NCBI RefSeq assembly: GCF_002287925.1
Contig: NZ_CP016769.1
Coordinates: forward strand, 1,364,001 to 1,428,000
Direction of reading: 5' to 3'
Source: Candidatus Planktophila lacus
Lineage (GTDB): Bacteria; Actinomycetota; Actinomycetes; Nanopelagicales; Nanopelagicaceae
DNA: 64,000 nucleotides
Shown: in pieces, positions 1 through 64,000 of the stretch
How the letters are laid out: each line of letters begins with the position of its first letter
Numbering within the stretch: the stretch's first letter is position 1
The notes under the pieces: generated by a model
The model's input: only the letters and a program-made list of their open reading frames with translations
Database searches by the model: none
What the model was told of the DNA's origin: nothing
Translations under genes and position numbers: made by a program

Positions 1-125
1 TTGCGCTTGCTCAAGATATCGAGCATCACGGTTCCGACGGCGCCGGTTGCACCGACTACTGCTAATGATGGAAGTTTCTTCGCTGACTTTGCTTTCTTAG
101 CGACCTTGGCTTTTTTCTGAGTCAT
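1..125 (-). CDS. asd: Aspartate-semialdehyde dehydrogenase, N-terminal part (cut by window edge)
   Basis: Reduces aspartyl phosphate to aspartate semialdehyde in the pathway to lysine, threonine, methionine and diaminopimelate. Only about 41 residues are in the window. The Rossmann start [11 protein letters not shown] is clear. It is preceded by an unusual tail of about 18 residues made almost only of K, A, Q and S, and no later in-frame start codon exists before the Rossmann motif. The ATG overlaps the TGA of lysC (ATGA), so the two genes form a translationally coupled lysC-asd operon, the usual actinobacterial order. Identity rests on the motif and the neighbour. Confidence 0.85.
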
Positions 126-643
126 CGACCTGTTCCTCCATATACGACTGCTTCGACTTGATCGGCATCTAATCCGAAGGCGGTATGCGCTGCGCGAACA
201 CCCTTTTCGAGATCGCTTTCGCGACAGATGATTGAGATTCGGATTTCAGATGTTGAAATCATTTCAATATTGAGCCCTGCTTCAGCCATTGCTGCAAAGA
301 ACGTTGCAGTTACGCCTGGGTGCGAACGCATTCCGGCGCCAACAAGTGAGAGTTTGCCGATGGAATCGTCATATTGAATTGAGGCGAAACCGACTTCTCC
401 CTGAATGCGCTTCAAAATCGCAGTTGCGTTAGCGCCTTCTGCCTTTGGAACTGTAAATGAAATATCCGTTAGGCCGGTTGCTGCAGCAGATACGTTCTGC
501 ACGATCATGTCGATGTTGATATCGGCATCAGCGATGGCCTGGAAGATGCGTGCAGCAATACCGGTGCGATCAGGTACGCCAACGATGGTGATCTTGGCTT
601 CGGATTTATCGTGTGCGATACCCGAGATGATTGCTTGCTCCAT
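122..643 (-). CDS. lysC: Aspartate kinase beta subunit from an internal in-frame start
   Basis: An in-frame ATG at 643 begins [18 protein letters not shown], matching where the beta subunit of Corynebacterium and Bacillus aspartokinases starts. A near-perfect Shine-Dalgarno AAGGAGG (complement of 648-654) lies four bases before it, although it is deep inside the kinase gene. The product would be about 173 residues with only the two ACT domains, and would form an alpha2beta2 enzyme. The sequence shows the site. Translation from it is inferred from the known family behaviour. Confidence 0.65.
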
Positions 644-1393
644 GTTTCCTCCTTCAGGATGGTTTTCAACCACCCAGGTTCCTTCGTTTGGTGAAAATGA
701 TGAACGGACGTGAATTGGTAAGTTGTAACGACGTGCGTATTCGACGCAACGCAAGTGCAGAACTTTTGCACCAGCTGCAGCAAGTTCAAGCATTTCTTCA
801 TATGTAACAGTCTTTAATTTGCGTGCTGCAGGAACAACGCGTGGGTCAGAGCTAAAGACTCCATCAACATCTGTGTAAATTTCACAGACATCGGCATCGA
901 GCGCTGCAGCAAGTGCAACCGCAGTTGTATCTGAACCACCGCGACCTAAAGTTGTAATGTCTTTTGTATCTTGCGAAATTCCCTGGAAGCCGGCAACGAT
1001 TGCAATCGCACCGTCGGCGAGCGCTTCTTGAATTCTTCCCGGTGTTACATCGATGATGCGTGCGCGACCATGTGCAGAATCTGTAATCACTCCGGCTTGT
1101 GAACCAGTAAAAGAACGAGCTTCATGTCCCAAATTTGAAATTGCCATTGCAAGTAGCGCCATTGAAATGCGCTCACCGGCAGTCAGCAACATATCTAGTT
1201 CGCGGCCACCAGGAATTGGGGTAACAGCGTTGGCTAAATCGATTAGTTCGTCAGTGGTATCGCCCATCGCGCTGACGACGACAACGACCTGATTGCCATC
1301 CTTCTTCGCCGCCACGATGCGAGCGGCAACGCGCTTCATGCCCTCGGCATCGGCTACGGAGGATCCGCCATATTTCTGAACGATTAGTCCCAT
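122..1393 (-). CDS. lysC: Aspartate kinase (alpha subunit)
   Basis: Phosphorylates aspartate, the first step to the aspartate-family amino acids. It is 423 residues, the normal length for actinobacterial LysC. The kinase domain begins with [12 protein letters not shown] near residue 8 and contains [16 protein letters not shown] near 150. Two ACT regulatory domains follow from about residue 255 ([18 protein letters not shown], then [15 protein letters not shown]). ACT domains normally mediate feedback by lysine and threonine. It precedes asd with a 4-base overlap. An internal start with a strong Shine-Dalgarno site lies before the ACT region and is listed separately. Confidence 0.95.
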
Positions 1394-1485
1394 GGCTCAA
1401 TATTGAACTAATTTGGCGCTGCTTTCCACCCGATTAGGGAAAATCTCAATATATGAAACAGCCATTCGATCAAATAGTGAGACGA

Positions 1486-2097
1486 TCAGCTTTCTACGTT
1501 ACGACGGCCTTCAAAAGCGCGACCAAGGGTTACTTCATCTGCATATTCGAGATCTCCGCCGACCGGTAGCCCGCTGGCTAGGCGTGAGACGTTGATGCCG
1601 AGTGGCTTAATCAAGCGAGCTAAGTAAGTAGCCGTTGCTTCGCCTTCCAGGTTCGGGTCGGTCGCCAAGATGACTTCAGTGATATTTGAATCAGATAAAC
1701 GAACCATTAATTCGCGTATGCGAAGTTGGTCAGGGCCAATTCCATCGATCGGACTAATGGCTCCGCCGAGTACGTGATACTTCCCGCGGAATTCGCGGGT
1801 GCGCTCGATTGCGATTACATCTTTACTTTCTTCAACAACACAAATTTGTGCAGGATCGCGACGTGGATCGCGACAGATGCGACATTCGGTTTCTTCAGAA
1901 ACGTTTCCGCATTGGCTGCAAAACTTAACGCGTTCTTTAACGGTGCGAATCGCATCTACAAGTGCAAGGGCTGCATCTCCGTCAGTTTGCAAAATATGGA
2001 AGGCAATTCGTTGTGCGCTTTTTGGACCAATTCCAGGCAAGCGACCTAATGCATCGATGAGATCTTGGATCGCACCTTCATACATGCCTGTGCTCAT
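1486..2097 (-). CDS. recR: Recombination protein RecR
   Basis: Works with RecO and RecF to load RecA on gapped DNA. The 203 residues match the family length. An N-terminal helix-hairpin-helix ([18 protein letters not shown]) is followed by a four-cysteine zinc finger (CSQC...CRIC, about residues 58-76) and a Toprim domain ([16 protein letters not shown]). The start codon shares one base with the dnaX stop (TAATG), so translation is probably coupled. dnaX-recR is a conserved pair, although the YbaB gene that often sits between them is missing here. Confidence 0.95.
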
Positions 2098-3869
2098 TAG
2101 TCCTTATTCTTTTCGCTGATCACAGTTGCACCGAGTTCGGCGGCGAGCAGCGCTGCACCTGATAACAAGTTCTTATCTGATGGCGCTTCATCCTTGCGAA
2201 CTGCGCGCGCTTCAGGGGTTGAAGTTGTATCAATCGATGAATCAACAACTACTTCGATCTTGCGATCGATGCCAACGATTTCAATAAATGCTTGGCGCAG
2301 GATCTCATCTGATTCAGAGCGCACGAATGAGTCGCGGGCGCCGGCGTTGACTATGCCGATCGTTATTAGTTTGTCGTCTACGGCGATTATCTGCGCGGAG
2401 GCGGAGAGCAAAGACCACGTTAGACGACGGCGCTTCTTAACGTTTTCGATTACATCTGGCCAAAGGCGACGTAAACCAGCGATGTCCATAACTTTGTTTT
2501 TCTCCGAAGCAGGTTGGCTCGTCGACTCGGGAAAAGCTTCTTTAGAGTCTCCTCCGCCAACTGCTTTCGGAGAAATAACTTCGGCAACAGGTTCTTCGGC
2601 AACTTTCGCTTTTGCTGCTGGTTTCTCTGAAGCCTTTGGCGCATCTTCAACCTTTGCGGGTGGGGTTGGTGCCGTGGACTTTGCTGGCGTTGGTGAAGGT
2701 GTTGCGATGTTTTCGACTCGTTCGAGGCGTTCGATGCGCGAAAGCAATCCCGCTTCGGAGTTATCGCCGCCAGGTAACAACATGCGGCCGCAGATAAGTT
2801 CGAGAATTAATCGGGGCGCTGTTGCACCGCGCATCTGGGTCAAACCTTCTGCAGCAATATCCGCAGAGCGAGATAAGTTGGCAGCGCCAATGTTGGCGGC
2901 TTGTTTGCGCATGCGTTCTAGTTGATCATCAGGAAGTCCGCGCAAGATTGAATTTGCATTGGTTGCTTCAAGTGCATCAACGATCATTAGATCGCGCAGC
3001 CGTTCTAGTAAATCGCCAGCAAAGCGACGGGGATCGTGGCCGGATTCGATTACACGATCTACGGTTTTAAACAACGTTGCACCATCTCGGGCAGCGAGTG
3101 CATCAACTGCATCATCTAGTAGCGCACCGTCGGTGAAGCCGAGTAATTGAATGGCGATTTCGTAGCTAACTCCATCTGGGCCGGCACCAGCAAGCAGTTG
3201 GCCAAGTACAGAAAGTGCATCACGAACTGATCCACCGCTGGCGCGAACAACTAGTGGAATTACGCCTTTAGCAACGGTTACGCCTTCTTCTTTACAAATC
3301 TTTTCAAGGTGCTCAGCCAAGATTCCAGGTGGAACTAAACGGAATGGATAGTGGTGAGTACGTGAACGAATAGTTGAAATCAACTTTTCAGGTTCGGTTG
3401 TTGCGAAGATAAAAATTACGTGAGGAGGTGGTTCTTCAACAACTTTGAGAAGGGCATTCGCTGCACCAGGTCCGAGCTGGTGTGCTTCATCGATGATGTA
3501 AATCTTGTACTTGCTTTGTACTGGTGCGAAGAATGCTTTATCGCGCAGATCGCGGGCATCGTCAACTAAACCGTGGGTGGCAGCATCGAGCTCAATAACA
3601 TCGAGTGAACCCGGACCATTTGCAACTAAATCTTTACAAGATTGGCAAAGTCCACATGGAGTTGGTGTTGGGCCTTTTTCGCAGTTAAGGGAGCGCGCCA
3701 TAATGCGAGCGCTAGAAGTTTTTCCGCAACCACGTGGTCCGCTAAATAAATATGCGTGATGTGTTTTTCCAGATGTAAGTGCGTTAGAGAGTGGAACAGT
3801 TACATGTTCTTGTCCGATCACATCTGCAAATACAGATGGTCGATACTTGCGATACAACGCGAGTGACAT
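2097..3869 (-). CDS. dnaX: DNA polymerase III subunit gamma/tau
   Basis: ATPase of the clamp loader that ties the replicase together. I chose the ATG at 3869 ([20 protein letters not shown]) because that is the conserved N-terminus and GAGAGGAG lies just before it; an open frame continues further upstream but lacks family similarity. About 590 residues. Walker A is [12 protein letters not shown], a Cys4 zinc module follows ([16 protein letters not shown]), and the DEAH-like IIDEAHQLG is present. The C-terminal tau part has a linker rich in A, P, K and E (about residues 400-470). No convincing slippery site for a gamma form was seen. Confidence 0.93.
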
Positions 3870-3936
3870 ATTCACTCCTCTCTTCTCGGCTTCAACTACA
3901 TCACAAACTAAACAGAGTTCACAATACTTAAGGGAC

Positions 3937-4018
3937 CCCTCACGCACCCATCAGAGCACGCCTACCCTTGCTGTATTCCTACCCTGGGGGAGTTCAGCGC
4001 GGTAATGCCGCGTGAGGG
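3937..4018 (-). ncRNA. ffs: Signal recognition particle RNA, small bacterial type
   Basis: Scaffold for Ffh in co-translational targeting. On the minus strand the terminal stem CCCTCACGC/GCGTGAGGG closes about 82 bases. The core reads CTGAACTCCCCCAGGG, then a GGAA tetraloop, then CAGCAAGGG, which is the actinobacterial SRP consensus. The apical stem is GUA-GGAA-UAC instead of the usual GCC-GGAA-GGC, a compensated change that keeps pairing. It lies just upstream of dnaX on the same strand, as in mycobacteria. Exact ends may differ by several bases. Confidence 0.85.
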
Positions 4019-4078
4019 ATCTGGCGTAAGGATAGTTGTTACACCTATACCCTTAGCCAGTCGGGAGCGATCCCGCCA

Positions 4079-4163
4079 GGAGGATTCGCATAGCGGCCGA
4101 GTGCGCACGCTTGGAAAGCGTGTAAAGGGCAACCTTTCGAGGGTTCAAATCCCTCATCCTCCG
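4079..4163 (+). tRNA. tRNA-Ser(GGA)
   Basis: Folds as a class II tRNA: acceptor GGAGGAT/ATCCTCC, anticodon arm CACGC-TTGGAAA-GCGTG with anticodon GGA, a long variable arm (AAAGG...CCTTT) and T arm GAGGG-TTCAAAT-CCCTC. The discriminator is G. CCA is not encoded. It reads UCC/UCU serine codons. Confidence 0.96.
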
Positions 4164-4241
4164 CAGGGTGTATTTCAGCCATCGCCAATGGGTGGGGATA
4201 ACCTGATTAAGGTCGTCAGAGCTTTTCTCTATTTTTCAGGA

Positions 4242-4739
4242 ATGCCAATAACTATTCCTAAATCATTACTTCTCGTACCTAAAATCCCCAGCATCGCTGT
4301 TGTTGGTTTACTAGCAGCCCAATTTCTTATCCTTCAAAGTATTGGAGGTACTGAACCTAAGTGCACTTTAAATGTCGAGAGGCCACACTATTCAACAAGT
4401 TTGTCTGAAAATCAAAACATCGATGCCATTAAACTGAATATCACCTCGATTTGTAATGTCTCACAAAAATACACTCAACTAAGCGCATCTATACAAAAAA
4501 TTAAGAATAACCGCGAAATCACTGCCTACTCATTTGTAAATGAAAGAAGGAGCTCGACCACCAAATCACCTAATGTCGCGAGCTTCAAAGAGCTCTTCGG
4601 TCCATGTCAGAAGGGGGTATCCGCCGCATATCGTGGCACCGCCCAGGGTTATGTGTACTTAGAAAATGGCAAAAAACTGCCTGTTAAGGGAGACTCAGGA
4701 AAATTTGTAGCGGCAGGATGCTTGATAGGTGCACAATAA
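4242..4739 (+). CDS. Unknown protein with N-terminal membrane anchor
   Basis: I do not recognise this protein. From the ATG at 4242 it has about 165 residues: a short positive N-terminus (MPITIPKSLLLVPK), one hydrophobic segment (AVVGLLAAQFLIL) and a polar, probably extracytoplasmic domain rich in S, T, N and K with three well-spaced cysteines. An alternative start is ATG 4188; the open frame reaches back through the tRNA and ffs, where translation is implausible. No good Shine-Dalgarno site is visible at either start. The DNA looks more AT-rich than its neighbours. It overlaps the next gene, so the two probably belong together. Confidence 0.5.
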   Translation: MPITIPKSLLLVPKIPSIAVVGLLAAQFLILQSIGGTEPKCTLNVERPHYSTSLSENQNIDAIKLNITSICNVSQKYTQLSASIQKIKNNREITAYSFVNERRSSTTKSPNVASFKELFGPCQKGVSAAYRGTAQGYVYLENGKKLPVKGDSGKFVAAGCLIGAQ

Positions 4740-5247
4740 AGGTGTGAGTTATTTTGAAGAGTGCTTAACATCTGGTGGTCTTCTTTTCCAAGAAGAAAGA
4801 AGAGCTCTTTATAAGTACCTGCTTGAAATAAACAAGGACTTTTATGTTAATCAAGCAAACATGCTTCTAGAGAAAGGTATTACAAGTAGAAGTATCGCTA
4901 ATGGTGAAGCTACTTATTTCCTTAAGGGTAGAAAAGTGAATTACTCCGCAAGAGAGTTAAACTCTGATGAAATTCAATCTGAAGTTCGGGAAATCAAATT
5001 GACTAGGATTAGAAAATACAACATTAGAAAACTTGAGAAGTTTTTCGCGCAATGCGATGTAGACGTAATCTCGAACTTTCCTATCCCTGGACAAATTCCG
5101 AAGGCAGAATCAGGATACGGCTTTAATACATACCCTTTCTACACTCTTGCTTATTACGCCGACGGTAGGAACTACATAAAGGGAATAGTCAAAAAACTTA
5201 GGACAAATGACAACGAGATTCTTACAAAGCTTCGAACAGTGATTTAA
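4729..5247 (+). CDS. Unknown 172-residue protein
   Basis: I do not recognise this protein. It is soluble and charged, with many K, R, E and N residues and no membrane segment. The start may be GTG 4729, which overlaps the stop of the previous gene, or GTG 4744. A basic middle section (EVREIKLTRIRKYNIRKLEK) looks helical. Codon choice and AT content differ visibly from the surrounding housekeeping genes, which suggests recent acquisition or relaxed constraint. It ends 34 bases before the convergent aldehyde dehydrogenase gene. Confidence 0.5.
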   Translation: MHNKGVSYFEECLTSGGLLFQEERRALYKYLLEINKDFYVNQANMLLEKGITSRSIANGEATYFLKGRKVNYSARELNSDEIQSEVREIKLTRIRKYNIRKLEKFFAQCDVDVISNFPIPGQIPKAESGYGFNTYPFYTLAYYADGRNYIKGIVKKLRTNDNEILTKLRTVI

Positions 5248-5281
5248 TCTATTTGATGAAATAAATTGGTTTAAATGTAAG

Positions 5282-6700
5282 TTAGATTTCGACGCCAATG
5301 TATTTGGTCTCGAGGAATTCGTGGATGCCATCGAAGCCGCCTTCGCGGCCAAGACCGCTCTGCTTAACTCCACCGAATGGCGCTGCTGGATCTGAAATCA
5401 TTCCGCGGTTGATTGCAACCATTCCGGATTCAAGGGCTTCCGAAATCTGGATCGCGCGCTTTAGATCTTCAGAGTAAACGTAGCTAATTAGTCCGAAGTC
5501 AGTGCTATTTGCGAGTTCAATCGCTTCAGCATCGGTATCGAAGATAACCACTGGTGCAACCGGTCCGAAGACTTCGTGGTTAAGAATTTCCGCTGTTTTT
5601 TCTACTTCTAGAACTGTTGCTGGGTAGAAAGCGCCTGGACCATCAGGGGTCTTGCCGCCTGTTAATACCTTGGCTCCAGACTTAACTGAGTTATCAACTA
5701 GCTCTGCAATCTTGTTGCGTTCTTTAATTGAAACACTTGCGCCAAGTTGTACACCAGCATCGCGACCGCGTCCCATAACAAAAGTTCCCATTGCTTCAGC
5801 AAACTTTTGCATAAATTCTGCGGCTACCTTGCGTTGCACATAAACTCGGTTTGCGGCAGTACAAGCAGCTCCACCATTGCGCATCTTTGCCAACATCAAA
5901 CCTTTAATTGCTTCATCAATATTGGCGTCATCCATAACAACAAACGGTGCATTTCCCCCGAGCTCCATAGAGCAACGAATTACATTATCGGCCGCTTCTT
6001 TAAGAATGATTCGACCAACTTCAGTAGAACCAGTAAATGAAAGATTCTTAACACGTGGATCATGCAACATCTTGGCGATCGCAGGACCAGTTGGTGTTGG
6101 AAGAATTAAATTAACTACGCCCTTTGGAACGCCTGCGCGATCAAGGATGTCCATGATGGCGAGCGCGGTCAGAGGTGTTTCACCGGCTGGTTTTAAAATC
6201 ATTGTGCAACCTGCAGCAATTGCGGGACCAATTTTACGTGTTGCCATTCCGGCAGGGAAGTTCCAAGGAGTAATAAGAAGTGAGAGACCAACAGGTTGGT
6301 GTGTAACTAAAATTCGCTTATCGCCACTAGGTGACATGCGGAAATCTCCTGCAATGCGTACTGCTTCTTCAGAGAACCAGCGGAAGAATTCTGCGGCGTA
6401 GGCAACTTCACCTTTTGCATCAGGTAGCGCCTTGCCATTTTCTTTGGAAATTAACTCTGCTAAGTAATCTGCTTCTTGAATCATTAACTCAAATGCTTTG
6501 CGGAGCATCTCTGCGCGCACGCGGGGCGCGGTCTTGGCCCAGGCAGGTGCGGCGCGGTGGGCGGCAGCTAGGGCGGCCTCGATCTGCGCATCTCCGGCGG
6601 TAGAGACCTTGGCGATTACTGAGCCGTCGCTGGGATCAATTACATCTAAAGTGCCATTTCCATCTACCCATTGACCATCTATATATAACTGAGTGCGCAT
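5282..6700 (-). CDS. gabD: NAD(P)-dependent aldehyde dehydrogenase, succinate-semialdehyde dehydrogenase-like
   Basis: Oxidises an aldehyde to an acid, most likely succinate semialdehyde to succinate. The 472 residues span a full ALDH fold: PWNFPAGMATRKIGPAIAAG (cofactor region near 140), FTGSTEVGR (near 215), general base in MELGGNAPF (near 250), and catalytic Cys in NGGAACTAANR (near 283). The GGAACTAANR form is typical of GabD-type enzymes. The C-terminus EGGFDGIHEFLETKYI is also of that type. It stands alone and is divergent from the APC permease. Substrate is inferred from family only. Confidence 0.8.
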   Translation of the reverse strand: MRTQLYIDGQWVDGNGTLDVIDPSDGSVIAKVSTAGDAQIEAALAAAHRAAPAWAKTAPRVRAEMLRKAFELMIQEADYLAELISKENGKALPDAKGEVAYAAEFFRWFSEEAVRIAGDFRMSPSGDKRILVTHQPVGLSLLITPWNFPAGMATRKIGPAIAAGCTMILKPAGETPLTALAIMDILDRAGVPKGVVNLILPTPTGPAIAKMLHDPRVKNLSFTGSTEVGRIILKEAADNVIRCSMELGGNAPFVVMDDANIDEAIKGLMLAKMRNGGAACTAANRVYVQRKVAAEFMQKFAEAMGTFVMGRGRDAGVQLGASVSIKERNKIAELVDNSVKSGAKVLTGGKTPDGPGAFYPATVLEVEKTAEILNHEVFGPVAPVVIFDTDAEAIELANSTDFGLISYVYSEDLKRAIQISEALESGMVAINRGMISDPAAPFGGVKQSGLGREGGFDGIHEFLETKYIGVEI

Positions 6701-6760
6701 AAGATGAGCATACTAAATAGTTAAATGGACGCGCTAGCCGCGGTAACTGAAGGAGTTTTT

Positions 6761-9100
6761 GTGCCCAAGTCGTGGACAGATGGTGCGCCTGAACCAGTTG
6801 CTCTCCAAGAAACTGCGCATGTAAAAGATCCGCTTAGCTACAAGGTAAAGCGCCGTCTTTTAGGTAATGCGCTTAACCGACATTCGCTCGGACATCAACG
6901 TTTATCAAAGCGCTACGCACTCGGAATTCTCTCTTCCGACTGTATTTCATCTTCGGCTTACGGTACTGAACAGATTCTTATTGCGCTCTTGCCAGCATTT
7001 GGATTAGCAGCTTTCGCAATATTGATGCCAATGACAGCGGTTGTTTTGGTAATTCTTACCATAATTACACTTTCATACCGCAATGTGATCGATGTTTATA
7101 CAAAAACTGGTGGCGCATACATTGTCGCGCGAGATAATTTCGGACCTGTAACAGCGCAGATTGCAGCAGTTGCTTTGATTCTTGATTACGTCGTAACAGT
7201 TGCAATTCAATCTGCAGCAGGTGTTGCCGCAATCATTTCTACATTCCCATCACTCGATCCATGGAAAATTCCAATGATCTTGTTGGTAATCGTTCTACTT
7301 ACTTACGGAAATCTTCGCGGTGTTAAAGAAGCCGGAAAAGCTTTTGCATTCCCAACTTACTTCTTCGTCGGTTGTATGTTGATTGTCTTCGGAATGGGTT
7401 TCTGGCGACTCTTCAACGGAACGCTTCCAGTTCTTGCAACTGATCTACCCGGTGCGGTTGAAGTTGGACAAGAGCAAGGACTTTTAACGGCAGCTGCAAT
7501 CTTTATCCTGCTTCGTGCATTTGCAAATGGCGGATCTTCACTAACTGGTTTGGAAGCAATTTCCGATGGCGTTGCGCTCTTTAAGACACCAGAACATGTA
7601 AACGCAAAACGCACACTCGTGATCATGAGCTGCATCCTTGGAACTCTCGTACTTGGAGTTTCTTACTTTGCTCATCACATTCAAGCAATGCCTTATGAAT
7701 CAGGAACTCCTACAGTTATTTCGCAGATCGCCAAGGCTGCAATCGGTGGTGGTGCTTTCGGCAGCTTTATGTTCGTAATGGTTCAGCTTGCAACGATGCT
7801 TATTCTCTTTGCTGGCGCTAACACCACATACAGTGCTTTCCCACTGCTCTGTAACTTTGTTGCAACTGATGGCTACCTTCCACGCCAATTAACTAAGCGC
7901 GGCCACCGCCTGGCTTTCTCAAATGGCATCTTGCTACTTGCCGGTGGTGGAATTGTCTTGGTTTTGATTACCGCAGGTTCGGTTGAGCATCTAGTCGCTT
8001 TCTATGCACTCGGCGTATTTACTGGTTTTGCACTGGCCGGTTTCGGTATGACCAAGCATTCAATTCGAGTAAAACCCGACGGCTGGAGAGTACGAGTTGT
8101 AATTAATTTCCTTGCGGGATCTGTCTCACTCGTAATTGTGATCATCTTCTCTGTTGTGAAATTTACACAAGGCGCTTGGTTGGTTCTTGTGGTTGCTCCG
8201 ATCATGGTTGTTTCATTCTTACGCTTACGTCGCCAATACACTCGCGAACAAGATGCTTTATTAGTCCGACGTGAACAAGAGCGTGCTACAACGATCGTTC
8301 GCCACAACGTGACAGTTCTTGTCGATAACGTGGATTTGGCAACAGTTGGAGCCATTCGGTATGCGCGTAGTTTGAAACCAAGAAATCTCAGCGCTGTTCA
8401 CTTTGTAATCGATGATCGTCGAGCAGAAGCAATTAAAGAGGCCTGGGCCAAGTCAGATGCGCTAGATGATGTCACTCTCGAGTTAATCGACTGCCCTGAT
8501 AGACGACTTGCAAATTCAGCGCTCGACTATGCAATCCGCATGACGGAAAAGAATGATGTCGAGTTGACGCTTCTGCTTCCTCGTCGTGCATATTCTGGTT
8601 TCCTTGGCCGCTTGTTGCATGATCAAACAGCGGAAGAAATTGCCGCACCTATTTCTCAATTGCAGCGCGTTGTTGCAACTATCGTTCCTTTCGACGTGGA
8701 TCGCATTACATCTGCAACACAATTAACAGTTGCGCCTCAAGGTGAAGCAAAACCAGCGGCAACTCCAGTTGCAAAATTTAAGCCTGTTGAAGATGTAATA
8801 AAGAACGTCGAACCAATTAGCCATTACGCAGAAAATATGACGCCAATTGGTGAAATCCAGTGGCGCAAGCGGGCTCATGTTCAGGGTCGCGTAACTGCAA
8901 TTAAAAGCGCGCCGCGAGGATCTGCGCCAATTCTTCAGGTAGAAGTTTGGGATCAGACCGGTGGGGTTACTCTGCAATTCTTGGGACGTCGCGAGATTGC
9001 TGGCTTAGAAGTCGGTTCGCAACTACGCGCCGAAGGAATGGTCGGAGAAGAAGAAGGCGCTTTGACTATCTTGAACCCTTCTTACGAACTTCTTGTTTAG
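6761..9100 (+). CDS. APC-family (KimA-like) transporter fused to a C-terminal OB-fold domain
   Basis: Large cytoplasmic-membrane transporter. I prefer the GTG at 6761 because GAAGGAG (6749-6755) sits five bases before it; an ATG at 6725 lacks such a site. About 12 membrane segments fill residues 50-480 (SSDCISSSAYGTEQIL opens TM1, as in KimA/YdaO-type potassium importers and APC permeases). A cytosolic UspA-like domain follows (about 515-650). The last 90 residues form an OB-fold (HVQGRVTAI...LQVEVWDQTGGVTLQFLGRREIAGL) resembling the separate actinobacterial OB-fold protein of the Rv2694c type. Substrate is not certain: potassium or amino acids. Confidence 0.8.
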   Translation: MPKSWTDGAPEPVALQETAHVKDPLSYKVKRRLLGNALNRHSLGHQRLSKRYALGILSSDCISSSAYGTEQILIALLPAFGLAAFAILMPMTAVVLVILTIITLSYRNVIDVYTKTGGAYIVARDNFGPVTAQIAAVALILDYVVTVAIQSAAGVAAIISTFPSLDPWKIPMILLVIVLLTYGNLRGVKEAGKAFAFPTYFFVGCMLIVFGMGFWRLFNGTLPVLATDLPGAVEVGQEQGLLTAAAIFILLRAFANGGSSLTGLEAISDGVALFKTPEHVNAKRTLVIMSCILGTLVLGVSYFAHHIQAMPYESGTPTVISQIAKAAIGGGAFGSFMFVMVQLATMLILFAGANTTYSAFPLLCNFVATDGYLPRQLTKRGHRLAFSNGILLLAGGGIVLVLITAGSVEHLVAFYALGVFTGFALAGFGMTKHSIRVKPDGWRVRVVINFLAGSVSLVIVIIFSVVKFTQGAWLVLVVAPIMVVSFLRLRRQYTREQDALLVRREQERATTIVRHNVTVLVDNVDLATVGAIRYARSLKPRNLSAVHFVIDDRRAEAIKEAWAKSDALDDVTLELIDCPDRRLANSALDYAIRMTEKNDVELTLLLPRRAYSGFLGRLLHDQTAEEIAAPISQLQRVVATIVPFDVDRITSATQLTVAPQGEAKPAATPVAKFKPVEDVIKNVEPISHYAENMTPIGEIQWRKRAHVQGRVTAIKSAPRGSAPILQVEVWDQTGGVTLQFLGRREIAGLEVGSQLRAEGMVGEEEGALTILNPSYELLV

Positions 9101-9528
9101 CGCTGACCTTCAAAGAAATCTCGCAGTAAATCAGCGCATTCACTTTCGCAGATTCCTGCTGTTACATCTAGCTTGTAAAGCGAACGTGGATCACGAATAA
9201 CATCCCAAACTGAGCCAACTGCGCCACCTTTGGCATCCCAAGCGCCAAATATCAAATGGGAAATTCTAGATTGGGCAATTGCCCCGGCACACATTGGACA
9301 AGGTTCCAAGGTCACAACAAGTGTGCAGCCATCTAAACGTGAATTTTGTAATCGTGCTGCAGCGTTTCGAATAGCAACAATTTCAGCGTGTGCAGTTGGA
9401 TCATTATTTGCTTCTCTTTCATTAGATCCAGTGCCGATAACTACGCCATCTTTATTGATTACTAAAGCACCGACAGGAACATCTCCAGTAGCGGTTGCTT
9501 GACGTGCAATTGCGATCGCTTCTTGCAT
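9097..9528 (-). CDS. tadA: tRNA-specific adenosine deaminase
   Basis: Converts A34 to inosine in tRNA-Arg(ACG), which is encoded in this window at 45516-45588. The zinc and catalytic motif HAEIVAI (with Glu as proton shuttle) and PCPMCAGAI are intact. The ATG at 9528 gives 143 residues but has no Shine-Dalgarno site and seems to cut the N-terminus. An in-frame ATT at 9555 lies eight bases after GGAG (complement of 9564-9567), which would add nine residues (ISTHTPESL). The gene ends by overlapping the convergent permease stop and follows its partner gene closely. Confidence 0.92.
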   Translation of the reverse strand: MQEAIAIARQATATGDVPVGALVINKDGVVIGTGSNEREANNDPTAHAEIVAIRNAAARLQNSRLDGCTLVVTLEPCPMCAGAIAQSRISHLIFGAWDAKGGAVGSVWDVIRDPRSLYKLDVTAGICESECADLLRDFFEGQR

Positions 9529-9557
9529 CAGCGATTCAGGCGTGTGGGTAGAAATTC

Positions 9558-10082
9558 TTATAGCTCCAATAACTCCGCAAATTGATCTGCGAATCCTAAG
9601 CGACTAGCAATTGCTTCGAGTTGTTCATCAGGGAAAAGTTCTGCATCATCACAGAGAGCAGAGATCTCCATTGAGTTAACGCCAAGGTCTGCCAAAATTT
9701 CTAGATGTCCAACCGGAAGTGGTTCATCATCTTCTTCTGGTGAATCTAAATCACAAAGCTCTAAGAATTCTGCAGCAACTTCATAATCAAGTGCACAGGT
9801 TACATCGCTTAAAAACATACTTATATGTGAACCTAAAACACGAATCAACATAAAAAATTCTTCATCAATTGCTAGAAGTGCTATCGCGCCGCCATTTGTT
9901 TGTTGTGATTTAAGTCGATCAATAATGTGCGGCAGATCATGTGCGTCAGGTAACAACGCTAGGTTCCAGCGCCCCTCCTCGTGCCAGGCAGCAACGGCGA
10001 TATCAACCTCGTTAGCCGCGACAGCCCCGTCGGAACTTGCTTCGTAATTTGCATCACTCACATCAGACATATTGGCACTCAT
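9558..10082 (-). CDS. tRNA adenosine deaminase-associated protein
   Basis: Actinobacterial family of unknown biochemical role that is almost always encoded next to tadA. It has 174 residues and is acidic. The N-terminal 30 residues look disordered. The conserved part begins at [18 protein letters not shown] and ends with the helical [22 protein letters not shown]. Starts at 10082 or 10070 (MSDVSD) are both possible; neither has a strong ribosome site. It lies directly upstream of tadA on the same strand. Identification rests on family resemblance plus context. Confidence 0.82.
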
Positions 10083-10116
10083 TGGGCTAGATGAAAACCC
10101 CTGTAAGGTAAGCGCT

Positions 10117-10755
10117 ATGAAAGTTCACGTCGCCGACCACCCGCTTATCACTCATAAGTTGACCGTCCTGCGCGATGAAAGAACTGATTCACCAACTTTC
10201 CGTCACTTGGTAGAAGAACTTGTGACCCTGCTTGCCTACGAGGCTACGCGTGAAGTCAGAACTGAAAAAGTTTCTATAAAGACTCCAGTCACGCAGACGA
10301 CTGGCTTAAAACTCTCTGATCCCCGTCCGGTTGTTGTTCCAATCTTGCGCGCTGGCCTTGGAATGCTTGAAGGCATGACGCGTTTGATTCCAACTGCAGA
10401 AGTCGGATTCTTAGGCATGGTTCGCGATGAAAAAACTTTAAAGGCAAGCACCTATGCAAATCGTCTCCCTGAAAATTTAGCTGGGCGTCAATGCTTTGTT
10501 TTAGATCCGATGTTGGCAACTGGTGGAACTTTAGTTGCTGCAATTAACTTCCTAATCGAGCGCGGTGCAGATGACATAACTGCAATCTGTATTCTCTCAG
10601 CGCCTGAAGGAATTAAAGTTTTGGAAGATGCCTTTGCAAAATCTGGCGTTCCAATTACTTTAGTTACTGGCGCACTTGATGAAAAGCTAAACGAACACGG
10701 GTACATCGTTCCCGGTCTTGGCGATGCCGGCGATCGTCTTTATGGTGTTGTTTAA
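10117..10755 (+). CDS. upp: Uracil phosphoribosyltransferase
   Basis: Salvages uracil to UMP using PRPP. The ATG at 10117 begins [15 protein letters not shown], the usual N-terminus, giving 212 residues; GTAAGG lies upstream. The PRPP-binding loop [11 protein letters not shown] (near 130) and the C-terminal uracil-binding [15 protein letters not shown] are intact. The next gene starts directly after its stop codon (TAAGTG), so upp, the malic enzyme and the DedA gene appear to be one operon. Confidence 0.96.
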
Positions 10756-12075
10756 GTGGCCTCAACTTCCCCAGGATACGGAATCACAATCCGCGTTGAA
10801 GGTTCACCTGATTTACAACCTGTTGCGCTAATTACCGCAACGATTACAGGTGCCGGCGCAACAATTACTGCACTTGACGTTGTTGAGTCACTTCTTGAAA
10901 GAGTTGTCATCGACGTAACTTGCGACACCATTGATGCTGATCATGCACAAGAAATCAATCTGGCTTTAACCGCACATAAAGGGCTAACGGTTCGCAAGGT
11001 TAGCGATCGAACATTTCTACTCCACCTTGGTGGGAAACTCGAAGTTCAATCAAAGGTCCCACTAAAGACTCGTGACGACCTTTCGCGCGCGTACACACCT
11101 GGTGTTGCGCGAATCTGTCAGGCGATTGTTGATGATCCAGCAGATGTGCGTCGCCTAACCATGAAGCGAAATACCGTCGCTGTTGTCACTGATGGTTCTG
11201 CAGTTCTCGGGCTTGGAAACATAGGACCAGCAGCTGCCTTGCCGGTTATGGAAGGAAAGGCTGCGCTCTTTAAACGCTTTGCAGATGTGGATGCTTGGCC
11301 AGTCTGCCTTGATACCCAAGATGTTGATGAGATTGTCCGTACGGTTCAATTGATTGCACCTGTATACGGTGGAATTAACTTGGAAGATATCTCCGCTCCA
11401 CGTTGTTTTGAAATCGAAGAACGTTTGCGCGAATTGTTAGATATTCCAGTTTTTCATGATGATCAACATGGCACTGCGATTGTTGTTCTTGCGGCACTCA
11501 CTAACTCACTCAAACTGGTCAATAAGAAGATGAATGAGATCACTATCGTCATGAGCGGCGCTGGCGCTGCCGGAACTGCAATTGCGCGGCTATTATCAAA
11601 GAGTGGCGCCTCAAAGATAATTGCTTTCGATAAAGATGGTTGCGTTACCGCTGGATTTTCGGGGAAAATTTCAGATGCCATGAAGGGCGCTGATGTCTTT
11701 ATTGGCGTTAGCGCTCCAAATGTATTAACTGAAGAAGATGTCGCTGGAATGGCTAAGGGCTCTATTGTTTTTGCACTCGCTAACCCAGATCCAGAGATTG
11801 ATCCCGTTATTGCTCGCAAGTATGCAACCGTTGTTGCAACCGGTCGCAGCGATCAACCAAATCAAATTAACAATGTTCTCGCCTTCCCCGGAATTTTCCG
11901 TGGTCTTTTAGATGCTCAGGCTCACAAGATCACAGATGAGTTACTGATTGCAGCAGCTGAGGCGATCGCATCTTGTGTCTCCGAATCTCAGTTAAATGCT
12001 TCTTTTATCGTTCCTAGCGTCTTCGATTCTCAGGTCGTCGCAAAGGTGGCGGCAGCAGTTAAAAAGAGCGTTTAA
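10756..12075 (+). CDS. NAD(P)-dependent malic enzyme with N-terminal ACT domain
   Basis: Oxidative decarboxylation of malate to pyruvate. GTG start directly abuts the upp stop. Residues 1-85 form an ACT-like domain (ITIRVEGSPDLQPVALITATI), then the catalytic malic-enzyme domain with YTPGVARIC, the metal-binding FHDDQHGTA and the NAD-binding SGAGAAGTAIARLL. Ends with NNVLAFPGIFRG, a family signature. 439 residues fits the small bacterial type. The ACT domain suggests allosteric control by an amino acid or similar effector, which is inference. Confidence 0.92.
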   Translation: MASTSPGYGITIRVEGSPDLQPVALITATITGAGATITALDVVESLLERVVIDVTCDTIDADHAQEINLALTAHKGLTVRKVSDRTFLLHLGGKLEVQSKVPLKTRDDLSRAYTPGVARICQAIVDDPADVRRLTMKRNTVAVVTDGSAVLGLGNIGPAAALPVMEGKAALFKRFADVDAWPVCLDTQDVDEIVRTVQLIAPVYGGINLEDISAPRCFEIEERLRELLDIPVFHDDQHGTAIVVLAALTNSLKLVNKKMNEITIVMSGAGAAGTAIARLLSKSGASKIIAFDKDGCVTAGFSGKISDAMKGADVFIGVSAPNVLTEEDVAGMAKGSIVFALANPDPEIDPVIARKYATVVATGRSDQPNQINNVLAFPGIFRGLLDAQAHKITDELLIAAAEAIASCVSESQLNASFIVPSVFDSQVVAKVAAAVKKSV

Positions 12076-12696
12076 ATGGAGTTTGCAGCCTCTTTTGATG
12101 CACAACTCTCTACGCTCGCACCATTTATCTTCTATGTAGTAGTTGCCGGGATTGTCTTTATTGAAACGGGCCTGCTATTCGGGTTCTTCTTGCCGGGTGA
12201 TTCGATTCTCTTTAGCGCCGGACTTGTGGCGGCTATCCATGGAAATATAAATATCGTAATTCTGGTAACTGCGATCTTTCTCGCCGCATTCTTCGGTGAT
12301 CAAGTTGGGTTCGTAATTGGTCGAGTTGTAGGTCGTCCTTATTTAGATAAGCGCGAATCTCTGCGCGTACAGAAAATGATTAAAAACGCCGAAGATTTCT
12401 ATGAAAGAACTGGTTGGTGGGCTGTTGTCGCCGCTCGATTCTTCCCCTGGATTCGCACTTTCGTTCCACCAATCGCCGGTGCAGCGAAGATGAATTACTA
12501 CCGTTTCTTATCCGCAAACGTTCTTGGCGCACTTTTATGGGGCGTGGGAATAACTCTCGCCGGGTACTACGCAGCATCCATTCCTTGGGTTAAGAGTTTT
12601 TCCTACGCAATCGCCGCTTTCTTTATTGGCGCTTCAGCAATCTCCGCTTTTGTGAATTACCGACGCCACCGACAACCACGCCCAGATAAGTCATAA
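12076..12696 (+). CDS. DedA-family membrane protein
   Basis: Integral membrane protein of 206 residues. Members of this family are proposed lipid or undecaprenyl-phosphate flippases. Family features seen: ETGLLFGFFLPGDSILF near the N-terminus, FFGDQVGFVIGRVVGR in the middle, and AARFFPWIRTFVPPIAGAAKMNY. It starts directly after the malic enzyme stop. Its 3' end overlaps the convergent DMT transporter gene by 74 bases, so both C-termini are encoded by opposite strands of the same DNA. Confidence 0.88.
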   Translation: MEFAASFDAQLSTLAPFIFYVVVAGIVFIETGLLFGFFLPGDSILFSAGLVAAIHGNINIVILVTAIFLAAFFGDQVGFVIGRVVGRPYLDKRESLRVQKMIKNAEDFYERTGWWAVVAARFFPWIRTFVPPIAGAAKMNYYRFLSANVLGALLWGVGITLAGYYAASIPWVKSFSYAIAAFFIGASAISAFVNYRRHRQPRPDKS

Positions 12697-13582
12697 GAAT
12701 TCCAGTTACTAAGTAAGCGCTAATCTGCACACCTTGAGTTGGTGAGTAAAGGTCAATAAGTAAAGAACCAACGAGCTGCCCACCCACGCTAATTAAAGTA
12801 AATGTCAGAACACCTAAATGTTGAACAATTGTTGAAGTAAATGCGATGTAAATAACTCCGATAGTTCCGCCGGTATACATCCACCAAGGACCAGATGGAA
12901 GTGCGACTATTTCAACCTGAGTCAGTAGCGCCACAACGATTAGGAATACAAGTAGAAATGTTGTACCCATGATGAAGTTGAGCAAAGAAGTTGTGAAACT
13001 TTGTTGGGTGCTCTCGTTAATCTGACCATTTAACGCTCTTTGAACGCCAACAATCGCTCCTGCAAAAACACCGAAAAAGACTGCAAATAGCGAGAGATTT
13101 CGCGCATCAATTCGATCAATTACCGAAACCAAGACGGCAAATACAGTTACAAACGCTGCCAAAACTCGACGCTTGGTGATCGCTTTCTTGCCACCGCCAG
13201 TTAACCCGATCCGGTCAACAAATAGCGATGATGCAGTCTGCCCTGCAATAGATGCCACTGAATAGATGGCAACGCCAACTATTGGAACTACCTGCGTTTG
13301 AAAAGCGACAAAACTGCCACCGAGCATTCCTGCAAAGAGAGTCCAGACTGGAATCTCTTTCTTTGTTACAGCGCTCTTTAGATTGCGGATACCTTGCTTG
13401 ATTGCAGGATTGAAGGCGGCGATTAACGAAATCACAATTAATCCAGAGCCAAATGAAACTAGCGCTGCTTCAATTGGGTTTCCCATGCGATGTGAAAGTT
13501 CGCCATTGGCGCGCGCTTGGAGCGCGATCATTACACCGGAGATGGCCGCTAAAAAATTTAGGCGGGGATTACTTTTATTCAC
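12623..13582 (-). CDS. DMT-superfamily transporter, YdcZ/DUF606 type
   Basis: Membrane protein of 319 residues built as two homologous halves of about five segments each, typical for fused YdcZ/DUF606 proteins. Halves begin around NFLAAISGVMIALQARANGELSH and LFAVFFGVFAGAIVGVQRALNGQIN; both carry the conserved Q-x-N-G pattern. Substrate is unknown. It follows the YqhA-like gene with a one-base start/stop overlap (position 13582) and overlaps the convergent DedA gene for 74 bases. Confidence 0.85.
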   Translation of the reverse strand: MNKSNPRLNFLAAISGVMIALQARANGELSHRMGNPIEAALVSFGSGLIVISLIAAFNPAIKQGIRNLKSAVTKKEIPVWTLFAGMLGGSFVAFQTQVVPIVGVAIYSVASIAGQTASSLFVDRIGLTGGGKKAITKRRVLAAFVTVFAVLVSVIDRIDARNLSLFAVFFGVFAGAIVGVQRALNGQINESTQQSFTTSLLNFIMGTTFLLVFLIVVALLTQVEIVALPSGPWWMYTGGTIGVIYIAFTSTIVQHLGVLTFTLISVGGQLVGSLLIDLYSPTQGVQISAYLVTGILMTYLGVVVGGVGNSQKRRLLKRQ

Positions 13583-14112
13583 TACTTATGAGTGCCAACA
13601 AATTCACGCTTATCTGCGATCCAATCCATCAAAGCGAAGAGAACGCCAGAAATAACAAATGTCAGGTGGATTGCGATTCGCCAGATGGTGCCTTCACCGA
13701 CTTCAGCTTCACCAGCTAGTTCGATGAAATCTTTGAGAAGTTCGATTACCGAGATAGCAACTAGCGATCCAATTAACTTGATCTTAAGCCCACTAAAATC
13801 AATGGTTCCCATCCAATGTGGACGATCTTTCGATTCAGTTGCAATATCAATTCGAGAGACAAAGTTTTCATAACCGGCGAAGATAACCATCAAAATCAAG
13901 TTAGCTAGTAGCGTTAAATCGAGAAGTGCAAGAAGCGCCAAGGTGAATTCGCTGGCGTTCATTGAAGCTGTCTTCTCCGCCAAATGCCAAAATTCAATTA
14001 CGAAGCGGTAGGCAAGTAGTCCGAGCGCCCCGACTAAACCTAAGTAAAGAGGCGCCAGTAAGAAACGGCTGCGAAAGAGAATGGCTTCAACGGCATGGGA
14101 TATACGACTCAT
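13582..14112 (-). CDS. YqhA family membrane protein (UPF0114)
   Basis: Small inner-membrane protein of 176 residues with three or four hydrophobic segments. Family features: EAILFRSRFLLAPLYLGL at the N-terminus and LLDLTLLANLILMVIFAGYENF in the centre, then WIADKREF near the end. Function in the family is unknown. It is followed by the DMT transporter with overlapping stop and start codons. Confidence 0.88.
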   Translation of the reverse strand: MSRISHAVEAILFRSRFLLAPLYLGLVGALGLLAYRFVIEFWHLAEKTASMNASEFTLALLALLDLTLLANLILMVIFAGYENFVSRIDIATESKDRPHWMGTIDFSGLKIKLIGSLVAISVIELLKDFIELAGEAEVGEGTIWRIAIHLTFVISGVLFALMDWIADKREFVGTHK

Positions 14113-14126
14113 AACTTTATTTTAAC

Positions 14127-15896
14127 TCAAAGGCCAAGTTGAAGGGTAATTTCTAACCATTCTTCTTCGCGAGAGTTGATTTCTGCGCGTTGTGTTTCTA
14201 GTTCTGCGCTGATCCGAATCAACTCTGTCGGGTCGAATGCGGCTTTCTCTTGCGCGCTTTCAAGCTCTACGATCTTTTCCTTAGCCTTCTGAATCTGTCT
14301 TTCGACGCGAACTAAATCTTTTTTCAATTGTCGCTGCTCCGCCGCAGAAGATTGAGATTTTCCTTTTACTGCTTCAGCTGGTTTTTGCAGAGACTGCGCT
14401 CGTTGTTCCAGGTATTGATCAACACCGCGTGGCAGATCGCGTAATTCTTTATCTCCTAGCAGCCCAACGAAACGATCACAGACGCGTTCCAAGAAATATC
14501 GATCGTGTGAGATGACTATTAGTGTTCCACCGTAGCTATCCAAAAGATCTTCAAGTTCAGTTAGCGTCTCAATATCAAAATCATTTGTTGGTTCATCAAG
14601 TAATAAAACATTTGGGGAATCCATTAACAAGCGCGTTAGTTGTAAGCGACGTTTCTCTCCCCCAGATAGATCTCCTACAGGAGTCCATTGCGAGTCTTTA
14701 TCAAAGCCAAGACGTTCGCAGAGTTGTGATGCAGAAAGTGACTTACCATTTCCAAGTTCGATATGTGAAGCAACCTTTTCAACCGCCTCTAAAACTCGCC
14801 AAGTTGGATTTAACTCATCAAGATGCTGCGTTAGGAATGCCGCTTTAACAGTGACACCGGTTACGAGTTTTCCAGCATATGGTGGAATTTCCCCCGCCAG
14901 CGTGCGCATTAAGGTGGTTTTTCCAGCTCCGTTTACGCCGACAATTCCGATGCGGTCGCCAGGACCAACGTTCCAGTAGAGATCGTCGATCAACTCTTTC
15001 TCACCGGCGCGAATTTGCGCATGGTGAGCTTCATAAACAGTGTTACCTAATCGGTTACGTGCAAATTTCAAGAGCTCACCTTGATCGCGCGGCGCAGGTT
15101 CTTCAGCAATCAATACATTTGCGGCATCTACTCTAAATTTCGGTTTTGTTGTTCGCGCAGGAGCACCGCGGCGCAGCCACGCCAATTCTTTACGAATCAA
15201 GTTATTTCGGCGCGCATCCATCGCACTTGCTTGTCGGGAACGTTCAGCCTTAGCCAAGACGAATGCAGAATAGCCACCGTCATACTCTTCTACTTTGCCG
15301 CCAACAACTTCCCACGTTCTATCAGTGACCGCATCAAGAAACCAACGATCGTGAGTAATAACTAGGACCGCTAAATTCTTTCGTTGGTTTAAATGCTCTG
15401 CCAACCAAGCAACGCCTTCCACATCTAAATGGTTTGTCGGCTCGTCCAACAGAATTAGATCAAGGTCATCGATCAGAAGTTTGGCTAATCCAACACGACG
15501 TTTTTCACCGCCAGAGAGTGTGGCAAATTTTCTTTCAAATAAGTGGTCATCAAAGCCACCGAATAACCCGGTAAACACCTCGCGGATTCCAGAATCACTA
15601 GCCCATTCATGTTTTGCTCTATCGCCAATTACAACATCACCCACTGTTGAATTGGGATCTGCTTTATCAACTTGGGAAAGCAGCCCGATCTTCACGCTAT
15701 TTGCTTTAGTTACGCGGCCTTGATCTGGTTGTTCAACAGCAGCAATAATCTTCATTAGCGTGCTTTTTCCAGAACCGTTACGGCCAACGATTCCGATGCG
15801 ATCGCCTTCAGAAACGCCAAGTGAAACTCTTTCAAGCAGCGCTCTAATATCAAAGGCCTTTGAGACCTCTTCGATATTGACAAGATTGCGCGCCAC
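14127..15896 (-). CDS. ABC-F ATPase (Uup/translation-factor type)
   Basis: Soluble protein of 589 residues with two ABC domains and no membrane segments. First domain has Walker A GRNGSGKST, LSGGEKRR and LLLDEPTNHLD (written LILLDEPTNHLD); second has GVNGAGKTT, LSGGEKRR and LLLDEPTNDFD. The linker between them is short and basic, and the C-terminus (from about 510) is a coiled coil rich in K, E and Q, as in Uup. ABC-F proteins act at the ribosome or, for Uup, in DNA and ribosome maintenance. Not a transporter. Confidence 0.9.
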   Translation of the reverse strand: MARNLVNIEEVSKAFDIRALLERVSLGVSEGDRIGIVGRNGSGKSTLMKIIAAVEQPDQGRVTKANSVKIGLLSQVDKADPNSTVGDVVIGDRAKHEWASDSGIREVFTGLFGGFDDHLFERKFATLSGGEKRRVGLAKLLIDDLDLILLDEPTNHLDVEGVAWLAEHLNQRKNLAVLVITHDRWFLDAVTDRTWEVVGGKVEEYDGGYSAFVLAKAERSRQASAMDARRNNLIRKELAWLRRGAPARTTKPKFRVDAANVLIAEEPAPRDQGELLKFARNRLGNTVYEAHHAQIRAGEKELIDDLYWNVGPGDRIGIVGVNGAGKTTLMRTLAGEIPPYAGKLVTGVTVKAAFLTQHLDELNPTWRVLEAVEKVASHIELGNGKSLSASQLCERLGFDKDSQWTPVGDLSGGEKRRLQLTRLLMDSPNVLLLDEPTNDFDIETLTELEDLLDSYGGTLIVISHDRYFLERVCDRFVGLLGDKELRDLPRGVDQYLEQRAQSLQKPAEAVKGKSQSSAAEQRQLKKDLVRVERQIQKAKEKIVELESAQEKAAFDPTELIRISAELETQRAEINSREEEWLEITLQLGL

Positions 15897-15920
15897 GATG
15901 GGAGAGCGTACCTTTCAACT

Positions 15921-17195
15921 ATGAAAGCCACTGACCGACAATTTGCCATCGATCTTGATGAACGCGATCCATTAGCGCGCTTCCGTTCGCAATTTGTGAT
16001 CAGCGATCCAAATATCTGTTATCTGGATGGCAATTCGCTAGGTCGTTTGCCTCTTTCAACGATTGAGGCAGTCAACTCCTTTATGCGAGATGAATGGGGT
16101 CCCGAAGTAGTTACCGGTTGGGGACACTGGGTTGATGAAGCGCAACCAACTGGCGATCTAATCGGTCGTTCTACTCTTGGAGCTGCGGCCGGACAAGTCT
16201 TGGCTTGCGATACAACATCCGTAAATTTCTATCAGTTAGCACTGGCTGCAATTAACGCCCGCCCAGGACGCAAAACAATAATTACCGATGCTGCAAATTT
16301 TCCGACAGATCGCTACATACTTGAAGGAATTGCAAAACAGTTAGGGCTTGAATTAATAATTATTGATAACGAAACGCCAGGCAAAGCAGAGTATGAGCGA
16401 ATAACTCCTGAAATCTTGGAACCTTACTTAAGTGACGATGTAGCACTAGTTACCCTCGAAGTTATTCAGTATCGCTCAGGTGCGCGCAATGACATCAAGC
16501 CCTTAACTGACTTAGTCCGCAAATACGGGGCGCTCATGCTCTGGGATGCCAGTCATGCAGTTGGTGCGATTGAGATGGACTTTGATAAGAATGGCGTTGA
16601 TATCGCGGTCGGTTGTACATATAAATATGGAAATTCAGGACCTGGTTCCCCCGCTTGGTTATATGTAAATAAGAAGTTACAGGCCGAACTTCAGGTTCCA
16701 ATTCAAGGTTGGTTCTCTCAAGGTGATCAATTTGCAATGGGTCCAGTATTTGAAAAGGCGGAAGGGATTCGTGGTTTCCAAATCGCTAGCCCTTCGCTAA
16801 TTGGGCTTCGCTGTATAAAGAGCGCGTTTACGATGATCGAAGAAGCAGGTATCGGCGCTATCTCTGAAAAAGCAGCGATCGGAACCGAGATGATGATTCA
16901 GCTTTACGATGCGTGGCTGGCAGAACTTGGATTCACTTTACTTACTTCACGAAATCCCCAAGAACGTGGTGGGCACATTTCACTTGGCCATCCAGATGCT
17001 GCGCGTATTTGTGTTGCGCTACGCGAGTTCGCAGATGTAATCCCTGACTACCGCACTCCAGATTCAATACGTCTAGCGATAGCGCCACTGCCAACTTCTT
17101 ATGTTGAAGTTTGGGATGGTTTTGCGCGCATTAGAGATCTAGTTTCATCACGGCAATACGAAAAGATTGAAAAAACAGATTCGCGTGTGACATGA
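15921..17195 (+). CDS. kynU: Kynureninase
   Basis: PLP enzyme cleaving kynurenine (or 3-hydroxykynurenine) to anthranilate and alanine. 424 residues, standard length. The substrate-side YLDGNSLGRLPLST, the LWDASHAVGA motif with the cofactor Asp and His, and the PLP-lysine in CTYKYGNSGPGSPAW are intact. The stop overlaps the start of the tryptophan dioxygenase gene (ATGA), so the two are coupled. It is divergent from the ABC-F gene with only 24 bases between them. Confidence 0.94.
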   Translation: MKATDRQFAIDLDERDPLARFRSQFVISDPNICYLDGNSLGRLPLSTIEAVNSFMRDEWGPEVVTGWGHWVDEAQPTGDLIGRSTLGAAAGQVLACDTTSVNFYQLALAAINARPGRKTIITDAANFPTDRYILEGIAKQLGLELIIIDNETPGKAEYERITPEILEPYLSDDVALVTLEVIQYRSGARNDIKPLTDLVRKYGALMLWDASHAVGAIEMDFDKNGVDIAVGCTYKYGNSGPGSPAWLYVNKKLQAELQVPIQGWFSQGDQFAMGPVFEKAEGIRGFQIASPSLIGLRCIKSAFTMIEEAGIGAISEKAAIGTEMMIQLYDAWLAELGFTLLTSRNPQERGGHISLGHPDAARICVALREFADVIPDYRTPDSIRLAIAPLPTSYVEVWDGFARIRDLVSSRQYEKIEKTDSRVT

Positions 17196-18004
17196 GCGAT
17201 CAAGATTTCGATTCTGCACTTACTTACACCTCGTATCTGGCAGTCGATGAACTTTTAAAGTTACAAAAGCCACTATCTAAAAGTACAGATTCAGAAGGTC
17301 CAGAGCACGATGAGATGTTATTCATCATCATCCATCAAAGTTACGAACTCTGGTTTAAACAGTTAATTCATGAATTTGAGGCGGCTGCAAAATCTCTTGA
17401 AGCCGGAGATACCCACCGCTCTCTCGCAATTCTGGGGCGTATTCGCACGATCTTAAAAGTCTGCGTAACGCAGGTAGATATTTTAGAAACTATGACTCCC
17501 CTTCAGTTCAACGCTTTCCGCGGTTATCTTTCATCATCAAGTGGTTTTCAATCTGCACAATTTAGAAAAGTTGAGGCGCTCTTAGGTCGCAGAGATTCCA
17601 AGATGGCTTCGCACCTTCCTATAGATGTTCAGGAAGAAATCCACGAAATCACTTCACGAAATTCGATCTGGGATTCAACTCTCGCTTACCTTTCAAATCG
17701 CGGACATAAGATTCCTAGCGATGTCTTGGAACGCGATAAAAGCACTCATTACCAATCCGATCCACGAGTACTCGAGGCGCTCCTTGAAGTACACCGTAGC
17801 GATCCTGAATCTGCAATGGTTTGTGAGCGATTAGTAGATATCGATGAGGGCTTACAAGAATGGCGCTATCGCCACGTGAAAATGGTGGAGCGAACTATTG
17901 GCCATAAAGTGGGCACGGGTGGTTCAGATGGCGTTAAATACTTAGCAAGTACTTTATTTAATCCGGTCTTTAGAGATCTCTGGGAAATCCGATCTCAATT
18001 TTAA
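17192..18004 (+). CDS. kynA: Tryptophan 2,3-dioxygenase
   Basis: Haem enzyme that opens the indole ring of tryptophan to N-formylkynurenine. 270 residues, typical of bacterial TDO. N-terminus LTYTSYLAVDELLKLQKPLS and HDEMLFIIIHQSYELWFKQ are signature. The likely haem ligand is the His in WRYRHVKMVERTIGHK, followed by the GTGGS loop. With KynU this covers two of the three steps to anthranilate; the formamidase (KynB) is not nearby. Confidence 0.94.
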   Translation: MSDQDFDSALTYTSYLAVDELLKLQKPLSKSTDSEGPEHDEMLFIIIHQSYELWFKQLIHEFEAAAKSLEAGDTHRSLAILGRIRTILKVCVTQVDILETMTPLQFNAFRGYLSSSSGFQSAQFRKVEALLGRRDSKMASHLPIDVQEEIHEITSRNSIWDSTLAYLSNRGHKIPSDVLERDKSTHYQSDPRVLEALLEVHRSDPESAMVCERLVDIDEGLQEWRYRHVKMVERTIGHKVGTGGSDGVKYLASTLFNPVFRDLWEIRSQF

Positions 18005-18011
18005 TAAGTAG

Positions 18012-18341
18012 TTAAATTCTTCCCGTTGAGACAAGGAAGATAATCACAATTATAGAAAGAACAGCACCTACGGCGATCAGCGCTAATTGAGCCCACTTTG
18101 GTATGCCGGCTTTATCTGCAGCTTTTTGGGCGTAAGTTCTTGTGTGAACCATTACTCGCGCCGCCCATGCAAATTCTGTCGCCAAGATTCCTAGTCCAGC
18201 TAAAACGATCAGAATTCCAGGTCCTGGTCCAACTAAAGCGATCGCACCAAAGACTGTAATTAAGCCGCCGATCAAGCCGATTATTACTCGCCAAACTAGA
18301 CGACCAATTGGTGTTTTCTTAAACCAAGTTCTGATTCTCAT
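18012..18341 (-). CDS. Small PGPGW-family transmembrane protein
   Basis: 109 residues, two to three membrane segments. The signature ALVGPGPGILIVLAGLGILATEFAWA places it in the actinobacterial PGPGW (TIGR02611-like) family, whose function is unknown. It overlaps the upstream glycosyltransferase-like gene by ATGA, suggesting a two-gene envelope-related operon. Confidence 0.8.
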   Translation of the reverse strand: MRIRTWFKKTPIGRLVWRVIIGLIGGLITVFGAIALVGPGPGILIVLAGLGILATEFAWAARVMVHTRTYAQKAADKAGIPKWAQLALIAVGAVLSIIVIIFLVSTGRI

Positions 18342-19753
18342 TTTTTTCTTATTCCTTCAGTTAGTTCTCCGTAAGCGGCATCTGCAATCTCTTTACGTCG
18401 CATTTTATAACTTTCAGAGGCACCAGTTATCAAATGTTCAAAACGTCTATTGCCCTTAATTAGCGGGTGAAGACCTTTTGCGGTGTTCTCTTCTCCCCAA
18501 ATTGGAGGTTCTTCACGAGTTGTTTCAACGTTAGCGTGTGGGCGCAGTTTGCGATAAACAAGTGCAAGTCTGCGCAAACCAAGATATGCAACATGGCGCA
18601 AGCCACGGTTTAAGTGTTCTTGGATATTTAAACGAATAAAGGTCGATCGCGATGGACGTACCGGTTCTTTTGCAGTTGCTAACTCATAAAGAATCCTTGC
18701 AATCTCTGTGCCCCCAGTTGTTTCAGGAAGTTCTGCACATTTAGCGCTTAACGCAGCCCTTACTTGTGGGTTCTGAAGTTGGCGCACCTTTGCAGAAATA
18801 TCTGTTAAATCTGCTTGGTCTGCACGGAGTGCAAAGCCAAAGTCATGGCACCACTTGGCGCGGGCATCTTGATCATCTGTCCCACGAATATTTGAGACAA
18901 AGACCGTTGGCACCAACGCTGGCAACAATTCATGGACACCGTTGTAGCCAGTGGCGCAAACACTGGCATCGAATGCGTGTAGAACTTTGGCTAGCGGGAA
19001 GTAGCGAACCACCCGGATATCTAGCCCTTCTGGAGCCAGAGATTTTCCATCTTTATCTAAAGGTTGTTTGGTAAGGATTACTTGCAGATCTTTCCAACCT
19101 AAGAGACCTGAAAGCGCTGCGGTCATCTTCTCGTTGACATCGCTATCGCCAGTTCCGAGCTGAACCAATACAGCAGGGCGGTTTAAATCTAGCCCCAGAA
19201 TCTGGCGGGCCTCATCGCGGCTAAATGCTGTGCTCTTTTCAAAGAGTGAAACCGGCGAAGTTAGCGTTGCATCTTTGCGAGTTGCAGTTGGCCCAAAATC
19301 ATATGCGCGCGCAATATCTCCTGGTTCAACGATGTGATCCATCATCTTTGATTGCAAACCTAAGACAAATCTCTGCGGTTTCTTCTGCCAGAGACCGCGA
19401 CGTACCCATACTAAAGAAAGTTTTGGATGGCTAAATTTTGCAGCAATAACACCTGGGTACGGAACTACTCCATCAAAAGATAGAACTCGTGCACCAGTTT
19501 CATCAACTAACGCTAGTAAACGATCGCGCAAGTAAATATCCCAGTTATCGCGCGTCATCCACATTCGATCTTTACCAGGAATGTATTCGCAACGTATTCC
19601 CATAAAGTCCGGAACTTCTGCTATTCCGCCAGCCATAGAAACAATAATTGGATTTGCAATCTCTTTTAGAGAATATGCAATTGCAGATGCACGAGCTAAA
19701 TGGCCCATTCCTACGCCATTGCTTGTTGCAAGAATTATTGTTGGTTTTTCCAT
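18338..19753 (-). CDS. MurG-like glycosyltransferase family protein
   Basis: 471 residues with a GT-B-like layout: N-terminal ILATSNGVGMGHLARASAIAYSL resembles the MurG/GT28 donor-site glycine loop, and the second half has VLVQLGTGDSDVN, VVRYFPLAKVLHAFDASVCATGYNGVHELL, the nucleotide-sugar side of GT28-type enzymes. A basic C-terminal extension (from about 390) may bind the membrane. Substrate is unknown. It is the first gene of a pair with the PGPGW protein. Confidence 0.65.
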   Translation of the reverse strand: MEKPTIILATSNGVGMGHLARASAIAYSLKEIANPIIVSMAGGIAEVPDFMGIRCEYIPGKDRMWMTRDNWDIYLRDRLLALVDETGARVLSFDGVVPYPGVIAAKFSHPKLSLVWVRRGLWQKKPQRFVLGLQSKMMDHIVEPGDIARAYDFGPTATRKDATLTSPVSLFEKSTAFSRDEARQILGLDLNRPAVLVQLGTGDSDVNEKMTAALSGLLGWKDLQVILTKQPLDKDGKSLAPEGLDIRVVRYFPLAKVLHAFDASVCATGYNGVHELLPALVPTVFVSNIRGTDDQDARAKWCHDFGFALRADQADLTDISAKVRQLQNPQVRAALSAKCAELPETTGGTEIARILYELATAKEPVRPSRSTFIRLNIQEHLNRGLRHVAYLGLRRLALVYRKLRPHANVETTREEPPIWGEENTAKGLHPLIKGNRRFEHLITGASESYKMRRKEIADAAYGELTEGIRKK

Positions 19754-19809
19754 AACGCCCTAAAGTTTATGAGAAACGCCCGAACTTCTCGCATAAAATG
19801 GCCTAGGGG

Positions 19810-19838
19810 TTGCAACTTTTTTTGACTTCAGAGATACT
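19810..19838 (+). promoter_or_regulatory. Probable sigma-70-type promoter for the class III aminotransferase
   Basis: TTGCAA at 19810-19815 and GATACT at 19833-19838 are separated by 17 bases. Transcription would begin about ten bases before the ATG at 19857, giving a very short leader. It is a sequence match only. Confidence 0.4.
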
Positions 19839-19856
19839 TAACCCACATTCGAAAGA

Positions 19857-21320
19857 ATGAAAGGATCGGGAGAGTACTTCTCAAACGAGTTTCTAAATCA
19901 GAAACCTTTGCCGTACAGCTTTAAAATGATTACACAATCGCATCATGCGGAAAGTTTTAGATTAGTACCAGCAACATCAACGCCTGTCTCGCCTGAAAAA
20001 GTAGCCTCTTTACTTGCCTCAGAGTGGGAGTTATTTACTAAGAACACTAAGGGATCGCTCGCTGAGAGCGCACGCTCCATGAAATCCCTTCCTTTAGGCG
20101 TTACCTCAAGTTTCCAACACTGGGATCCATATCCAATTTCAATTGTCTCTGCGCAAGGCGCATGGATGACCGATGTTGATGGTCGTCAGCTGCTCGATCT
20201 TTCAATGGGCTTCGGAGCAATGCTCGCTGGCCACTTAAACCCAGTCGTCGTTGAAGAAGTTAAGGCATCGCTCGATACCGGGATGCTCTTTGTCACCCCT
20301 TCACCTATCTCAACCGATGCTGCTGAACGTATCTGCCGTCGCTTCGGTATTGATCAGGTTCGCTTTACTAACTCTGGCACCGAATCAACTATGTATGCCG
20401 TTCGCGTGGCTCGGTCTGCAACTGGTAAACGCGATATCGTAAAAGTTGAGGGCGGTTATCACGGAAGTTACGACCCATTTGTAGTTTCAGCAAAACCAAA
20501 ACTTGATACTGCTGGCGATTCTGATTTCCCAACCGCTGTGGTTGATGAGAATTTAGTTGCTGGAAATGTTCACGTTGTTCCTTATAACAATCCTGAATCG
20601 CTAGAACAAATTTTCGCTAAGCACGCATCTACCATCGCTTGCTTCATCGTTGAACCAGTTCTCGAAAATATCGGAATTGTTCTTCCAGATGCCGGTTACC
20701 TAGAACGTATTCGCGAACTCTGCGATCAATACGGAATTGTCTTAATCTTTGATGAGGTAAAGACTGGTTTAACTGCTGGCCATCAAGGTGCAGCGCAACG
20801 TCTTGGCGTTAAGCCAGATTTGATTACTCTTGCAAAATCAATTGGTGGCGGATTAACTCTCGCTGCATTTGGTGGCAAGCAGAAATATATGGATTTCGTT
20901 GTAAATGGAAAGATGGCTCACTTCGGAACATTTAACGGCAACCCGCTTGCCATGGCCGGAATTCGCGCTGTCGATAAAATTTGTACCGCCGAAACTTTGG
21001 CTGCTGCTGAAGCGCTTAATCAACAAGCACTTGAGCGCATCTCAGAGATTATCGAGGAGTATCAACTTCCTGCACACACCGTTGGATTCGGTGTTAAGGG
21101 CTGTATTACTTGGTCGACAACTCCAGTGCGCAACTACCGCGATTACAAAGCAACCGACTTTGGCGTAGCCGAACTCTCTTGGCTCTGGTCACTTAACCGC
21201 GGAATCATTACGCCTCCGGGACTTGATGAGCAATGGTTGATCAGTTTGGCTCACGGACAGAAAGAGATCGACATCTTGGTCGAAGATTTCCGTTCACTTG
21301 CCGCAGCGCTTCGTAGCTAA
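19857..21320 (+). CDS. Class III aminotransferase, glutamate-1-semialdehyde aminomutase-like
   Basis: PLP enzyme, 487 residues. Seen: FTNSGTESTMYAVRVARSATGK (PLP phosphate contact), GGYHGSYD, LIFDEVKTG with the cofactor Asp, and TLAKSIGGG with the Schiff-base Lys. The arrangement is closest to glutamate-1-semialdehyde 2,1-aminomutase and related transaminases. A long N-terminal extension of about 75 residues precedes the conserved fold; ATG 19926 is an alternative start. No haem genes are adjacent, so a catabolic or biosynthetic transaminase role is as likely as haem synthesis. Confidence 0.75.
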   Translation: MKGSGEYFSNEFLNQKPLPYSFKMITQSHHAESFRLVPATSTPVSPEKVASLLASEWELFTKNTKGSLAESARSMKSLPLGVTSSFQHWDPYPISIVSAQGAWMTDVDGRQLLDLSMGFGAMLAGHLNPVVVEEVKASLDTGMLFVTPSPISTDAAERICRRFGIDQVRFTNSGTESTMYAVRVARSATGKRDIVKVEGGYHGSYDPFVVSAKPKLDTAGDSDFPTAVVDENLVAGNVHVVPYNNPESLEQIFAKHASTIACFIVEPVLENIGIVLPDAGYLERIRELCDQYGIVLIFDEVKTGLTAGHQGAAQRLGVKPDLITLAKSIGGGLTLAAFGGKQKYMDFVVNGKMAHFGTFNGNPLAMAGIRAVDKICTAETLAAAEALNQQALERISEIIEEYQLPAHTVGFGVKGCITWSTTPVRNYRDYKATDFGVAELSWLWSLNRGIITPPGLDEQWLISLAHGQKEIDILVEDFRSLAAALRS

Positions 21321-21331
21321 TTACTTTTTAG

Positions 21332-21967
21332 CTAATCGATCCGAACTACGAAATCTGCTCGCGCACGCCCGCGTTCGATTAATTGGGCATTTGCTTCATC
21401 AGTTCCCTTTGCCCACGCTTTGGCAGCTTCTGGTTCTTTTCCGTAAGCGATATGGCGCGAGATTAAGCGAGCAATTCTCTTATCGTCATCTACATCAACC
21501 ATCCAACTCTCATCCAATAAGTCTTTTACCGCTTCCCAACCGCCAGCATCGTGTAATAAGTAATTACCTTCAATAATTACAACCTTGGTATCTGATGTAA
21601 CTACGCCCTGAGCCGCGATTGATTCTTCAATAGCACGATCAAATATTGGATAGTAAATATTCTGTGTTTGCTCAGATCTAATTCGCTTTACAAGGGATGC
21701 AAAACCTGCAACATCAAAGGTATCTGGAGCGCCTTTTCGATCAGCGCGCTTTAGATCCTTTAAAACCTTATTACTTAAGTGATAACCATCCATCGGGACA
21801 ACAGTTACAAACTCTTTGGGAAGTTTGCTCATTAAGAACTTTGAGAGCGTGGATTTTCCGGCGCCAGGTTTGCCAATTATTCCGATAAGCACGCGCTCAG
21901 TTGAGTCAGAGAGAAAGCTTTGAATCCTTGCTAAAGCCGCCTGTTGGTTTGCTAATTGTTCGGGCAC
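21332..21967 (-). CDS. Uridine kinase-like sugar/nucleoside kinase
   Basis: P-loop kinase of 211 residues. Walker A is GKPGAGKST; PMDGYHLSNKVL and the lid-like RKGAPDTFDVAGF match the uridine kinase/phosphoribulokinase-like family that includes fructose-transport-associated kinases (FrcK) and CoaA relatives. VVIIEGNYLL is Walker B. Its substrate is uncertain. It lies convergent to the aminotransferase and divergent to rbsD within the sugar region. Confidence 0.75.
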   Translation of the reverse strand: MPEQLANQQAALARIQSFLSDSTERVLIGIIGKPGAGKSTLSKFLMSKLPKEFVTVVPMDGYHLSNKVLKDLKRADRKGAPDTFDVAGFASLVKRIRSEQTQNIYYPIFDRAIEESIAAQGVVTSDTKVVIIEGNYLLHDAGGWEAVKDLLDESWMVDVDDDKRIARLISRHIAYGKEPEAAKAWAKGTDEANAQLIERGRARADFVVRID

Positions 21968-22018
21968 TTTTCAAGTTTAGCGCTTGAACTTAACGCAATA
22001 CTAGGGAATCATAATTTC

Positions 22019-22408
22019 ATGATAAAAAACGGAATCATCAACGGAGATCTCGCCTCACTTCTAGCCAGATTTCGCCATGTAAACACCATTGCGATTGTTG
22101 ATGGCCCATTTCCGACTTATCCGAACGTTGAAACCATCGACCTCGCACTAGTCATGGGAACTCCAACGGTTTCACAGGTACTCGACGCGATTTTGCCGCA
22201 CCTAGATTTAACTGGAATGTATTTGGCGGCAGAGTTTGAGGCGAAGGTTGATGCCGCAACAGTTGCTGAGTACAAAACTCATCATCGCGGATTAGCAACT
22301 ACGGTAATTCCTCATGAAGAATTTAAAGTTAAAGTTGGCCAAGCGCTAGGAATTATTCATACCGGCGATGCTGTTCCGTACAGCAGCGTTATTTTGCGAT
22401 CAGGCTGA
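22019..22408 (+). CDS. rbsD: RbsD/FucU-family sugar mutarotase
   Basis: Interconverts ring forms of a sugar (ribose pyranose/furanose or fucose anomers). I chose ATG 22019 (MIKNGIINGDLASLLARFRH) because RbsD proteins start there, giving 129 residues. The catalytic His of the RFRH motif and the C-terminal GDAVPYSSVIL are present. Its 3' end overlaps the convergent ribokinase gene by 20 bases, a back-to-back pairing that still suits a ribose role. Confidence 0.8.
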   Translation: MIKNGIINGDLASLLARFRHVNTIAIVDGPFPTYPNVETIDLALVMGTPTVSQVLDAILPHLDLTGMYLAAEFEAKVDAATVAEYKTHHRGLATTVIPHEEFKVKVGQALGIIHTGDAVPYSSVILRSG

Positions 22409-23309
22409 AATCTATCTCTTCAATTTTTGGATAAGAAGATTGCGCTCCCTTTCGGGTAACGCTCTTGGTTGCACAATCGATTCCAAATTGAACTGCTGAT
22501 TCTTCGCTTGCACCCGATGCTAACGCAGCGGCAAATGCGCCAATAAAGCAATCGCCTGCACCAGTTGTATCCGTCGCCGTTACTTTCTTAGCTGCGAATC
22601 GCTTAACAGAACCGTCTGCAGTTACTAGCGCTGCCCCATCGCTTCCCAAAGTTACGATCATGCGGCCAGTTTTGCGAAGCGATGCAATAACTGCATCTGA
22701 ATCCGGTGCACGATGGGTCTTATCGAGTTCAGCAAATTCAATCTCGTTAGGTATTAACCAATCTGTTAACTCGAGCAGGTCATCTGTAAGTGGTTGATAA
22801 GGCGCAGGATTAAGGATTGTTGTGATCCCAAGTTCCTGAGCGGTACGAAAAGCAGCCAGTGTTACTTCTTGTGGAATTTCACATTGTGCAATTAATACGC
22901 TGACTGCTTTTAACTTGGAGACTTCATCAATTGCATTCTGTGGTGTCAGCGCAAAATTTGCGCCTGGAACAATTGAAATTCGATTCTGGCCTTGGCCATC
23001 CACCCAGATATGTGCCACGCCAGTGTGTGTTGGCAATTGCAGAACTGAAGTTGTATCCATTCCACAGTTCTTAAAGTTAACCAAGCTTTCGCTACCAAAT
23101 CCATCGTTTCCGATGCCGGTGATCATTGTGACTTTAGCGCCAGTACGGGCTGCCATTACCGCTTGATTGGCGCCTTTTCCACCGAATCCAGTTGTAAAAC
23201 TTTCTCCAAAGCGGGTTTCACCGGCGGCCGGAAGAATGTCTGCATAGACAGTTAAATCCATCATGGTGCTGCCAATTACTGCGATCTTGGTATTTGAAAA
23301 ATTCTGCAT
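22389..23309 (-). CDS. rbsK: Ribokinase (PfkB family)
   Basis: Phosphorylates ribose to ribose 5-phosphate. 306 residues, normal length. The sugar-binding GFGGKGANQAVMAARTGA and the catalytic anion-hole DTTGAGDCFIGAFAAAL are intact, and the N-terminal VIGSTMMDL is typical. It is the last gene of a minus-strand run after the DhnA-type aldolase and the Gfo/Idh/MocA oxidoreductase, with two bases between it and the latter. Confidence 0.88.
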   Translation of the reverse strand: MQNFSNTKIAVIGSTMMDLTVYADILPAAGETRFGESFTTGFGGKGANQAVMAARTGAKVTMITGIGNDGFGSESLVNFKNCGMDTTSVLQLPTHTGVAHIWVDGQGQNRISIVPGANFALTPQNAIDEVSKLKAVSVLIAQCEIPQEVTLAAFRTAQELGITTILNPAPYQPLTDDLLELTDWLIPNEIEFAELDKTHRAPDSDAVIASLRKTGRMIVTLGSDGAALVTADGSVKRFAAKKVTATDTTGAGDCFIGAFAAALASGASEESAVQFGIDCATKSVTRKGAQSSYPKIEEIDFSLIAK

Positions 23310-23311
23310 TT

Positions 23312-24448
23312 CTACAACGCAACCTCTGTATGGGTTTCATGTGATTTCATCGCTGCTGCAAATGTGCGATGTGAATCAACAACTTCAGGAACGGAGGCGC
23401 AAGCAAATTTATCGCCAAGTTTCCCTTCGCGTTCTGCGAAGTATGCAGCCCACATCTGCAATAGCGCATCAGGAAAACCAAACTCAAAGATATGTCCGGT
23501 GATTACTGGCCAATTTGAAACGTGGCCTGGTTGGATCTCTGACCAGACTTGTTCTCCGTTACGCAGCGCAAAGGTGTGATAAACCGCAGGGTTCTTTGTA
23601 CTAAAGCGAACTCCCCCAGTCATTCCTATTGCGCTAAAGAAGAAGGTGTTGCTTTCGCCGGGTGCGATTCGCTTCATCTCCCAGAACATTGGAAATTCGC
23701 GGCTATTGCCGGGGTTGGCAGCGCGCATCGCTAACACAGCGTTATCGAAGGTATCGCAGGCGACGTTTTCTCCCGCAGCGTTTTCGCGATTGGTAACGAT
23801 GTCATCGAGAATTGCAAAGACTTTAGTTGGTTTATATCCCAAGCGAAGTGGGATATGCGCCGCGTGCATTCCGAGATCACCAAGTACGCCGATATCCCCG
23901 CAGAATTTACGTTGACGCTTCCAGTTTATTTTCTTCTTGCGATCGATATCCGATGAGTGAAGTAGCCCAGAACGAACTTCTACTATTTCTCCAAGATTGC
24001 CACTGCGCGCTTCGCGAATAGCAGCCTGTGCACCCGGAAAGAATGGCAGTTCGCTAGATACGCGTACGAAATTTTTCTTACCAACTAGCGCTGCCTCAAT
24101 CTTTTCTGCAGCTGCTAGATCGATTCCGAAGGGCTTTTCACCTAGAAAATCTTTACCAGCGTTTATCGCGGCAATATAAATTTCTTCATGCAGGTTATGC
24201 GGAACGGCGATGTAAACCACATCAACGTTAGGGCTAGCCAATAACTCTTTGTAATCACTGTATGACTCAGAAATTCCGGCGTTGGTAAAGAATTCGCGCA
24301 CTGCATCGGAAGTATCTGCGATTGCGGTTATTACTGGGCGAACTGGGTGATCTAAGAGCGCATCCCAGCGCCCAACTAGAGCAAGGAGTTCACGGCCCAT
24401 AAGACCGCCGCCGATAATTCCGACCTTTACCTTCTTCTGTGCAGACAT
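23312..24448 (-). CDS. Gfo/Idh/MocA-family oxidoreductase
   Basis: NAD(P)-dependent sugar or cyclitol dehydrogenase of about 378 residues. Start taken at ATG 24448 (MSAQKKVKVGIIGGG); a TTG at 24463 inside the aldolase gene is the alternative. Rossmann loop GIIGGGLMG, the EKPFG motif with the catalytic Lys, and GDLGMHAAHIPLRLG with the conserved His are seen. Substrate unknown; it is coupled with the aldolase upstream and ribokinase downstream, so it probably acts in the same sugar pathway. Confidence 0.8.
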   Translation of the reverse strand: MSAQKKVKVGIIGGGLMGRELLALVGRWDALLDHPVRPVITAIADTSDAVREFFTNAGISESYSDYKELLASPNVDVVYIAVPHNLHEEIYIAAINAGKDFLGEKPFGIDLAAAEKIEAALVGKKNFVRVSSELPFFPGAQAAIREARSGNLGEIVEVRSGLLHSSDIDRKKKINWKRQRKFCGDIGVLGDLGMHAAHIPLRLGYKPTKVFAILDDIVTNRENAAGENVACDTFDNAVLAMRAANPGNSREFPMFWEMKRIAPGESNTFFFSAIGMTGGVRFSTKNPAVYHTFALRNGEQVWSEIQPGHVSNWPVITGHIFEFGFPDALLQMWAAYFAEREGKLGDKFACASVPEVVDSHRTFAAAMKSHETHTEVAL

Positions 24449-24449
24449 A

Positions 24450-25280
24450 TCAAGCAGAGACAATCTTTAGCGCATCTTGTGCTGAAGTGCCTTTATGTAG
24501 CATCGCCATCAACGCTTGTGTCATCTTCGCTGGTTTTGGATGAGCGATGATATTTCGACCATAAACAATTCCGGCAGCACCCTGCTTTAGAACTTCGGCG
24601 GTGCGATTTAGCAGTTCCTCATCAGAGACACGTCCGCCACCGCGAACTAGAACTGGTACTGATCCAGCGGTTTGAATAACGTGGTGATAATCCGCTGCGA
24701 TATCTGTTGGATCTGCCTTAATTACATCTGCACCTAATTCAATTGCCTGGCGCACAAGTGGGACAACTTTTTCAAGCTCACCATCTGATGTGTATCCGCC
24801 GGTTGTGGCATCCTTCATAACTAGAGGCTCAACCATTAGCGGCATTCCGTAATGCTCGCACTGCGCCTTAAGAGTCATGATGTTGCGAATACAAGAATCG
24901 CGAAGTTCGGGGCGGCCCGGCAGATCAAGTAGGTTCACAACCACAATCGCGGCATCAAGACGCACTGCCTGCAGCACCGCATCTTCAAGCAAAATACTAA
25001 AGAGATGATCCGGAATCACCTTGCCATAAACGTTTGCAACATCTGTGCGCAACACCAGCGCCGGTTTATTTGGTTTCGGATTGTTTTGTAGGTGCTTGGC
25101 TTGCCCTAGGGTCAATTGAATCGCATCAGGTGCAGCATCGATCAAGGTATTAACTGCAGCGCCCATATCTTCAATGCCTGCAAGGAATGTTCCTTCACCA
25201 AAGAAGCCATGGTCAACTGCGATATCGAAGCAGCGGCCATTGTTAAATAAGCGCTTTAGGCGAATTGATACATCAGACAT
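24450..25280 (-). CDS. DhnA/LsrF-type class I aldolase
   Basis: TIM-barrel Schiff-base aldolase of 276 residues. CFDIAVDHGFF near the N-terminus, the lysine in DVIKADPTDIA, and the phosphate-binding VRGGGRVS and GAAGIVYGRNI match the DeoC/LacD/DhnA-type family, which includes archaeal-type fructose-bisphosphate aldolases, LsrF and IolJ-type enzymes. It heads a three-gene operon with the Gfo/Idh/MocA oxidoreductase and ribokinase. Which sugar phosphate it cleaves cannot be told from sequence. Confidence 0.78.
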   Translation of the reverse strand: MSDVSIRLKRLFNNGRCFDIAVDHGFFGEGTFLAGIEDMGAAVNTLIDAAPDAIQLTLGQAKHLQNNPKPNKPALVLRTDVANVYGKVIPDHLFSILLEDAVLQAVRLDAAIVVVNLLDLPGRPELRDSCIRNIMTLKAQCEHYGMPLMVEPLVMKDATTGGYTSDGELEKVVPLVRQAIELGADVIKADPTDIAADYHHVIQTAGSVPVLVRGGGRVSDEELLNRTAEVLKQGAAGIVYGRNIIAHPKPAKMTQALMAMLHKGTSAQDALKIVSA

Positions 25281-25335
25281 TAAGTGGCTCCATTTTCGCT
25301 GGTAATTTCATTAACTCTGCAAGTAGTCTAGAACC

Positions 25336-26370
25336 ATGTCACAGAGTTCAACCACCCCTTCCAAGCTACCTTCTAATCAATTTGATCACTTTTATCGCGG
25401 TGGCAATCGAATCGGCGCCTTACGTCACGGCCCCGGAGGACCAATGCGTCCTGAAGAGTGGATCGGTTCGATCACAACTCGTTTTGGTGAAGCAGAGCAA
25501 GGTCTTTCACGTTTAAGTGACGGCACTTTGCTACGCGATGCAATCAAGAACGATTCTGATGGTTGGTTGGGCGCAGATCACGTAAAGAACTTTGGCTTAA
25601 GTACAGAAATTTTAATTAAATTACTAGATCCAGATCAGCGCCTTCCAGTTCATTACCATCCAAATAAAGCCTTTGCGAAAACTCATCTCGGTTTAGATCA
25701 TGGAAAAACTGAAGCGTGGATTATCTTGGAAGCGCCAACCGGTTCTGGAGTTGGACTCGGATTCGCACAGAAACAGAATAAAGAAGATCTACTTAAATTG
25801 GTTCGCGCGCAAGATTCTGCGGCTCTTCTTGCATCACTTCGTCGCACTGAAGTTCAAGTTGGCGATGCGGTATTGGTGCCAGCAGGTGTGGCTCATGCAA
25901 TTGATGCCGGAATATTTGTTTTAGAACTACAAGAGCCAACTGATTTATCTGCGCTCCTTGAATGGGAAGGCTTTGCAGTAGATGGAATCAAAGATGGTCA
26001 TCTCGGTTTAGGTTTTGAAATTGTTACTGATGCGTTGATGCTTGATCCGCTATCTGATTCTGAATTTGATTCACTAATTACTCATAACGTCTTTTCGGGT
26101 GGGGCGCTTCGTTCGGTTCTGCCTCTGAAATCAGATGGCTACTTCCGAGCGCATTTAGCGCCTGGTTCTGGTGATTTCCCAGCTGGCTTTGCTGTCGCAC
26201 TTGTCTTAGATGGATCAGGATCAATTTCATTCGCTAGCGCACCAGAAATGGCTATAACTAAAGGCGATGCCATTGTGATTCCACATAGCGCTGGTGCTTT
26301 TGCTTTCAGTGGAGCGAACGCGGTTGTCTGTCGCCCACCACTTGCAGAACTGGCGCGAGTTGCGCCGTAA
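25336..26370 (+). CDS. Mannose-6-phosphate isomerase-like cupin protein
   Basis: 344 residues of class I phosphomannose isomerase type. Zinc-site pattern: LPVHYHPNKAFAKTHLG, then GKTEAWIIL, and PAGVAHAI for the last His. The N-terminal part is divergent and the protein is shorter than the 390-residue ManA. It interconverts an aldose and ketose phosphate, or a related free sugar. The FGGY kinase gene starts 14 bases downstream, suggesting an isomerase-kinase pair for one sugar. Confidence 0.75.
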   Translation: MSQSSTTPSKLPSNQFDHFYRGGNRIGALRHGPGGPMRPEEWIGSITTRFGEAEQGLSRLSDGTLLRDAIKNDSDGWLGADHVKNFGLSTEILIKLLDPDQRLPVHYHPNKAFAKTHLGLDHGKTEAWIILEAPTGSGVGLGFAQKQNKEDLLKLVRAQDSAALLASLRRTEVQVGDAVLVPAGVAHAIDAGIFVLELQEPTDLSALLEWEGFAVDGIKDGHLGLGFEIVTDALMLDPLSDSEFDSLITHNVFSGGALRSVLPLKSDGYFRAHLAPGSGDFPAGFAVALVLDGSGSISFASAPEMAITKGDAIVIPHSAGAFAFSGANAVVCRPPLAELARVAP

Positions 26371-26384
26371 GCGTCACGATTAAA

Positions 26385-27698
26385 ATGTCTCAACAAATTT
26401 TGATCGGTGTAGATATCGGCACTTCTCGAATCAAGGCAGTTGCAACAGATTTTGATTTAAAGGTAATCGCTGAATATGCCGAGCCAACTCCTTGGCGCCA
26501 TGAGAAAAACGCTAGCGATATAGATATGTTGCTCTTGGCTAAGACGGTCACCGCAGTTGCAGCGAAAGCGGCAGAACTTGCTGGTGGGAAAGTCGCAGCA
26601 ATTGGTTTCACCGGCTTTAGCGAAACCGGAGTTTTGATTGATGGTGCTGGTAAGCCACTGGCACCTGGTTTAGCGTGGCACGATCCGCGCGGCTTAACTG
26701 AACCAATCATTAAGGAACTTGGCGATTACGAATTTAGAGCGCGCGCTGGTGCGCTATTAAATGAAATTGCATCGATTTCAAAAACGCTCTGGCTAAATCA
26801 GGAATACCCCGAAACTCGCAAAGCCAAACACTTTCTCTCGGCGCCAGAATGGGTTGCTTACTGCCTTGGTGCAGATTTGGTAAATGAACTTTCACTAGTA
26901 AGCAGAACTGGTTTCTACGATGTCGAAGCGCGTGCGCCTTGGCGTGAAGCAATGGCGCTAGTTGGCGGTGGAGAAGATTTCTTAGCTCGTTTAGTTGTTG
27001 CAGGCGAACCAATTGGAATTGTTAGTAACGATGCCCCAGAGGTTTTGCGTGGCGCAGTCATTACTATTGCTGGACATGATCATTTCACTGCAGCGTATTA
27101 CTGTGGTGCTATAAATGAAGGATCGCTCGTTGATTCGATGGGAACCGCTGAGGCTTTACTACGCACATTTAAGAAGCCGTTATCTCGAGATGCGATTGCT
27201 GAATTAGCGGCGGCTAATGTTGGATTAAGCGCTTCGGTTATTGCAGATCACTTCACCTTGCTTGGTGCACTGCCAACTGGCCTAACTCTAGAAAGAGTTT
27301 GTTCGCTGGTTGGCGTTTCAACGCGCGACGAGAAGATTGCACTTGGTGAAGCAGCACTGAAAATCGATCCAAAGGCTAGTGCGCTGAGTGTTAACAATGA
27401 TTATCACGGTCTCTCTGTCACTAATCTCGATGATGCCGTCTCACCTGCCGCGCTCTTTCGAGCAACTGCTGAACATCTCGTTGATGAGTCAGCAAAGATG
27501 GTCTCTCTAATTGAAAAGTTCACCGGACCTGCTACAGAGGTAGTTATCGCCGGTGGTTGGGTAAAAAATCCAATGATTGCCAGCGCCAAGAAGAAACAAT
27601 TTGGAAGTTATAAAGTCTCTGATGCCACAGAAGCTGGCGCAACAGGTGCCGCGCAGTTCGCGGGAATCGCTGCAGGAATACTTAAGTTAAGAAGTTAG
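26385..27698 (+). CDS. FGGY-family carbohydrate kinase
   Basis: 437 residues, at the short end for this family. N-terminal phosphate loop IGVDIGTSRIKAVATD, substrate segment WHDPRG, and the C-terminal VVIAGGWVKNPMI plus EAGATGAAQFAG are FGGY features. The kinase is downstream of the ManA-like isomerase in the same operon. Substrate unknown; it could serve a ketose or an intermediate such as L-erythrulose produced by the apionate-like route, which is inference. Confidence 0.75.
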   Translation: MSQQILIGVDIGTSRIKAVATDFDLKVIAEYAEPTPWRHEKNASDIDMLLLAKTVTAVAAKAAELAGGKVAAIGFTGFSETGVLIDGAGKPLAPGLAWHDPRGLTEPIIKELGDYEFRARAGALLNEIASISKTLWLNQEYPETRKAKHFLSAPEWVAYCLGADLVNELSLVSRTGFYDVEARAPWREAMALVGGGEDFLARLVVAGEPIGIVSNDAPEVLRGAVITIAGHDHFTAAYYCGAINEGSLVDSMGTAEALLRTFKKPLSRDAIAELAAANVGLSASVIADHFTLLGALPTGLTLERVCSLVGVSTRDEKIALGEAALKIDPKASALSVNNDYHGLSVTNLDDAVSPAALFRATAEHLVDESAKMVSLIEKFTGPATEVVIAGGWVKNPMIASAKKKQFGSYKVSDATEAGATGAAQFAGIAAGILKLRS

Positions 27699-28466
27699 CT
27701 ACTTATATTGCTCAAGAGTCCAGGCGCGAACACCGCCGGCTACTCCTGCTGCATTTGGAACGATAACTACCTCATCGCCCATACGATCTAAATCTGCTTG
27801 GCGAATACAGCGCGCATTACCGCCACCGATATAAAGGCGATCCCACATAAACACTGGGCGAAGTTCATCGACCATAGCGCGAATGCGACGTGACCAGAAT
27901 GCATTTCCGAGGCGACGACGTTCGTGTTCGCCGATCCATGTGTCATAAGTAGTTGCGCGACGAACTGGCGCATGTGAAAACTCAATGTGTGGTGAGAGTG
28001 ATCCACCGTAGAAAATTGCAAAGCCAAGTCCAGTTCCAAGCGTGATCACAACTTCATAACCAGAGCCCGAGATAATTCCGGCGCCATGAACTTCAGCATC
28101 ATTTAAAACGCGAGTTGGCATCTCTAACTTTTTAGTTAGTGCGTTTTGCATATCAAATCCGCTCCACTGTTCTTGGAGTTCTGGATCGATCTTTGTGCGT
28201 GGACCAGATTTAGTCATGTAATGCGGTGTCGAGATAACAACGCCATGACGGATCATTCCGGGCATACCAACGGTTGCACGGTATGCCGATGGAAGTGAAT
28301 CGGCGATTCCCTTAATGGTTTCGATAAAGCGATCTGGTGAAAGCGGGTAAGGAGTTTCAATTCGACTTGGCTTTGAGTGCATTGTGCCTGACTCATCGAG
28401 TACGCAACTCTTTAGAAAGAGTCCACCGCAGTCGACGGATAGCGTTAAGCGCTCATCGTTGGCCAT
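27699..28466 (-). CDS. ROK-family sugar kinase
   Basis: About 255 residues from ATG 28466, which has GGGAG nine bases upstream; an ATG at 28484 is the alternative. LSVDCGGLFLKSCVLD is the N-terminal phosphate loop, VLNDAEVHGAG contains the catalytic Asp, and VITLGTGLGFAIF the second glycine motif. Such short ROK proteins resemble polyphosphate/ATP glucokinases. The typical ROK zinc motif CxCGxxGC is absent. Its stop codon directly abuts the convergent FGGY kinase stop. Confidence 0.75.
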   Translation of the reverse strand: MANDERLTLSVDCGGLFLKSCVLDESGTMHSKPSRIETPYPLSPDRFIETIKGIADSLPSAYRATVGMPGMIRHGVVISTPHYMTKSGPRTKIDPELQEQWSGFDMQNALTKKLEMPTRVLNDAEVHGAGIISGSGYEVVITLGTGLGFAIFYGGSLSPHIEFSHAPVRRATTYDTWIGEHERRRLGNAFWSRRIRAMVDELRPVFMWDRLYIGGGNARCIRQADLDRMGDEVVIVPNAAGVAGGVRAWTLEQYK

Positions 28467-28519
28467 TGGAAAATTCTCCCACAACCCTTGCTACAACTGA
28501 AATTCTTATTTGGCTAGGC

Positions 28520-29182
28520 TTATTTACCGCGTTGGCCATAGATATTTTGATAGCGGTCAAACAACTTATCGACGCTCTCTTGATCAATTAACTGCAAGGT
28601 CCCAAGTGATTTCGCAATCCAGGTTGTCTTTGCAACATCTTCACACATCACCGCTGATTTAACAGCTGCAGTTGCATCTTTACCAATCGAAAATACGCCA
28701 TGGTTCTTCATTATTACCGCGGAAGAACGGTGTCCTGTAAGGGTTTCAACAACGCCTTTGCCAATTGCATCGTTGCCGATAAGTGCAAATGGACCGAGAG
28801 GGATTTCGCCACCAAACTCGTCAGCCATTGCAGTTAGGGCACATGGAATTGCGCTGTGAACCGCGCTCCACGCAGCAGCGTAATTTGAGTGAGTGTGTAC
28901 AACTCCGCCCACATCTTTCATATGACGATAAATATAAGCATGGGTGTGGGTATCACTCGATGGTGAAAGTTCACCTTCTAGAACATTTCCATCAAGATCA
29001 CAAATTATCATCTGCGAAGGTTTCAAATCTTCGTAACTAACTCCACTTGGTTTAATCATAAAACGTTTGCCATCTGACATTCGCTCTGAGACATTGCCGG
29101 CGGTCCAAGCAACTAATCCGTAACGCTGTAGATCAATATTTAATTTGCAGACTTTTACACGCAACTCTTTCTTGGAACTCAT
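28520..29182 (-). CDS. araD: L-ribulose-5-phosphate 4-epimerase-like (class II aldolase fold)
   Basis: Epimerises L-ribulose 5-phosphate to D-xylulose 5-phosphate. 220 residues. The phosphate-binding WTAGNVSERM and KPSGVSYEDL and the metal histidines in VVHTHSNYAAAW are present, plus the third metal His in MKNHGVFSIG. It starts with a one-base overlap on the araB stop (TAATG). With AraB it forms an L-arabinose/L-ribulose module, but an AraA isomerase is not in the window. Confidence 0.85.
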   Translation of the reverse strand: MSSKKELRVKVCKLNIDLQRYGLVAWTAGNVSERMSDGKRFMIKPSGVSYEDLKPSQMIICDLDGNVLEGELSPSSDTHTHAYIYRHMKDVGGVVHTHSNYAAAWSAVHSAIPCALTAMADEFGGEIPLGPFALIGNDAIGKGVVETLTGHRSSAVIMKNHGVFSIGKDATAAVKSAVMCEDVAKTTWIAKSLGTLQLIDQESVDKLFDRYQNIYGQRGK

Positions 29183-30867
29183 TACTTTCCTTCCGTAGAT
29201 GTGAGCGCACGATCTCGGATCGCACGAAGTGAATGCATCGCGCCGTTGTGGCCGAAGCTTTCATAAAGATCGTTGTAGTGCTTGTAAAGATCGTTATAGA
29301 CCTTGGCGTTTGCAGGATTTGGCTGATAACGCTCATCGGCTACTCCGCCCATCGCAGCAGCGGCAGTTTGTACATCTTTATATGCACCTGCGGCAACAGC
29401 TGCGTGAATTGCCGAACCAAGCGCTGGACCTTGGGCAGATTTAATAATCGTTATTGGCATATTTAAAACATCAGCATAGATCTGCATAACGAAACTATTT
29501 TTAATGAGCCCGCCAGCGGCGATAAATTCTTTAACTGGCACGCCGGATTCATTAAAGGTCTGCACAATTTTGCGCGCACCATATGCCGTTGATTCAACGA
29601 TTGCGCGATAGATCTCTTCTGGCTTGGTGGAAAGAGTTAAACCCATAATCAATCCAGATAGTTGGTGATCAACCAGAGTTGAGCGGTTGCCGCTCTGCCA
29701 ATCCAAGGCAACTAGCCCGTGTGCGCCAACTGGTTGCGCGCTAGCTAGTTGAGATAGATAGGTATGTATATCAACGCCTTTTGCGGCTGCAGCTGCGGTG
29801 TATTCAGCCGGTGCATAGTTATTAGCAAACCATCCGAAGATATCTCCCACACCTGATTGGCCCGCTTCGTAACCAAGTGCGCCATCAATAATTCCACCAT
29901 CGACTACGCCGCACATGCCCGGTACTTCGGCAAATTTTTCAGAGACCATTACGTGGCAAGTAGAAGTTCCCATGATCGCAACCATCTGTCCTGGGTTAAC
30001 AGCGTTTGCCGCGGCAGAAGTTACATGTGCATCTACGTTGCCAACTGCAACTGCAATTCCTTCAGGAAGACCGGTCCACTTTGAAGCTTCAGCGGTTAGC
30101 GTTCCAGCCCATGCACCTAGAGCGCCGAGTTCATGCTCTAATTTTTCCGCGATAAAGTTTTCAAACTTTGGATTGAGCGCCGCTAAATATTCTTTGGTTG
30201 GATACTTTCCATCTTGATAAATACCTTTATATCCTGCGGTGCAGATATTGCGCACATACTTGCCGCAGAGTTGCCAGATGATCCAATCGGCTGCTTCTAC
30301 CCATTTATCCATCGCTTGATAAATTTCAGGTGCTTCTTCTAAAACTTGTAGCGCTTTAGCAAATTCCCATTCCGAAGAAATTTTGCCGCCATAGCGAGAG
30401 ATCCAAGGTTCTTTGCGCGCATGTGCAAGTTCATTTATGCGATCGGCATGTGGCTGCGCAGAATGGTGCTTCCACAATTTAACGAAGGCATGTGGGTTCT
30501 TAGAAAATTCTGGAAGTTCGCAGAGTGGGGTTCCATCGCTCTTTACTGGAAGAACTGTGCAAGCTGTGAAATCTGTGGTTATCCCGATAACAGATTTAGG
30601 ATCGATTCCAGATTCCTTAAGAACTGCAGGAACGGTAACTTTTAAAACATCAACATAATCAGATGGAACTTGTAGCGCCCAATCAGGTGGCAACTTTGCA
30701 CCGGATGTTGGGAGTTTCTCCTCTATTACAGCGTGTGGGTATTCATAAACCGCTGTTGCAATTTCGGCGCCATCAGAGACGCGCACCAATAAAGCGCGAC
30801 CAGAAAGCGTTCCGTAATCAACGCCTATTACATATTTATTACTTAGATCGCTAGTTAAATCTGGCAC
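29182..30867 (-). CDS. araB: Ribulokinase-like FGGY kinase
   Basis: Phosphorylates L-ribulose (and often other pentuloses). 561 residues, the long AraB type. Seen: VIGVDYGTLSGRALLVRVSDG, ITTDFTACTVLPV, LWKHHSAQPHADRIN, and VALDWQSGNRSTLVD, which are AraB signatures. The C-terminal GGLIKNSFVMQIYADVL and the AlGSAIHAA segment close the ATP site. It is translationally coupled to araD. Divergent from the ApnO-like gene with 78 bases between. Confidence 0.87.
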   Translation of the reverse strand: MPDLTSDLSNKYVIGVDYGTLSGRALLVRVSDGAEIATAVYEYPHAVIEEKLPTSGAKLPPDWALQVPSDYVDVLKVTVPAVLKESGIDPKSVIGITTDFTACTVLPVKSDGTPLCELPEFSKNPHAFVKLWKHHSAQPHADRINELAHARKEPWISRYGGKISSEWEFAKALQVLEEAPEIYQAMDKWVEAADWIIWQLCGKYVRNICTAGYKGIYQDGKYPTKEYLAALNPKFENFIAEKLEHELGALGAWAGTLTAEASKWTGLPEGIAVAVGNVDAHVTSAAANAVNPGQMVAIMGTSTCHVMVSEKFAEVPGMCGVVDGGIIDGALGYEAGQSGVGDIFGWFANNYAPAEYTAAAAAKGVDIHTYLSQLASAQPVGAHGLVALDWQSGNRSTLVDHQLSGLIMGLTLSTKPEEIYRAIVESTAYGARKIVQTFNESGVPVKEFIAAGGLIKNSFVMQIYADVLNMPITIIKSAQGPALGSAIHAAVAAGAYKDVQTAAAAMGGVADERYQPNPANAKVYNDLYKHYNDLYESFGHNGAMHSLRAIRDRALTSTEGK

Positions 30868-30945
30868 TCGCAGAGCCTACCGCAGGGCTAATCTCTGCTG
30901 CTAGAGTTGAAAAAGTTAACTGTTACCAATTAATAAGGAGTTTTC

Positions 30946-31791
30946 ATGACTGTCATTACGATTTTAGGCGCCGGCGGCAAAATGGGTAATCGTGTTACCC
31001 AGCCACTTCTTGATACAAAGAAGTACGAGCTTCGCTTCGTAGAAAAATCTGAGGCTGGCCAAGCGCGAATCCGCGAAGCCGGAAATACAGTTATGGAATT
31101 AGATGATGCCCTTAAAGGAACTGATGTAGTTATCTTTACAACTCCTGATGCTTTGGTACGCCAAATTTCTGATGAAGTTGTTCCAAAGTTAGATCCTGGT
31201 ACAAAGATTCTCTTCCTTGACCCTGCAGCAATTGCTGCAGATCGCGTTAAGCATCGCGCAGATATCAGTTGCTTCGTCTGCCATCCGACTCATCCACCGG
31301 TATTTAGTTTGCTCGGCGAAACAGATCCTGCAGCGCGTCGTGACTACTGGGGTGGCGGACTTGCAACTCAAGCCTTGGTGTTTGCAATTGCCTGGGGAAC
31401 TGAAGAAGAAGCAGATCTCGTCGAAACAATTGCAACTGAAATGTTTGCACCAATTAGCGCAAGCCACCGTATTACCGTTCAGCAGATGGCACTTCTTGAG
31501 CCGGCGCTTAGCGAAACTCTAATTAACGGCTGCGTCGAAGTAATTACTCAAGGTTTGCAAAAGGTTATTGATCTTGGCGTTCCTGAAGCTGCTGCCAAAG
31601 ATTTCTGCATGGGCCATTTGCAGATCAGCATCGCGCTCTTGTTTGAAGAGTTAAATTGGAAGTTATCTGATGGCGCACTTATGGCGCTAAAGAACGCTCA
31701 AGGTTCGCTCTTTCGCGATGATTGGGATGCCATCTTTAAGCCCGAGAATGTTCTCGCTAGCGTTAAGCAGATAACTGGCGGAGATAAGTAA
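30946..31791 (+). CDS. apnO: D-apionate oxidoisomerase-like protein (NAD-binding, phosphogluconate dehydrogenase C-terminal-like domain)
   Basis: 281 residues. Rossmann domain starts TILGAGGKMGNRV; the HPTHPPVF motif and the helical C-terminal domain (QQMALLEPALSETL) place it in the family that includes ApnO, the NAD-dependent oxidoisomerase turning D-apionate into 3-oxo-isoapionate. AAGGAG precedes the ATG. It is first in a tight operon with OiaC-like, SDR and ApnL-like genes (gaps of 4, 2 and -4 bases), and that combination is the main support for the substrate. Related enzymes acting on other sugar acids cannot be excluded. Confidence 0.62.
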   Translation: MTVITILGAGGKMGNRVTQPLLDTKKYELRFVEKSEAGQARIREAGNTVMELDDALKGTDVVIFTTPDALVRQISDEVVPKLDPGTKILFLDPAAIAADRVKHRADISCFVCHPTHPPVFSLLGETDPAARRDYWGGGLATQALVFAIAWGTEEEADLVETIATEMFAPISASHRITVQQMALLEPALSETLINGCVEVITQGLQKVIDLGVPEAAAKDFCMGHLQISIALLFEELNWKLSDGALMALKNAQGSLFRDDWDAIFKPENVLASVKQITGGDK

Positions 31792-31795
31792 GTAG

Positions 31796-32608
31796 ATGAA
31801 ACTCGGTATATCCAGTTTCACCTTTCCCTGGGCGATCGGCGGGATCGAGCCTGACTATCCAGTTGCGATGAGCGCCTTTGAACTTTTGGAGCGCGCCCAC
31901 AATTTAAAGGCTGATGTATTGCAGATCGCCGATAATTTGCCGATTGGCGGGCTTGCAGAGGCCGAACTTCTTAAGTTAAAGGCGCAAGCAGTTAGTTATG
32001 GAATATCAATAGAAATTGGAACTCGCGGAATCAAAAGCGAGAACATTGAGAATTTTCTACGTATCGCACAGTTACTGGGTTCGCCGATTCTGCGAGTTGT
32101 CATTGATAGCAAAGGCCACGAACCCACAATTCCGGAGATAGTTCAACTACTTAAACCTTTCGAAGCTAAATTTAAAGAAGCAAATATCAAGCTAGCGATT
32201 GAAAATCACGATCGCTTAACCTGCGCAGAATTTAACGAGATCATTGATCAAGTTGGCTCTGATTGGGTCGGAATTTGTCTAGATACTGTTAACTCACTTG
32301 GCGCAGTCGAAGCGCCCAATACCGTGATTCCGGCGCTGGCACCTCGTGCAATTAATGTGCATTTGAAAGATTTTGAAATTGTTCGCACCAACGGGCAGAT
32401 GGGATTTACCGTTCGAGGAACAGCGCTCGGCGAAGGTCGATTAGATGTCGCTGAAGTCATCACCGCGGTAGGTGGAACCAAACGCGAGATCACCGCGGTT
32501 ATCGAACTTTGGACTCCACGCCAAGATAGTTATGAAGCAACTGTTGCTTTAGAGAACGAATGGGCAGAGATCAGTGTTACTAATTTACGGAAATCGATAG
32601 GATCTTAA
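31796..32608 (+). CDS. oiaC: Xylose isomerase-like TIM barrel, 3-oxo-isoapionate decarboxylase-like
   Basis: 270 residues with the sugar phosphate isomerase/epimerase fold. Metal-site candidates are the Glu of LAIENHDR, the Asp of ICLDTVNSLGA, the His of NVHLKDF and the Glu of AVIELWTP. Members adjacent to ApnO and ApnL include OiaC, which decarboxylates 3-oxo-isoapionate to L-erythrulose. It follows ApnO by four bases and precedes the SDR by two. Family fold is sure; the exact reaction is inferred from context. Confidence 0.6.
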   Translation: MKLGISSFTFPWAIGGIEPDYPVAMSAFELLERAHNLKADVLQIADNLPIGGLAEAELLKLKAQAVSYGISIEIGTRGIKSENIENFLRIAQLLGSPILRVVIDSKGHEPTIPEIVQLLKPFEAKFKEANIKLAIENHDRLTCAEFNEIIDQVGSDWVGICLDTVNSLGAVEAPNTVIPALAPRAINVHLKDFEIVRTNGQMGFTVRGTALGEGRLDVAEVITAVGGTKREITAVIELWTPRQDSYEATVALENEWAEISVTNLRKSIGS

Positions 32609-32610
32609 CT

Positions 32611-33327
32611 ATGGAGTTAACGGGCTATAACGTTGTCGTAACCGGCGGAAGCGGCGGTATCGGCTCAGCTTTAATTACTGGCCTTATCCAATCTGGCGCA
32701 ACTGTTCATAACTTGGATCTACAAAGCCCGGCCCCTTCAGATGCAAAGTTTTATAAGACTGATTTAACTGATGAGAATTCTGTAAAGGCATCTCTCTCTT
32801 TTATCAAAACAATTGATGCGCTAATTGTTTGTGCAGGTGTGCAGTTGGTTGGCGCCGATTCCAAGATTGCAGAAGTTTCACTCGATACCTGGCAGAAAAC
32901 TATTGATATAAATATGACTGGTGCTTTTTTATCGGTTAAGCATGCAATGCCCGGCCTTATCCAATCTGGCAGAGGTTCAGTTGTTTTGATCGGTTCTCCA
33001 ACTGGTATGACGATGGAGGGCGCTGGCTACACCGCCTATGGCGCATCTAAAGCCGGAATGATGGGGCTTTCGCGCATCATCGCCGTTGATTACAAAGAGC
33101 AAGGCGTTCGTTCCAATGTGGTTGTTCCCGGAACTATGTCGACTCCTTTGATTCAGAAGATTTGGGATGACCCAGAGAAAGGCCCTGATCTAATTCGCCG
33201 AACTCCGCTTGGACGAATGGGTAAGCCAAGTGATTTGGTTGGTTTAGTTAATTGGTTGGTCTCTGATCAATCTTCATTTGCAACTGGTGCAATGTACGCA
33301 GTCGATGGCGGAATGACTGCCCGATGA
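32611..33327 (+). CDS. Short-chain dehydrogenase/reductase of the apionate-like operon
   Basis: 238 residues, classical SDR: cofactor loop TGGSGGIGSALITG, NAG-like segment VCAGVQL, catalytic Ser in VLIGSPTGM, and the YTAYGASKAG motif with Tyr and Lys. The Asp after beta-2 (NLDLQS) suggests NAD(H). It lies between the OiaC-like and ApnL-like genes and overlaps the latter by ATGA. A natural guess is oxidation of apiose to apionolactone or a related step; sequence alone does not prove it. Confidence 0.8.
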   Translation: MELTGYNVVVTGGSGGIGSALITGLIQSGATVHNLDLQSPAPSDAKFYKTDLTDENSVKASLSFIKTIDALIVCAGVQLVGADSKIAEVSLDTWQKTIDINMTGAFLSVKHAMPGLIQSGRGSVVLIGSPTGMTMEGAGYTAYGASKAGMMGLSRIIAVDYKEQGVRSNVVVPGTMSTPLIQKIWDDPEKGPDLIRRTPLGRMGKPSDLVGLVNWLVSDQSSFATGAMYAVDGGMTAR

Positions 33328-35105
33328 GTAAGAATTTCTGGCCGGATACCCAACGGGTTGAGCACGCTGGATTTACAGTTGATATCGCACGCGCTGCTAT
33401 CAGAAACGTTACTTATCAAGGCGCGCAAATAATTGATCTGCTCTACACCGCAATTCGTCCTTGGGATTGGTCAACTCTTGATCCCGATGAACATAGCGAA
33501 GTTGTTGAGATATCAGGAGAAAATTGTCTTATAACAATTACTGATTTATTTGCAGGATCGATGCAGGGGAAGACGGTCTTAACTCTGCAACCTAACGGGA
33601 AATTTACAATTGACTACCAGCTAACTGGTTTAGGGAAATTTGAAATCCAACGGTGGGGTGTTTGTTTCTGTCTACACACTGGCGACTGGATGGGTTCAAC
33701 CGTTAACGCCAACGGAGATACCTATTCATTACTTAAAGAGATCTCGCCACAGCGCGTTATCGATGGCGTCACAAAAGGGCTATTTCCTGCCAGCAACGAT
33801 ATGTACTTCGTTGCCCCAGATAAGAGATCGCTAAAAGTTATATCAACTGGCAAGGTTTTAGAAGCGGAAGATCAACGCAACTGGACCGATAACACCTACA
33901 AAATTTATAGCGGTTCGTTAGCCGAACCCCGTCCTTTTGTAATTGAAAAAGGTATGAAATGGGAACAACGGGTCGAATTTGAAGTGACTCCGCCGGCAAC
34001 TTCGATCCCTGATGGATCAAAGATCATTGCAAGAGATATTCCTTCACTACCGCGCATTGGCGTGCAATTTAATGGTGAGCCTTTACTGCCGAGCGATGAC
34101 CTCGAAAAGGCGCTATTTATTCTCGAAATCGACCACATCCGCGTAAATGAAGAGTCGCTAACTGCCCAAAAGATCGCAACGATAAGTAAGAGCGGCCTTG
34201 CCCTTGAAGCCGCACTGCTCTCATCAAATGACGGTGGCGAACTAGCTAGAGAAGTTGAACATTTAAGCGCCCGAGTTCCGGCAGGTTCACGTTTATTGAT
34301 TCATCGCCAAGGCCGTCAAATTGTTCAAGGCTCTGATCTACCAAAGAATACAACCTTAAATTCTTACATTCCTGGCAGCGATGCTTACTTAGTTGATCTA
34401 CATCGCGAGAAATTTGAGTTCGGTGACGCGGTTTCATATTCAATGGTCCCGACAGTTCATTCATCTGATCCGGAAACTATCTTTAAAACTCTCTACACCC
34501 AGAAAGAGTCGATTGAGTTTGCTAAGAAGTTTGTTGCACCCCAAGTATCAGTCTCTCCAATTACCTTTTCTACTCGCGGAAATCCTGAGACCGGACACCT
34601 GCGGGATAACCGAATTAACTTTGCCCAGCCCGGGATGGCAGAACAGATCAAAGAGTTATCTGCTGCCGCTTGGACTTTAGGTTCTGTATTTGCACTTGCG
34701 AGCGCCGGTGCATATTCGGGAACATGGCACGAACTCTTCGGTGAACACGGTGTTATTTACAACGAAGGTTCTGCAATTAAGTTCTCACCAACTTTTCATG
34801 CATTGTCAGCGCTAGGTGCGCATCACGCACATGAAATTACAATCGCAACTTCACTCGATAGTTCGTGGGTGGCCTTCGAAGACCGTGAATCGCGAAAGAT
34901 GGTTGTCGCCTCGCAGCGACCATGGGTTGTTGAAATTACCCCAAAGGTTTTGGCCGGCTACAAATCGATTCAAAGCCTGCACGCCAATGAGTGCGAAAAG
35001 GCGAGCCAGATTATGGATTGGTGGTCATATGCTGAGATAAATCCACTTATCGGCGATATCCCGCTATCGATCACCCCCTTTGAGATCCTCCTCCTGCGTG
35101 GCTAA
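33324..35105 (+). CDS. apnL: D-apionate lactonase-like protein
   Basis: 593 residues, no signal peptide, so cytoplasmic. The N-terminal beta-rich domain (1-220) ends with AEDQRNWTDNTYKIY, which I recognise as characteristic of ApnL; a central TIM-barrel-like region (about 245-510) and a C-terminal beta domain follow (about 510-593), the three-part ApnL layout. ApnL opens D-apionolactone to D-apionate. The gene is coupled to the SDR before it. Identity is from remembered family features and operon context, not a search. Confidence 0.65.
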   Translation: MSKNFWPDTQRVEHAGFTVDIARAAIRNVTYQGAQIIDLLYTAIRPWDWSTLDPDEHSEVVEISGENCLITITDLFAGSMQGKTVLTLQPNGKFTIDYQLTGLGKFEIQRWGVCFCLHTGDWMGSTVNANGDTYSLLKEISPQRVIDGVTKGLFPASNDMYFVAPDKRSLKVISTGKVLEAEDQRNWTDNTYKIYSGSLAEPRPFVIEKGMKWEQRVEFEVTPPATSIPDGSKIIARDIPSLPRIGVQFNGEPLLPSDDLEKALFILEIDHIRVNEESLTAQKIATISKSGLALEAALLSSNDGGELAREVEHLSARVPAGSRLLIHRQGRQIVQGSDLPKNTTLNSYIPGSDAYLVDLHREKFEFGDAVSYSMVPTVHSSDPETIFKTLYTQKESIEFAKKFVAPQVSVSPITFSTRGNPETGHLRDNRINFAQPGMAEQIKELSAAAWTLGSVFALASAGAYSGTWHELFGEHGVIYNEGSAIKFSPTFHALSALGAHHAHEITIATSLDSSWVAFEDRESRKMVVASQRPWVVEITPKVLAGYKSIQSLHANECEKASQIMDWWSYAEINPLIGDIPLSITPFEILLLRG

Positions 35106-35136
35106 TCCGGCTTTATAACGCCCTTTTCTGCCGCTC

Positions 35137-35153
35137 GTAACGGTTCGGTAACG
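35137..35153 (+). repeat. Direct repeat GTAACG x2 upstream of the sugar-binding protein gene
   Basis: GTAACG occurs at 35137-35142 and 35148-35153, eleven bases apart start to start, that is one helical turn, within the 137-base gap between the ApnL-like gene and the binding-protein gene. The arrangement could be a regulator site. The rest of the gap shows only a strong AGGAGG ribosome site before the ATG at 35243 and no clear promoter. Confidence 0.3.
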
Positions 35154-35242
35154 ATCGAATTTTCGCCCAAAAACCCTTTTATTGCGGTGGGCGGCTATGT
35201 ACTATCGGTATCGCTTGACCCCACCTATAGGAGGAAATACAT

Positions 35243-36310
35243 ATGGCAAAGCTTTTCTCACGCCGCACTGCAGCAGTTGTTGCTGTAGCCGCAGCGTCAA
35301 TGCTTGTGCTTTCTGCATGTTCAAATAGCGACAGCGGAAGCGGAGACACTGTAAAGGTCTCACTAATTACTAAAGATCAGTCAAACCCATTCTTCGTTGC
35401 GATGATCAAGGGTGCAACTGAGAAGGCTGAAACTCTCGGCGTAGAACTAACTGTTACATCTGGTGTAGATGAGTCAGATTACGCAGGACAGATCACAGCG
35501 ATTGAAAACGCAATCTCTGCAAAGCACGCTGGTATCTTGATCGTTCCAGTATCAACAGAAGTTAACGCAGCGATCACAAAGGCACGCGAAGCTGGCCTTT
35601 ACATCATCGCTCTTGACACAGCACCAGATCCTGCTGACATCGTAGATATCACTTTCGCAACAGATAACCGCGAAGCTGGTCTTCTAATCGGTCAGTGGAC
35701 AGCTGCAAAGCTTGCTGGCAAGAAGGCAACAATTGCACTTCTAGACATCTTCGATGACCGCATTGTGTCTGTTGACTACATGCGCGATAACGGATTCCTT
35801 GCAGGTATGGGAATTGATGTTAAGGATCCAAACAAGATGGGTGACGAAGCCAAGACTGGCAAGTACTCAGGCGGCGACTATGAGATCGTTGGAAACGTAG
35901 CAACAGGTGCTAACGAAGACGGCGGCCGTACAGGTATGGAACAACTTCTTGCTAAGAACAAGAAGATCAACGTTGTTTACACAATCAACGAGCCAACAGC
36001 AATCGGTGCATGTGCTGCAGCAGCTGCTGCTGGTATCAAGCTCGATGTAATGGTTTCTGTTGACGGTGGCGGCGCTGGTATCAACGCTGTTAAGTCAGGT
36101 TGCATCAACGCAACTTCACAGCAGTACCCATTGTTGATGGCTGACCTTGGCGTCCAAGCTATCTACGACATCGTGAAGAACGGTACAAAGCCAACTACTT
36201 CAGAAGGCCTTGACTTCTTCAACACCGGCGTTAAGTTGATTACTGATGACCCACAAGAGGGTGTTCCATCAGAGACAACTGAATACGGTCTAGCAAACGC
36301 TTGGGGTTAA
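35243..36310 (+). CDS. Sugar ABC transporter substrate-binding lipoprotein (RbsB-like family)
   Basis: 355 residues. Signal peptide with basic start (MAKLFSRRTA), hydrophobic core and lipobox LSAC at about residues 23-26, so membrane-anchored outside the cytoplasm. The mature protein is a periplasmic-binding-protein fold of the ribose type: SLITKDQSNPFFVAMIKGA, then GILIVPVSTEVNAAI, IIALDTAPDPADI, and TINEPTAIGACAAA. The perfect AGGAGG site suggests high expression. Members of this family bind ribose, galactose, apiose and other sugars. Downstream come permease and ATPase after a strong hairpin. Confidence 0.9.
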   Translation: MAKLFSRRTAAVVAVAAASMLVLSACSNSDSGSGDTVKVSLITKDQSNPFFVAMIKGATEKAETLGVELTVTSGVDESDYAGQITAIENAISAKHAGILIVPVSTEVNAAITKAREAGLYIIALDTAPDPADIVDITFATDNREAGLLIGQWTAAKLAGKKATIALLDIFDDRIVSVDYMRDNGFLAGMGIDVKDPNKMGDEAKTGKYSGGDYEIVGNVATGANEDGGRTGMEQLLAKNKKINVVYTINEPTAIGACAAAAAAGIKLDVMVSVDGGGAGINAVKSGCINATSQQYPLLMADLGVQAIYDIVKNGTKPTTSEGLDFFNTGVKLITDDPQEGVPSETTEYGLANAWG

Positions 36311-36345
36311 TCCCAGCTCTTTAGTGAATAACTAAAGAAGAGTGT

Positions 36346-36383
36346 TTAAAGAGGGCGGCTGCTTCGGCAGTCGCCCTCTTTAA
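36346..36383 (+). terminator. Strong hairpin with UUCG loop between binding protein and permease genes
   Basis: A 17-base-pair stem (TTAAAGAGGGCGGCTGC paired with its complement, one G-U) closes on the loop TTCG with a C-G closing pair. It lies 36 bases after the binding-protein stop. No run of T follows, so it may act as a partial terminator or as a 3' mRNA stabiliser that raises binding-protein over permease expression. Confidence 0.7.
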
Positions 36384-36452
36384 CACAATTTAAATGTTCA
36401 AGATTTGGCTAAAGTAAGTTACAGTTCAAATAAATATTCGAAAGGACCAAAA

Positions 36453-37493
36453 GTGAGTCAAGAGACGACAAACTACGATGCGGCGTCCGAGTTCCAGGAC
36501 CGCGCAACGTTTAGTCAGAAGATGCAGGCGGTTCTTCACAAGTATCCGTGGCTTAGCTCCACAATGGTGCTTGTTGTAGCATCAATTACCTTTAGTTTTT
36601 TCAATGAAAACTTCTTAACACCATCTAACTTCTCACTCATCTTGCAGCAAGTAGCGATCGTTGGCGCTGTTGCAACTGGTCAGACTTTAATTATTCTTAC
36701 CGCGGGTATCGACCTTTCATGTGGTGCGATCGCGATCTTCTCTTCAATGGCTATGGCAAAACTTGCACAAGGCACTCCGGCAGTTGAAGGCGATGGCCTA
36801 TCAATCTGGATCGCATTCCCTGCGGGACTTTTGGTGGGAATGCTCGCCGGCGCAATTAACGGTGCGCTCGTAACCAAAGTTAAATTGCCACCATTTATCG
36901 TTACCTTGGGAACTTTCAATATCTTCCTTGCACTCACGCTTACCTTCACCAAGGGAACTGTTCCTGCAAACGAGATGCCTCCGTTCCTTCTTACTCTTGG
37001 ACACTATGTAAATCTCGGACCATTCCGCGTGACAACTGGTGTTCTCTTTATGATCGCTATGTATATCGTCTTAGCTTTTGCTCTGCGTTACACAGCATGG
37101 GGACGCCACGTATACGCAGTCGGTGATGACATCGATGCAGCTCGCTTAGCTGGTATCTCAGTTAACCGCGTTCTCATGAGCGTTTACGTAGTTGCTGGTC
37201 TAACTTTCGCACTCGCAGCCTGGATCGTTATCGGCCGCGTAACCGTTGCTAGCCCGAATACCGGTGGTGATCTAAACCTAGATGCGATCACTGCGGTGGT
37301 TATCGGTGGTACATCTCTATTCGGTGGCCGCGGCACAATCTTCGGATCCCTTATCGGAGCGGTAATCGTGGGTGTTTTCCGTAACGGTCTAACACTTGCT
37401 GGTGTGGATCTTTACTTCCAGCTAATGGCTATCGGAATCCTGATTATCTTCGCTGTCTCTGTCGACCAATGGATCAGAAAGGCACGCAAATGA
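36453..37493 (+). CDS. Sugar ABC transporter permease (RbsC-like)
   Basis: 346 residues from GTG 36453, chosen because AAAGGA lies six bases before it; a TTG at 36405 would extend it into the gap. About 8-10 membrane segments. Family features: ILTAGIDLSCGAI near residue 95 and DDIDAARLAGISVNRV, the cytosolic coupling segment facing the ATPase, and GTSLFGGRGTI. It overlaps the ATPase gene by ATGA. Confidence 0.92.
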   Translation: MSQETTNYDAASEFQDRATFSQKMQAVLHKYPWLSSTMVLVVASITFSFFNENFLTPSNFSLILQQVAIVGAVATGQTLIILTAGIDLSCGAIAIFSSMAMAKLAQGTPAVEGDGLSIWIAFPAGLLVGMLAGAINGALVTKVKLPPFIVTLGTFNIFLALTLTFTKGTVPANEMPPFLLTLGHYVNLGPFRVTTGVLFMIAMYIVLAFALRYTAWGRHVYAVGDDIDAARLAGISVNRVLMSVYVVAGLTFALAAWIVIGRVTVASPNTGGDLNLDAITAVVIGGTSLFGGRGTIFGSLIGAVIVGVFRNGLTLAGVDLYFQLMAIGILIIFAVSVDQWIRKARK

Positions 37494-38284
37494 GTAAGGC
37501 TCCCGTTCTTCAAGCAGTTGGAGTTACCAAGGCTTATGGTCGCGTTATCGCACTTGATGGCGCAGACCTTGAGCTCTTTCCTGGTGAAGTTCTCGCAGTA
37601 GTAGGCGATAACGGTGCTGGTAAATCAACTCTGATTAAATGTCTTTCAGGCGCTGAAATTCCTGATCACGGTCAGATCATTCTTGATGGCCAAGAAATGT
37701 CATTTAAGCGACCACAAGATGGACGTCATGCCGGAATCGAAACTGTGTATCAGACACTTGCTGTTGCACCAGCTTTAGATATCGCATCAAACCTCTTCCT
37801 TGGCCGCGAAATGCGCAAGGCAGGTCCCTTGGGATCTGTTCTTCGTATGATCGATAGCTCTGGAATGCGCAAGGCAGCGAAAGAACATATCTCTGCTCTT
37901 GGTATCGGAACTATCCAGAATATTTCACAAGCCGTTGAAACACTTTCAGGTGGTCAGCGTCAGGCTGTTGCAGTTGCTCGCGCCGCTGCCTTCGGTCAGA
38001 AGTTGATCATCCTTGATGAGCCAACAGCTGCACTCGGAGTTCGTGAATCACGTCAGGTTCTTAAACTCATTGAGTCCCTACGCGAACGCGGTATGCCAGT
38101 TATCTTGATTTCACACAACATGCCTCAGGTATTTGAAGTTGCAGATCGCATCCAGGTTCAACGCCTCGGAAAGCGCGCTGCAGTTGTTACTCCAAAGACC
38201 CACACCATGAACGATGTTGTTGCGATCATGACTGGTGCGATGACAGTTGATAAGAAAGACCAAGCGCTTTCATCAATTCGTTAA
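37490..38284 (+). CDS. Sugar ABC transporter ATP-binding protein, single-domain
   Basis: 264 residues with one nucleotide-binding domain: Walker A GDNGAGKST, signature LSGGQRQAVAVARAA, Walker B LIILDEPTAALG, His switch ISHNM. Ribose-type ATPases usually carry two fused domains of about 500 residues, so this is the short FrcA-like form that must work as a homodimer. Start is ATG 37490 overlapping the permease stop. The GMC oxidoreductase gene follows after 32 bases and may share the transcript. Confidence 0.92.
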   Translation: MSKAPVLQAVGVTKAYGRVIALDGADLELFPGEVLAVVGDNGAGKSTLIKCLSGAEIPDHGQIILDGQEMSFKRPQDGRHAGIETVYQTLAVAPALDIASNLFLGREMRKAGPLGSVLRMIDSSGMRKAAKEHISALGIGTIQNISQAVETLSGGQRQAVAVARAAAFGQKLIILDEPTAALGVRESRQVLKLIESLRERGMPVILISHNMPQVFEVADRIQVQRLGKRAAVVTPKTHTMNDVVAIMTGAMTVDKKDQALSSIR

Positions 38285-38316
38285 TCACAAGCAACTAGCT
38301 AAAAGAGATTAAAACA

Positions 38317-39810
38317 ATGGCCACTCCGGTTCGTATTGAATCGGATGTGGTCATTGTTGGTTCTGGGATAGGTGGCGCCACAACTGCCTTTGCTTTGGCG
38401 CAAAAGGGTGTTAAAACGCTGGTTTTAGAGCGCGGCGAACGAATGCCACGTGAGCCTGAAAACTGGTCGCCATCTGAGATCTTTATGAAGACTCGCTACA
38501 AGCCAAATGAAAAATGGGTTGATGAAAAGGGAAATGAGTTTGTTCCCGGCGTTCATTACTTCGTTGGTGGAAATAGCAAGGTTTACGGTGCATCTCTGCC
38601 GCGCTTTAGCCGTTATGACTTTGGCGTAATCAAACATCAGGAAGGTATTTCGCCCGCCTGGCCATTTACCTACGATGACCTCGAGCCTTTCTACTACAAA
38701 GCCGAAGAGCTATACCGCGTCCATGGCGATGCGCAGAATATTTATGGCAACAACCGCATGACTCCATTTCCATACCCTGCGATGAAACATGAGCCATACG
38801 TTGAAGAGCTCGGAAAGCGGCTAGTTAAAGCTGGCGTGCACCCACATTCAAATTCAATGGGAATTGATCTTGGGCCTGGTGGAAAATGTATTCGCTGCAA
38901 AACTTGTGATGGCTTTGTTTGTAAGTTGGATGCCAAGAGCGATGCTGAAGTAAATGCACTTAATCCAGCAATTGCAACAGGCCATGTAACTCTCATGACT
39001 TCAGTACAGGTAAATCGCATTGTGCTTACTAGCGATGGAAAGTCAGTCAGCCATTTAGAGGCCACTAGAGGCGATGAAGCCCTCGAGATTTATGGAAAAA
39101 ACTTTGTTATCGCAGCTGGCTCTGTAAATACCGCAGCGTTACTTCTTCGCTCCGGTGTTGCTAACTCATCAGATCAAGTTGGCCGTAACTTTATGATGCA
39201 TAACAACAGCCATATCGCTGCCGTGGATATGCGTCGCAAGAACGATGTCACTTTCCAGAAGACACTTTCTTTCACCGATTGGTATCTAGATGGTGGTAAG
39301 GGTTACCCGCTTGGCGCTGTGCAATTAATCGGCAAGGTGCAAGGCATCATGATGAAATCTTTCGCTAAGCACGTGCCACTGCCGATACTTAACTTAGTCT
39401 CTGATCACAGCGTGGAATTTGTGGTTATGTCTGAGGACCTGCCACACCCAGATAACCGCGTAACTATTGATAAAAATGGCGCAATCAAGATTGCTCGCAA
39501 ATCAGTCGGAATGAAGACCCACTTTGAACTTCTGCGCCGGGCTAAGAAAGTACTTCGCAAAACTGGCTACCAAGCAATCTTTAGACAACCTTTTGATATT
39601 TCGATGAACTCACATCAATGCGGAACAACCGTTGCCGGCAACGATCCGCGCACCAGCGTTGTCGATGGCTATTGCCGCAGCCACGATCACCACAATCTTT
39701 ACTTAATCGATGGTGGATTCTTCCCATCATCTGCAGCAATGAACCCAGCGCTGACAATCGCCGCACAGGCGCTGCGCGTTGTTGAGCAATCAGATCTAGC
39801 TAAAGTTTAA
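38317..39810 (+). CDS. GMC-family FAD-dependent oxidoreductase
   Basis: 497 residues. FAD-binding VVIVGSGIGGATTAFALAQKG at the N-terminus, GGNSKVYGA near 85, and the C-terminal active site SHQCGT (catalytic His) with AAMNPALTIAAQAL (Asn). A cysteine-rich segment CIRCKTCDGFVC (about residues 189-200) resembles that of pyranose-oxidase-like and sugar-acid dehydrogenase large subunits. No signal peptide, so cytoplasmic. It probably oxidises a sugar, glycoside or cyclitol hydroxyl, possibly that imported by the transporter before it. Its stop interlocks with the convergent gene in TTAA. Confidence 0.83.
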   Translation: MATPVRIESDVVIVGSGIGGATTAFALAQKGVKTLVLERGERMPREPENWSPSEIFMKTRYKPNEKWVDEKGNEFVPGVHYFVGGNSKVYGASLPRFSRYDFGVIKHQEGISPAWPFTYDDLEPFYYKAEELYRVHGDAQNIYGNNRMTPFPYPAMKHEPYVEELGKRLVKAGVHPHSNSMGIDLGPGGKCIRCKTCDGFVCKLDAKSDAEVNALNPAIATGHVTLMTSVQVNRIVLTSDGKSVSHLEATRGDEALEIYGKNFVIAAGSVNTAALLLRSGVANSSDQVGRNFMMHNNSHIAAVDMRRKNDVTFQKTLSFTDWYLDGGKGYPLGAVQLIGKVQGIMMKSFAKHVPLPILNLVSDHSVEFVVMSEDLPHPDNRVTIDKNGAIKIARKSVGMKTHFELLRRAKKVLRKTGYQAIFRQPFDISMNSHQCGTTVAGNDPRTSVVDGYCRSHDHHNLYLIDGGFFPSSAAMNPALTIAAQALRVVEQSDLAKV

Positions 39811-40670
39811 GCAAGACCCAAGACGCGCAATAGTTCGTCATTTAAATCCTTGGCATCAACATCTACGCCAGTCCAATACTTAATTCCGATCACCGCTTGA
39901 TTTACAACCATACCCAAGCCTTGCAGGGTCGTTGCTCCGCGCTTACCGGCTTCATCCAAGAAGTAAGTTTGTGGTGGATTAACAATTACATCGGCAGCCA
40001 ACATTCCTGGGCGAATAGATTCGAAATCAATATCCTGCTTGCCCTCAGTATTAACCATGCCCATTGATGTTGAGTTAATGACAACTTCAGCATCTTGTGG
40101 GATTGAATAAGTCTTATTCCATTCCACAAATTCTGCAGTGGCAGACGTCTTATCGTTGAGCAGCGCTGTTAGCTCTTCACCGCGAGTGCGTGAACGGTTT
40201 ACAACATAGAACTTAGTCGCACCAGCAAGCGCGAGTTCAACCGCAATTGCACGCGCAGCACCACCTGCACCGAGCAGAACAATTGTTTTACCTGTTGCCG
40301 GTGTAATTTCTAGAAATGATTTTAAAAATCCTTTGCCATCGGTATTTTCACCGATTAACTTGCCGTCGCGATTGACCGCACAGTTAACGGCACCGATTAG
40401 AGCAGCTGACTCCCCTAAGCCATCTAGGTACTTAATAACTTCGACCTTGTGAGGGATAGAGCAGTTAAAACCCTTCCAATTCATCGCTCTGGCGCCTTTT
40501 ACAGCCGCTTCCAATTGGTCTGGGTTAACTTCGCAGTTAACGTAGCGATAGTGCAGGTTATTGGCCTTGTAAGAGGCCTCCACCATGGCAACTGTTGGGT
40601 TGGAGTCAGAACCCTGTGAAAAGCTTCCAGTTAATTCATGTCGAAAAGATCCGCCGATATCCATGGTCAT
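39807..40670 (-). CDS. Shikimate dehydrogenase-family protein, catabolic-type
   Basis: 287 residues. The catalytic Lys is in NCSIPHK and the Asp in GENTDGKGF; VLLGAGGAARAIAVELA is the NADP/NAD loop. The N-terminal substrate motif is TGSFSQGSDSNPT rather than the GNPIxHSxSP of biosynthetic AroE, so the substrate is likely different. Such AroE-like genes accompany sugar and cyclitol clusters. Start at 40670 or 40664. It is divergent from the IolE-like gene (34 bases apart) and convergent with the GMC gene. Confidence 0.72.
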   Translation of the reverse strand: MTMDIGGSFRHELTGSFSQGSDSNPTVAMVEASYKANNLHYRYVNCEVNPDQLEAAVKGARAMNWKGFNCSIPHKVEVIKYLDGLGESAALIGAVNCAVNRDGKLIGENTDGKGFLKSFLEITPATGKTIVLLGAGGAARAIAVELALAGATKFYVVNRSRTRGEELTALLNDKTSATAEFVEWNKTYSIPQDAEVVINSTSMGMVNTEGKQDIDFESIRPGMLAADVIVNPPQTYFLDEAGKRGATTLQGLGMVVNQAVIGIKYWTGVDVDAKDLNDELLRVLGLA

Positions 40671-40704
40671 GTTCAGACCTTACCTTGCAAGTTATGATCA
40701 GCCA

Positions 40705-41616
40705 ATGACCACTTCATTCTTAAAGCGCATCGCATCTGCACCAATTTCATGGGGAATCTGTGAAGTACCGGGTTGGGGCGCAATGTTGCCAACTAAGCGC
40801 GTGCTCTCAGAGATGACCAGTCTTGGGTTACCTGCTACCGAACTCGGTGCACCTGGATTCTTCTCTGATGATTCTGCAGAACTCAAGGATCAGCTAGCAG
40901 AATTTAATATGTCGATGATTGGTGGCTTCACACCCGTTGTGCTGCATGACAAGTCACAAGAAAAAGCAACAATTGAAATGGCTCTGACCACTAGCAAAAA
41001 GTTTCAAGAGATAGGCGCAACTCACTTCGTTTCCTGTCCAGTACAGACTTGGGATTGGGCCAACCCTGAAGAGTTAAGCAAAGATGAAGTTACGCAATTC
41101 TTTAAGATGCTCGCTGAGGTAGATCAGATCTGTAAAGATCACGGCCTTGTACAAGTGGTTCACCCACATTTACAAACTGTTGTTGAGACTAAAAAAGATA
41201 TTGATATGGTGGTCGACAACTCTGAAGTTATGTGGTGCCTAGATACCGGTCACATGACCATCGGCGGACAAGACACCGTTGAATTTGCGAAGAAGTACGC
41301 CAGCCGCGTTGGTCACGTTCACCTTAAAGATGTAAATATGAAATCTGTTCCGCCAGTTCTATCGCGTCAGCAGAGCATCATGGAAGGTGTACAGAAAGGT
41401 TTGTTTACACCTCTTGGGCAAGGCGATGTTCCGATTCTCGACACAATTCTCGCGCTGGAAGCGGCCGGATATCAGGGTTGGTATGTCATCGAACAAGATG
41501 TCGCAATTACTGGTGAAATGCCAGGAATTGGCGAGGGCCCAATTAGCGGAATGAAGCAATCAGTTGATTATCTTCATAACGTTGTAGCACCAGCGCTAGC
41601 TAAAATCGGCAAATAA
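40705..41616 (+). CDS. Xylose isomerase-like TIM barrel, inosose dehydratase (IolE)-like
   Basis: 303 residues from ATG 40705. The opening ASAPISWGICEVPGWG is the IolE-type signature; metal-site candidates are His in VVHPHLQT, Asp in WCLDTGHM, His in GHVHLKD and Glu in YVIEQDV. IolE dehydrates scyllo-inosose; related proteins act on other keto-sugars or cyclitols, or eliminate from 3-keto-glycosides. Other iol genes (iolB, C, D) are not visible nearby, so a full inositol route is not supported here. The NagB-like gene follows by four bases. Confidence 0.72.
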   Translation: MTTSFLKRIASAPISWGICEVPGWGAMLPTKRVLSEMTSLGLPATELGAPGFFSDDSAELKDQLAEFNMSMIGGFTPVVLHDKSQEKATIEMALTTSKKFQEIGATHFVSCPVQTWDWANPEELSKDEVTQFFKMLAEVDQICKDHGLVQVVHPHLQTVVETKKDIDMVVDNSEVMWCLDTGHMTIGGQDTVEFAKKYASRVGHVHLKDVNMKSVPPVLSRQQSIMEGVQKGLFTPLGQGDVPILDTILALEAAGYQGWYVIEQDVAITGEMPGIGEGPISGMKQSVDYLHNVVAPALAKIGK

Positions 41617-41620
41617 AAAA

Positions 41621-42412
41621 TTGCAACAGATAAATCCCATTGTTTTGCCCGATGATTTCTCGGTTGGCCACTACGCCGCTGAAATTATCTTCACCGAATT
41701 AGTTCGCGCTAAATCTGAAGGACGCCCATTTGTTCTGGGTTGTCCAGGCGGACGCACTCCACGCAGTACATATAACGCACTTGCTGGAATGATCAAGGCC
41801 GGTAAGCAAGATATTTCACATGTAGTAATTGCAATGATGGATGAATATCTGCAAGATAACGCTGACGGCTCACATTCAAATCATGGCGAAGATAAACACT
41901 TTAGTTGTGTGCGCTTTGCCAAGTTAGAAATCTTTGATGTTCTCAATTCGGGAGCTCCTGAAGGCGGAAAAATTCCTGCAGAAAACGTGCGCTTTCCCGA
42001 TGCCTCAGATCCACAAGGCTATGAAGATTACCTACGCAAAGTTGGTGTGAACGTCTTTCTTATGGCTAGCGGTGGATCTGATGGCCACGTCGCATTTAAT
42101 CCACCAGGGACTGAAAAAAGCGCACGTACCCGCATTGTGAGAATTGCAGATGAAACTCGCCAGGATAACCTAGGAACTTTTCCAGATTTTAAGGATGTAA
42201 GTGAAGTGCCAATGTACGGAGTTAGCGTTGGTCCAACCACAATGATTGATGTATCTGACATTGTGATTATGGAGATCATCGGGTCCCATAAAAATAAAGC
42301 CTTTAAACGTATCTCGGCGGCAACCGGATATGAAAGTGATTGGCCTTCTACAGTTGTGCGCGAATGTAAGGATTACTACATCCTTGCTGACAATGCTGCA
42401 GCTAACTCTTAA
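41621..42412 (+). CDS. NagB-like (glucosamine-6-phosphate isomerase/deaminase family) protein
   Basis: 263 residues, TTG start four bases after the previous stop. FVLGCPGGRTPRSTYNAL and MMDEYL align with NagB phosphate loop and catalytic Asp72; SDGHVAFNPPG aligns with NDGHIAFNEP, keeping Asp141 and His143 but replacing Glu148 with Pro. An inserted segment rich in D, H, S follows MMDEYL. The altered active site argues against a plain GlcN6P deaminase. It is coupled to the IolE-like gene and overlaps the convergent ROK gene. Confidence 0.7.
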   Translation: MQQINPIVLPDDFSVGHYAAEIIFTELVRAKSEGRPFVLGCPGGRTPRSTYNALAGMIKAGKQDISHVVIAMMDEYLQDNADGSHSNHGEDKHFSCVRFAKLEIFDVLNSGAPEGGKIPAENVRFPDASDPQGYEDYLRKVGVNVFLMASGGSDGHVAFNPPGTEKSARTRIVRIADETRQDNLGTFPDFKDVSEVPMYGVSVGPTTMIDVSDIVIMEIIGSHKNKAFKRISAATGYESDWPSTVVRECKDYYILADNAAANS

Positions 42413-43290
42413 TTAGCTGCGATCGCTGCGCCAATTACGGCAGCGCTGTTTCCGGCAACTGAGTTAATAACTTCGGGCGCTTTTCTACGCTTGGTCACGC
42501 TCTTTTCATAACTGGCCAGAACTAAGTTGCGATATAAATCGCTGCCGAGCCATAACCCGCCGCCAATAACTATATTTGCTGGATCTAGAAAATCAACCAT
42601 TGCTGCCAGTGATTTACCTAGAACAGCCGCTGCGGAACCAATAATCTCTTTAGCAATTGGATCCTTTTCGTATTGCGCAAAGACTATTTCAGCACTTGTT
42701 ACATCTGTCCCCGTCGCCTTTTGATAGCGACGAGCAATTCCTAGTCCAGATGAGAATTGTTCAAGGATCGGGCTCTCTTGCGAGTTATCAATCTGTGTAA
42801 TTCCAAAACCAATCGCCTCACCAGTTGCCCCAGCCCAAGGTTTTCCGCCGATTACCAGCGCATGCGATATTCCTGAACTAACAGTTATAAATAAGAAATC
42901 TTTGACATTTGCTGCGCGTGCTTCAGCCAGCGCCATAGCGCGCACATCAGATTCGATAACCCAGGCAAACCCGGTTAGCGCAGCAAAATCTTCTTTCGGC
43001 TGCACAGACCAAGCGATCTGATCTTTGCTATTTAACAGATGATCTGGGGTTACATATTCGGCAAAGCATGCGCCACCTTTAGTTACTTCCAAATTCTTAT
43101 CTTTGGCTACCTGTAGCAGCGCATTGATTAAACCTTTTGTTAAAGCCAAATCTGGATCTGCGTCTCCATACAGCGCCGTTCGTGCAGGCACCGTCTCGTG
43201 ATGCAAGATTTCAAAAGTATCGCCGACTAGGGCGCCAGCAATCTTGGAAGCCCCGACATCTATCGCCAGGGTTGCCCTAGTCGAATTCAT
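42409..43290 (-). CDS. ROK-family sugar kinase
   Basis: 293 residues. LAIDVGASKIAGALVGD is the N-terminal loop; VIESDVRAMALAEARA contains the catalytic Asp region; FITVSSGISHALVIGGKPWAGATGEAIG the second motif; ANIVIGGGLWLG the third. The CxCGxxGC zinc motif and its His partner are missing, as in some divergent ROK kinases. Stop interlocks with the NagB-like gene stop in TTAA, and its start is divergent from the IolG-like gene. Confidence 0.78.
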   Translation of the reverse strand: MNSTRATLAIDVGASKIAGALVGDTFEILHHETVPARTALYGDADPDLALTKGLINALLQVAKDKNLEVTKGGACFAEYVTPDHLLNSKDQIAWSVQPKEDFAALTGFAWVIESDVRAMALAEARAANVKDFLFITVSSGISHALVIGGKPWAGATGEAIGFGITQIDNSQESPILEQFSSGLGIARRYQKATGTDVTSAEIVFAQYEKDPIAKEIIGSAAAVLGKSLAAMVDFLDPANIVIGGGLWLGSDLYRNLVLASYEKSVTKRRKAPEVINSVAGNSAAVIGAAIAAN

Positions 43291-43379
43291 AATTAATAAG
43301 AATAGTCCCTATCGGTTAGAAAGGCTTTTGAGTAGACTGGCGATCATTAAATATTCTTTCAATAACTAGGGAGTCTTTC

Positions 43380-44363
43380 GTGTCTGATATTCGTGTTGGC
43401 GTTATTGGTGTTGGAATCATGGGCGCAGGTCACGCGCGTTACATCACTGATTCAGTAGATGGCGCAGTTGTTACAGCCTTCTTCGATCTTGATGCCGCAC
43501 GTATGGATGCACTTGCTAAAGAGCTCTCTGCCAAATCTGGCGCAACGATCAACTTGCACTCATCAGTTGATGCGCTCGTAAATGATCCAACTGTTGATGC
43601 AGTAATCATCTGTTCTCCCGATGGTCTGCACCCAGAACACCTAGAACTCTGCGTTAAAGCAAAGAAGCCAACGCTCTGCGAAAAGCCTCTTGCTCCACGC
43701 CTAGAAGATGCGAAGAAGATCGCTGAAATCGTTAAGGCATCAGGTGTTCCTGTTGCGCTCGGTTTTATGCGCCGCTTTGATCCAGGTTACGTTCAAATGA
43801 AGAAGGAAATCCAGTCAGGCAAGTACGGCGAAGTTATTCAGATCCGCGCCGTAAGCCGCAACGTTTCATCACCTGGCGCAACCACAGCAGGCATGATCTC
43901 TAACTCTGCTGTACACGAATTTGATATCGCACGTTGGTTGCTTGAAGAGGAGTTCACAACCGTTTCTGTGGCATATGCAAAGAAGACTTCACACGCTAAC
44001 CCAGATATTCAAGATGCGATCAGCATTTTGGCCCACACCGAATCCGGCGTGCTTATGACGGTAGATAACTGCGCAAATAGCACCTATGGCTACGACGTGC
44101 GCGTTGAAGTTCTTATGCAGAACGGTTCACTCGCGCTAAATAACCTAGGCGATTTAACAATCAGCTTTGACTTCGACCTACCTGCACGCAAATCAGGACG
44201 CTTGCACGATAACTGGATCGGTCGCTTTACCGATGCCTACATCGGCGAATTACGCGCTTGGGTAGCCTCAATTAAAGATGGCGTTGTAAATCCAAACCTC
44301 GCAACTGTCGATGATGGCATCGCCGCAAGCATCGCTTGCGAAAAAGGAATCGCCTCTCTCTAG
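43380..44363 (+). CDS. Inositol 2-dehydrogenase-like oxidoreductase (Gfo/Idh/MocA)
   Basis: 327 residues from GTG 43380 with GGGAG upstream. VIGVGIMGAGHARYI is the Rossmann loop; CEKPLAPRLEDAKKI has the catalytic Lys; VALGFMRRFDPGYVQMK and SAVHEFDIARWLLEEE match the IolG subgroup (conserved Asp and His). It probably oxidises a cyclitol or sugar with NAD. Together with the IolE-like protein it suggests cyclitol or keto-sugar chemistry. Confidence 0.78.
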   Translation: MSDIRVGVIGVGIMGAGHARYITDSVDGAVVTAFFDLDAARMDALAKELSAKSGATINLHSSVDALVNDPTVDAVIICSPDGLHPEHLELCVKAKKPTLCEKPLAPRLEDAKKIAEIVKASGVPVALGFMRRFDPGYVQMKKEIQSGKYGEVIQIRAVSRNVSSPGATTAGMISNSAVHEFDIARWLLEEEFTTVSVAYAKKTSHANPDIQDAISILAHTESGVLMTVDNCANSTYGYDVRVEVLMQNGSLALNNLGDLTISFDFDLPARKSGRLHDNWIGRFTDAYIGELRAWVASIKDGVVNPNLATVDDGIAASIACEKGIASL

Positions 44364-44383
44364 CCGATCTGTAAAACCAAGTT

Positions 44384-45118
44384 TTATGACTGCTGCTGCA
44401 TAGACCAAAGCGTCCAAATATGTGTGCGCACCGTTAGTGGTTGACGCATGATTTGTACGATCTGGAAAGCAACATCATCTGGGCGCAAATAGCTAGCAAG
44501 CTTTGGCTCACCCGCTGTACGTCCAGCTTCAATTGCAAACTGAGTATCTGTTCCGGCAGGACATACCAACGCTACGCGCACACCTTTTTCGCGGAGTTCG
44601 CGATCGAGTCCGCCTGCAAAACCAACTTGTGCATGCTTAGTTCCAGCATAAATAGATTCATCTCCACCGCCACGGAAGCCCGCAACTGATGAAACCATGA
44701 TTATATCGCCGGCCTTTTTAGCAAGCATCGTTGGAAGAGTTGCACGAACAATATGCACGCTGCCTTCGTAGTTAGTGCGCATCATTCGATTTACTTCATC
44801 ATCGCTGTAATCAAGGACTGACCCATACATACCAATGCCAGCATTTGGTACTACGCAATCAATGGTTCCGAAAGCATCTAACGCCTTCTTTGCAACAGCT
44901 CGAGCAACGTCTGGAATCGATGAATCTCCAGCCAGGTACGCAGCATTATCTGCACCAAGTGAGGCAACCATCTCTTGCAACTTAGCTTCGTTGCGCGCAT
45001 TTAGAACTACTTTGCAACCTAACTCAACGAGTTGCTTGGCAGCTGCAGCACCGATTCCGGTTGTTGCGCCAGTGATTACTACTACTGATCCTTTGATATC
45101 TCTTAGTTGATAAGTCAT
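44384..45118 (-). CDS. Short-chain dehydrogenase/reductase
   Basis: 244 residues. TGATTGIGAAAAKQL is the cofactor loop, NAGIGMYG the NAG motif, SSVAGFRGGGDESIYAGTKHA the Ser-Tyr-Lys catalytic set. An Arg after beta-2 (NARNEAKL) suggests NADP(H). Substrate unknown. It lies convergent to the IolG-like gene with 20 bases between. Confidence 0.82.
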   Translation of the reverse strand: MTYQLRDIKGSVVVITGATTGIGAAAAKQLVELGCKVVLNARNEAKLQEMVASLGADNAAYLAGDSSIPDVARAVAKKALDAFGTIDCVVPNAGIGMYGSVLDYSDDEVNRMMRTNYEGSVHIVRATLPTMLAKKAGDIIMVSSVAGFRGGGDESIYAGTKHAQVGFAGGLDRELREKGVRVALVCPAGTDTQFAIEAGRTAGEPKLASYLRPDDVAFQIVQIMRQPLTVRTHIWTLWSMQQQS

Positions 45119-45150
45119 GCAGGAATACTAAGACAGGTCACAGCTAATTT

Positions 45151-45438
45151 CTAGAGGGCATCCATTACGGTAATAGTCTCGCCAAAGACATAGTTCGGGC
45201 CGATCGCCTGCCACGCCTTGCTGTTTTCGTTGACCATGTGGGCATCCCAAGATGGGCGATCGCTCCAGATCTCCCAGACATTTACAACATCTGGCTTCTG
45301 GGTATCGCGGTAGATATCAATGAATTCGCAACCGGCTTCAGTGCGGATAACAGCGATATGGCTTTTGAGTTTAGAAACAAACTCATCAAATTGGCCAGGC
45401 TTAACGTTTACTTCAACGAATAGAAAGACTTTGCTCAT
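45151..45438 (-). CDS. Antibiotic biosynthesis monooxygenase-domain protein (putative quinol monooxygenase)
   Basis: 95 residues of the dimeric ferredoxin-like ABM fold: FLFVEVNVKPGQFDEFVSKLKSHI, EAGCEFIDIYRD and VNVWEIWSDRPSWDAHM. Often a small cytoplasmic quinol or aldehyde-type monooxygenase, or a sugar mutarotase-like partner. It is upstream of the SDR on the same strand (32 bases). Function is only a family guess. Confidence 0.75.
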   Translation of the reverse strand: MSKVFLFVEVNVKPGQFDEFVSKLKSHIAVIRTEAGCEFIDIYRDTQKPDVVNVWEIWSDRPSWDAHMVNENSKAWQAIGPNYVFGETITVMDAL

Positions 45439-45465
45439 GGCGCAACGGTATCTCTTATCGAATTA

Positions 45466-45508
45466 AATAAAAAGAAAAGCCTTCCGGTGTGAAAGGCACC
45501 GAAAGGCT
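45466..45508 (-). terminator. Rho-independent terminator after tRNA-Arg
   Basis: On the minus strand, AGCCTTTCGGTG pairs with CACCGGAAGGCT around a short loop (45478-45508), followed by TTTCTTTTTATTT (45466-45477). It lies eight bases past the tRNA 3' end, as expected for a tRNA transcript. Confidence 0.85.
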
Positions 45509-45515
45509 CATCTCG

Positions 45516-45588
45516 TGCGCGCGAAGGGATTCGAACCCCTAACCTTCTGATCCGTAGTCAGATGCTCTATCCGTTGAGCTACGCACGC
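45516..45588 (-). tRNA. tRNA-Arg(ACG)
   Basis: Acceptor GCGTGCG/CGCGCGC (with one G-U), D arm TAGCTCAACGGATAGAGCA, anticodon arm TCTGA-CTACGGA-TCAGA with anticodon ACG, and T arm AGGGG-TTCGAAT-CCCTT. Discriminator A; CCA not encoded. A34 is the substrate of TadA, encoded at 9097. Confidence 0.96.
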
Positions 45589-45612
45589 CAGACTGTGAAT
45601 ACTACAACCTTT

Positions 45613-46887
45613 TCAAATACCACCCAAACTAAGTAGTTCCTCGCGTGTGACTGCCTTTACCCGAGGTTTACCTAACGGCTCTCCCGCTGCCACTTCTGCC
45701 GCATTAATTGCTTCCCAATGGGACTGAGAAATCACTTTGCTTGCGGGCAAAATATCTGCAATATCTCCACCGTTTTTTACACCCTTTAAATCTTCTACCA
45801 ATAACTTCATAACATCTGCAGCATCTGATTTATTTGTGCCGATCACACCTGATGGTCCGCGCTTTGCCCATCCAACTACGTAAAGGTTTTCGCTGACGCG
45901 GCCCTCGTTATTTACTACTTTTCCACGCTCGTAAGGAATGCCAGGAATGCTTGCTGCTTCATAGCCAATTGCAGTGATAACTAGTCCGCATTTAATACTA
46001 AAAGTCTCATCGCTACCGGTTTTTTGAAATATAACTTCTTCTACTTTGCCGGCGCCTTTGAATTCAACTGGGGTGGCAAGGAATTGAAACTTCATTGTGC
46101 GATCGTGGTTTGTCGCCTCTTTTTCAGAGATCAACAACATCGCATCGAGATTGCTCTTTGTGTCTTTTTCGATCTCATCCCCTACGCGCGAAATAGCCGC
46201 TTCAATATCTGATTTAGCCATCAAAACGTTGGTGTGCTCTAACTTCGGAAGTTCACGAAGTTCTGGAGAAGTAAAGGCGGCATGTTCTGGTCCGCGGCGT
46301 GCACTAATCACAACTTCGCGGATCGAGGACTCTTTAAGCGCTGCAATAGCGTGATCTGCAGTATCTGTCGGATCTAGTTCACTTGGTTCAAGTGCCAACA
46401 TTCGCGCCACATCCATGGCCACGTTTCCGGCACCGATAACAACGGCGGTTGTGCAATTTAAATCAATTTTGAAATCTGCAAAGTCTGGGTGTGCGTTATA
46501 CCAGGGGACAAAGTGAGCCGCAGATATCGATCCTGGTAGATCTTCGCCAGGAATACCCAGCTTTTTGCCCACTGCTGAACCTGTTGCGATAACTACCGCG
46601 TCATACATCTCATTTAGCTGCTCGATTGAAACATCAGTGCCGAGCTCAACGTTGCCGAACAAACGGAAGTTTCCTGCAGTCGCGATCTTTTCAAACACCT
46701 TTGCAACAGTCTTAATCTTTGGGTGATCGGGTGCCACACCACTGCGAACTAAGCCCCATGGGGTTGGCAGGCGTTCAATCATGTCGATAGAAAATTGCAG
46801 ATCATCGGTCTGCAGATTCTGAAGTGCTTGCGCTGCAAAGTAGCCGGCTGGACCTGCACCGACGATCGCTACTTTGTAATTTTGCAT
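45613..46887 (-). CDS. fprA: Ferredoxin/adrenodoxin NADP+ reductase, FprA type
   Basis: 424 residues. FAD loop VAIVGAGPAGYFAAQAL, the adrenodoxin-reductase signature ERLPTPWGLVRSGVAPDHPKIK (split over residues 39-60), NADP loop VVIGAGNVAMDVARML and the C-terminal GWAKRGPSGVIGTNKSDA. Transfers electrons between NADPH and ferredoxin. Missing the N-terminal ferredoxin domain of the longer FprB form. It stands alone between tRNA-Arg and the toxin-antitoxin pair. Confidence 0.93.
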   Translation of the reverse strand: MQNYKVAIVGAGPAGYFAAQALQNLQTDDLQFSIDMIERLPTPWGLVRSGVAPDHPKIKTVAKVFEKIATAGNFRLFGNVELGTDVSIEQLNEMYDAVVIATGSAVGKKLGIPGEDLPGSISAAHFVPWYNAHPDFADFKIDLNCTTAVVIGAGNVAMDVARMLALEPSELDPTDTADHAIAALKESSIREVVISARRGPEHAAFTSPELRELPKLEHTNVLMAKSDIEAAISRVGDEIEKDTKSNLDAMLLISEKEATNHDRTMKFQFLATPVEFKGAGKVEEVIFQKTGSDETFSIKCGLVITAIGYEAASIPGIPYERGKVVNNEGRVSENLYVVGWAKRGPSGVIGTNKSDAADVMKLLVEDLKGVKNGGDIADILPASKVISQSHWEAINAAEVAAGEPLGKPRVKAVTREELLSLGGI

Positions 46888-46919
46888 GTGCCTATTCTAT
46901 TCATGGCTACTGGCATCTC

Positions 46920-46946
46920 TGTACATTTTTTAGGTTTTTATGTACA
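46920..46946 (+). promoter_or_regulatory. Probable toxin-antitoxin operator with two TGTACA boxes
   Basis: The palindrome TGTACA occurs at 46920-46925 and 46941-46946, 21 bases apart (two helical turns), just before the antitoxin start at 46955. YefM-type antitoxins are known to bind operators with TGTACA cores, so this is a likely autoregulatory site. Confidence 0.6.
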
Positions 46947-46954
46947 CTTTATTT

Positions 46955-47203
46955 ATGAAGTCATTTCCTTTAACCGATGCTCGTCGTGAGCTGCCCACGC
47001 TCGTGGATAAATCAGCGAAAGAGCCAATTCTTATCACTCGCCATGGTGAGGAAGCTGCAGTGCTGCTCTCTCCTTCACTTTACGAAAAAATGCTTGATGC
47101 CATGGAAGAACTTGAAGATATCGCCGCCTATGATGCCGCTAAAGCCAGACGTGAAGATTCAACGCTTTGGCAAGATGCACGTAAGGAACTTGGCTTGGTT
47201 TGA
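46955..47203 (+). CDS. Phd/YefM-family antitoxin
   Basis: 82 residues from ATG 46955 (MKSFPLTDARRELPTLVD), the usual start for this family; ATG 46940 would add five residues and lies across the second operator box. The N-terminal DNA-binding fold is followed by the hinge ITRHGEEAAVLLSPSLYEKM and a charged C-terminal tail that would wrap the toxin. Neutralises the RelE-like toxin encoded next and represses its own promoter by family analogy. Confidence 0.85.
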   Translation: MKSFPLTDARRELPTLVDKSAKEPILITRHGEEAAVLLSPSLYEKMLDAMEELEDIAAYDAAKARREDSTLWQDARKELGLV

Positions 47204-47460
47204 GCGAGTTCACTTTAAGAATCGAAAAAACCCCACGCAAGTTTCTGAAAACGCTAAATCTCAGCGATAAACGACGGATCGACGCCGCACTTTCTTTGCT
47301 TTCGGAAAACCCAATCCCTCCTAAGGCTAAGAAACTTTCAGGGAGAAATGGCTACAGAATAAGGGTCGGAGACTTTCGAATAATCTATGAGATCCAGAAA
47401 AGCATCCTTGTAGTTCTTGTAATCGATATTGGCCACCGGCGCGAAATTTATAGAAAGTGA
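47200..47460 (+). CDS. RelE/ParE-family toxin
   Basis: 86 residues with a TTG start overlapping the antitoxin stop (TTGA), so production depends on antitoxin translation. RIEKTPRKFLKTL, AKKLSGRNGYRIRVGDFRIIYEI and VIDIGHRREIYRK fit the RelE ribonuclease fold; the C-terminal GHR(R)EIY is typical. Would cleave mRNA at the ribosome. No lysis or gyrase link is seen. Confidence 0.85.
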   Translation: MSEFTLRIEKTPRKFLKTLNLSDKRRIDAALSLLSENPIPPKAKKLSGRNGYRIRVGDFRIIYEIQKSILVVLVIDIGHRREIYRK

Positions 47461-47521
47461 AAGTTTCCACAAAGTGAATTTACATCGTTTACACATTAGC
47501 GCTAATTAGCAAGGCGCCCCC

Positions 47522-48199
47522 CTATAGAGACAAAGCAAGACTATCTAAATCAAGGTTTTTTCCTTGAAAACTTACCGAAAGTCCTTTTGGCCCGATGGAT
47601 ACAGATTTAACTTTTAAGCCCGCTGGAACCTTTAAGTCCTTTACGGTTCGGCTCTTGATTTGCTCCTGAATATCTGCAGGAAGCGATGAGGCTGGAATTG
47701 GACTTCCCATTATCGAAACACTCTTAATTTGGAAGTAAATCTGGTTATTCGAATACTTTGGAACAATTAAGGCTTTACCAAGTCCTCCGGCGCCGACTGA
47801 TATTTGCAAAGCATTATCAACTATTTCCGCATCGTTGAAACCAGATTCAGCTAGTAGCTGAGAAATGTCGACTGTTGATTTGATATCCAAAGATCCGATC
47901 CGCGTGGATGCGGATTTACTAATTTCTTTAGCAGAAATTTCTAGTGAGGATTTTCTGCCGCTGCTCTTCAACGTGTAGTCAGCGATATCGATTTTTACTG
48001 CTTTGATTGAATCTGAATTTAAAATACTTAGTAAATCTGTTAGAGGTATGGAGGCGCTTATTCCTGAGGCGCTTGGAAGCCGTTGTTGTACGCGGGATTC
48101 AATCTTTGATGAGACCGCACTTTCGGCAACTAGCGCTGCGGTGCCTAAAAGAACAAAGGCAGTTGTTGTAACGATCGCGGCAGATTTTTTACGCTTCAT
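47522..48199 (-). CDS. DUF2993 (LmeA-like) envelope protein
   Basis: 225 residues from ATG 48199. N-terminal signal or anchor (MKRKKSAAIVTTTAFVLLGTAALVAESA), then a lipid-binding-like beta domain with SIPLTDLLSIL, VKIDIADYTL and the C-terminal VKSVSIGPKGLSVSFQGKNLDL, typical for actinobacterial DUF2993 proteins. LmeA in mycobacteria supports lipomannan synthesis. It has no cysteine lipobox. Isolated between the toxin gene and tRNA-Ser(GCT). Confidence 0.68.
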   Translation of the reverse strand: MKRKKSAAIVTTTAFVLLGTAALVAESAVSSKIESRVQQRLPSASGISASIPLTDLLSILNSDSIKAVKIDIADYTLKSSGRKSSLEISAKEISKSASTRIGSLDIKSTVDISQLLAESGFNDAEIVDNALQISVGAGGLGKALIVPKYSNNQIYFQIKSVSIMGSPIPASSLPADIQEQIKSRTVKDLKVPAGLKVKSVSIGPKGLSVSFQGKNLDLDSLALSL

Positions 48200-48240
48200 T
48201 CGCGGGAGAGTACACAAGTTAGATGAAGAATCCCTGAGAG

Positions 48241-48329
48241 CGGAGACGAGGAGATTTGAACTCCTGAAGGGTTTAACCCCTTACCTCGTTAGCAGTGAGG
48301 CGCACTCGACCGGGCTATGCGACGTCTCC
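48241..48329 (-). tRNA. tRNA-Ser(GCT)
   Basis: Class II tRNA: acceptor GGAGACG/CGTCTCC, anticodon arm CCTCA-CTGCTAA-CGAGG (one mismatch-tolerant pair) with anticodon GCT, long variable arm AAGGGG...CCCCTT, T arm AGGAG-TTCAAAT-CTCCT. Discriminator G; CCA not encoded. Reads AGC/AGU. Confidence 0.95.
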
Positions 48330-48359
48330 AAGTACAGGTGTGAGTTTACAGGTAGATGA

Positions 48360-49352
48360 CTACCGCGTGAAACGCTTCTCTTGCATCAAGGCATCCCAGA
48401 TAACCGCCTGTGCGGCCAGCGCATCTTGCGAGTTCTGAGCCTGATTGAGGGCTGCGATATCTACGCGATCGCAGACTTCTTCAAGGTAGGTAATGATTTC
48501 GATGCTGCGAGTTAGTGCGCGCACTGGATCTTCGCGGAATGGGAATTGATCAAGTAATACTGGATCAGTCCAATTGATGCTGCGAAGCGCCAACATATAT
48601 TCGATGGTTTCAAATAAATGCACAGATGCAACAGGTAGATCATCATCCCAGCCGCGCCAGTTATCGTTTAGCTCAGCGCTAACTAACTTGCCATGGCGGT
48701 GGATAAGAAGAAGTGATTCAGCTGGAGTCTCTTGCGCCATAAGCGAGTGGCCGAAGTCCATCACGATTCCGACGTTATCAACTTTCATCTCGCTGATTGC
48801 AAGAAGAGTTTTTGCCGCGGTTGCAAGTGTCATTCGTACGCGCGGTTCTTTGCATTTATATTCAATCGCAAACTGCACCTTAGGGTTTTCATTTGCCAGA
48901 TCGCGAATACCGTTGATGGTGTAATCCCAGATCTGTAAGTAATTTGCTTGAAGTGGGAAATCAAAACCATCTTGGCCCGGCCAGAATTTTACGTAAGTCG
49001 CTCCAAGGATTTCGGCAGCAGCAATTGCCTCTCGAACGCGATCTTTAGTTTGTGAACGAAGCTTGGTATCTGGGTTGGTAAATGAACCCTTTACATATTC
49101 GCGCATGTAAATATGTGGAGTTGTCGCACGGCAGATAAGTCCGTTGTCATCAAGCATCTTCTTGATCTCAACTGCGGTGCGCTCTGGAATATCAAATGGC
49201 ACATTTATATCTAGGTGCTTAAGGCCAGGGACCTTGGCGGCATCCTCAATCATCTGCTGGCTGGTGCGCGTTGGTCCGTAACCGTCTCCGGCATAGCGAT
49301 CAACAAATTGGCCAAAGGCCCAGATGCCTGCTCCGTAAGTTAGTTTTCCCAT
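48360..49352 (-). CDS. Xylose isomerase-like TIM barrel, candidate D-apiose isomerase (ApsI-like)
   Basis: 330 residues from ATG 49352 (MGKLTYGAGIWAFGQFVDRYAG); AGAAGG lies upstream, whereas the longer frame adds a basic, unconserved 36 residues. Metal-site candidates: Glu of FAIEYKCKEPR, Asp of IVMDFGHSL, Glu in VSAELNDNW and Asp in LLDQFPFRED. This fold covers aldose-ketose isomerases. It ends an operon with FGGY kinase and split transketolase, the composition of the ApsI-ApsK-AptAB D-apiose pathway, in which this protein would turn D-apiose into D-apulose. Other sugars are possible. Confidence 0.6.
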   Translation of the reverse strand: MGKLTYGAGIWAFGQFVDRYAGDGYGPTRTSQQMIEDAAKVPGLKHLDINVPFDIPERTAVEIKKMLDDNGLICRATTPHIYMREYVKGSFTNPDTKLRSQTKDRVREAIAAAEILGATYVKFWPGQDGFDFPLQANYLQIWDYTINGIRDLANENPKVQFAIEYKCKEPRVRMTLATAAKTLLAISEMKVDNVGIVMDFGHSLMAQETPAESLLLIHRHGKLVSAELNDNWRGWDDDLPVASVHLFETIEYMLALRSINWTDPVLLDQFPFREDPVRALTRSIEIITYLEEVCDRVDIAALNQAQNSQDALAAQAVIWDALMQEKRFTR

Positions 49353-49417
49353 TTTCGCGCCTTCTCTCTTCTTTGTTGTTGAAATCTTACGAGTTAAAAC
49401 AGTTGGTGAATAGGGCT

Positions 49418-50836
49418 TTAGCGATCTTTCATGCGGGATGCGGCCAAGGCTTTTCGCCATGTTTTAAGGGCTTTTTCGCGCTCTTCATCAGAAAGGCGCG
49501 GTGAATATTCATCGTATTTAAGTTCGATCTTTTCGATATCTGAAATGGTGGAAAGGCCGGCACCTAATGCGGCAACCATCGCTGCACCGAATGCGGAGAG
49601 TTCAAGAAGTTGTGAAGATTTAATTCTCTTGCCACTTAGATCAGCGAGCATCTGCATTAGATATTGATTGCGTGCTCCACCACCGTCGGCATAGAGCGAA
49701 TCTATTTTGATTCCAGATTTAGCAAAATCTTCGAGGACATCGTTTATTTGTGCTGCGGTTGATCTAAGCGCAGCTGATGCAAGATCCGCGCGGCTACTAC
49801 CTCGGGTAAGCCCTGCGATGATTCCAGTTGCTTCACGATCCCACCAAGGCGCACCAAGACCGTTAAAGGCAGGAACTATTTCAACCTGCTGTGTTGATTC
49901 TGGTGCAAGTTTAGCTAGTTCATCGGGGGTTGTATCGAGTAGTTGTGCCAACCAAACAAGGGTCGAGCCAGTTGAAAGAATATTTGCCTCTGCAGCTCGA
50001 GTTATTTCACTGCCGAGTGACCAGGCAATTGTTTGTGGATTTGTATCGGTAAGCCCCATGAGCGAGGTACCGGTCCCGAAAGTTGCTTTGAAGTTACCGG
50101 AAATCCAACCTTTGTGCGCAAAGAGCGCCGCGTGCGAATCCCCCATGATGCCCGAAAGCGGTACATCGTTAGTAAGGCCGAGCTCTTGCATATTCGTGCA
50201 GAGGTGTTTCTCATCCGAAGAACAGACCCTTGGCAATGTTTTGAGATCTACCTTGAAGAGATCGAGAAGTTCTTGGCTCCACTGACCAGTTTTGATATCC
50301 AGCAACTGGGTGCGGCTAGCGCTGCCTGATTCGATGATGTGGCCGGCGCCTAATTTGAATGCGATCCATGAATCAATAGTTCCGATGCAGATATCCCCGG
50401 TGAAGTTTTGGTTCTCTAACAACCATTGCGCTTTAAGCGCTGAGAACATGGGATCTAGTTCAAGACCAGTTATCTCCTTCACGCGGGCAGCGTTTTTCGC
50501 TGATTTTTCAGCTAATTCAGAGGCTCTACGGTCTTGCCAGGTGATTACGTTGGTTAACGCCTTGCCAGTTGTGCGATCCCAGAAGAGAACTGATTCGCGT
50601 TGGATACTTAAACCAACTGCTGAAATTTTATGAGCTTTAGTTATTTGAAGTGATGCTGCAACTACCGAGCGCCAAATTTCTTCGGGATCTTGTTCTACCC
50701 AACCTGGTTGCGGAAAAGTTGTCTCTATCTTTACCTCTGCTTGGGCAAGAACTTCGCCCTTTAAATTAATGGCTAGGGCTTTGGTGGAACCACTGCCTTG
50801 ATCGATAGCCAGAATTATTGGCGAACTATTTTCCAT
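49418..50836 (-). CDS. FGGY kinase, candidate D-apulose kinase (ApsK-like)
   Basis: 472 residues, glycerol kinase-like. LAIDQGSGSTKALAINLKGE is the phosphate loop; PGWVEQDPEEIW, VGLSIQRESVLFWDR and TWQDRRASELA are substrate-side signatures; MGDSHAALFAH and FGTGTSLMGL precede the ATP part with YADGGGARNQYLMQMLADL. In the D-apiose pathway the FGGY kinase makes apulose 4-phosphate. It overlaps the transketolase gene upstream by 11 bases and lies 65 bases before the TIM-barrel gene. Confidence 0.7.
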   Translation of the reverse strand: MENSSPIILAIDQGSGSTKALAINLKGEVLAQAEVKIETTFPQPGWVEQDPEEIWRSVVAASLQITKAHKISAVGLSIQRESVLFWDRTTGKALTNVITWQDRRASELAEKSAKNAARVKEITGLELDPMFSALKAQWLLENQNFTGDICIGTIDSWIAFKLGAGHIIESGSASRTQLLDIKTGQWSQELLDLFKVDLKTLPRVCSSDEKHLCTNMQELGLTNDVPLSGIMGDSHAALFAHKGWISGNFKATFGTGTSLMGLTDTNPQTIAWSLGSEITRAAEANILSTGSTLVWLAQLLDTTPDELAKLAPESTQQVEIVPAFNGLGAPWWDREATGIIAGLTRGSSRADLASAALRSTAAQINDVLEDFAKSGIKIDSLYADGGGARNQYLMQMLADLSGKRIKSSQLLELSAFGAAMVAALGAGLSTISDIEKIELKYDEYSPRLSDEEREKALKTWRKALAASRMKDR

Positions 50837-51776
50837 GCTTTAAGAGTTCTCGGGCAGAGGCAACGATTGAATCTGCAGTGAGTCCGTAATGCTCAAGAAG
50901 ATAGGAAACTGATCCGGTTGGTGCAAAGGTATCTGTGCCAAGTAACTTCATGGCAACTGGGTGGTTCTGGACAACAAACTCGGCAATTGCGCCACCGACT
51001 CCGCCGCGAGTTACAGATTCTTCTGCAGTGATAATCGCTTTAGTTTCTTTCGCAGCAAGAAGGATTTCAGCGGTATCAAGTGGTGAAACTGTTGAAAGAT
51101 TTATCACGCGAGCAGAAATGCCTTCGCTCTTTAATTGGTGTGCTGCAGCAACTGCGCGTGAAACCAAGGTGCCGGTTGCAATAATTGTGATGTCGTTACC
51201 ATCGATGATGCGCATCGCTTTATTGGGGACGAATGCTGGGCTCTGTCCTTGCGAGACTGATGGAACTTTAAATCTTCCGATGCGCATAAATACTGGGCCA
51301 GTTGTATTTGCAGCCCACGTCACAGCTTCTTTAGTCTGTGCTTCATCGGCAGGTAGAACAATTGGAAGTGAATCAAGGGCGCGCATCCAAGCAATATCTT
51401 CAATTGAATGGTGAGTTGGTCCGAGTTCTCCGTAAGAAACTCCGGGGCTCATGCCGCAGAGCTTTACATTTGTGCGAGTATAAACAACATCGGCTTTGAT
51501 TTGCTCGAGCGCGCGACCAGTCAAAAACGGGGCTGCGGCGCATACAAATGGGGTAAATCCGGCGTTTGCTAGGCCTGCGGCAACACCGACCATGTTCTGT
51601 TCTGCGATGCCGACATCGATTAAACGATCAGGAAAGAGATCGCGGAATTCGCCTAAATTGCTTGAACCAACTGAGTCATTGCAGACAACAACAATCTTTG
51701 GATTTTCGGTTGCCAGCGCGATTAAAGTCTTGGCAAAGATAATTCTGTTATCGAACTCTTCGAGTTTTTCGCTCAT
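50826..51776 (-). CDS. Transketolase, C-terminal subunit (candidate apulose-4-phosphate transketolase)
   Basis: 316 residues, pyrimidine-binding and C-terminal domains of a split transketolase. Catalytic Glu in DVGIAEQNMVGVAAGLA; the His-containing GELGPTHHSIEDIAWMRAL; the C-terminal EESVTRGGVGGAIAEFV. Needs the N-terminal subunit encoded just upstream, with which it overlaps by ATGA. Split transketolases beside FGGY kinase and TIM-barrel isomerase include AptB. General transketolase would normally be one 660-residue protein. Confidence 0.85.
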   Translation of the reverse strand: MSEKLEEFDNRIIFAKTLIALATENPKIVVVCNDSVGSSNLGEFRDLFPDRLIDVGIAEQNMVGVAAGLANAGFTPFVCAAAPFLTGRALEQIKADVVYTRTNVKLCGMSPGVSYGELGPTHHSIEDIAWMRALDSLPIVLPADEAQTKEAVTWAANTTGPVFMRIGRFKVPSVSQGQSPAFVPNKAMRIIDGNDITIIATGTLVSRAVAAAHQLKSEGISARVINLSTVSPLDTAEILLAAKETKAIITAEESVTRGGVGGAIAEFVVQNHPVAMKLLGTDTFAPTGSVSYLLEHYGLTADSIVASARELLKHGK

Positions 51777-52585
51777 TGCTTACCTACCTGCTCGAGCGCT
51801 TGTTCATATTGTTCATCGGATGGAACTTTATGGTGCCATTCGGCTTTACCTTCCATAAAGTTCACGCCCTTACCTTTAGTGGTCTGCGCGATTATGACTC
51901 TTGGTTTGGTCTGCGGGTCGGTGAAAGCTTTAAGCAGCGCATCGTAGTTATGTCCATCGACTACACAGACTTCCCAGCCAAATGCTTCAAATTTCTTATC
52001 TAGCGGGTCAAGTTCGTTGGTCTTTGAAGTTGGACTTCCCTGCTGGAAACCATTGCGATCGACCACTGCAATAAGGTTTGTAAGTTTGCGATGGCCAGCG
52101 AACATCGCTGCTTCCCAATTGCTTCCCTCTTGAAGTTCGCCATCTCCCATAATTACAAAGGAGCGCGAACCGCTTTTTGCAAGCTGTGCGCCAATTGCAG
52201 TACCAACCGCGATGGGAAAGCCGTGGCCTAGTGGGCCAGTATTTGATTCAACGCCCGGAACTTTATTGCGGTTTGGGTGTCCATTTAAGTTGCTTAAAGG
52301 TTTTGCAAAAGTTTTTAGATCTTCAACCGGGAAGAAGCCGCGGAGTGCCAGAGTTGAGTAAAGCGCAACTGCGGCATGGCCTTTACTAAGGATTAAACGA
52401 TCGCGGTCGGCTTTATTTGGTTCTTTAGGATCAACTTTAAGAACTGCACCAAAGAGAGTTGCCAAGATATCGGTGACTGAAAAATCTCCGCCGATATGGC
52501 CCATGCCTGCACCTTTAATTGTGTGCAGAATCTGTATGCGGATTTCACGGGCTAAATTAGCAATTTCCCGCGTATTCATCTCCAT
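51773..52585 (-). CDS. Transketolase, N-terminal thiamine-diphosphate subunit
   Basis: 270 residues. The ThDP motif GDGELQEGSNWEAAMFAGHRKL ends with VVDRNG (GDGELQEGSNWEA to NLIAVVDRN); conserved histidines occur in LSKGHAAVALYS and TGPLGHGFPIAVG. First gene of the four-gene minus-strand operon (transketolase N, C, FGGY kinase, TIM barrel). With the C subunit it would move a two-carbon unit, in the apiose pathway from apulose 4-phosphate to glyceraldehyde 3-phosphate giving dihydroxyacetone phosphate and xylulose 5-phosphate. Confidence 0.85.
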   Translation of the reverse strand: MEMNTREIANLAREIRIQILHTIKGAGMGHIGGDFSVTDILATLFGAVLKVDPKEPNKADRDRLILSKGHAAVALYSTLALRGFFPVEDLKTFAKPLSNLNGHPNRNKVPGVESNTGPLGHGFPIAVGTAIGAQLAKSGSRSFVIMGDGELQEGSNWEAAMFAGHRKLTNLIAVVDRNGFQQGSPTSKTNELDPLDKKFEAFGWEVCVVDGHNYDALLKAFTDPQTKPRVIIAQTTKGKGVNFMEGKAEWHHKVPSDEQYEQALEQVGKQ

Positions 52586-52607
52586 AGTGTCTTAACCCTA
52601 TGCGTAA

Positions 52608-53912
52608 TTAGGCTCGCGTCAAGCGCCGTTTAATTCTCCAGATTATCAACGTTAATAACGCGATCCCCACCCATTGCCAGAATGAAATTGGAAATGGTTT
52701 ATGTTCTGGCAAGGGTTCACTTTCTCCTGCAAGAGTATTAAGAATCGTAAATTCAGCAAATACACCAGCGTGATCAGTTGCATATGGAGCTTTATAACCA
52801 ATGATTTGCGATGTGGTTACAGCAACTCCATTTTTTGTGAAGATGTAATCCAAGCGATCTGTAAATCCGTACTCATTTCCCATGCCTTGTGCAGATTTCA
52901 ATCGATCTGGATCTGGGCCAGTTAAAAGTGCGTTCATTCCCCAGGTGTAAGTAGTTGGTTCACTTGAATCTGGGCCGGCATCGGTAAATCCGGCTTCAAC
53001 CATTAGGCTAAATGCATTGCAATTGCTATCGCCTGCAGGACATTCTTCGCTGGCAGTTGGTTGTAAACCTGGATTAGCCGCATTTGCGGGACGCGGATCA
53101 CGCGGATCAGCGTTGAAATCGCCTATTACGACTAGTGGCATATTGGTTTCTTTAAGATCTGAAATCAACTGCGTTGCTTGTTTAGCCGCGTTAGGTACTT
53201 TATTTTCATCCCAAATTGATTCTAGGTGAGTTGTAACAAAGCGCACTGCAATATCTTCAATATTAACATCGGCCCAGGTATATCCGCGATAGATAGTCAT
53301 TAGCGTTGGAACGATGCTGTAACTATCTTCATATTCGGTATTACCAACCCGAATAACCTGATCGGCCAGGCTCTTTTTGATCGCTAAAGCATCGCCAATC
53401 TGGAAACCACAGGCAGCTTTATCTTGGCCAAATAACTTCTGGAAACGCGTTGGATCTTTTACCATCGTTAAAAATGGAATTGGGTTGATGGAATATCCGG
53501 GATTAAATGCAGTTGTTCCATCTTTACTGGCCAAGACATAATCTCCACCGAGGGCTTCAAGTAGCTGATCGGTGAAGTTAAAGACTTCAGTTTTCTTGCT
53601 CCAGGCGTTCTTCTTGCAGTACCAAATAGTGGCTTCCTGCAGACCTATTACATCTGGCTTATATTCCTTGATTTCGGCGGCAAGTGCGATCGAGCGCTTT
53701 GAAAAATCATTTTTATTTACTTGATCCCACATAAATTGTGCGGCCGCCGGCATATTGGGAATTAACTCGAGGGCAACCCCAACATCTGCACCAAGATAGA
53801 TATTTCGTGACATCACGGTAATTGTTGTTTCTGCCGCTTGCACTGCATAAGGGGTGAGCAAAGCTGCTGATATTGCGCCAATAAGGGCTGCTGTAACCCC
53901 TCGTAATTTCAT
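52608..53912 (-). CDS. Secreted, membrane-anchored endonuclease/exonuclease/phosphatase-family protein
   Basis: 434 residues. Signal peptide (MKLRGVTAALIGAISAALL...VQAAE) and a C-terminal membrane segment (WVGIALLTLIIWRIKRR), so anchored with the catalytic domain outside. EEP motifs: VMSRNIYLG, IGLQEAT with the metal Glu, VVIGDFNADP, DRLDYIF and ATDHAGVFAEF. Such proteins are extracellular nucleases, phosphatases or sphingomyelinase-like phosphodiesterases. A phosphate or nucleotide scavenging role is plausible but not shown. Divergent from the aminopeptidase gene. Confidence 0.82.
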   Translation of the reverse strand: MKLRGVTAALIGAISAALLTPYAVQAAETTITVMSRNIYLGADVGVALELIPNMPAAAQFMWDQVNKNDFSKRSIALAAEIKEYKPDVIGLQEATIWYCKKNAWSKKTEVFNFTDQLLEALGGDYVLASKDGTTAFNPGYSINPIPFLTMVKDPTRFQKLFGQDKAACGFQIGDALAIKKSLADQVIRVGNTEYEDSYSIVPTLMTIYRGYTWADVNIEDIAVRFVTTHLESIWDENKVPNAAKQATQLISDLKETNMPLVVIGDFNADPRDPRPANAANPGLQPTASEECPAGDSNCNAFSLMVEAGFTDAGPDSSEPTTYTWGMNALLTGPDPDRLKSAQGMGNEYGFTDRLDYIFTKNGVAVTTSQIIGYKAPYATDHAGVFAEFTILNTLAGESEPLPEHKPFPISFWQWVGIALLTLIIWRIKRRLTRA

Positions 53913-53937
53913 AGGTTCATTATGTACTCTAAGTCTT

Positions 53938-55389
53938 ATGAATGAGAAGGTTGAAGCCCCAGAAGTAAAGAATGCACGTCCTTATGATGTTGCACCGCCT
54001 GAGCAATTTACTGAATTCATGCGAACTGGTTGGGCACCTTCTGACCTTGAAGGTCTGCAACCACTTGAAGTTGTGACATATGCCTTCACTCGTCGCCAGG
54101 TATTGTCAGAGGCTTTTCCAAATATTCGCTTGGTAATTCCTTCTGGTAATCACAAGACTCGTTCCAATGACACCGAATATGTCTATCGCCCACATAGCGC
54201 TTTTGCTTATTACAGCGGTGTGCAAGGCGCTGATGCAGTTGCTGATTCAGTTTTAATCTTGGAACCAAAGGCTGAGGGCGGACATGATGCTTATCTTTAC
54301 TTGCATCCACGTTCGACTCGCGAAACAGATGCTTTCTACACAGATCGTAAATATGGAGAACTCTGGGTTGGTCGCCATTTCACACTTGAAGAAGCCGCGA
54401 CTGTTTATCAGATTGAAACTCGCAATGTAGATAACATCGAAGGCCTGCTGCGCTTTAGCAAAGAAACACTTTTGATTCGTGGTGAAGATGCCTTGATGGA
54501 TAAGTTGATCTCAGTTCATGCCCGCGAAGCTGAGTTCCAGACATTTACATCTGAACAGCGCCTTATAAAAGATGAGTACGAAGTAGGCCAACTGCAGGCT
54601 GCCGTTGATTCAACCGGTCGCGGTTTTTCAGATGTAATCGCGGCAATGCCTGCTGCTGCCGATCATCATCGCGGTGAACGCATTGTGGAAGGCGCATTCT
54701 TTGGTCGCGCCCGCCTTGAAGGTAATGACATTGGTTATACAACTATTGCTGCGGCCGGTTCGCATGCCTGCGTGCTGCACTGGATCCGCAACGATGGCGC
54801 GGTTCGCAATGGTGAACTTTTGCTACTCGATGCCGGTGTTGAAATGGATTCCTATTACACCGCCGATATCACGCGTACCTTGCCGGTGAATGGAAAGTTC
54901 ACACCTGCGCAACGCGCTTTATACATGTTGGTTTACGAGGCACAGCTTGCGGGTTTTGCTGCAGTTAAGCCGGGAGTTAAATTCTTAGAGATCAACCGCG
55001 CAGCGCAACGAGTACTTGCTCAAGGTTTAGCAGATATGGGCGTGCTTACCGTTAGCGCAGAAGAATCAATGAAGCCAGAAGTTGGTCTGCACCGACGTTG
55101 GACCTTGCACGGAGTAAGTCATCATTTAGGTTTGGATGTTCACGATTGCGAACATGCTCGTCAAGATATGTACCGCGATGGCGTGCTGCAGGAAGGAATG
55201 GTTCTAACCGTTGAACCAGGTCTATATATCCAGCCTGATGACGAACTCTTTGCTCCTGAATATCGCGGAATCGGTATCCGCATCGAAGACGATGTCATTG
55301 TTACTGCAGATGGATGCCGTAACTTAAGTGAAGATATTCCGCGCCATCCTGATGCAATCGAAGCTTGGATGGCTTCAATTCTCGGTTAA
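53938..55389 (+). CDS. pepP: Xaa-Pro aminopeptidase (aminopeptidase P)
   Basis: Removes N-terminal residues before proline. ATG 53938 gives 483 residues, the family length, beginning MNEKVEAPEVKN; upstream extension enters the divergent gene. N-terminal domain includes FTRRQVLSEAFPN and SAFAYYSGV. Metal ligands: both Asp of LLDAGVEMDSYYTADITRT, His of GVSHHLGLDVHD, Glu of TVEPGLYI and Glu of RIEDDVIV, all present. Cytoplasmic; monocistronic. Confidence 0.92.
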   Translation: MNEKVEAPEVKNARPYDVAPPEQFTEFMRTGWAPSDLEGLQPLEVVTYAFTRRQVLSEAFPNIRLVIPSGNHKTRSNDTEYVYRPHSAFAYYSGVQGADAVADSVLILEPKAEGGHDAYLYLHPRSTRETDAFYTDRKYGELWVGRHFTLEEAATVYQIETRNVDNIEGLLRFSKETLLIRGEDALMDKLISVHAREAEFQTFTSEQRLIKDEYEVGQLQAAVDSTGRGFSDVIAAMPAAADHHRGERIVEGAFFGRARLEGNDIGYTTIAAAGSHACVLHWIRNDGAVRNGELLLLDAGVEMDSYYTADITRTLPVNGKFTPAQRALYMLVYEAQLAGFAAVKPGVKFLEINRAAQRVLAQGLADMGVLTVSAEESMKPEVGLHRRWTLHGVSHHLGLDVHDCEHARQDMYRDGVLQEGMVLTVEPGLYIQPDDELFAPEYRGIGIRIEDDVIVTADGCRNLSEDIPRHPDAIEAWMASILG

Positions 55390-55728
55390 TTAACCAGCTA
55401 TCTGTAAACCGAGGTAAGCAGCGGCTAAACCAAAGCCGAGTGACATAACTAAGTTTATGGTTATCTCGCGATAGCGCTTTAGCTCAAACCCTAGGTAGAT
55501 ATCGAGCATAAACGTTGACCAAGTTGTAAATGCGCCGGCAAAGCCAACGGCCAATAAATCGTAAATGGTTTCAGATTTTGTAAAAGTTAATCCGATGATA
55601 AATGAGCCAATTACATTTACGAGAAAGATTCCGTAGGGCTTGCTGGTGTAGCGGCGAATGTATTGATCAATCGCAAAGCGCGCGGGTGCGCCAACTGCGG
55701 CGCCAAGAATCACATATAAAGTATTCAT
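55390..55728 (-). CDS. crcB: Fluoride channel FluC/CrcB (second of a tandem pair)
   Basis: 112 residues, four membrane segments. GAPARFAIDQYI, the pore Asn of NVIGSFIIG, and GFAGAFTTWSTFM match CrcB. Exports fluoride as a dual-topology dimer. The upstream crcB overlaps by ATGA, so the two may form a heterodimer, as in tandem crcB pairs of actinobacteria. Its stop directly abuts the convergent pepP stop. Confidence 0.9.
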   Translation of the reverse strand: MNTLYVILGAAVGAPARFAIDQYIRRYTSKPYGIFLVNVIGSFIIGLTFTKSETIYDLLAVGFAGAFTTWSTFMLDIYLGFELKRYREITINLVMSLGFGLAAAYLGLQIAG

Positions 55729-56078
55729 CCACGTACCGGAATCAACTTGCGGCTAACTGGCAGAACTAAAAGGACGATTAGCAGGCTTAAAACGATATTT
55801 TCAATTAAGAATAGAAATCCACCAGAAATTGGTTCTACAACTTGTACGGTAACTGCAGAGAATGTTGTCATGCCTGCGCAGAATCCCGGCAACAATAAAT
55901 GACGAAGTTCGGTAACCCCGCGACGCTCCATTAAAACCAAGAGCGCGCTAGCGAGTGCTACACCTAGCAAATTTGCAGCAAGGGTTCCGTTGCGATCATC
56001 GGGAATAACATTCGAAAGGCCAAAGCGAACTAGGGTTCCTGCTACGCCGCCAATCGCGACAAGCAGCAGGGATTTCAT
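55725..56078 (-). CDS. crcB: Fluoride channel FluC/CrcB (first of a tandem pair)
   Basis: 117 residues, four membrane segments. GGVAGTLVRFGLSNV, pore Asn in NLLGVALASAL and GFCAGMTTFSAVTV are CrcB features. It starts two bases after the sdhB stop codon, so it is probably read through from the sdhCAB operon and not from its own fluoride riboswitch, for which there is no room. Confidence 0.9.
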   Translation of the reverse strand: MKSLLLVAIGGVAGTLVRFGLSNVIPDDRNGTLAANLLGVALASALLVLMERRGVTELRHLLLPGFCAGMTTFSAVTVQVVEPISGGFLFLIENIVLSLLIVLLVLPVSRKLIPVRG

Positions 56079-56080
56079 AT

Positions 56081-56839
56081 TTAGTTGCGCTTTTCTCTCT
56101 TTAGCAATCCTGCGAACATGCGAGCTGGATCGTATTTAATATCTACAACGCGTTCCTTCATAGGAATGATTGCGTTATCGGTGATCTTGATGTGCTCTGG
56201 GCAAACTTCAGTACAGCACTTAGTGATGTTACACATCCCAAGGCCGTGCTCTTCTTGCGCAGTGCGCTTGCGATTCTTCAACATATCAAGTGGGTGCATA
56301 TCAAGCTCTGCGATGCGGATAAAGAATCGTGGGCCAGCAAATGATTTCTTATTTTCTTCATGATCGCGGATTACGTGACATGTGTCTTGGCACAAGAAAC
56401 ATTCGATGCACTTGCGGAACTCTTGTGAGCGCTCAACATCTACTTGCTCCATACGTGCTTCACCAGGCTTTAGATCCTTAGGCGGTTCATATGCCGGAAT
56501 CTCCATCGCCTTTTGGTAGTTAAAGGAGACATCGGTTACGAGGTCTTTAATAACTGGGAATGCACGAAGTGGGGTAACGGTAATAGTTTCGTCTTCGCCG
56601 TATGCAGCAACTTGTGTCATACATGCCAGACGAGGCTTGCCGTTGATCTCCATAGAACAAGATCCACATTTGCCGGCTTTACAGTTCCAGCGCACAGCGA
56701 GATCGCCCATTTGGGTTGCTTGTACGCGGTGAATTACATCGAGGACTACTTCGCCTTCGTTGGCTTCAACCTGAACATCTTGAAGTCCACCGTTAGTTGA
56801 GTCTCCTCGCCAGATGCGAAGATTTATTTTGCGCGCCAT
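56081..56839 (-). CDS. sdhB: Succinate dehydrogenase iron-sulfur subunit
   Basis: 252 residues. The [2Fe-2S] domain contains CKAGKCGSCSMEINGKPRLAC; the C-terminal domain has CIECFLCQDTC and CNITKCCTEVCPEHI for the [3Fe-4S]/[4Fe-4S] clusters. Passes electrons from SdhA to quinone. Shares one base with the sdhA stop (TAATG). Third gene of sdhCAB. Confidence 0.95.
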   Translation of the reverse strand: MARKINLRIWRGDSTNGGLQDVQVEANEGEVVLDVIHRVQATQMGDLAVRWNCKAGKCGSCSMEINGKPRLACMTQVAAYGEDETITVTPLRAFPVIKDLVTDVSFNYQKAMEIPAYEPPKDLKPGEARMEQVDVERSQEFRKCIECFLCQDTCHVIRDHEENKKSFAGPRFFIRIAELDMHPLDMLKNRKRTAQEEHGLGMCNITKCCTEVCPEHIKITDNAIIPMKERVVDIKYDPARMFAGLLKREKRN

Positions 56840-58737
56840 TAGTTGGAACCGCCTTTCGCAATTTCTTCCGGTGTCATGTACTTCTTAAGTTCATCAACCT
56901 CAAAGAGGTCGAAGAGTTCCTTAGGCATAAATGGCAGCGTTTGCTTGCGCACATTTACTTGGTTGCCATCGAATGATGAGATGTGGTTGTGTTGACGCCA
57001 CGCTGAATCCATACCTGGGAAGTCATCTCGTGTGTGACCACCACGAGATTCTTCGCGACTGATCGCAGACTTTGCGGTGCTCTCGGCAACTAACAACATA
57101 TTGTCGAGATCGAAGGCCAAGTGGAATCCTGGGTTGAACTTACGTCCGCCAGTTACCGCAACGTTTGCGCTGCGCTTTCTAATTTCAGCAATCTTTTCGA
57201 TCGCATCCTTTAGTTCCGTGCCGGTACGGATAATTCCGACCAAGTTATGTGTAACTTCCTGAAGCTCTGCGTGGAGTGAATATGAATTCTCTCCGCCGCT
57301 ACGAGCAAATGGCGCTTCGATACGCGCAGCCGCTGCTGCAATAGTTGCATCCGATACAGGTGCGGCAGTTGTCTGCTTAACGTAGGCAGCTGCTCCCATT
57401 CCGGCGCGACGACCAAAGACCAAAAGATCTGAAAGTGAGTTACCGCCAAGACGGTTTGAGCCGTGCATTCCGCCAGCAACTTCGCCTGCAGCAAAGAGCC
57501 CTGGAACGCCGACTGCTGCTGCAGTATCTGGCTCAACTTCCACGCCACCCATTACGTAGTGACAGGTTGGGCCGACTTCCATTGCTTCTTTTGTAATGTC
57601 CACGCCAGCTAGTTCGTAGAACTGGTGCCACATAGAAGGCAGGCGCTTCTTAATTACTTCAGCAGATAAACGCTTTGAAACATCTAGGAATACGCCACCG
57701 TGTTCGGTGCCGCGCCCCGCTTTAACTTCAGAGTTAATTGCGCGCGCAACTTCATCGCGAGGCAATAGCTCTGGTGGGCGGCGGTTATTGTCTTGATCGA
57801 CATACCAACGATCGGCTTCTTCTTCATTGTCGGCGTACTTATCTTTAAATACATCTGGGATGTACTTAAACATAAAGCGCTCACCCTTGTTGTTGGTAAG
57901 GATTCCGCCTTCACCGCGAACAGATTCAGTTACAAGAATTCCGCGAACAGATGGAGGCCAAACCATTCCGGTTGGGTGGAATTGCAAGAACTCCATATCA
58001 ACCAAGTTTGCGCCGGCCTTTAGGGCAAGTGCATGGCCATCGCCAGTGCCTTCCCAAGAGTTAGAGGTAATCTTGAAAGTCTTTCCGACGCCACCAGTGG
58101 CAATGATTACTGCAGGTGCTTCGAATAGAACTTCAGATCCTGATTCACGCCAGTAACCATATGCGCCAGCGATCTTGCCGTTCTCTTTGAGAATTTCTGT
58201 GATCGTAAGTTCTGAGAAAACTTTAATATGTGATTCGTAATCACCGTGTTCGCGCTTATCTGCTTGCTGCAGTGCAACGATCTTCTGTTGCATGGTGCGA
58301 ATAAGTTCTAGACCAGTGCGGTCACCAACGTGTGCAAGGCGTGGATATTCGTGTCCGCCGAAGTTACGTTGGCTGATCTTTCCTTCTTTGGTGCGATCAA
58401 AGAGCGCGCCCCACATTTCAAGTTCCCAGATGCGATCTGGAGATTCTTTGGCATGAAGTTCTGCCATGCGGAAATGGTTAAGGAACTTTCCACCGCGCAT
58501 AGTGTCGCGGAAGTGAACCTTCCAGTTATCGTTTGAATTCGCGTTACCCATTGAGGCAGCAGCGCCACCTTCAGCCATAACGGTGTGGGCCTTGCCGAAT
58601 AGTGATTTACAGATGATTGCTACGCGCAGACCTGATTCGCGAGCTTCAACTGCTGCACGCAGACCGGCACCGCCTGCACCAATTACCAAGACATCGTATT
58701 TGTGACGTTCTAGAGCGTTTGTCATATCAGTCGGCAT
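56839..58737 (-). CDS. sdhA: Succinate dehydrogenase flavoprotein subunit
   Basis: 632 residues. FAD loop VLVIGAGGAGLRAAVEA, the covalent-FAD His region KAHTVMAEGGAAASMGN, substrate-site HPTGMVWPP and RGEGGILTN, and GEVAGGMHGSNRLGGNSLSDL are intact. Oxidises succinate to fumarate. Belongs to the actinobacterial Sdh1-like group by length and by the partner membrane subunit. Three bases separate it from sdhC. Confidence 0.95.
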   Translation of the reverse strand: MPTDMTNALERHKYDVLVIGAGGAGLRAAVEARESGLRVAIICKSLFGKAHTVMAEGGAAASMGNANSNDNWKVHFRDTMRGGKFLNHFRMAELHAKESPDRIWELEMWGALFDRTKEGKISQRNFGGHEYPRLAHVGDRTGLELIRTMQQKIVALQQADKREHGDYESHIKVFSELTITEILKENGKIAGAYGYWRESGSEVLFEAPAVIIATGGVGKTFKITSNSWEGTGDGHALALKAGANLVDMEFLQFHPTGMVWPPSVRGILVTESVRGEGGILTNNKGERFMFKYIPDVFKDKYADNEEEADRWYVDQDNNRRPPELLPRDEVARAINSEVKAGRGTEHGGVFLDVSKRLSAEVIKKRLPSMWHQFYELAGVDITKEAMEVGPTCHYVMGGVEVEPDTAAAVGVPGLFAAGEVAGGMHGSNRLGGNSLSDLLVFGRRAGMGAAAYVKQTTAAPVSDATIAAAAARIEAPFARSGGENSYSLHAELQEVTHNLVGIIRTGTELKDAIEKIAEIRKRSANVAVTGGRKFNPGFHLAFDLDNMLLVAESTAKSAISREESRGGHTRDDFPGMDSAWRQHNHISSFDGNQVNVRKQTLPFMPKELFDLFEVDELKKYMTPEEIAKGGSN

Positions 58738-58740
58738 CCC

Positions 58741-59541
58741 TTAGAAGAAGTAGAAGTTGGTCCAGGCGCCAGTTGCAACTTGGCGGACATAGATATCGGC
58801 AAAGGCAACTGCGGCAAGTGAATACCAGGCATATTGCTGATGTGAATGATTTAGTACTGAGACCCAACTCCAAAGCTTGTAACGAACTGGATGTTTAGAG
58901 AAGTGCTTTAAACGGCCGCCAATTGTGTGGCGACAGGTGTGGCAAGACAATGAATACATCCAGAGCATTGTTGCGCTCAAGGTAAGAACGATTGAGCCGA
59001 CGCTCATGTGGCCCCATTCACCTGCTGGGTTCTTAAATGAAATAACTGCGTCGTAAGTAAGGATTACGTTAAATACCAAACCTGCGTAGAAGAACCAACG
59101 GTGGGCGTTCTGCAAGATAAGTGGTGCACGAGTTTCGCCTGTGTATTTGCTGTGTGGTTCCGCAACGGCGCATGCAGGTGGTGACAACCAGAAGGCACGG
59201 TAGTAAGCCTTGCGGTAGTAGTAGCAAGTCATACGGAAACCAAGTGGGAATATCAAAATAATCAACGCTGGTGAAAGTGCGAAGTTAAAAATTTCTGCGC
59301 TAACTGGAGTCCAACCAAAAAGCGTTGCTTCAGGTACGCATGCTTCGGAAAGACATGGAGAATAGAAAGGAGAGATCAGGTGATCTTTGTAGTAGTTCGC
59401 ACCTTCGAATGCGCGGAATGTTGCATAGACAATGAAGCTAAATAAAACTCCAAAGGTAATTGCCGGTTGCAACCACCATTTATCTGTGCGCAGCGTGCGC
59501 TCTTTAATCTTGGCGCGTGTTGGAGAAAAGACTCCGGACAT
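58741..59541 (-). CDS. sdhC: Succinate dehydrogenase membrane subunit (single, Sdh1 type)
   Basis: 266 residues with about five membrane segments, one large subunit instead of separate SdhC and SdhD. Candidate haem/quinone histidines: NAHRWFFYAGLVFN, SLSCHTCRHTIGGR, SVLNHSHQQYAW. This matches the Sdh1 membrane protein family of actinobacteria. First gene of sdhCAB. GGGG lies six bases before the ATG; upstream lies a leader with repeated GGTTAAA. Confidence 0.88.
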   Translation of the reverse strand: MSGVFSPTRAKIKERTLRTDKWWLQPAITFGVLFSFIVYATFRAFEGANYYKDHLISPFYSPCLSEACVPEATLFGWTPVSAEIFNFALSPALIILIFPLGFRMTCYYYRKAYYRAFWLSPPACAVAEPHSKYTGETRAPLILQNAHRWFFYAGLVFNVILTYDAVISFKNPAGEWGHMSVGSIVLTLSATMLWMYSLSCHTCRHTIGGRLKHFSKHPVRYKLWSWVSVLNHSHQQYAWYSLAAVAFADIYVRQVATGAWTNFYFF

Positions 59542-59550
59542 TTCTACCCC

Positions 59551-59580
59551 TTTTTTTAACCTTTAAGCCCTTTAACCCTT
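59551..59580 (-). repeat. Short tandem repeats in the sdhC leader
   Basis: Read on the minus strand, GGGTTAAA, GGGCTTAAA and GGTTAAA follow each other directly upstream of the sdhC ribosome site. Three near-copies with 8-9 base spacing could be a regulator site or slippage product. The rest of the 276-base gap contains tRNA-Ser(TGA) and a small hairpin (GTGGCT/AGCCAC near 59650-59675). Confidence 0.3.
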
Positions 59581-59687
59581 GGCAGGATTGTTCTTGCTTA
59601 AGGAGAAGTGTCCGCTTCTGAGGCAAAACTCGCCAGATGGTTGCCCGCATCGTGGCTATGAAGTCAGCCACAGCGAGAGAAAAATGG

Positions 59688-59770
59688 CGGAGGGCGTGGG
59701 ATTTGAACCCACGAAACTTTCGTTTGCCGGTTTTCAAGACCGGTGCACTCGGCCGCTATGCGAGCCCTCC
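59688..59770 (-). tRNA. tRNA-Ser(TGA)
   Basis: Class II tRNA: acceptor GGAGGGC/GCCCTCC, anticodon arm CCGGT-CTTGAAA-ACCGG with anticodon TGA, long variable arm ACGAAA...TTTCGT, T arm GTGGG-TTCAAAT-CCCAC. Discriminator G; CCA not encoded. With GGA and GCT isoacceptors elsewhere it covers most serine codons in this window. Confidence 0.96.
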
Positions 59771-59817
59771 GTGGGAGAGATTACCCGAAGTTGGAAGGCA
59801 TTAAAAATCGGCGCTAA

Positions 59818-60633
59818 TTACTGGGGTAGTTCGAGCAGTCGTTCAATAACGATGGCTACGCCATCTTGATTATGAGGCGGTGCCACATCTTTGGCATTTG
59901 CAGGTCCTGCATGATGTCCATCGATCATTGCATAAGAGCGTCCAGCCCATTGCAACATAGAAAAGTCATTTGGATTATCACCAAAGGCGACGCAATCTTC
60001 AGCAGTAATTCCGATACGCGCTGCCATCATTGCAAGCGTTTCACCTTTGGAAACGCCAAGGGCAGAAATTTCAAGCAGTGAATCGTTATTTGCCGAATGC
60101 GTAACATTTACAACGCCTTGTAGCGCAGGCGTTGCTAAAGCCAGCATTTCATCTGCCGAAATTTCTTGTTGTGAAAGGCGAGCTAATAACTTTAGCGCCG
60201 GACGATTTGTAACTGTGTCTATTGTGTCAACGCCAATATCGTCCATGCCAACATCCCAGCGCGGGATATATGCCTTCTCACGGTGGAAGTGATCATTTGA
60301 TTCAACAGCAAATGAAACATTGGGAATAGTTACGCGCAAGATATCAACTGCTTTTTGAAGTTCAGTTGGCGCAATCATCCACTGCTCTAAAACTTTATCG
60401 TTATGCAAATCGTAGAGAAGTCCACCGTTGCAGCAAATTGCAGAACCGAAATCAAATGCTTCTCGCACATCGCCCATCCAACGTGGCGGACGGCCGGTGA
60501 CAAAGAATATTTCTACGCCGAGATCGCGCGCCTTGGTAAATGCGGCGATTGTGCGGTGTGAAATTGCTTCATCGTGCGGAACGATCGTTCCATCTAAATC
60601 TGTTGCAATTAACTTTGGGCGACGATCGCTCAC
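59818..60633 (-). CDS. HAD-superfamily hydrolase (Cof-like phosphatase)
   Basis: 271 residues. Motif [11 protein letters not shown] with nucleophile Asp, motif II FVTGRPP, motif [17 protein letters not shown]; a C2-type cap lies between (about 85-190). Cof-type proteins dephosphorylate sugar phosphates, FMN or PLP. The GMM-like specificity is unknown. It overlaps serS by ATGA and is downstream of it. Confidence 0.85.
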
Positions 60634-61898
60634 ACAAGCTCAAATCGCTTGGTGCCAAGGAATGGTTGCAGTGCAGCAGGCACGTTTACTGTGCCATCTG
60701 CATTTTGGTGGTTCTCAAGTATCGCCACGATCATCCGAGGAATCGCAACCAAGGTGCCATTTAGCGTTGCGACAGCCTTTGTGCCGTCAGCATCTTTATA
60801 GCGAATATTTAAGCGGCGGGCTTGGAATTCGGTGCAGTTAGAAGTACTTGTAACTTCGCGATATGCCTTCTGTGTTGGGATCCAAGCTTCGATATCAAAT
60901 TTACGCGTTGCACTTGATCCAAGATCACCAGATGCCACATCGATTACGCGGAAAGGGATCTCCATCGCATTTAAGAAATCTTTCTCCCATTGCAGTAAAC
61001 GCTTATGTTCTTCCTTGGCTTCTTCTGGCTTACAGAAGGAGAACATTTCAACCTTATCGAATTGATGTACTCGGATAATTCCGCGGGTATCTTTTCCGTA
61101 ACTTCCGGCCTCGCGGCGGAAACAAGTTGAATATCCGGCATAACGCATCGGCAATTTATCCGCTGGTAGTACTTCATCCATGTGGAATGCGGCCAGTGGA
61201 ACTTCGCTTGTGCCGACTAAGTACGCGTCATCTTTTTCAAGGTGATAGACATTTTCTGCTGCTTGTCCAAGAAAACCGGTGCCTTCCATCGCCGCAGGCT
61301 TTACAAGTACTGGTGGAATAACTGGTGTAAATCCAGCCTTTAGCGCGCTTTGAATCGCATAGTTAACAAGTGCGAATTCCAGCATCGCTCCAACGCCGGT
61401 TAAATAATATGAACGAGAACCAGAAACTTTTGCACCACGTTCAGTGTCGATTGCGCCAAGTAGCTTTCCAAGTTCAACGTGATCTTTTGCTTCGAAACCA
61501 TCTTTGGTGAAATCACGTGGCGTGCCAACGTGTTCAATGGTTACAAAATCTGCTTCGCCACCGATTGGCGCTTCTGGGTCCAATAGGTTTGAAAGTTGCA
61601 TGACAAGTGCGTTGGCTTTCGCTTCGATTTCCGCGCGCTTAGCATCGGCAGCTTTTACTTTATCTGCCAGTGCTTTTGCATTCTCTAATAAAGCAGCCTT
61701 TTCATCGCCTTTTGCGGCTCCGACAGACTTGGAAAGCGTGTTCTGTTCAGCGCGCAAAGTTTCGAATTCGGTAATCGCAGCGCGGCGCACATCATCGATC
61801 GCAAGTACTTGATCCACGATCGTGACATCTTCGCCACGACCTTTTTGTGATGCGCGAACTAGATCTGGATTCTCGCGAAGGAGTTTGATATCGATCAT
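60630..61898 (-). CDS. serS: Serine-tRNA ligase
   Basis: Charges the three tRNA-Ser found in this window. 422 residues. N-terminal coiled coil (about 30-105) for the long variable arm, class II motif 2 [21 protein letters not shown], and motif 3 [29 protein letters not shown] is in the serine site. Overlaps the HAD gene by ATGA and starts three bases after pheA's stop. Confidence 0.96.
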
Positions 61899-61901
61899 GC
61901 T

Positions 61902-62741
61902 TTAACGCACCTCTCGTGGGTAAGAACCTAAGAATCTGATGTCATCACAAATCTCGCGAAGCTCGGCAACGCTGCCACCGACTGCTTCATCGTTTATATG
62001 TCCTTCGACATCAATAATGAAATGGTAGTGACCAAGTTCGCGTCCAGTAGGGCGACTTTGAATAAAAGTTAAGTTGACGTTGCGCTTGGCAAATACCTGC
62101 AGGATCTCAAGGAGCGCTCCAGCGTGATCGATATCGATAAAGATCGCCATTGAGGTGCGGTCATCGCCAGTTGGTTCGGGAATCCATCCTGGTTTCTGGG
62201 CTGCGATAAAGCGAGTGACTGCTCCATTGGTATCGCCAATATTTTCGGCGCGGATTTCTAGACCAAAATGTTCTGCTGCAACGCTTGATGCGATCGCGGC
62301 ATCGAGCTCACCTTTACTTACTAGCTCGGCGGCTGCAGATGTTGAATTCGTTGGGACAACTTCTGCGTGCGGATAATTTTTCGCAATGTAGCTGCGGCAC
62401 TGTGACTCAGCATGTGGGTGGGTGCCAATTCTTTTAATCTCAGTGGCTCCTGGCTTAGTCATAAGCGCAAAGGTGACTGGCAGGGTAACTTCGCCAGAGA
62501 TAGTTAGAGGGTCCCCCGTTGCGAGTTCATCGAGAGTGCGCGCGACAACGCCTTCCACGGAATTTTCAATTGGGACAAGGGCGTAATCAACTTCGCCGGT
62601 GCGAACCGCGTTAAGTGCAGCAGTGACATTTGCATAAGGAATCTTTACATCGGTATCGCAAGTGATCTTATTTAGCGCAGCCTCAGTGAAGGTACCTACC
62701 GGACCTAAATAGGCGAATCTATGGCTATCTGCGGCGCTCAC
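61902..62741 (-). CDS. pheA: Prephenate dehydratase
   Basis: Makes phenylpyruvate for phenylalanine. 279 residues, monofunctional type. FAYLGPVGTFTEAAL at the N-terminus, the catalytic TRF in NGAVTRFIAAQ, and a C-terminal ACT domain (about 195-275). In the ACT domain the usual ESRP that binds phenylalanine reads QSRP (FIQSRPTGRELG). First gene before serS. Confidence 0.93.
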   Translation of the reverse strand: MSAADSHRFAYLGPVGTFTEAALNKITCDTDVKIPYANVTAALNAVRTGEVDYALVPIENSVEGVVARTLDELATGDPLTISGEVTLPVTFALMTKPGATEIKRIGTHPHAESQCRSYIAKNYPHAEVVPTNSTSAAAELVSKGELDAAIASSVAAEHFGLEIRAENIGDTNGAVTRFIAAQKPGWIPEPTGDDRTSMAIFIDIDHAGALLEILQVFAKRNVNLTFIQSRPTGRELGHYHFIIDVEGHINDEAVGGSVAELREICDDIRFLGSYPREVR

Positions 62742-62782
62742 TTGCTAAGGATACCTGCTCCATAGCCAATGATTTCCAGTAA

Positions 62783-63487
62783 TTAATTAGCGGCAAGCAC
62801 CTCACGCGCAAAGGCGGGGCGGTTGGTAATCAAATTATCGACGCCGAGATGGCGACACAAGATGATGTCGGATGGTTCATCAACGGTCCAGACATTTAAC
62901 TTCTTGCCGGCAGATTTAATCTGCTGCGCTAGCGCTGGCTTTTTGCGCAATTGCGCAATACCGGGGCCGATTGAATGCGCTGATGAATATCTAACGGATA
63001 GGCGTGGAGTAGTTTCGCGAATCAAATAAGTCAGCGCAATCGATTTATCAAGTTGTTTAACGCGCTCAACTGCAAACCAAGAGAAAGACATAACCGTTAT
63101 ATCAATACCTGCTTTTTCAATTCGCTTTGCCTCTTTATGTAATTTCTGAACCACATGGTTTTCGATTTCCGTACGTGAAGGAACTGGATGTTTAGTTTCC
63201 AGCAATAGAGATTTCTTCTCGGTAATTCCGAAATCAATGAATTGATCAAGTGTGACAATCTGCGGATAGATTGCCACTAACTGCGCATACGTTGATTCGT
63301 GAACTACGGCGGCGTTATTTGCGCGGCGCTTTAAATCTGCGTCATGCCAAAGAACCGCGACGCCATCTTTAGTTAGGCGCAGATCGCATTCGAAACCATC
63401 GGCGCCCTGCTTGACTGCGTTTTCATAGGCGACCATAGTCATCTCAGGAAAGTCATGAGATGCCCCGCGGTGAGCGTAGATCTTCAT
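62783..63487 (-). CDS. Glycerophosphodiester phosphodiesterase
   Basis: 234 residues, TIM-barrel GDPD. YAHRGASHDFPEMTMVAYE carries the first catalytic His and Arg and the metal Glu; GADGFECDLRLTKDGVAVLWHDADL carries the second His and metal Asp/Glu. LNVWTVDEPSDI near the end is typical. No signal peptide, so cytoplasmic; releases glycerol 3-phosphate from glycerophosphodiesters. Divergent from the PP2C gene. Confidence 0.88.
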   Translation of the reverse strand: MKIYAHRGASHDFPEMTMVAYENAVKQGADGFECDLRLTKDGVAVLWHDADLKRRANNAAVVHESTYAQLVAIYPQIVTLDQFIDFGITEKKSLLLETKHPVPSRTEIENHVVQKLHKEAKRIEKAGIDITVMSFSWFAVERVKQLDKSIALTYLIRETTPRLSVRYSSAHSIGPGIAQLRKKPALAQQIKSAGKKLNVWTVDEPSDIILCRHLGVDNLITNRPAFAREVLAAN

Positions 63488-63543
63488 AGTTCGAGATTAA
63501 CACCAATACCCCAGTACCAATCGGCTTGGGTAGGCTAAGCGCC

Positions 63544-64000
63544 ATGAAGGCCTTGTACTTCCAATGCGCTGCACGTTCAGCGCTAGGTTTGGTGCGCAAC
63601 GGAAACGAGGACTCTGCACTTATAGGCGCGCAAGTTATCGCCGTCGCTGATGGAATGGGTGGCCACGCAGGTGGTGAAGTTGCATCGAGCGTTGCGATAA
63701 ATACGCTTGCAGAAATCGCTCCAACTTTTACTTCCGAAAACATTGACGTTGATTCGGCGAGCGATCTTTATTTGAATTCGCTACATACTATCGATGCGCA
63801 AATTCGCGCTGTTGCAAACGATGAACCAGCCCTTTCCGGGATGGGAACAACTCTTACCTCTCTATTCATAAGTGGTACTGAAGTTTCTTTGCTCCATATC
63901 GGAGATTCCCGCGCTTATCGTCTGCGTGGAAACACTCTCGAGCAGCTCAGCGCCGACCACACCGTTCTGCAAGAGTTGTTAGATAAAGGCGTAATTTCTG
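63544..64000 (+). CDS. PP2C-family serine/threonine phosphatase, N-terminal part (cut by window edge)
   Basis: The frame from ATG 63544 runs to the window end (152 codons). RSALGLVRNGNEDSALI, the metal motif AVADGMGGHAGGEVAS, GMGTTLTSLFI and LLHIGDSRAYRLRGN are the classic PP2C motifs, closest to PstP-type phosphatases that oppose PknA/PknB kinases. The rest lies outside the window, so a membrane segment could not be checked. Confidence 0.9.
   Translation, partial: MKALYFQCAARSALGLVRNGNEDSALIGAQVIAVADGMGGHAGGEVASSVAINTLAEIAPTFTSENIDVDSASDLYLNSLHTIDAQIRAVANDEPALSGMGTTLTSLFISGTEVSLLHIGDSRAYRLRGNTLEQLSADHTVLQELLDKGVIS

Follow-up and report, generated by a model that had tools for sequence, protein, structure and literature searches.

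The OiaC branch of the oxidative D-apiose pathway reportedly runs through ApsD, ApnL, ApnO, OiaC and LerK. Like that branch, the operon described here, which lies in a 64,000-nucleotide stretch of Candidatus Planktophila lacus DNA (the window), holds an ApnO-type gene, an OiaC-type TIM barrel and an ApnL homologue together, and no oxo-isoapionate kinase family is found in the genome. Unlike it, the operon has no Gfo/Idh/MocA protein (the usual D-apiose dehydrogenase, ApsD type) and carries an SDR instead, the genome has no Dak1 match, and the window ApnO and TIM barrel belong to separate deep lineages.

Loci of the type LerK-TIM-OiaC-ApnO-SDR-ApnL occur in other actinobacteria (L082 and L086; L081 and L087 are similar) and contain the same four families, with SDRs 43-44% identical to that of the window. 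Three of these four loci hold a Dak-type kinase, while L081 has none within 15.5 kb. Where the window protein scores 78 bits, their ApnL homologues reach 193-217, and their ApnO proteins are 35-38% identical to the window ApnO. The proteobacterial cluster of Shinella (L013), with the order ApnO-ABC-Gfo/Idh-ApnL-NanR-OiaX-kinase, resembles the window in its ApnO (42% identical) and in having ribose-type ABC transporter genes nearby, but neither OiaX nor a DUF1537 kinase stands beside the window operon, and the ApnL proteins of four such clusters score 646-923 bits. The block, carried by a small and probably freshwater actinobacterium, looks like a divergent variant of the apiose-type route, for apiose or a similar branched sugar; its combination of four families is not unique to this genome.

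Organization and conservation of the block

The ORFs, all on the + strand, have intergenic gaps of 4, 2 and -4 bases, as the first-pass annotation had claimed in tying the four genes together (Table 1). The kinship that it proposed with the ApnO, OiaC, SDR and ApnL families was likewise borne out by homology. Comparison of the window with eight relatives shows partial conservation of the 78-base region before the block, in which no sigma-70-like consensus was found. Counts of promoter-like sites (2 versus 7.8 in shuffled sequences) and terminator-like sites (7 versus 6.3) gave nothing usable.

Table 1. Features of the four-gene block and its upstream region (positions are those of the window)
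Feature	Coordinates	Strand	Remarks
Likely promoter region	30868..30945	.	78 bases, between divergent araB (-) and the operon
ApnO-like oxidoisomerase	30946..31791	+	281 aa; PGDH_C family, ketol-acid-reductoisomerase-like NAD domain
OiaC-like TIM barrel, predicted metal-dependent 3-oxo-acid decarboxylase	31796..32608	+	270 aa
Classical SDR, predicted sugar 1-dehydrogenase	32611..33327	+	238 aa
Divergent ApnL-like lactonase homologue	33324..35105	+	593 aa

The whole block was present in the same order in nine of the 11 loci found in related genomes, and is therefore not a chance arrangement; the tenth locus is truncated by a contig end and the eleventh is a remnant. Compared with four relatives, dN/dS was 0.012-0.153 in 14 of 16 comparisons; in the remaining two, synonymous sites were saturated. 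Strain IMCC26103 (CP015604.1) is among those with the block.

Two relatives have lost the block. L043 and L030 keep the outer flanks together with C-terminal ApnL remnants that have different ends, covering residues 465-588 and 494-593, respectively. Both also retain the genes of the sugar transporter and the GMC oxidoreductase, and conservation in them extends to the sequence preceding the gene of the substrate-binding protein. Since the adjacent transporter stays where the block is missing, it does not identify the substrate, and we rejected naming the sugar from it.

The ApnO-like and OiaC-like proteins

The ApnO-like protein matches PF16896 with 162.7 bits (Pfam cut-off 25) and KARI_N with 31.1 bits, also above the cut-off, and it is the only PGDH_C match in the genome. 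A PDB sequence search aligned it with 5t57 at 218.9 bits. It is 42-43% identical to genes of the Shinella, SC52 and Labrenzia clusters, which also encode ApnL, a RuBisCO-like protein and a four-carbon acid sugar kinase, and it retains 47 of the 54 columns that are invariant in 23 other sequences. With PGDH_C and a KARI-like NAD domain it has the domain composition of ApnO, and activity on D-apionate is predicted. The ApnO of the genus grouped with genes of the kinase/RuBisCO-like type and not with those of the OiaC type, on a long branch where, according to the tree program, the join may be false.

The TIM barrel matches PF01261 with 63.4 bits (Pfam cut-off 31.1). It is 33% identical over 264 aa to an Erwinia TIM barrel that adjoins ApnO and a Dak-type kinase. 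Among 31 columns invariant in 17 other sequences it keeps 28, including E136, D163, H189 and E237, which we take, from the fold, to be metal ligands. By homology to ApnO-adjacent TIM barrels, and with these putative ligands kept, the protein belongs with them and is predicted to decarboxylate 3-oxo-isoapionate; in the tree, the TIM barrels of the genus form a third lineage. Model names were of no use here, because control genes for ApnO and OiaC matched none of the NCBIfam names either; the Erwinia control, for one, matched no OiaC-named model.

The SDR

The third protein matches PF13561 with 151.6 bits (Pfam cut-off 27). Scoring covered up to seven candidates from each of 394 genomes of the class. 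Outside the genus, the four top-ranking SDRs were exactly those in the ApnO/OiaC/ApnL loci of other actinobacteria described above, with 184-193 bits, while the next one reached 145. Shared stretches AGVQL-G-D and SPT----EG and a Y-GAS-K site are visible in the alignment. Among the best 25 of 217 matching NCBIfam models none reaches its cut-off, the top one is an aldose dehydrogenase model, and the protein falls in no clear FabG branch. Its best matches outside the genus lie in ApnO/OiaC/ApnL loci, which makes it the probable sugar dehydrogenase of the block, as the first-pass annotation had suggested.

Its further suggestion that the combination is new did not hold, since SDR, ApnO, an OiaC-type gene and an ApnL homologue occur together in four of 17 other actinobacterial ApnO loci. 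The SDR is missing from the remaining 13, and two of these (L077 and L080) pair an ApnL homologue with ApnO.

The 593-aa ApnL-like protein

For NF049900, the equivalog model of D-apionate lactonase ApnL, the 593-aa protein scored 78.4 bits against a curated cut-off of 750. The ApnL proteins of the four proteobacterial clusters scored 923, 814, 770 and 646 bits, so that one of them is also under the cut-off. Comparison by hhalign of residues 11-538 with nine other ApnL homologues gave 99.9% (E 6e-32), which places the protein by full-length homology in the ApnL superfamily in a wide sense. Pfam domains are of no use for ApnL, as two high-scoring ApnLs match no model in the Pfam copy searched.

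Residues 181-195 read AEDQRNWTDNTYKIY. E180, E182, D183, R185, W187, D189, K193 and Y195 are identical in all 14 other aligned ApnL homologues, and N186 in 13 of them. E-x-ED-x-RNW-x-D-xxx-K-x-Y is retained, and ELNR has become DLHR. Altogether 30 of 49 otherwise invariant ApnL columns are kept and 19 are changed (27-30 kept across nine members of the genus); when a whole other ApnL group was held out it kept 77-89%, with columns defined from 8 or 12 sequences instead of 14. At such a distance from the rest of the lactonase family, the protein cannot be filed as D-apionate lactonase outright, an assignment towards which the first-pass annotation had leaned.

Structure prediction from 10 close sequences was poor (mean pLDDT 48.5); that model has beta strands to about residue 222 followed by mixed helices and strands, and gives no direct view of the three-part layout described in the first-pass annotation. 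Two weak CysB-type matches (E about 0.016) came from a PDB sequence search, and a PDB search with the profile of the protein gave no match.

Kinases and a second ApnL locus

No match to the Dak1-type kinase family expected for LerK (PF02733) was found in the genome, whereas three of 14 control genomes have one. The predicted L-erythrulose thus lacks a Dak1-type kinase partner, a gap that the operon exposes, and for this reason L-erythrulose is no more than a candidate product. The oxo-isoapionate kinase family OiaK (DUF1537, PF07005) has no match in the genome either, and neither a RuBisCO-like protein nor a DUF1537 kinase was among the window proteins scanned, which are part of the window ORFs.

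The first-pass annotation had stated that both kinase and RuBisCO-like decarboxylase were absent and had favoured an OiaC-type branch. For the kinase this stands genome-wide, and the branch is supported by that absence and by the kinship of the TIM barrel with the Erwinia one. For the decarboxylase it does not: 0.16 Mb from the operon a RuBisCO-like protein, scoring 77 bits for OiaX (cut-off 700), is encoded beside a second, better-scoring ApnL homologue (262.6 bits for NF049900). This second locus comprises Gfo/Idh/MocA, ApnL, SDR, MtnA-like, aldolase-SDR fusion and RuBisCO-like genes, and its Gfo/Idh protein is 45% identical to that of the Shinella cluster. Its Gfo-ApnL-SDR core occurs in two genomes of another family, which are absent from the ApnO matches listed.

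Proposed pathway and alternatives

We consider it probable that the four enzymes of the block form an oxidative pathway for a branched-chain sugar, with D-apiose as the likeliest candidate; which reactions are catalysed and in what order, on which substrate and with what further use of the ketose, is inferred from the sequences. The SDR would oxidise the sugar at C1 to a lactone, which the ApnL-like protein would open. The ApnO-like enzyme would then oxidise C2 and shift the carbon substituent from C3 to C2, as in a ketol-acid reductoisomerase reaction run backwards, and the TIM barrel would decarboxylate the resulting 3-oxo acid to a ketose, which in the case of D-apiose would be L-erythrulose. 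Use of the ketose would need a kinase other than the Dak1 type.

Several lines of evidence favour this route: the coupled ORFs, the shared block order, the absence of the block between kept flanks in two relatives, the ApnO family match with its identity to genes in ApnL, RuBisCO-like and kinase clusters, the relatives of the TIM barrel and the SDR in ApnO loci, and the profile-level homology of the 593-aa protein to ApnL. G200 (one contig, 99% complete) adds to them; it carries the block with only one match to the 593-aa protein at an E threshold of 0.001, so the block seems self-sufficient. Against the proposed route stand the low ApnL score and changed columns of that protein, the missing Dak1 match, the placement of the genus ApnO (possibly a false join) and of the TIM barrel as a third lineage, the SDR not being universal in actinobacterial ApnO loci, and the transporter that outlives the block.

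The number of sugar pathways in streamlined freshwater actinobacteria is small, so an operon serving a branched sugar from plants would link these bacteria to plant-derived carbon in their lakes. The SDR recurring in actinobacterial apionate loci is a candidate replacement for the known D-apiose dehydrogenase. No description of the operon was found in the apiose/apionate literature, among the matches listed and in the portions of text that they offered, and no sugar words were found in a paper on freshwater bacterioplankton (PMC7527133).

It is possible, though we think it doubtful, that the same chemistry serves a different branched sugar, the lactonase having been re-tuned for an aldose or aldonate other than D-apiose. 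The separate deep lineages of the genus ApnO and TIM barrel, the mere 27-30 of 49 invariant columns kept by the lactonases of nine genus members, DLHR in place of ELNR, and the lack of a Dak1 kinase are in its favour. The high retention of invariant columns in ApnO and the TIM barrel and the kinship of the SDR with those of OiaC-type loci point the other way, and divergence alone can stem from long separation. Tentatively, the block might then represent a third apionate-type lineage, starting with an SDR and lacking LerK, OiaK and OiaX, in which the change from ELNR to DLHR reshaped the lactonase active site to suit some branched sugar that is not D-apiose, and in which a different kinase family phosphorylates the ketose.

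We regard it as unlikely that the operon and the second locus act in one D-apiose pathway. The Shinella-like Gfo/Idh protein and better ApnL homologue of that locus, and the lone PGDH_C match in the window, would fit such a division, but G200 has the block with its single lactonase match, and the Gfo-ApnL-SDR core is found away from the ApnO matches listed.

The araB and araD genes adjoin the block in nine whole-block relatives, AraB is present in all eight ApnO-bearing genomes (of 81), and L030 lacks araB, araD and the block, its genome (80% complete) yielding no AraB match. AraA was not found in four of the eight, three of which are 57-74% complete and one (G001) 97%. That the ketose is a pentulose entering a divergent AraB/AraD, so that a six-carbon branched sugar would be coupled to the pentose phosphate pathway, is nevertheless very unlikely, this kinase/epimerase pair being weakened as the downstream step by an L-arabinose isomerase, encoded both in this genome and in the syntenic position of G200, which gives AraB/AraD an ordinary role, and by L043, which keeps araB/araD without the block.

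Structure and conservation of the four-gene block

The four-gene block is a genuine operon of the apionate kind, conserved and with a lineage of its own. The spacing claimed in the first-pass annotation (gaps of 4, 2 and −4 bases) was recovered from the ORF coordinates. The source genome is a single contig of 1.46 Mb, 99.96% complete, in which the window spans bases 1364001-1428000. Nine of the 11 loci matching the 593-aa protein carried the whole block in unchanged order; the tenth (L042) is interrupted by a contig end and the eleventh (L043) holds a block remnant only. In the nine whole blocks and L042, ApnO was 94-100% identical to that of the window, the TIM barrel 73-98%, the SDR 73-97% and the ApnL-like protein 63-96%. 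In comparisons of the window with four relatives, dN/dS was 0.012-0.153 in 14/16, the other 2/16 being saturated.

ApnO was found in 8 of the 81 genus genomes searched. Where the block was lost in L043, araB, araD and the substrate-binding protein were retained, with a remnant of residues 465-588 in between; in L030, another locus without the block, araB and araD were also gone and a remnant of residues 494-593 was retained. Because the remnants differ, they suggest two independent losses. Relatives of the 593-aa protein came from actinobacterial MAGs whose titles suggest fresh water (Pavin, pond, Baikal) and from Actinobacteria bacterium IMCC26103 (CP015604.1). The lineage is probably the acI group of freshwater actinobacteria. 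Three records were titled Streptomycetaceae or Bifidobacterium breve, labels that are unlikely given the synteny.

Coordinates of the genes, clusters and conserved stretch discussed
Feature	Location	Coordinates	Strand	Remark
ORF 1, ApnO	window	30946-31791		
ORF 2, TIM barrel	window	31796-32608		
ORF 3, SDR	window	32611-33327		
ORF 4, ApnL-like	window	33324-35105		593 aa
Repeat-like conserved stretch	window	35102-35245		GTAACGGTTCGGTAACG
GMC oxidoreductase	window	38317-39810		
PfkB sugar kinase	window	22389-23309		
FGGY sugar kinase	window	26385-27698		
ROK sugar kinase	window	27699-28484		
Second cluster	L004, source genome	4510-12264		G000:C1 about 1232509-1240263
Second ApnL homologue	L004, source genome	9459-11222	-	NF049900 262.6 bits
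ApnO cluster	L016, Cupriavidus plasmid	1-9819		
Rhizobial cluster	L020	3210-9840		
Rhizobial cluster	L021	3213-8608		
Distant OiaC-like TIM barrel	L025, E. coli conjugative plasmid	4794-5753		

The repeat-like stretch lies 5' of the sugar-binding-protein gene and was mostly retained in two relatives without the block. The GMC oxidoreductase gene, directly 3' of the sugar ABC transporter genes, was likewise retained in relatives without the block.

The ApnO-like gene

ApnO matched PF16896 (PGDH_C) and KARI_N, and its top PDB sequence match was 5t57. We take its chemistry to be oxidation plus migration, with which kinship to ketol-acid reductoisomerase is consistent. It was 42-43% identical to genes in Shinella, SC52 and Labrenzia clusters, which also encode ApnL, a RuBisCO-like protein (annotated OiaX in Shinella) and a four-carbon acid sugar kinase. 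ApnO retained 47 of the 54 columns invariant across 23 other ApnO sequences, one long-branch sequence (L018) having been removed beforehand. At E 0.001 it matched 65/394 class genomes, strongly in 21 only: four genus members (592-622 bits) and 17 others (147-169 bits), the remainder scoring at most 30.3 bits. In the ApnO tree the genus grouped with proteobacterial kinase-type genes, at a join where long branches meet (program warning) and with a midpoint root only.

The Cupriavidus plasmid locus carries ApnO, a RuBisCO-like protein and a four-carbon acid sugar kinase. It gave no ApnL match; an SDR and an alpha/beta hydrolase stand in place of the Gfo/Idh and ApnL of other clusters.

The ApnL-like protein

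The proposal that the 593-aa protein is a D-apionate lactonase held for kinship and failed for equivalog status. Profile comparison with ApnL homologues gave 99.9% over residues 11-538; the curated ApnL model NF049900 (cut-off 750) matched two stretches and scored 78.4 bits. As yardsticks, four proteobacterial cluster proteins scored 923, 814, 770 and 646 bits, five actinobacterial proteins 193-217 bits, and the second homologue of the source genome 262.6 bits. Residues E180, E182, D183, R185, N186, W187, D189, K193 and Y195 were retained. The motif ELNR, invariant in 14 other ApnL homologues, reads DLHR in the window protein, with H or Q in third place and a variable fourth within the genus. 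The window protein kept 30/49 invariant columns and nine genus members 27-30/49; another ApnL group, when held out whole, retained 77-89%, with smaller training sets. Given the low model score and the full-length profile match, the protein is, as judged from its sequence, a member of the ApnL superfamily, probably a rebuilt one, and not the curated equivalog.

The OiaC-like TIM barrel

The TIM barrel was 33% identical to a gene of Erwinia E602 that adjoins a Dak-type kinase, a triose-phosphate-isomerase-like gene and ApnO, presumably the layout of the OiaC branch; the match matters because of these neighbours. Identity alone is an unsafe guide to OiaC, since somewhat closer relatives had no ApnO in the stretches viewed: those in L020 (37.6%) and L021 (35.6%) have transketolase, SDR and Dha kinase genes as neighbours, and the one in L022 (34.1%) adjoins a Dha kinase gene. 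The protein retained 28 of the 31 columns invariant across 17 others, two distant sequences having been removed beforehand, and in the tree the genus formed a third lineage.

In the rhizobial clusters L020 and L021 a split transketolase is combined with an SDR, Dha kinase genes and an OiaC-like TIM barrel; they may encode a distinct though related route for a ketose. The distant homologue on the E. coli plasmid has a RidA family protein and an MFS transporter as neighbours.

The SDR and other actinobacterial ApnO loci

The SDR was matched at E 1e-35 in 42/394 class genomes. With at most seven first-look candidates scored per genome, four genus members ranked first; the four best matches after them, in G141, G173, G423 and G246 (184-193 bits, 43-44% identity), were the SDRs of L087, L082, L086 and L081. 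Each of these loci also carries ApnO, an ApnL homologue and an OiaC-type gene. The match ranked next had 144.6 bits. Because the top SDRs outside the genus sit in such loci, they support a predicted role as sugar dehydrogenase where the SDR is present. The first-pass annotation suggested that the SDR might make a new combination, a view we abandon: the same set occurs in 4 of the 17 actinobacterial ApnO loci. Over stretches of 9-16 kb, these 17 had an OiaC-type gene in 12, a LerK-type kinase in 10 and an ApnL homologue in six; five had ApnO but none of OiaC-type gene, kinase, SDR and ApnL. ApnL adjoins ApnO without this SDR in L077 and L080, and in L087 the SDR and ApnL are set apart by genes for a LacI-type regulator and an FAD oxidoreductase.

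A second locus in the source genome

The second cluster lies ~0.16 Mb from the window block. It encodes the ApnL homologue next to a Gfo/Idh/MocA protein with 45% identity to its Shinella counterpart, an SDR, an MtnA-like isomerase and a RhaD-SDR fusion. A RuBisCO-like protein is also encoded there; it fell under the cut-offs for DK-MTP enolase (216 of 409 bits) and OiaX (77 of 700 bits). The Gfo-ApnL-SDR core also occurred in two genomes of another family. The window block need not depend on this locus, because genome G200 has the block and a single match to the 593-aa protein.

Fate of the predicted ketose and candidate substrate

The Dak1-type kinase model PF02733 had no match in the source genome, and none of the FGGY, PfkB and ROK kinases of the window was linked to the block. 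AraB and AraD, encoded 78 bases from the block and divergently transcribed, were considered as the ketose outlet; this is weakened by araA in the source genome and in the syntenic position of G200 (92.6% identity), since with araA present the two have a conventional role. In the 81-genome sample, all eight ApnO-bearing genomes had AraB and four had araA; of the four without an araA match, three have a completeness of 57-74%, and G001 is 97% complete.

D-apiose is our guess as the leading substrate candidate; because the lactonase is divergent and the kinase missing, the substrate may be another branched sugar. PMC11747546 describes a marine Rhodobacteraceae strain growing on D-apiose, with clustered genes for a lactonase, a dehydrogenase, an oxidoisomerase, a kinase and a decarboxylase. 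The RuBisCO-like branch is mentioned in PMC6302742, and PMC13001218 describes E. coli apiose clusters where two putative oxidoreductases are believed to substitute for D-apiose isomerase.
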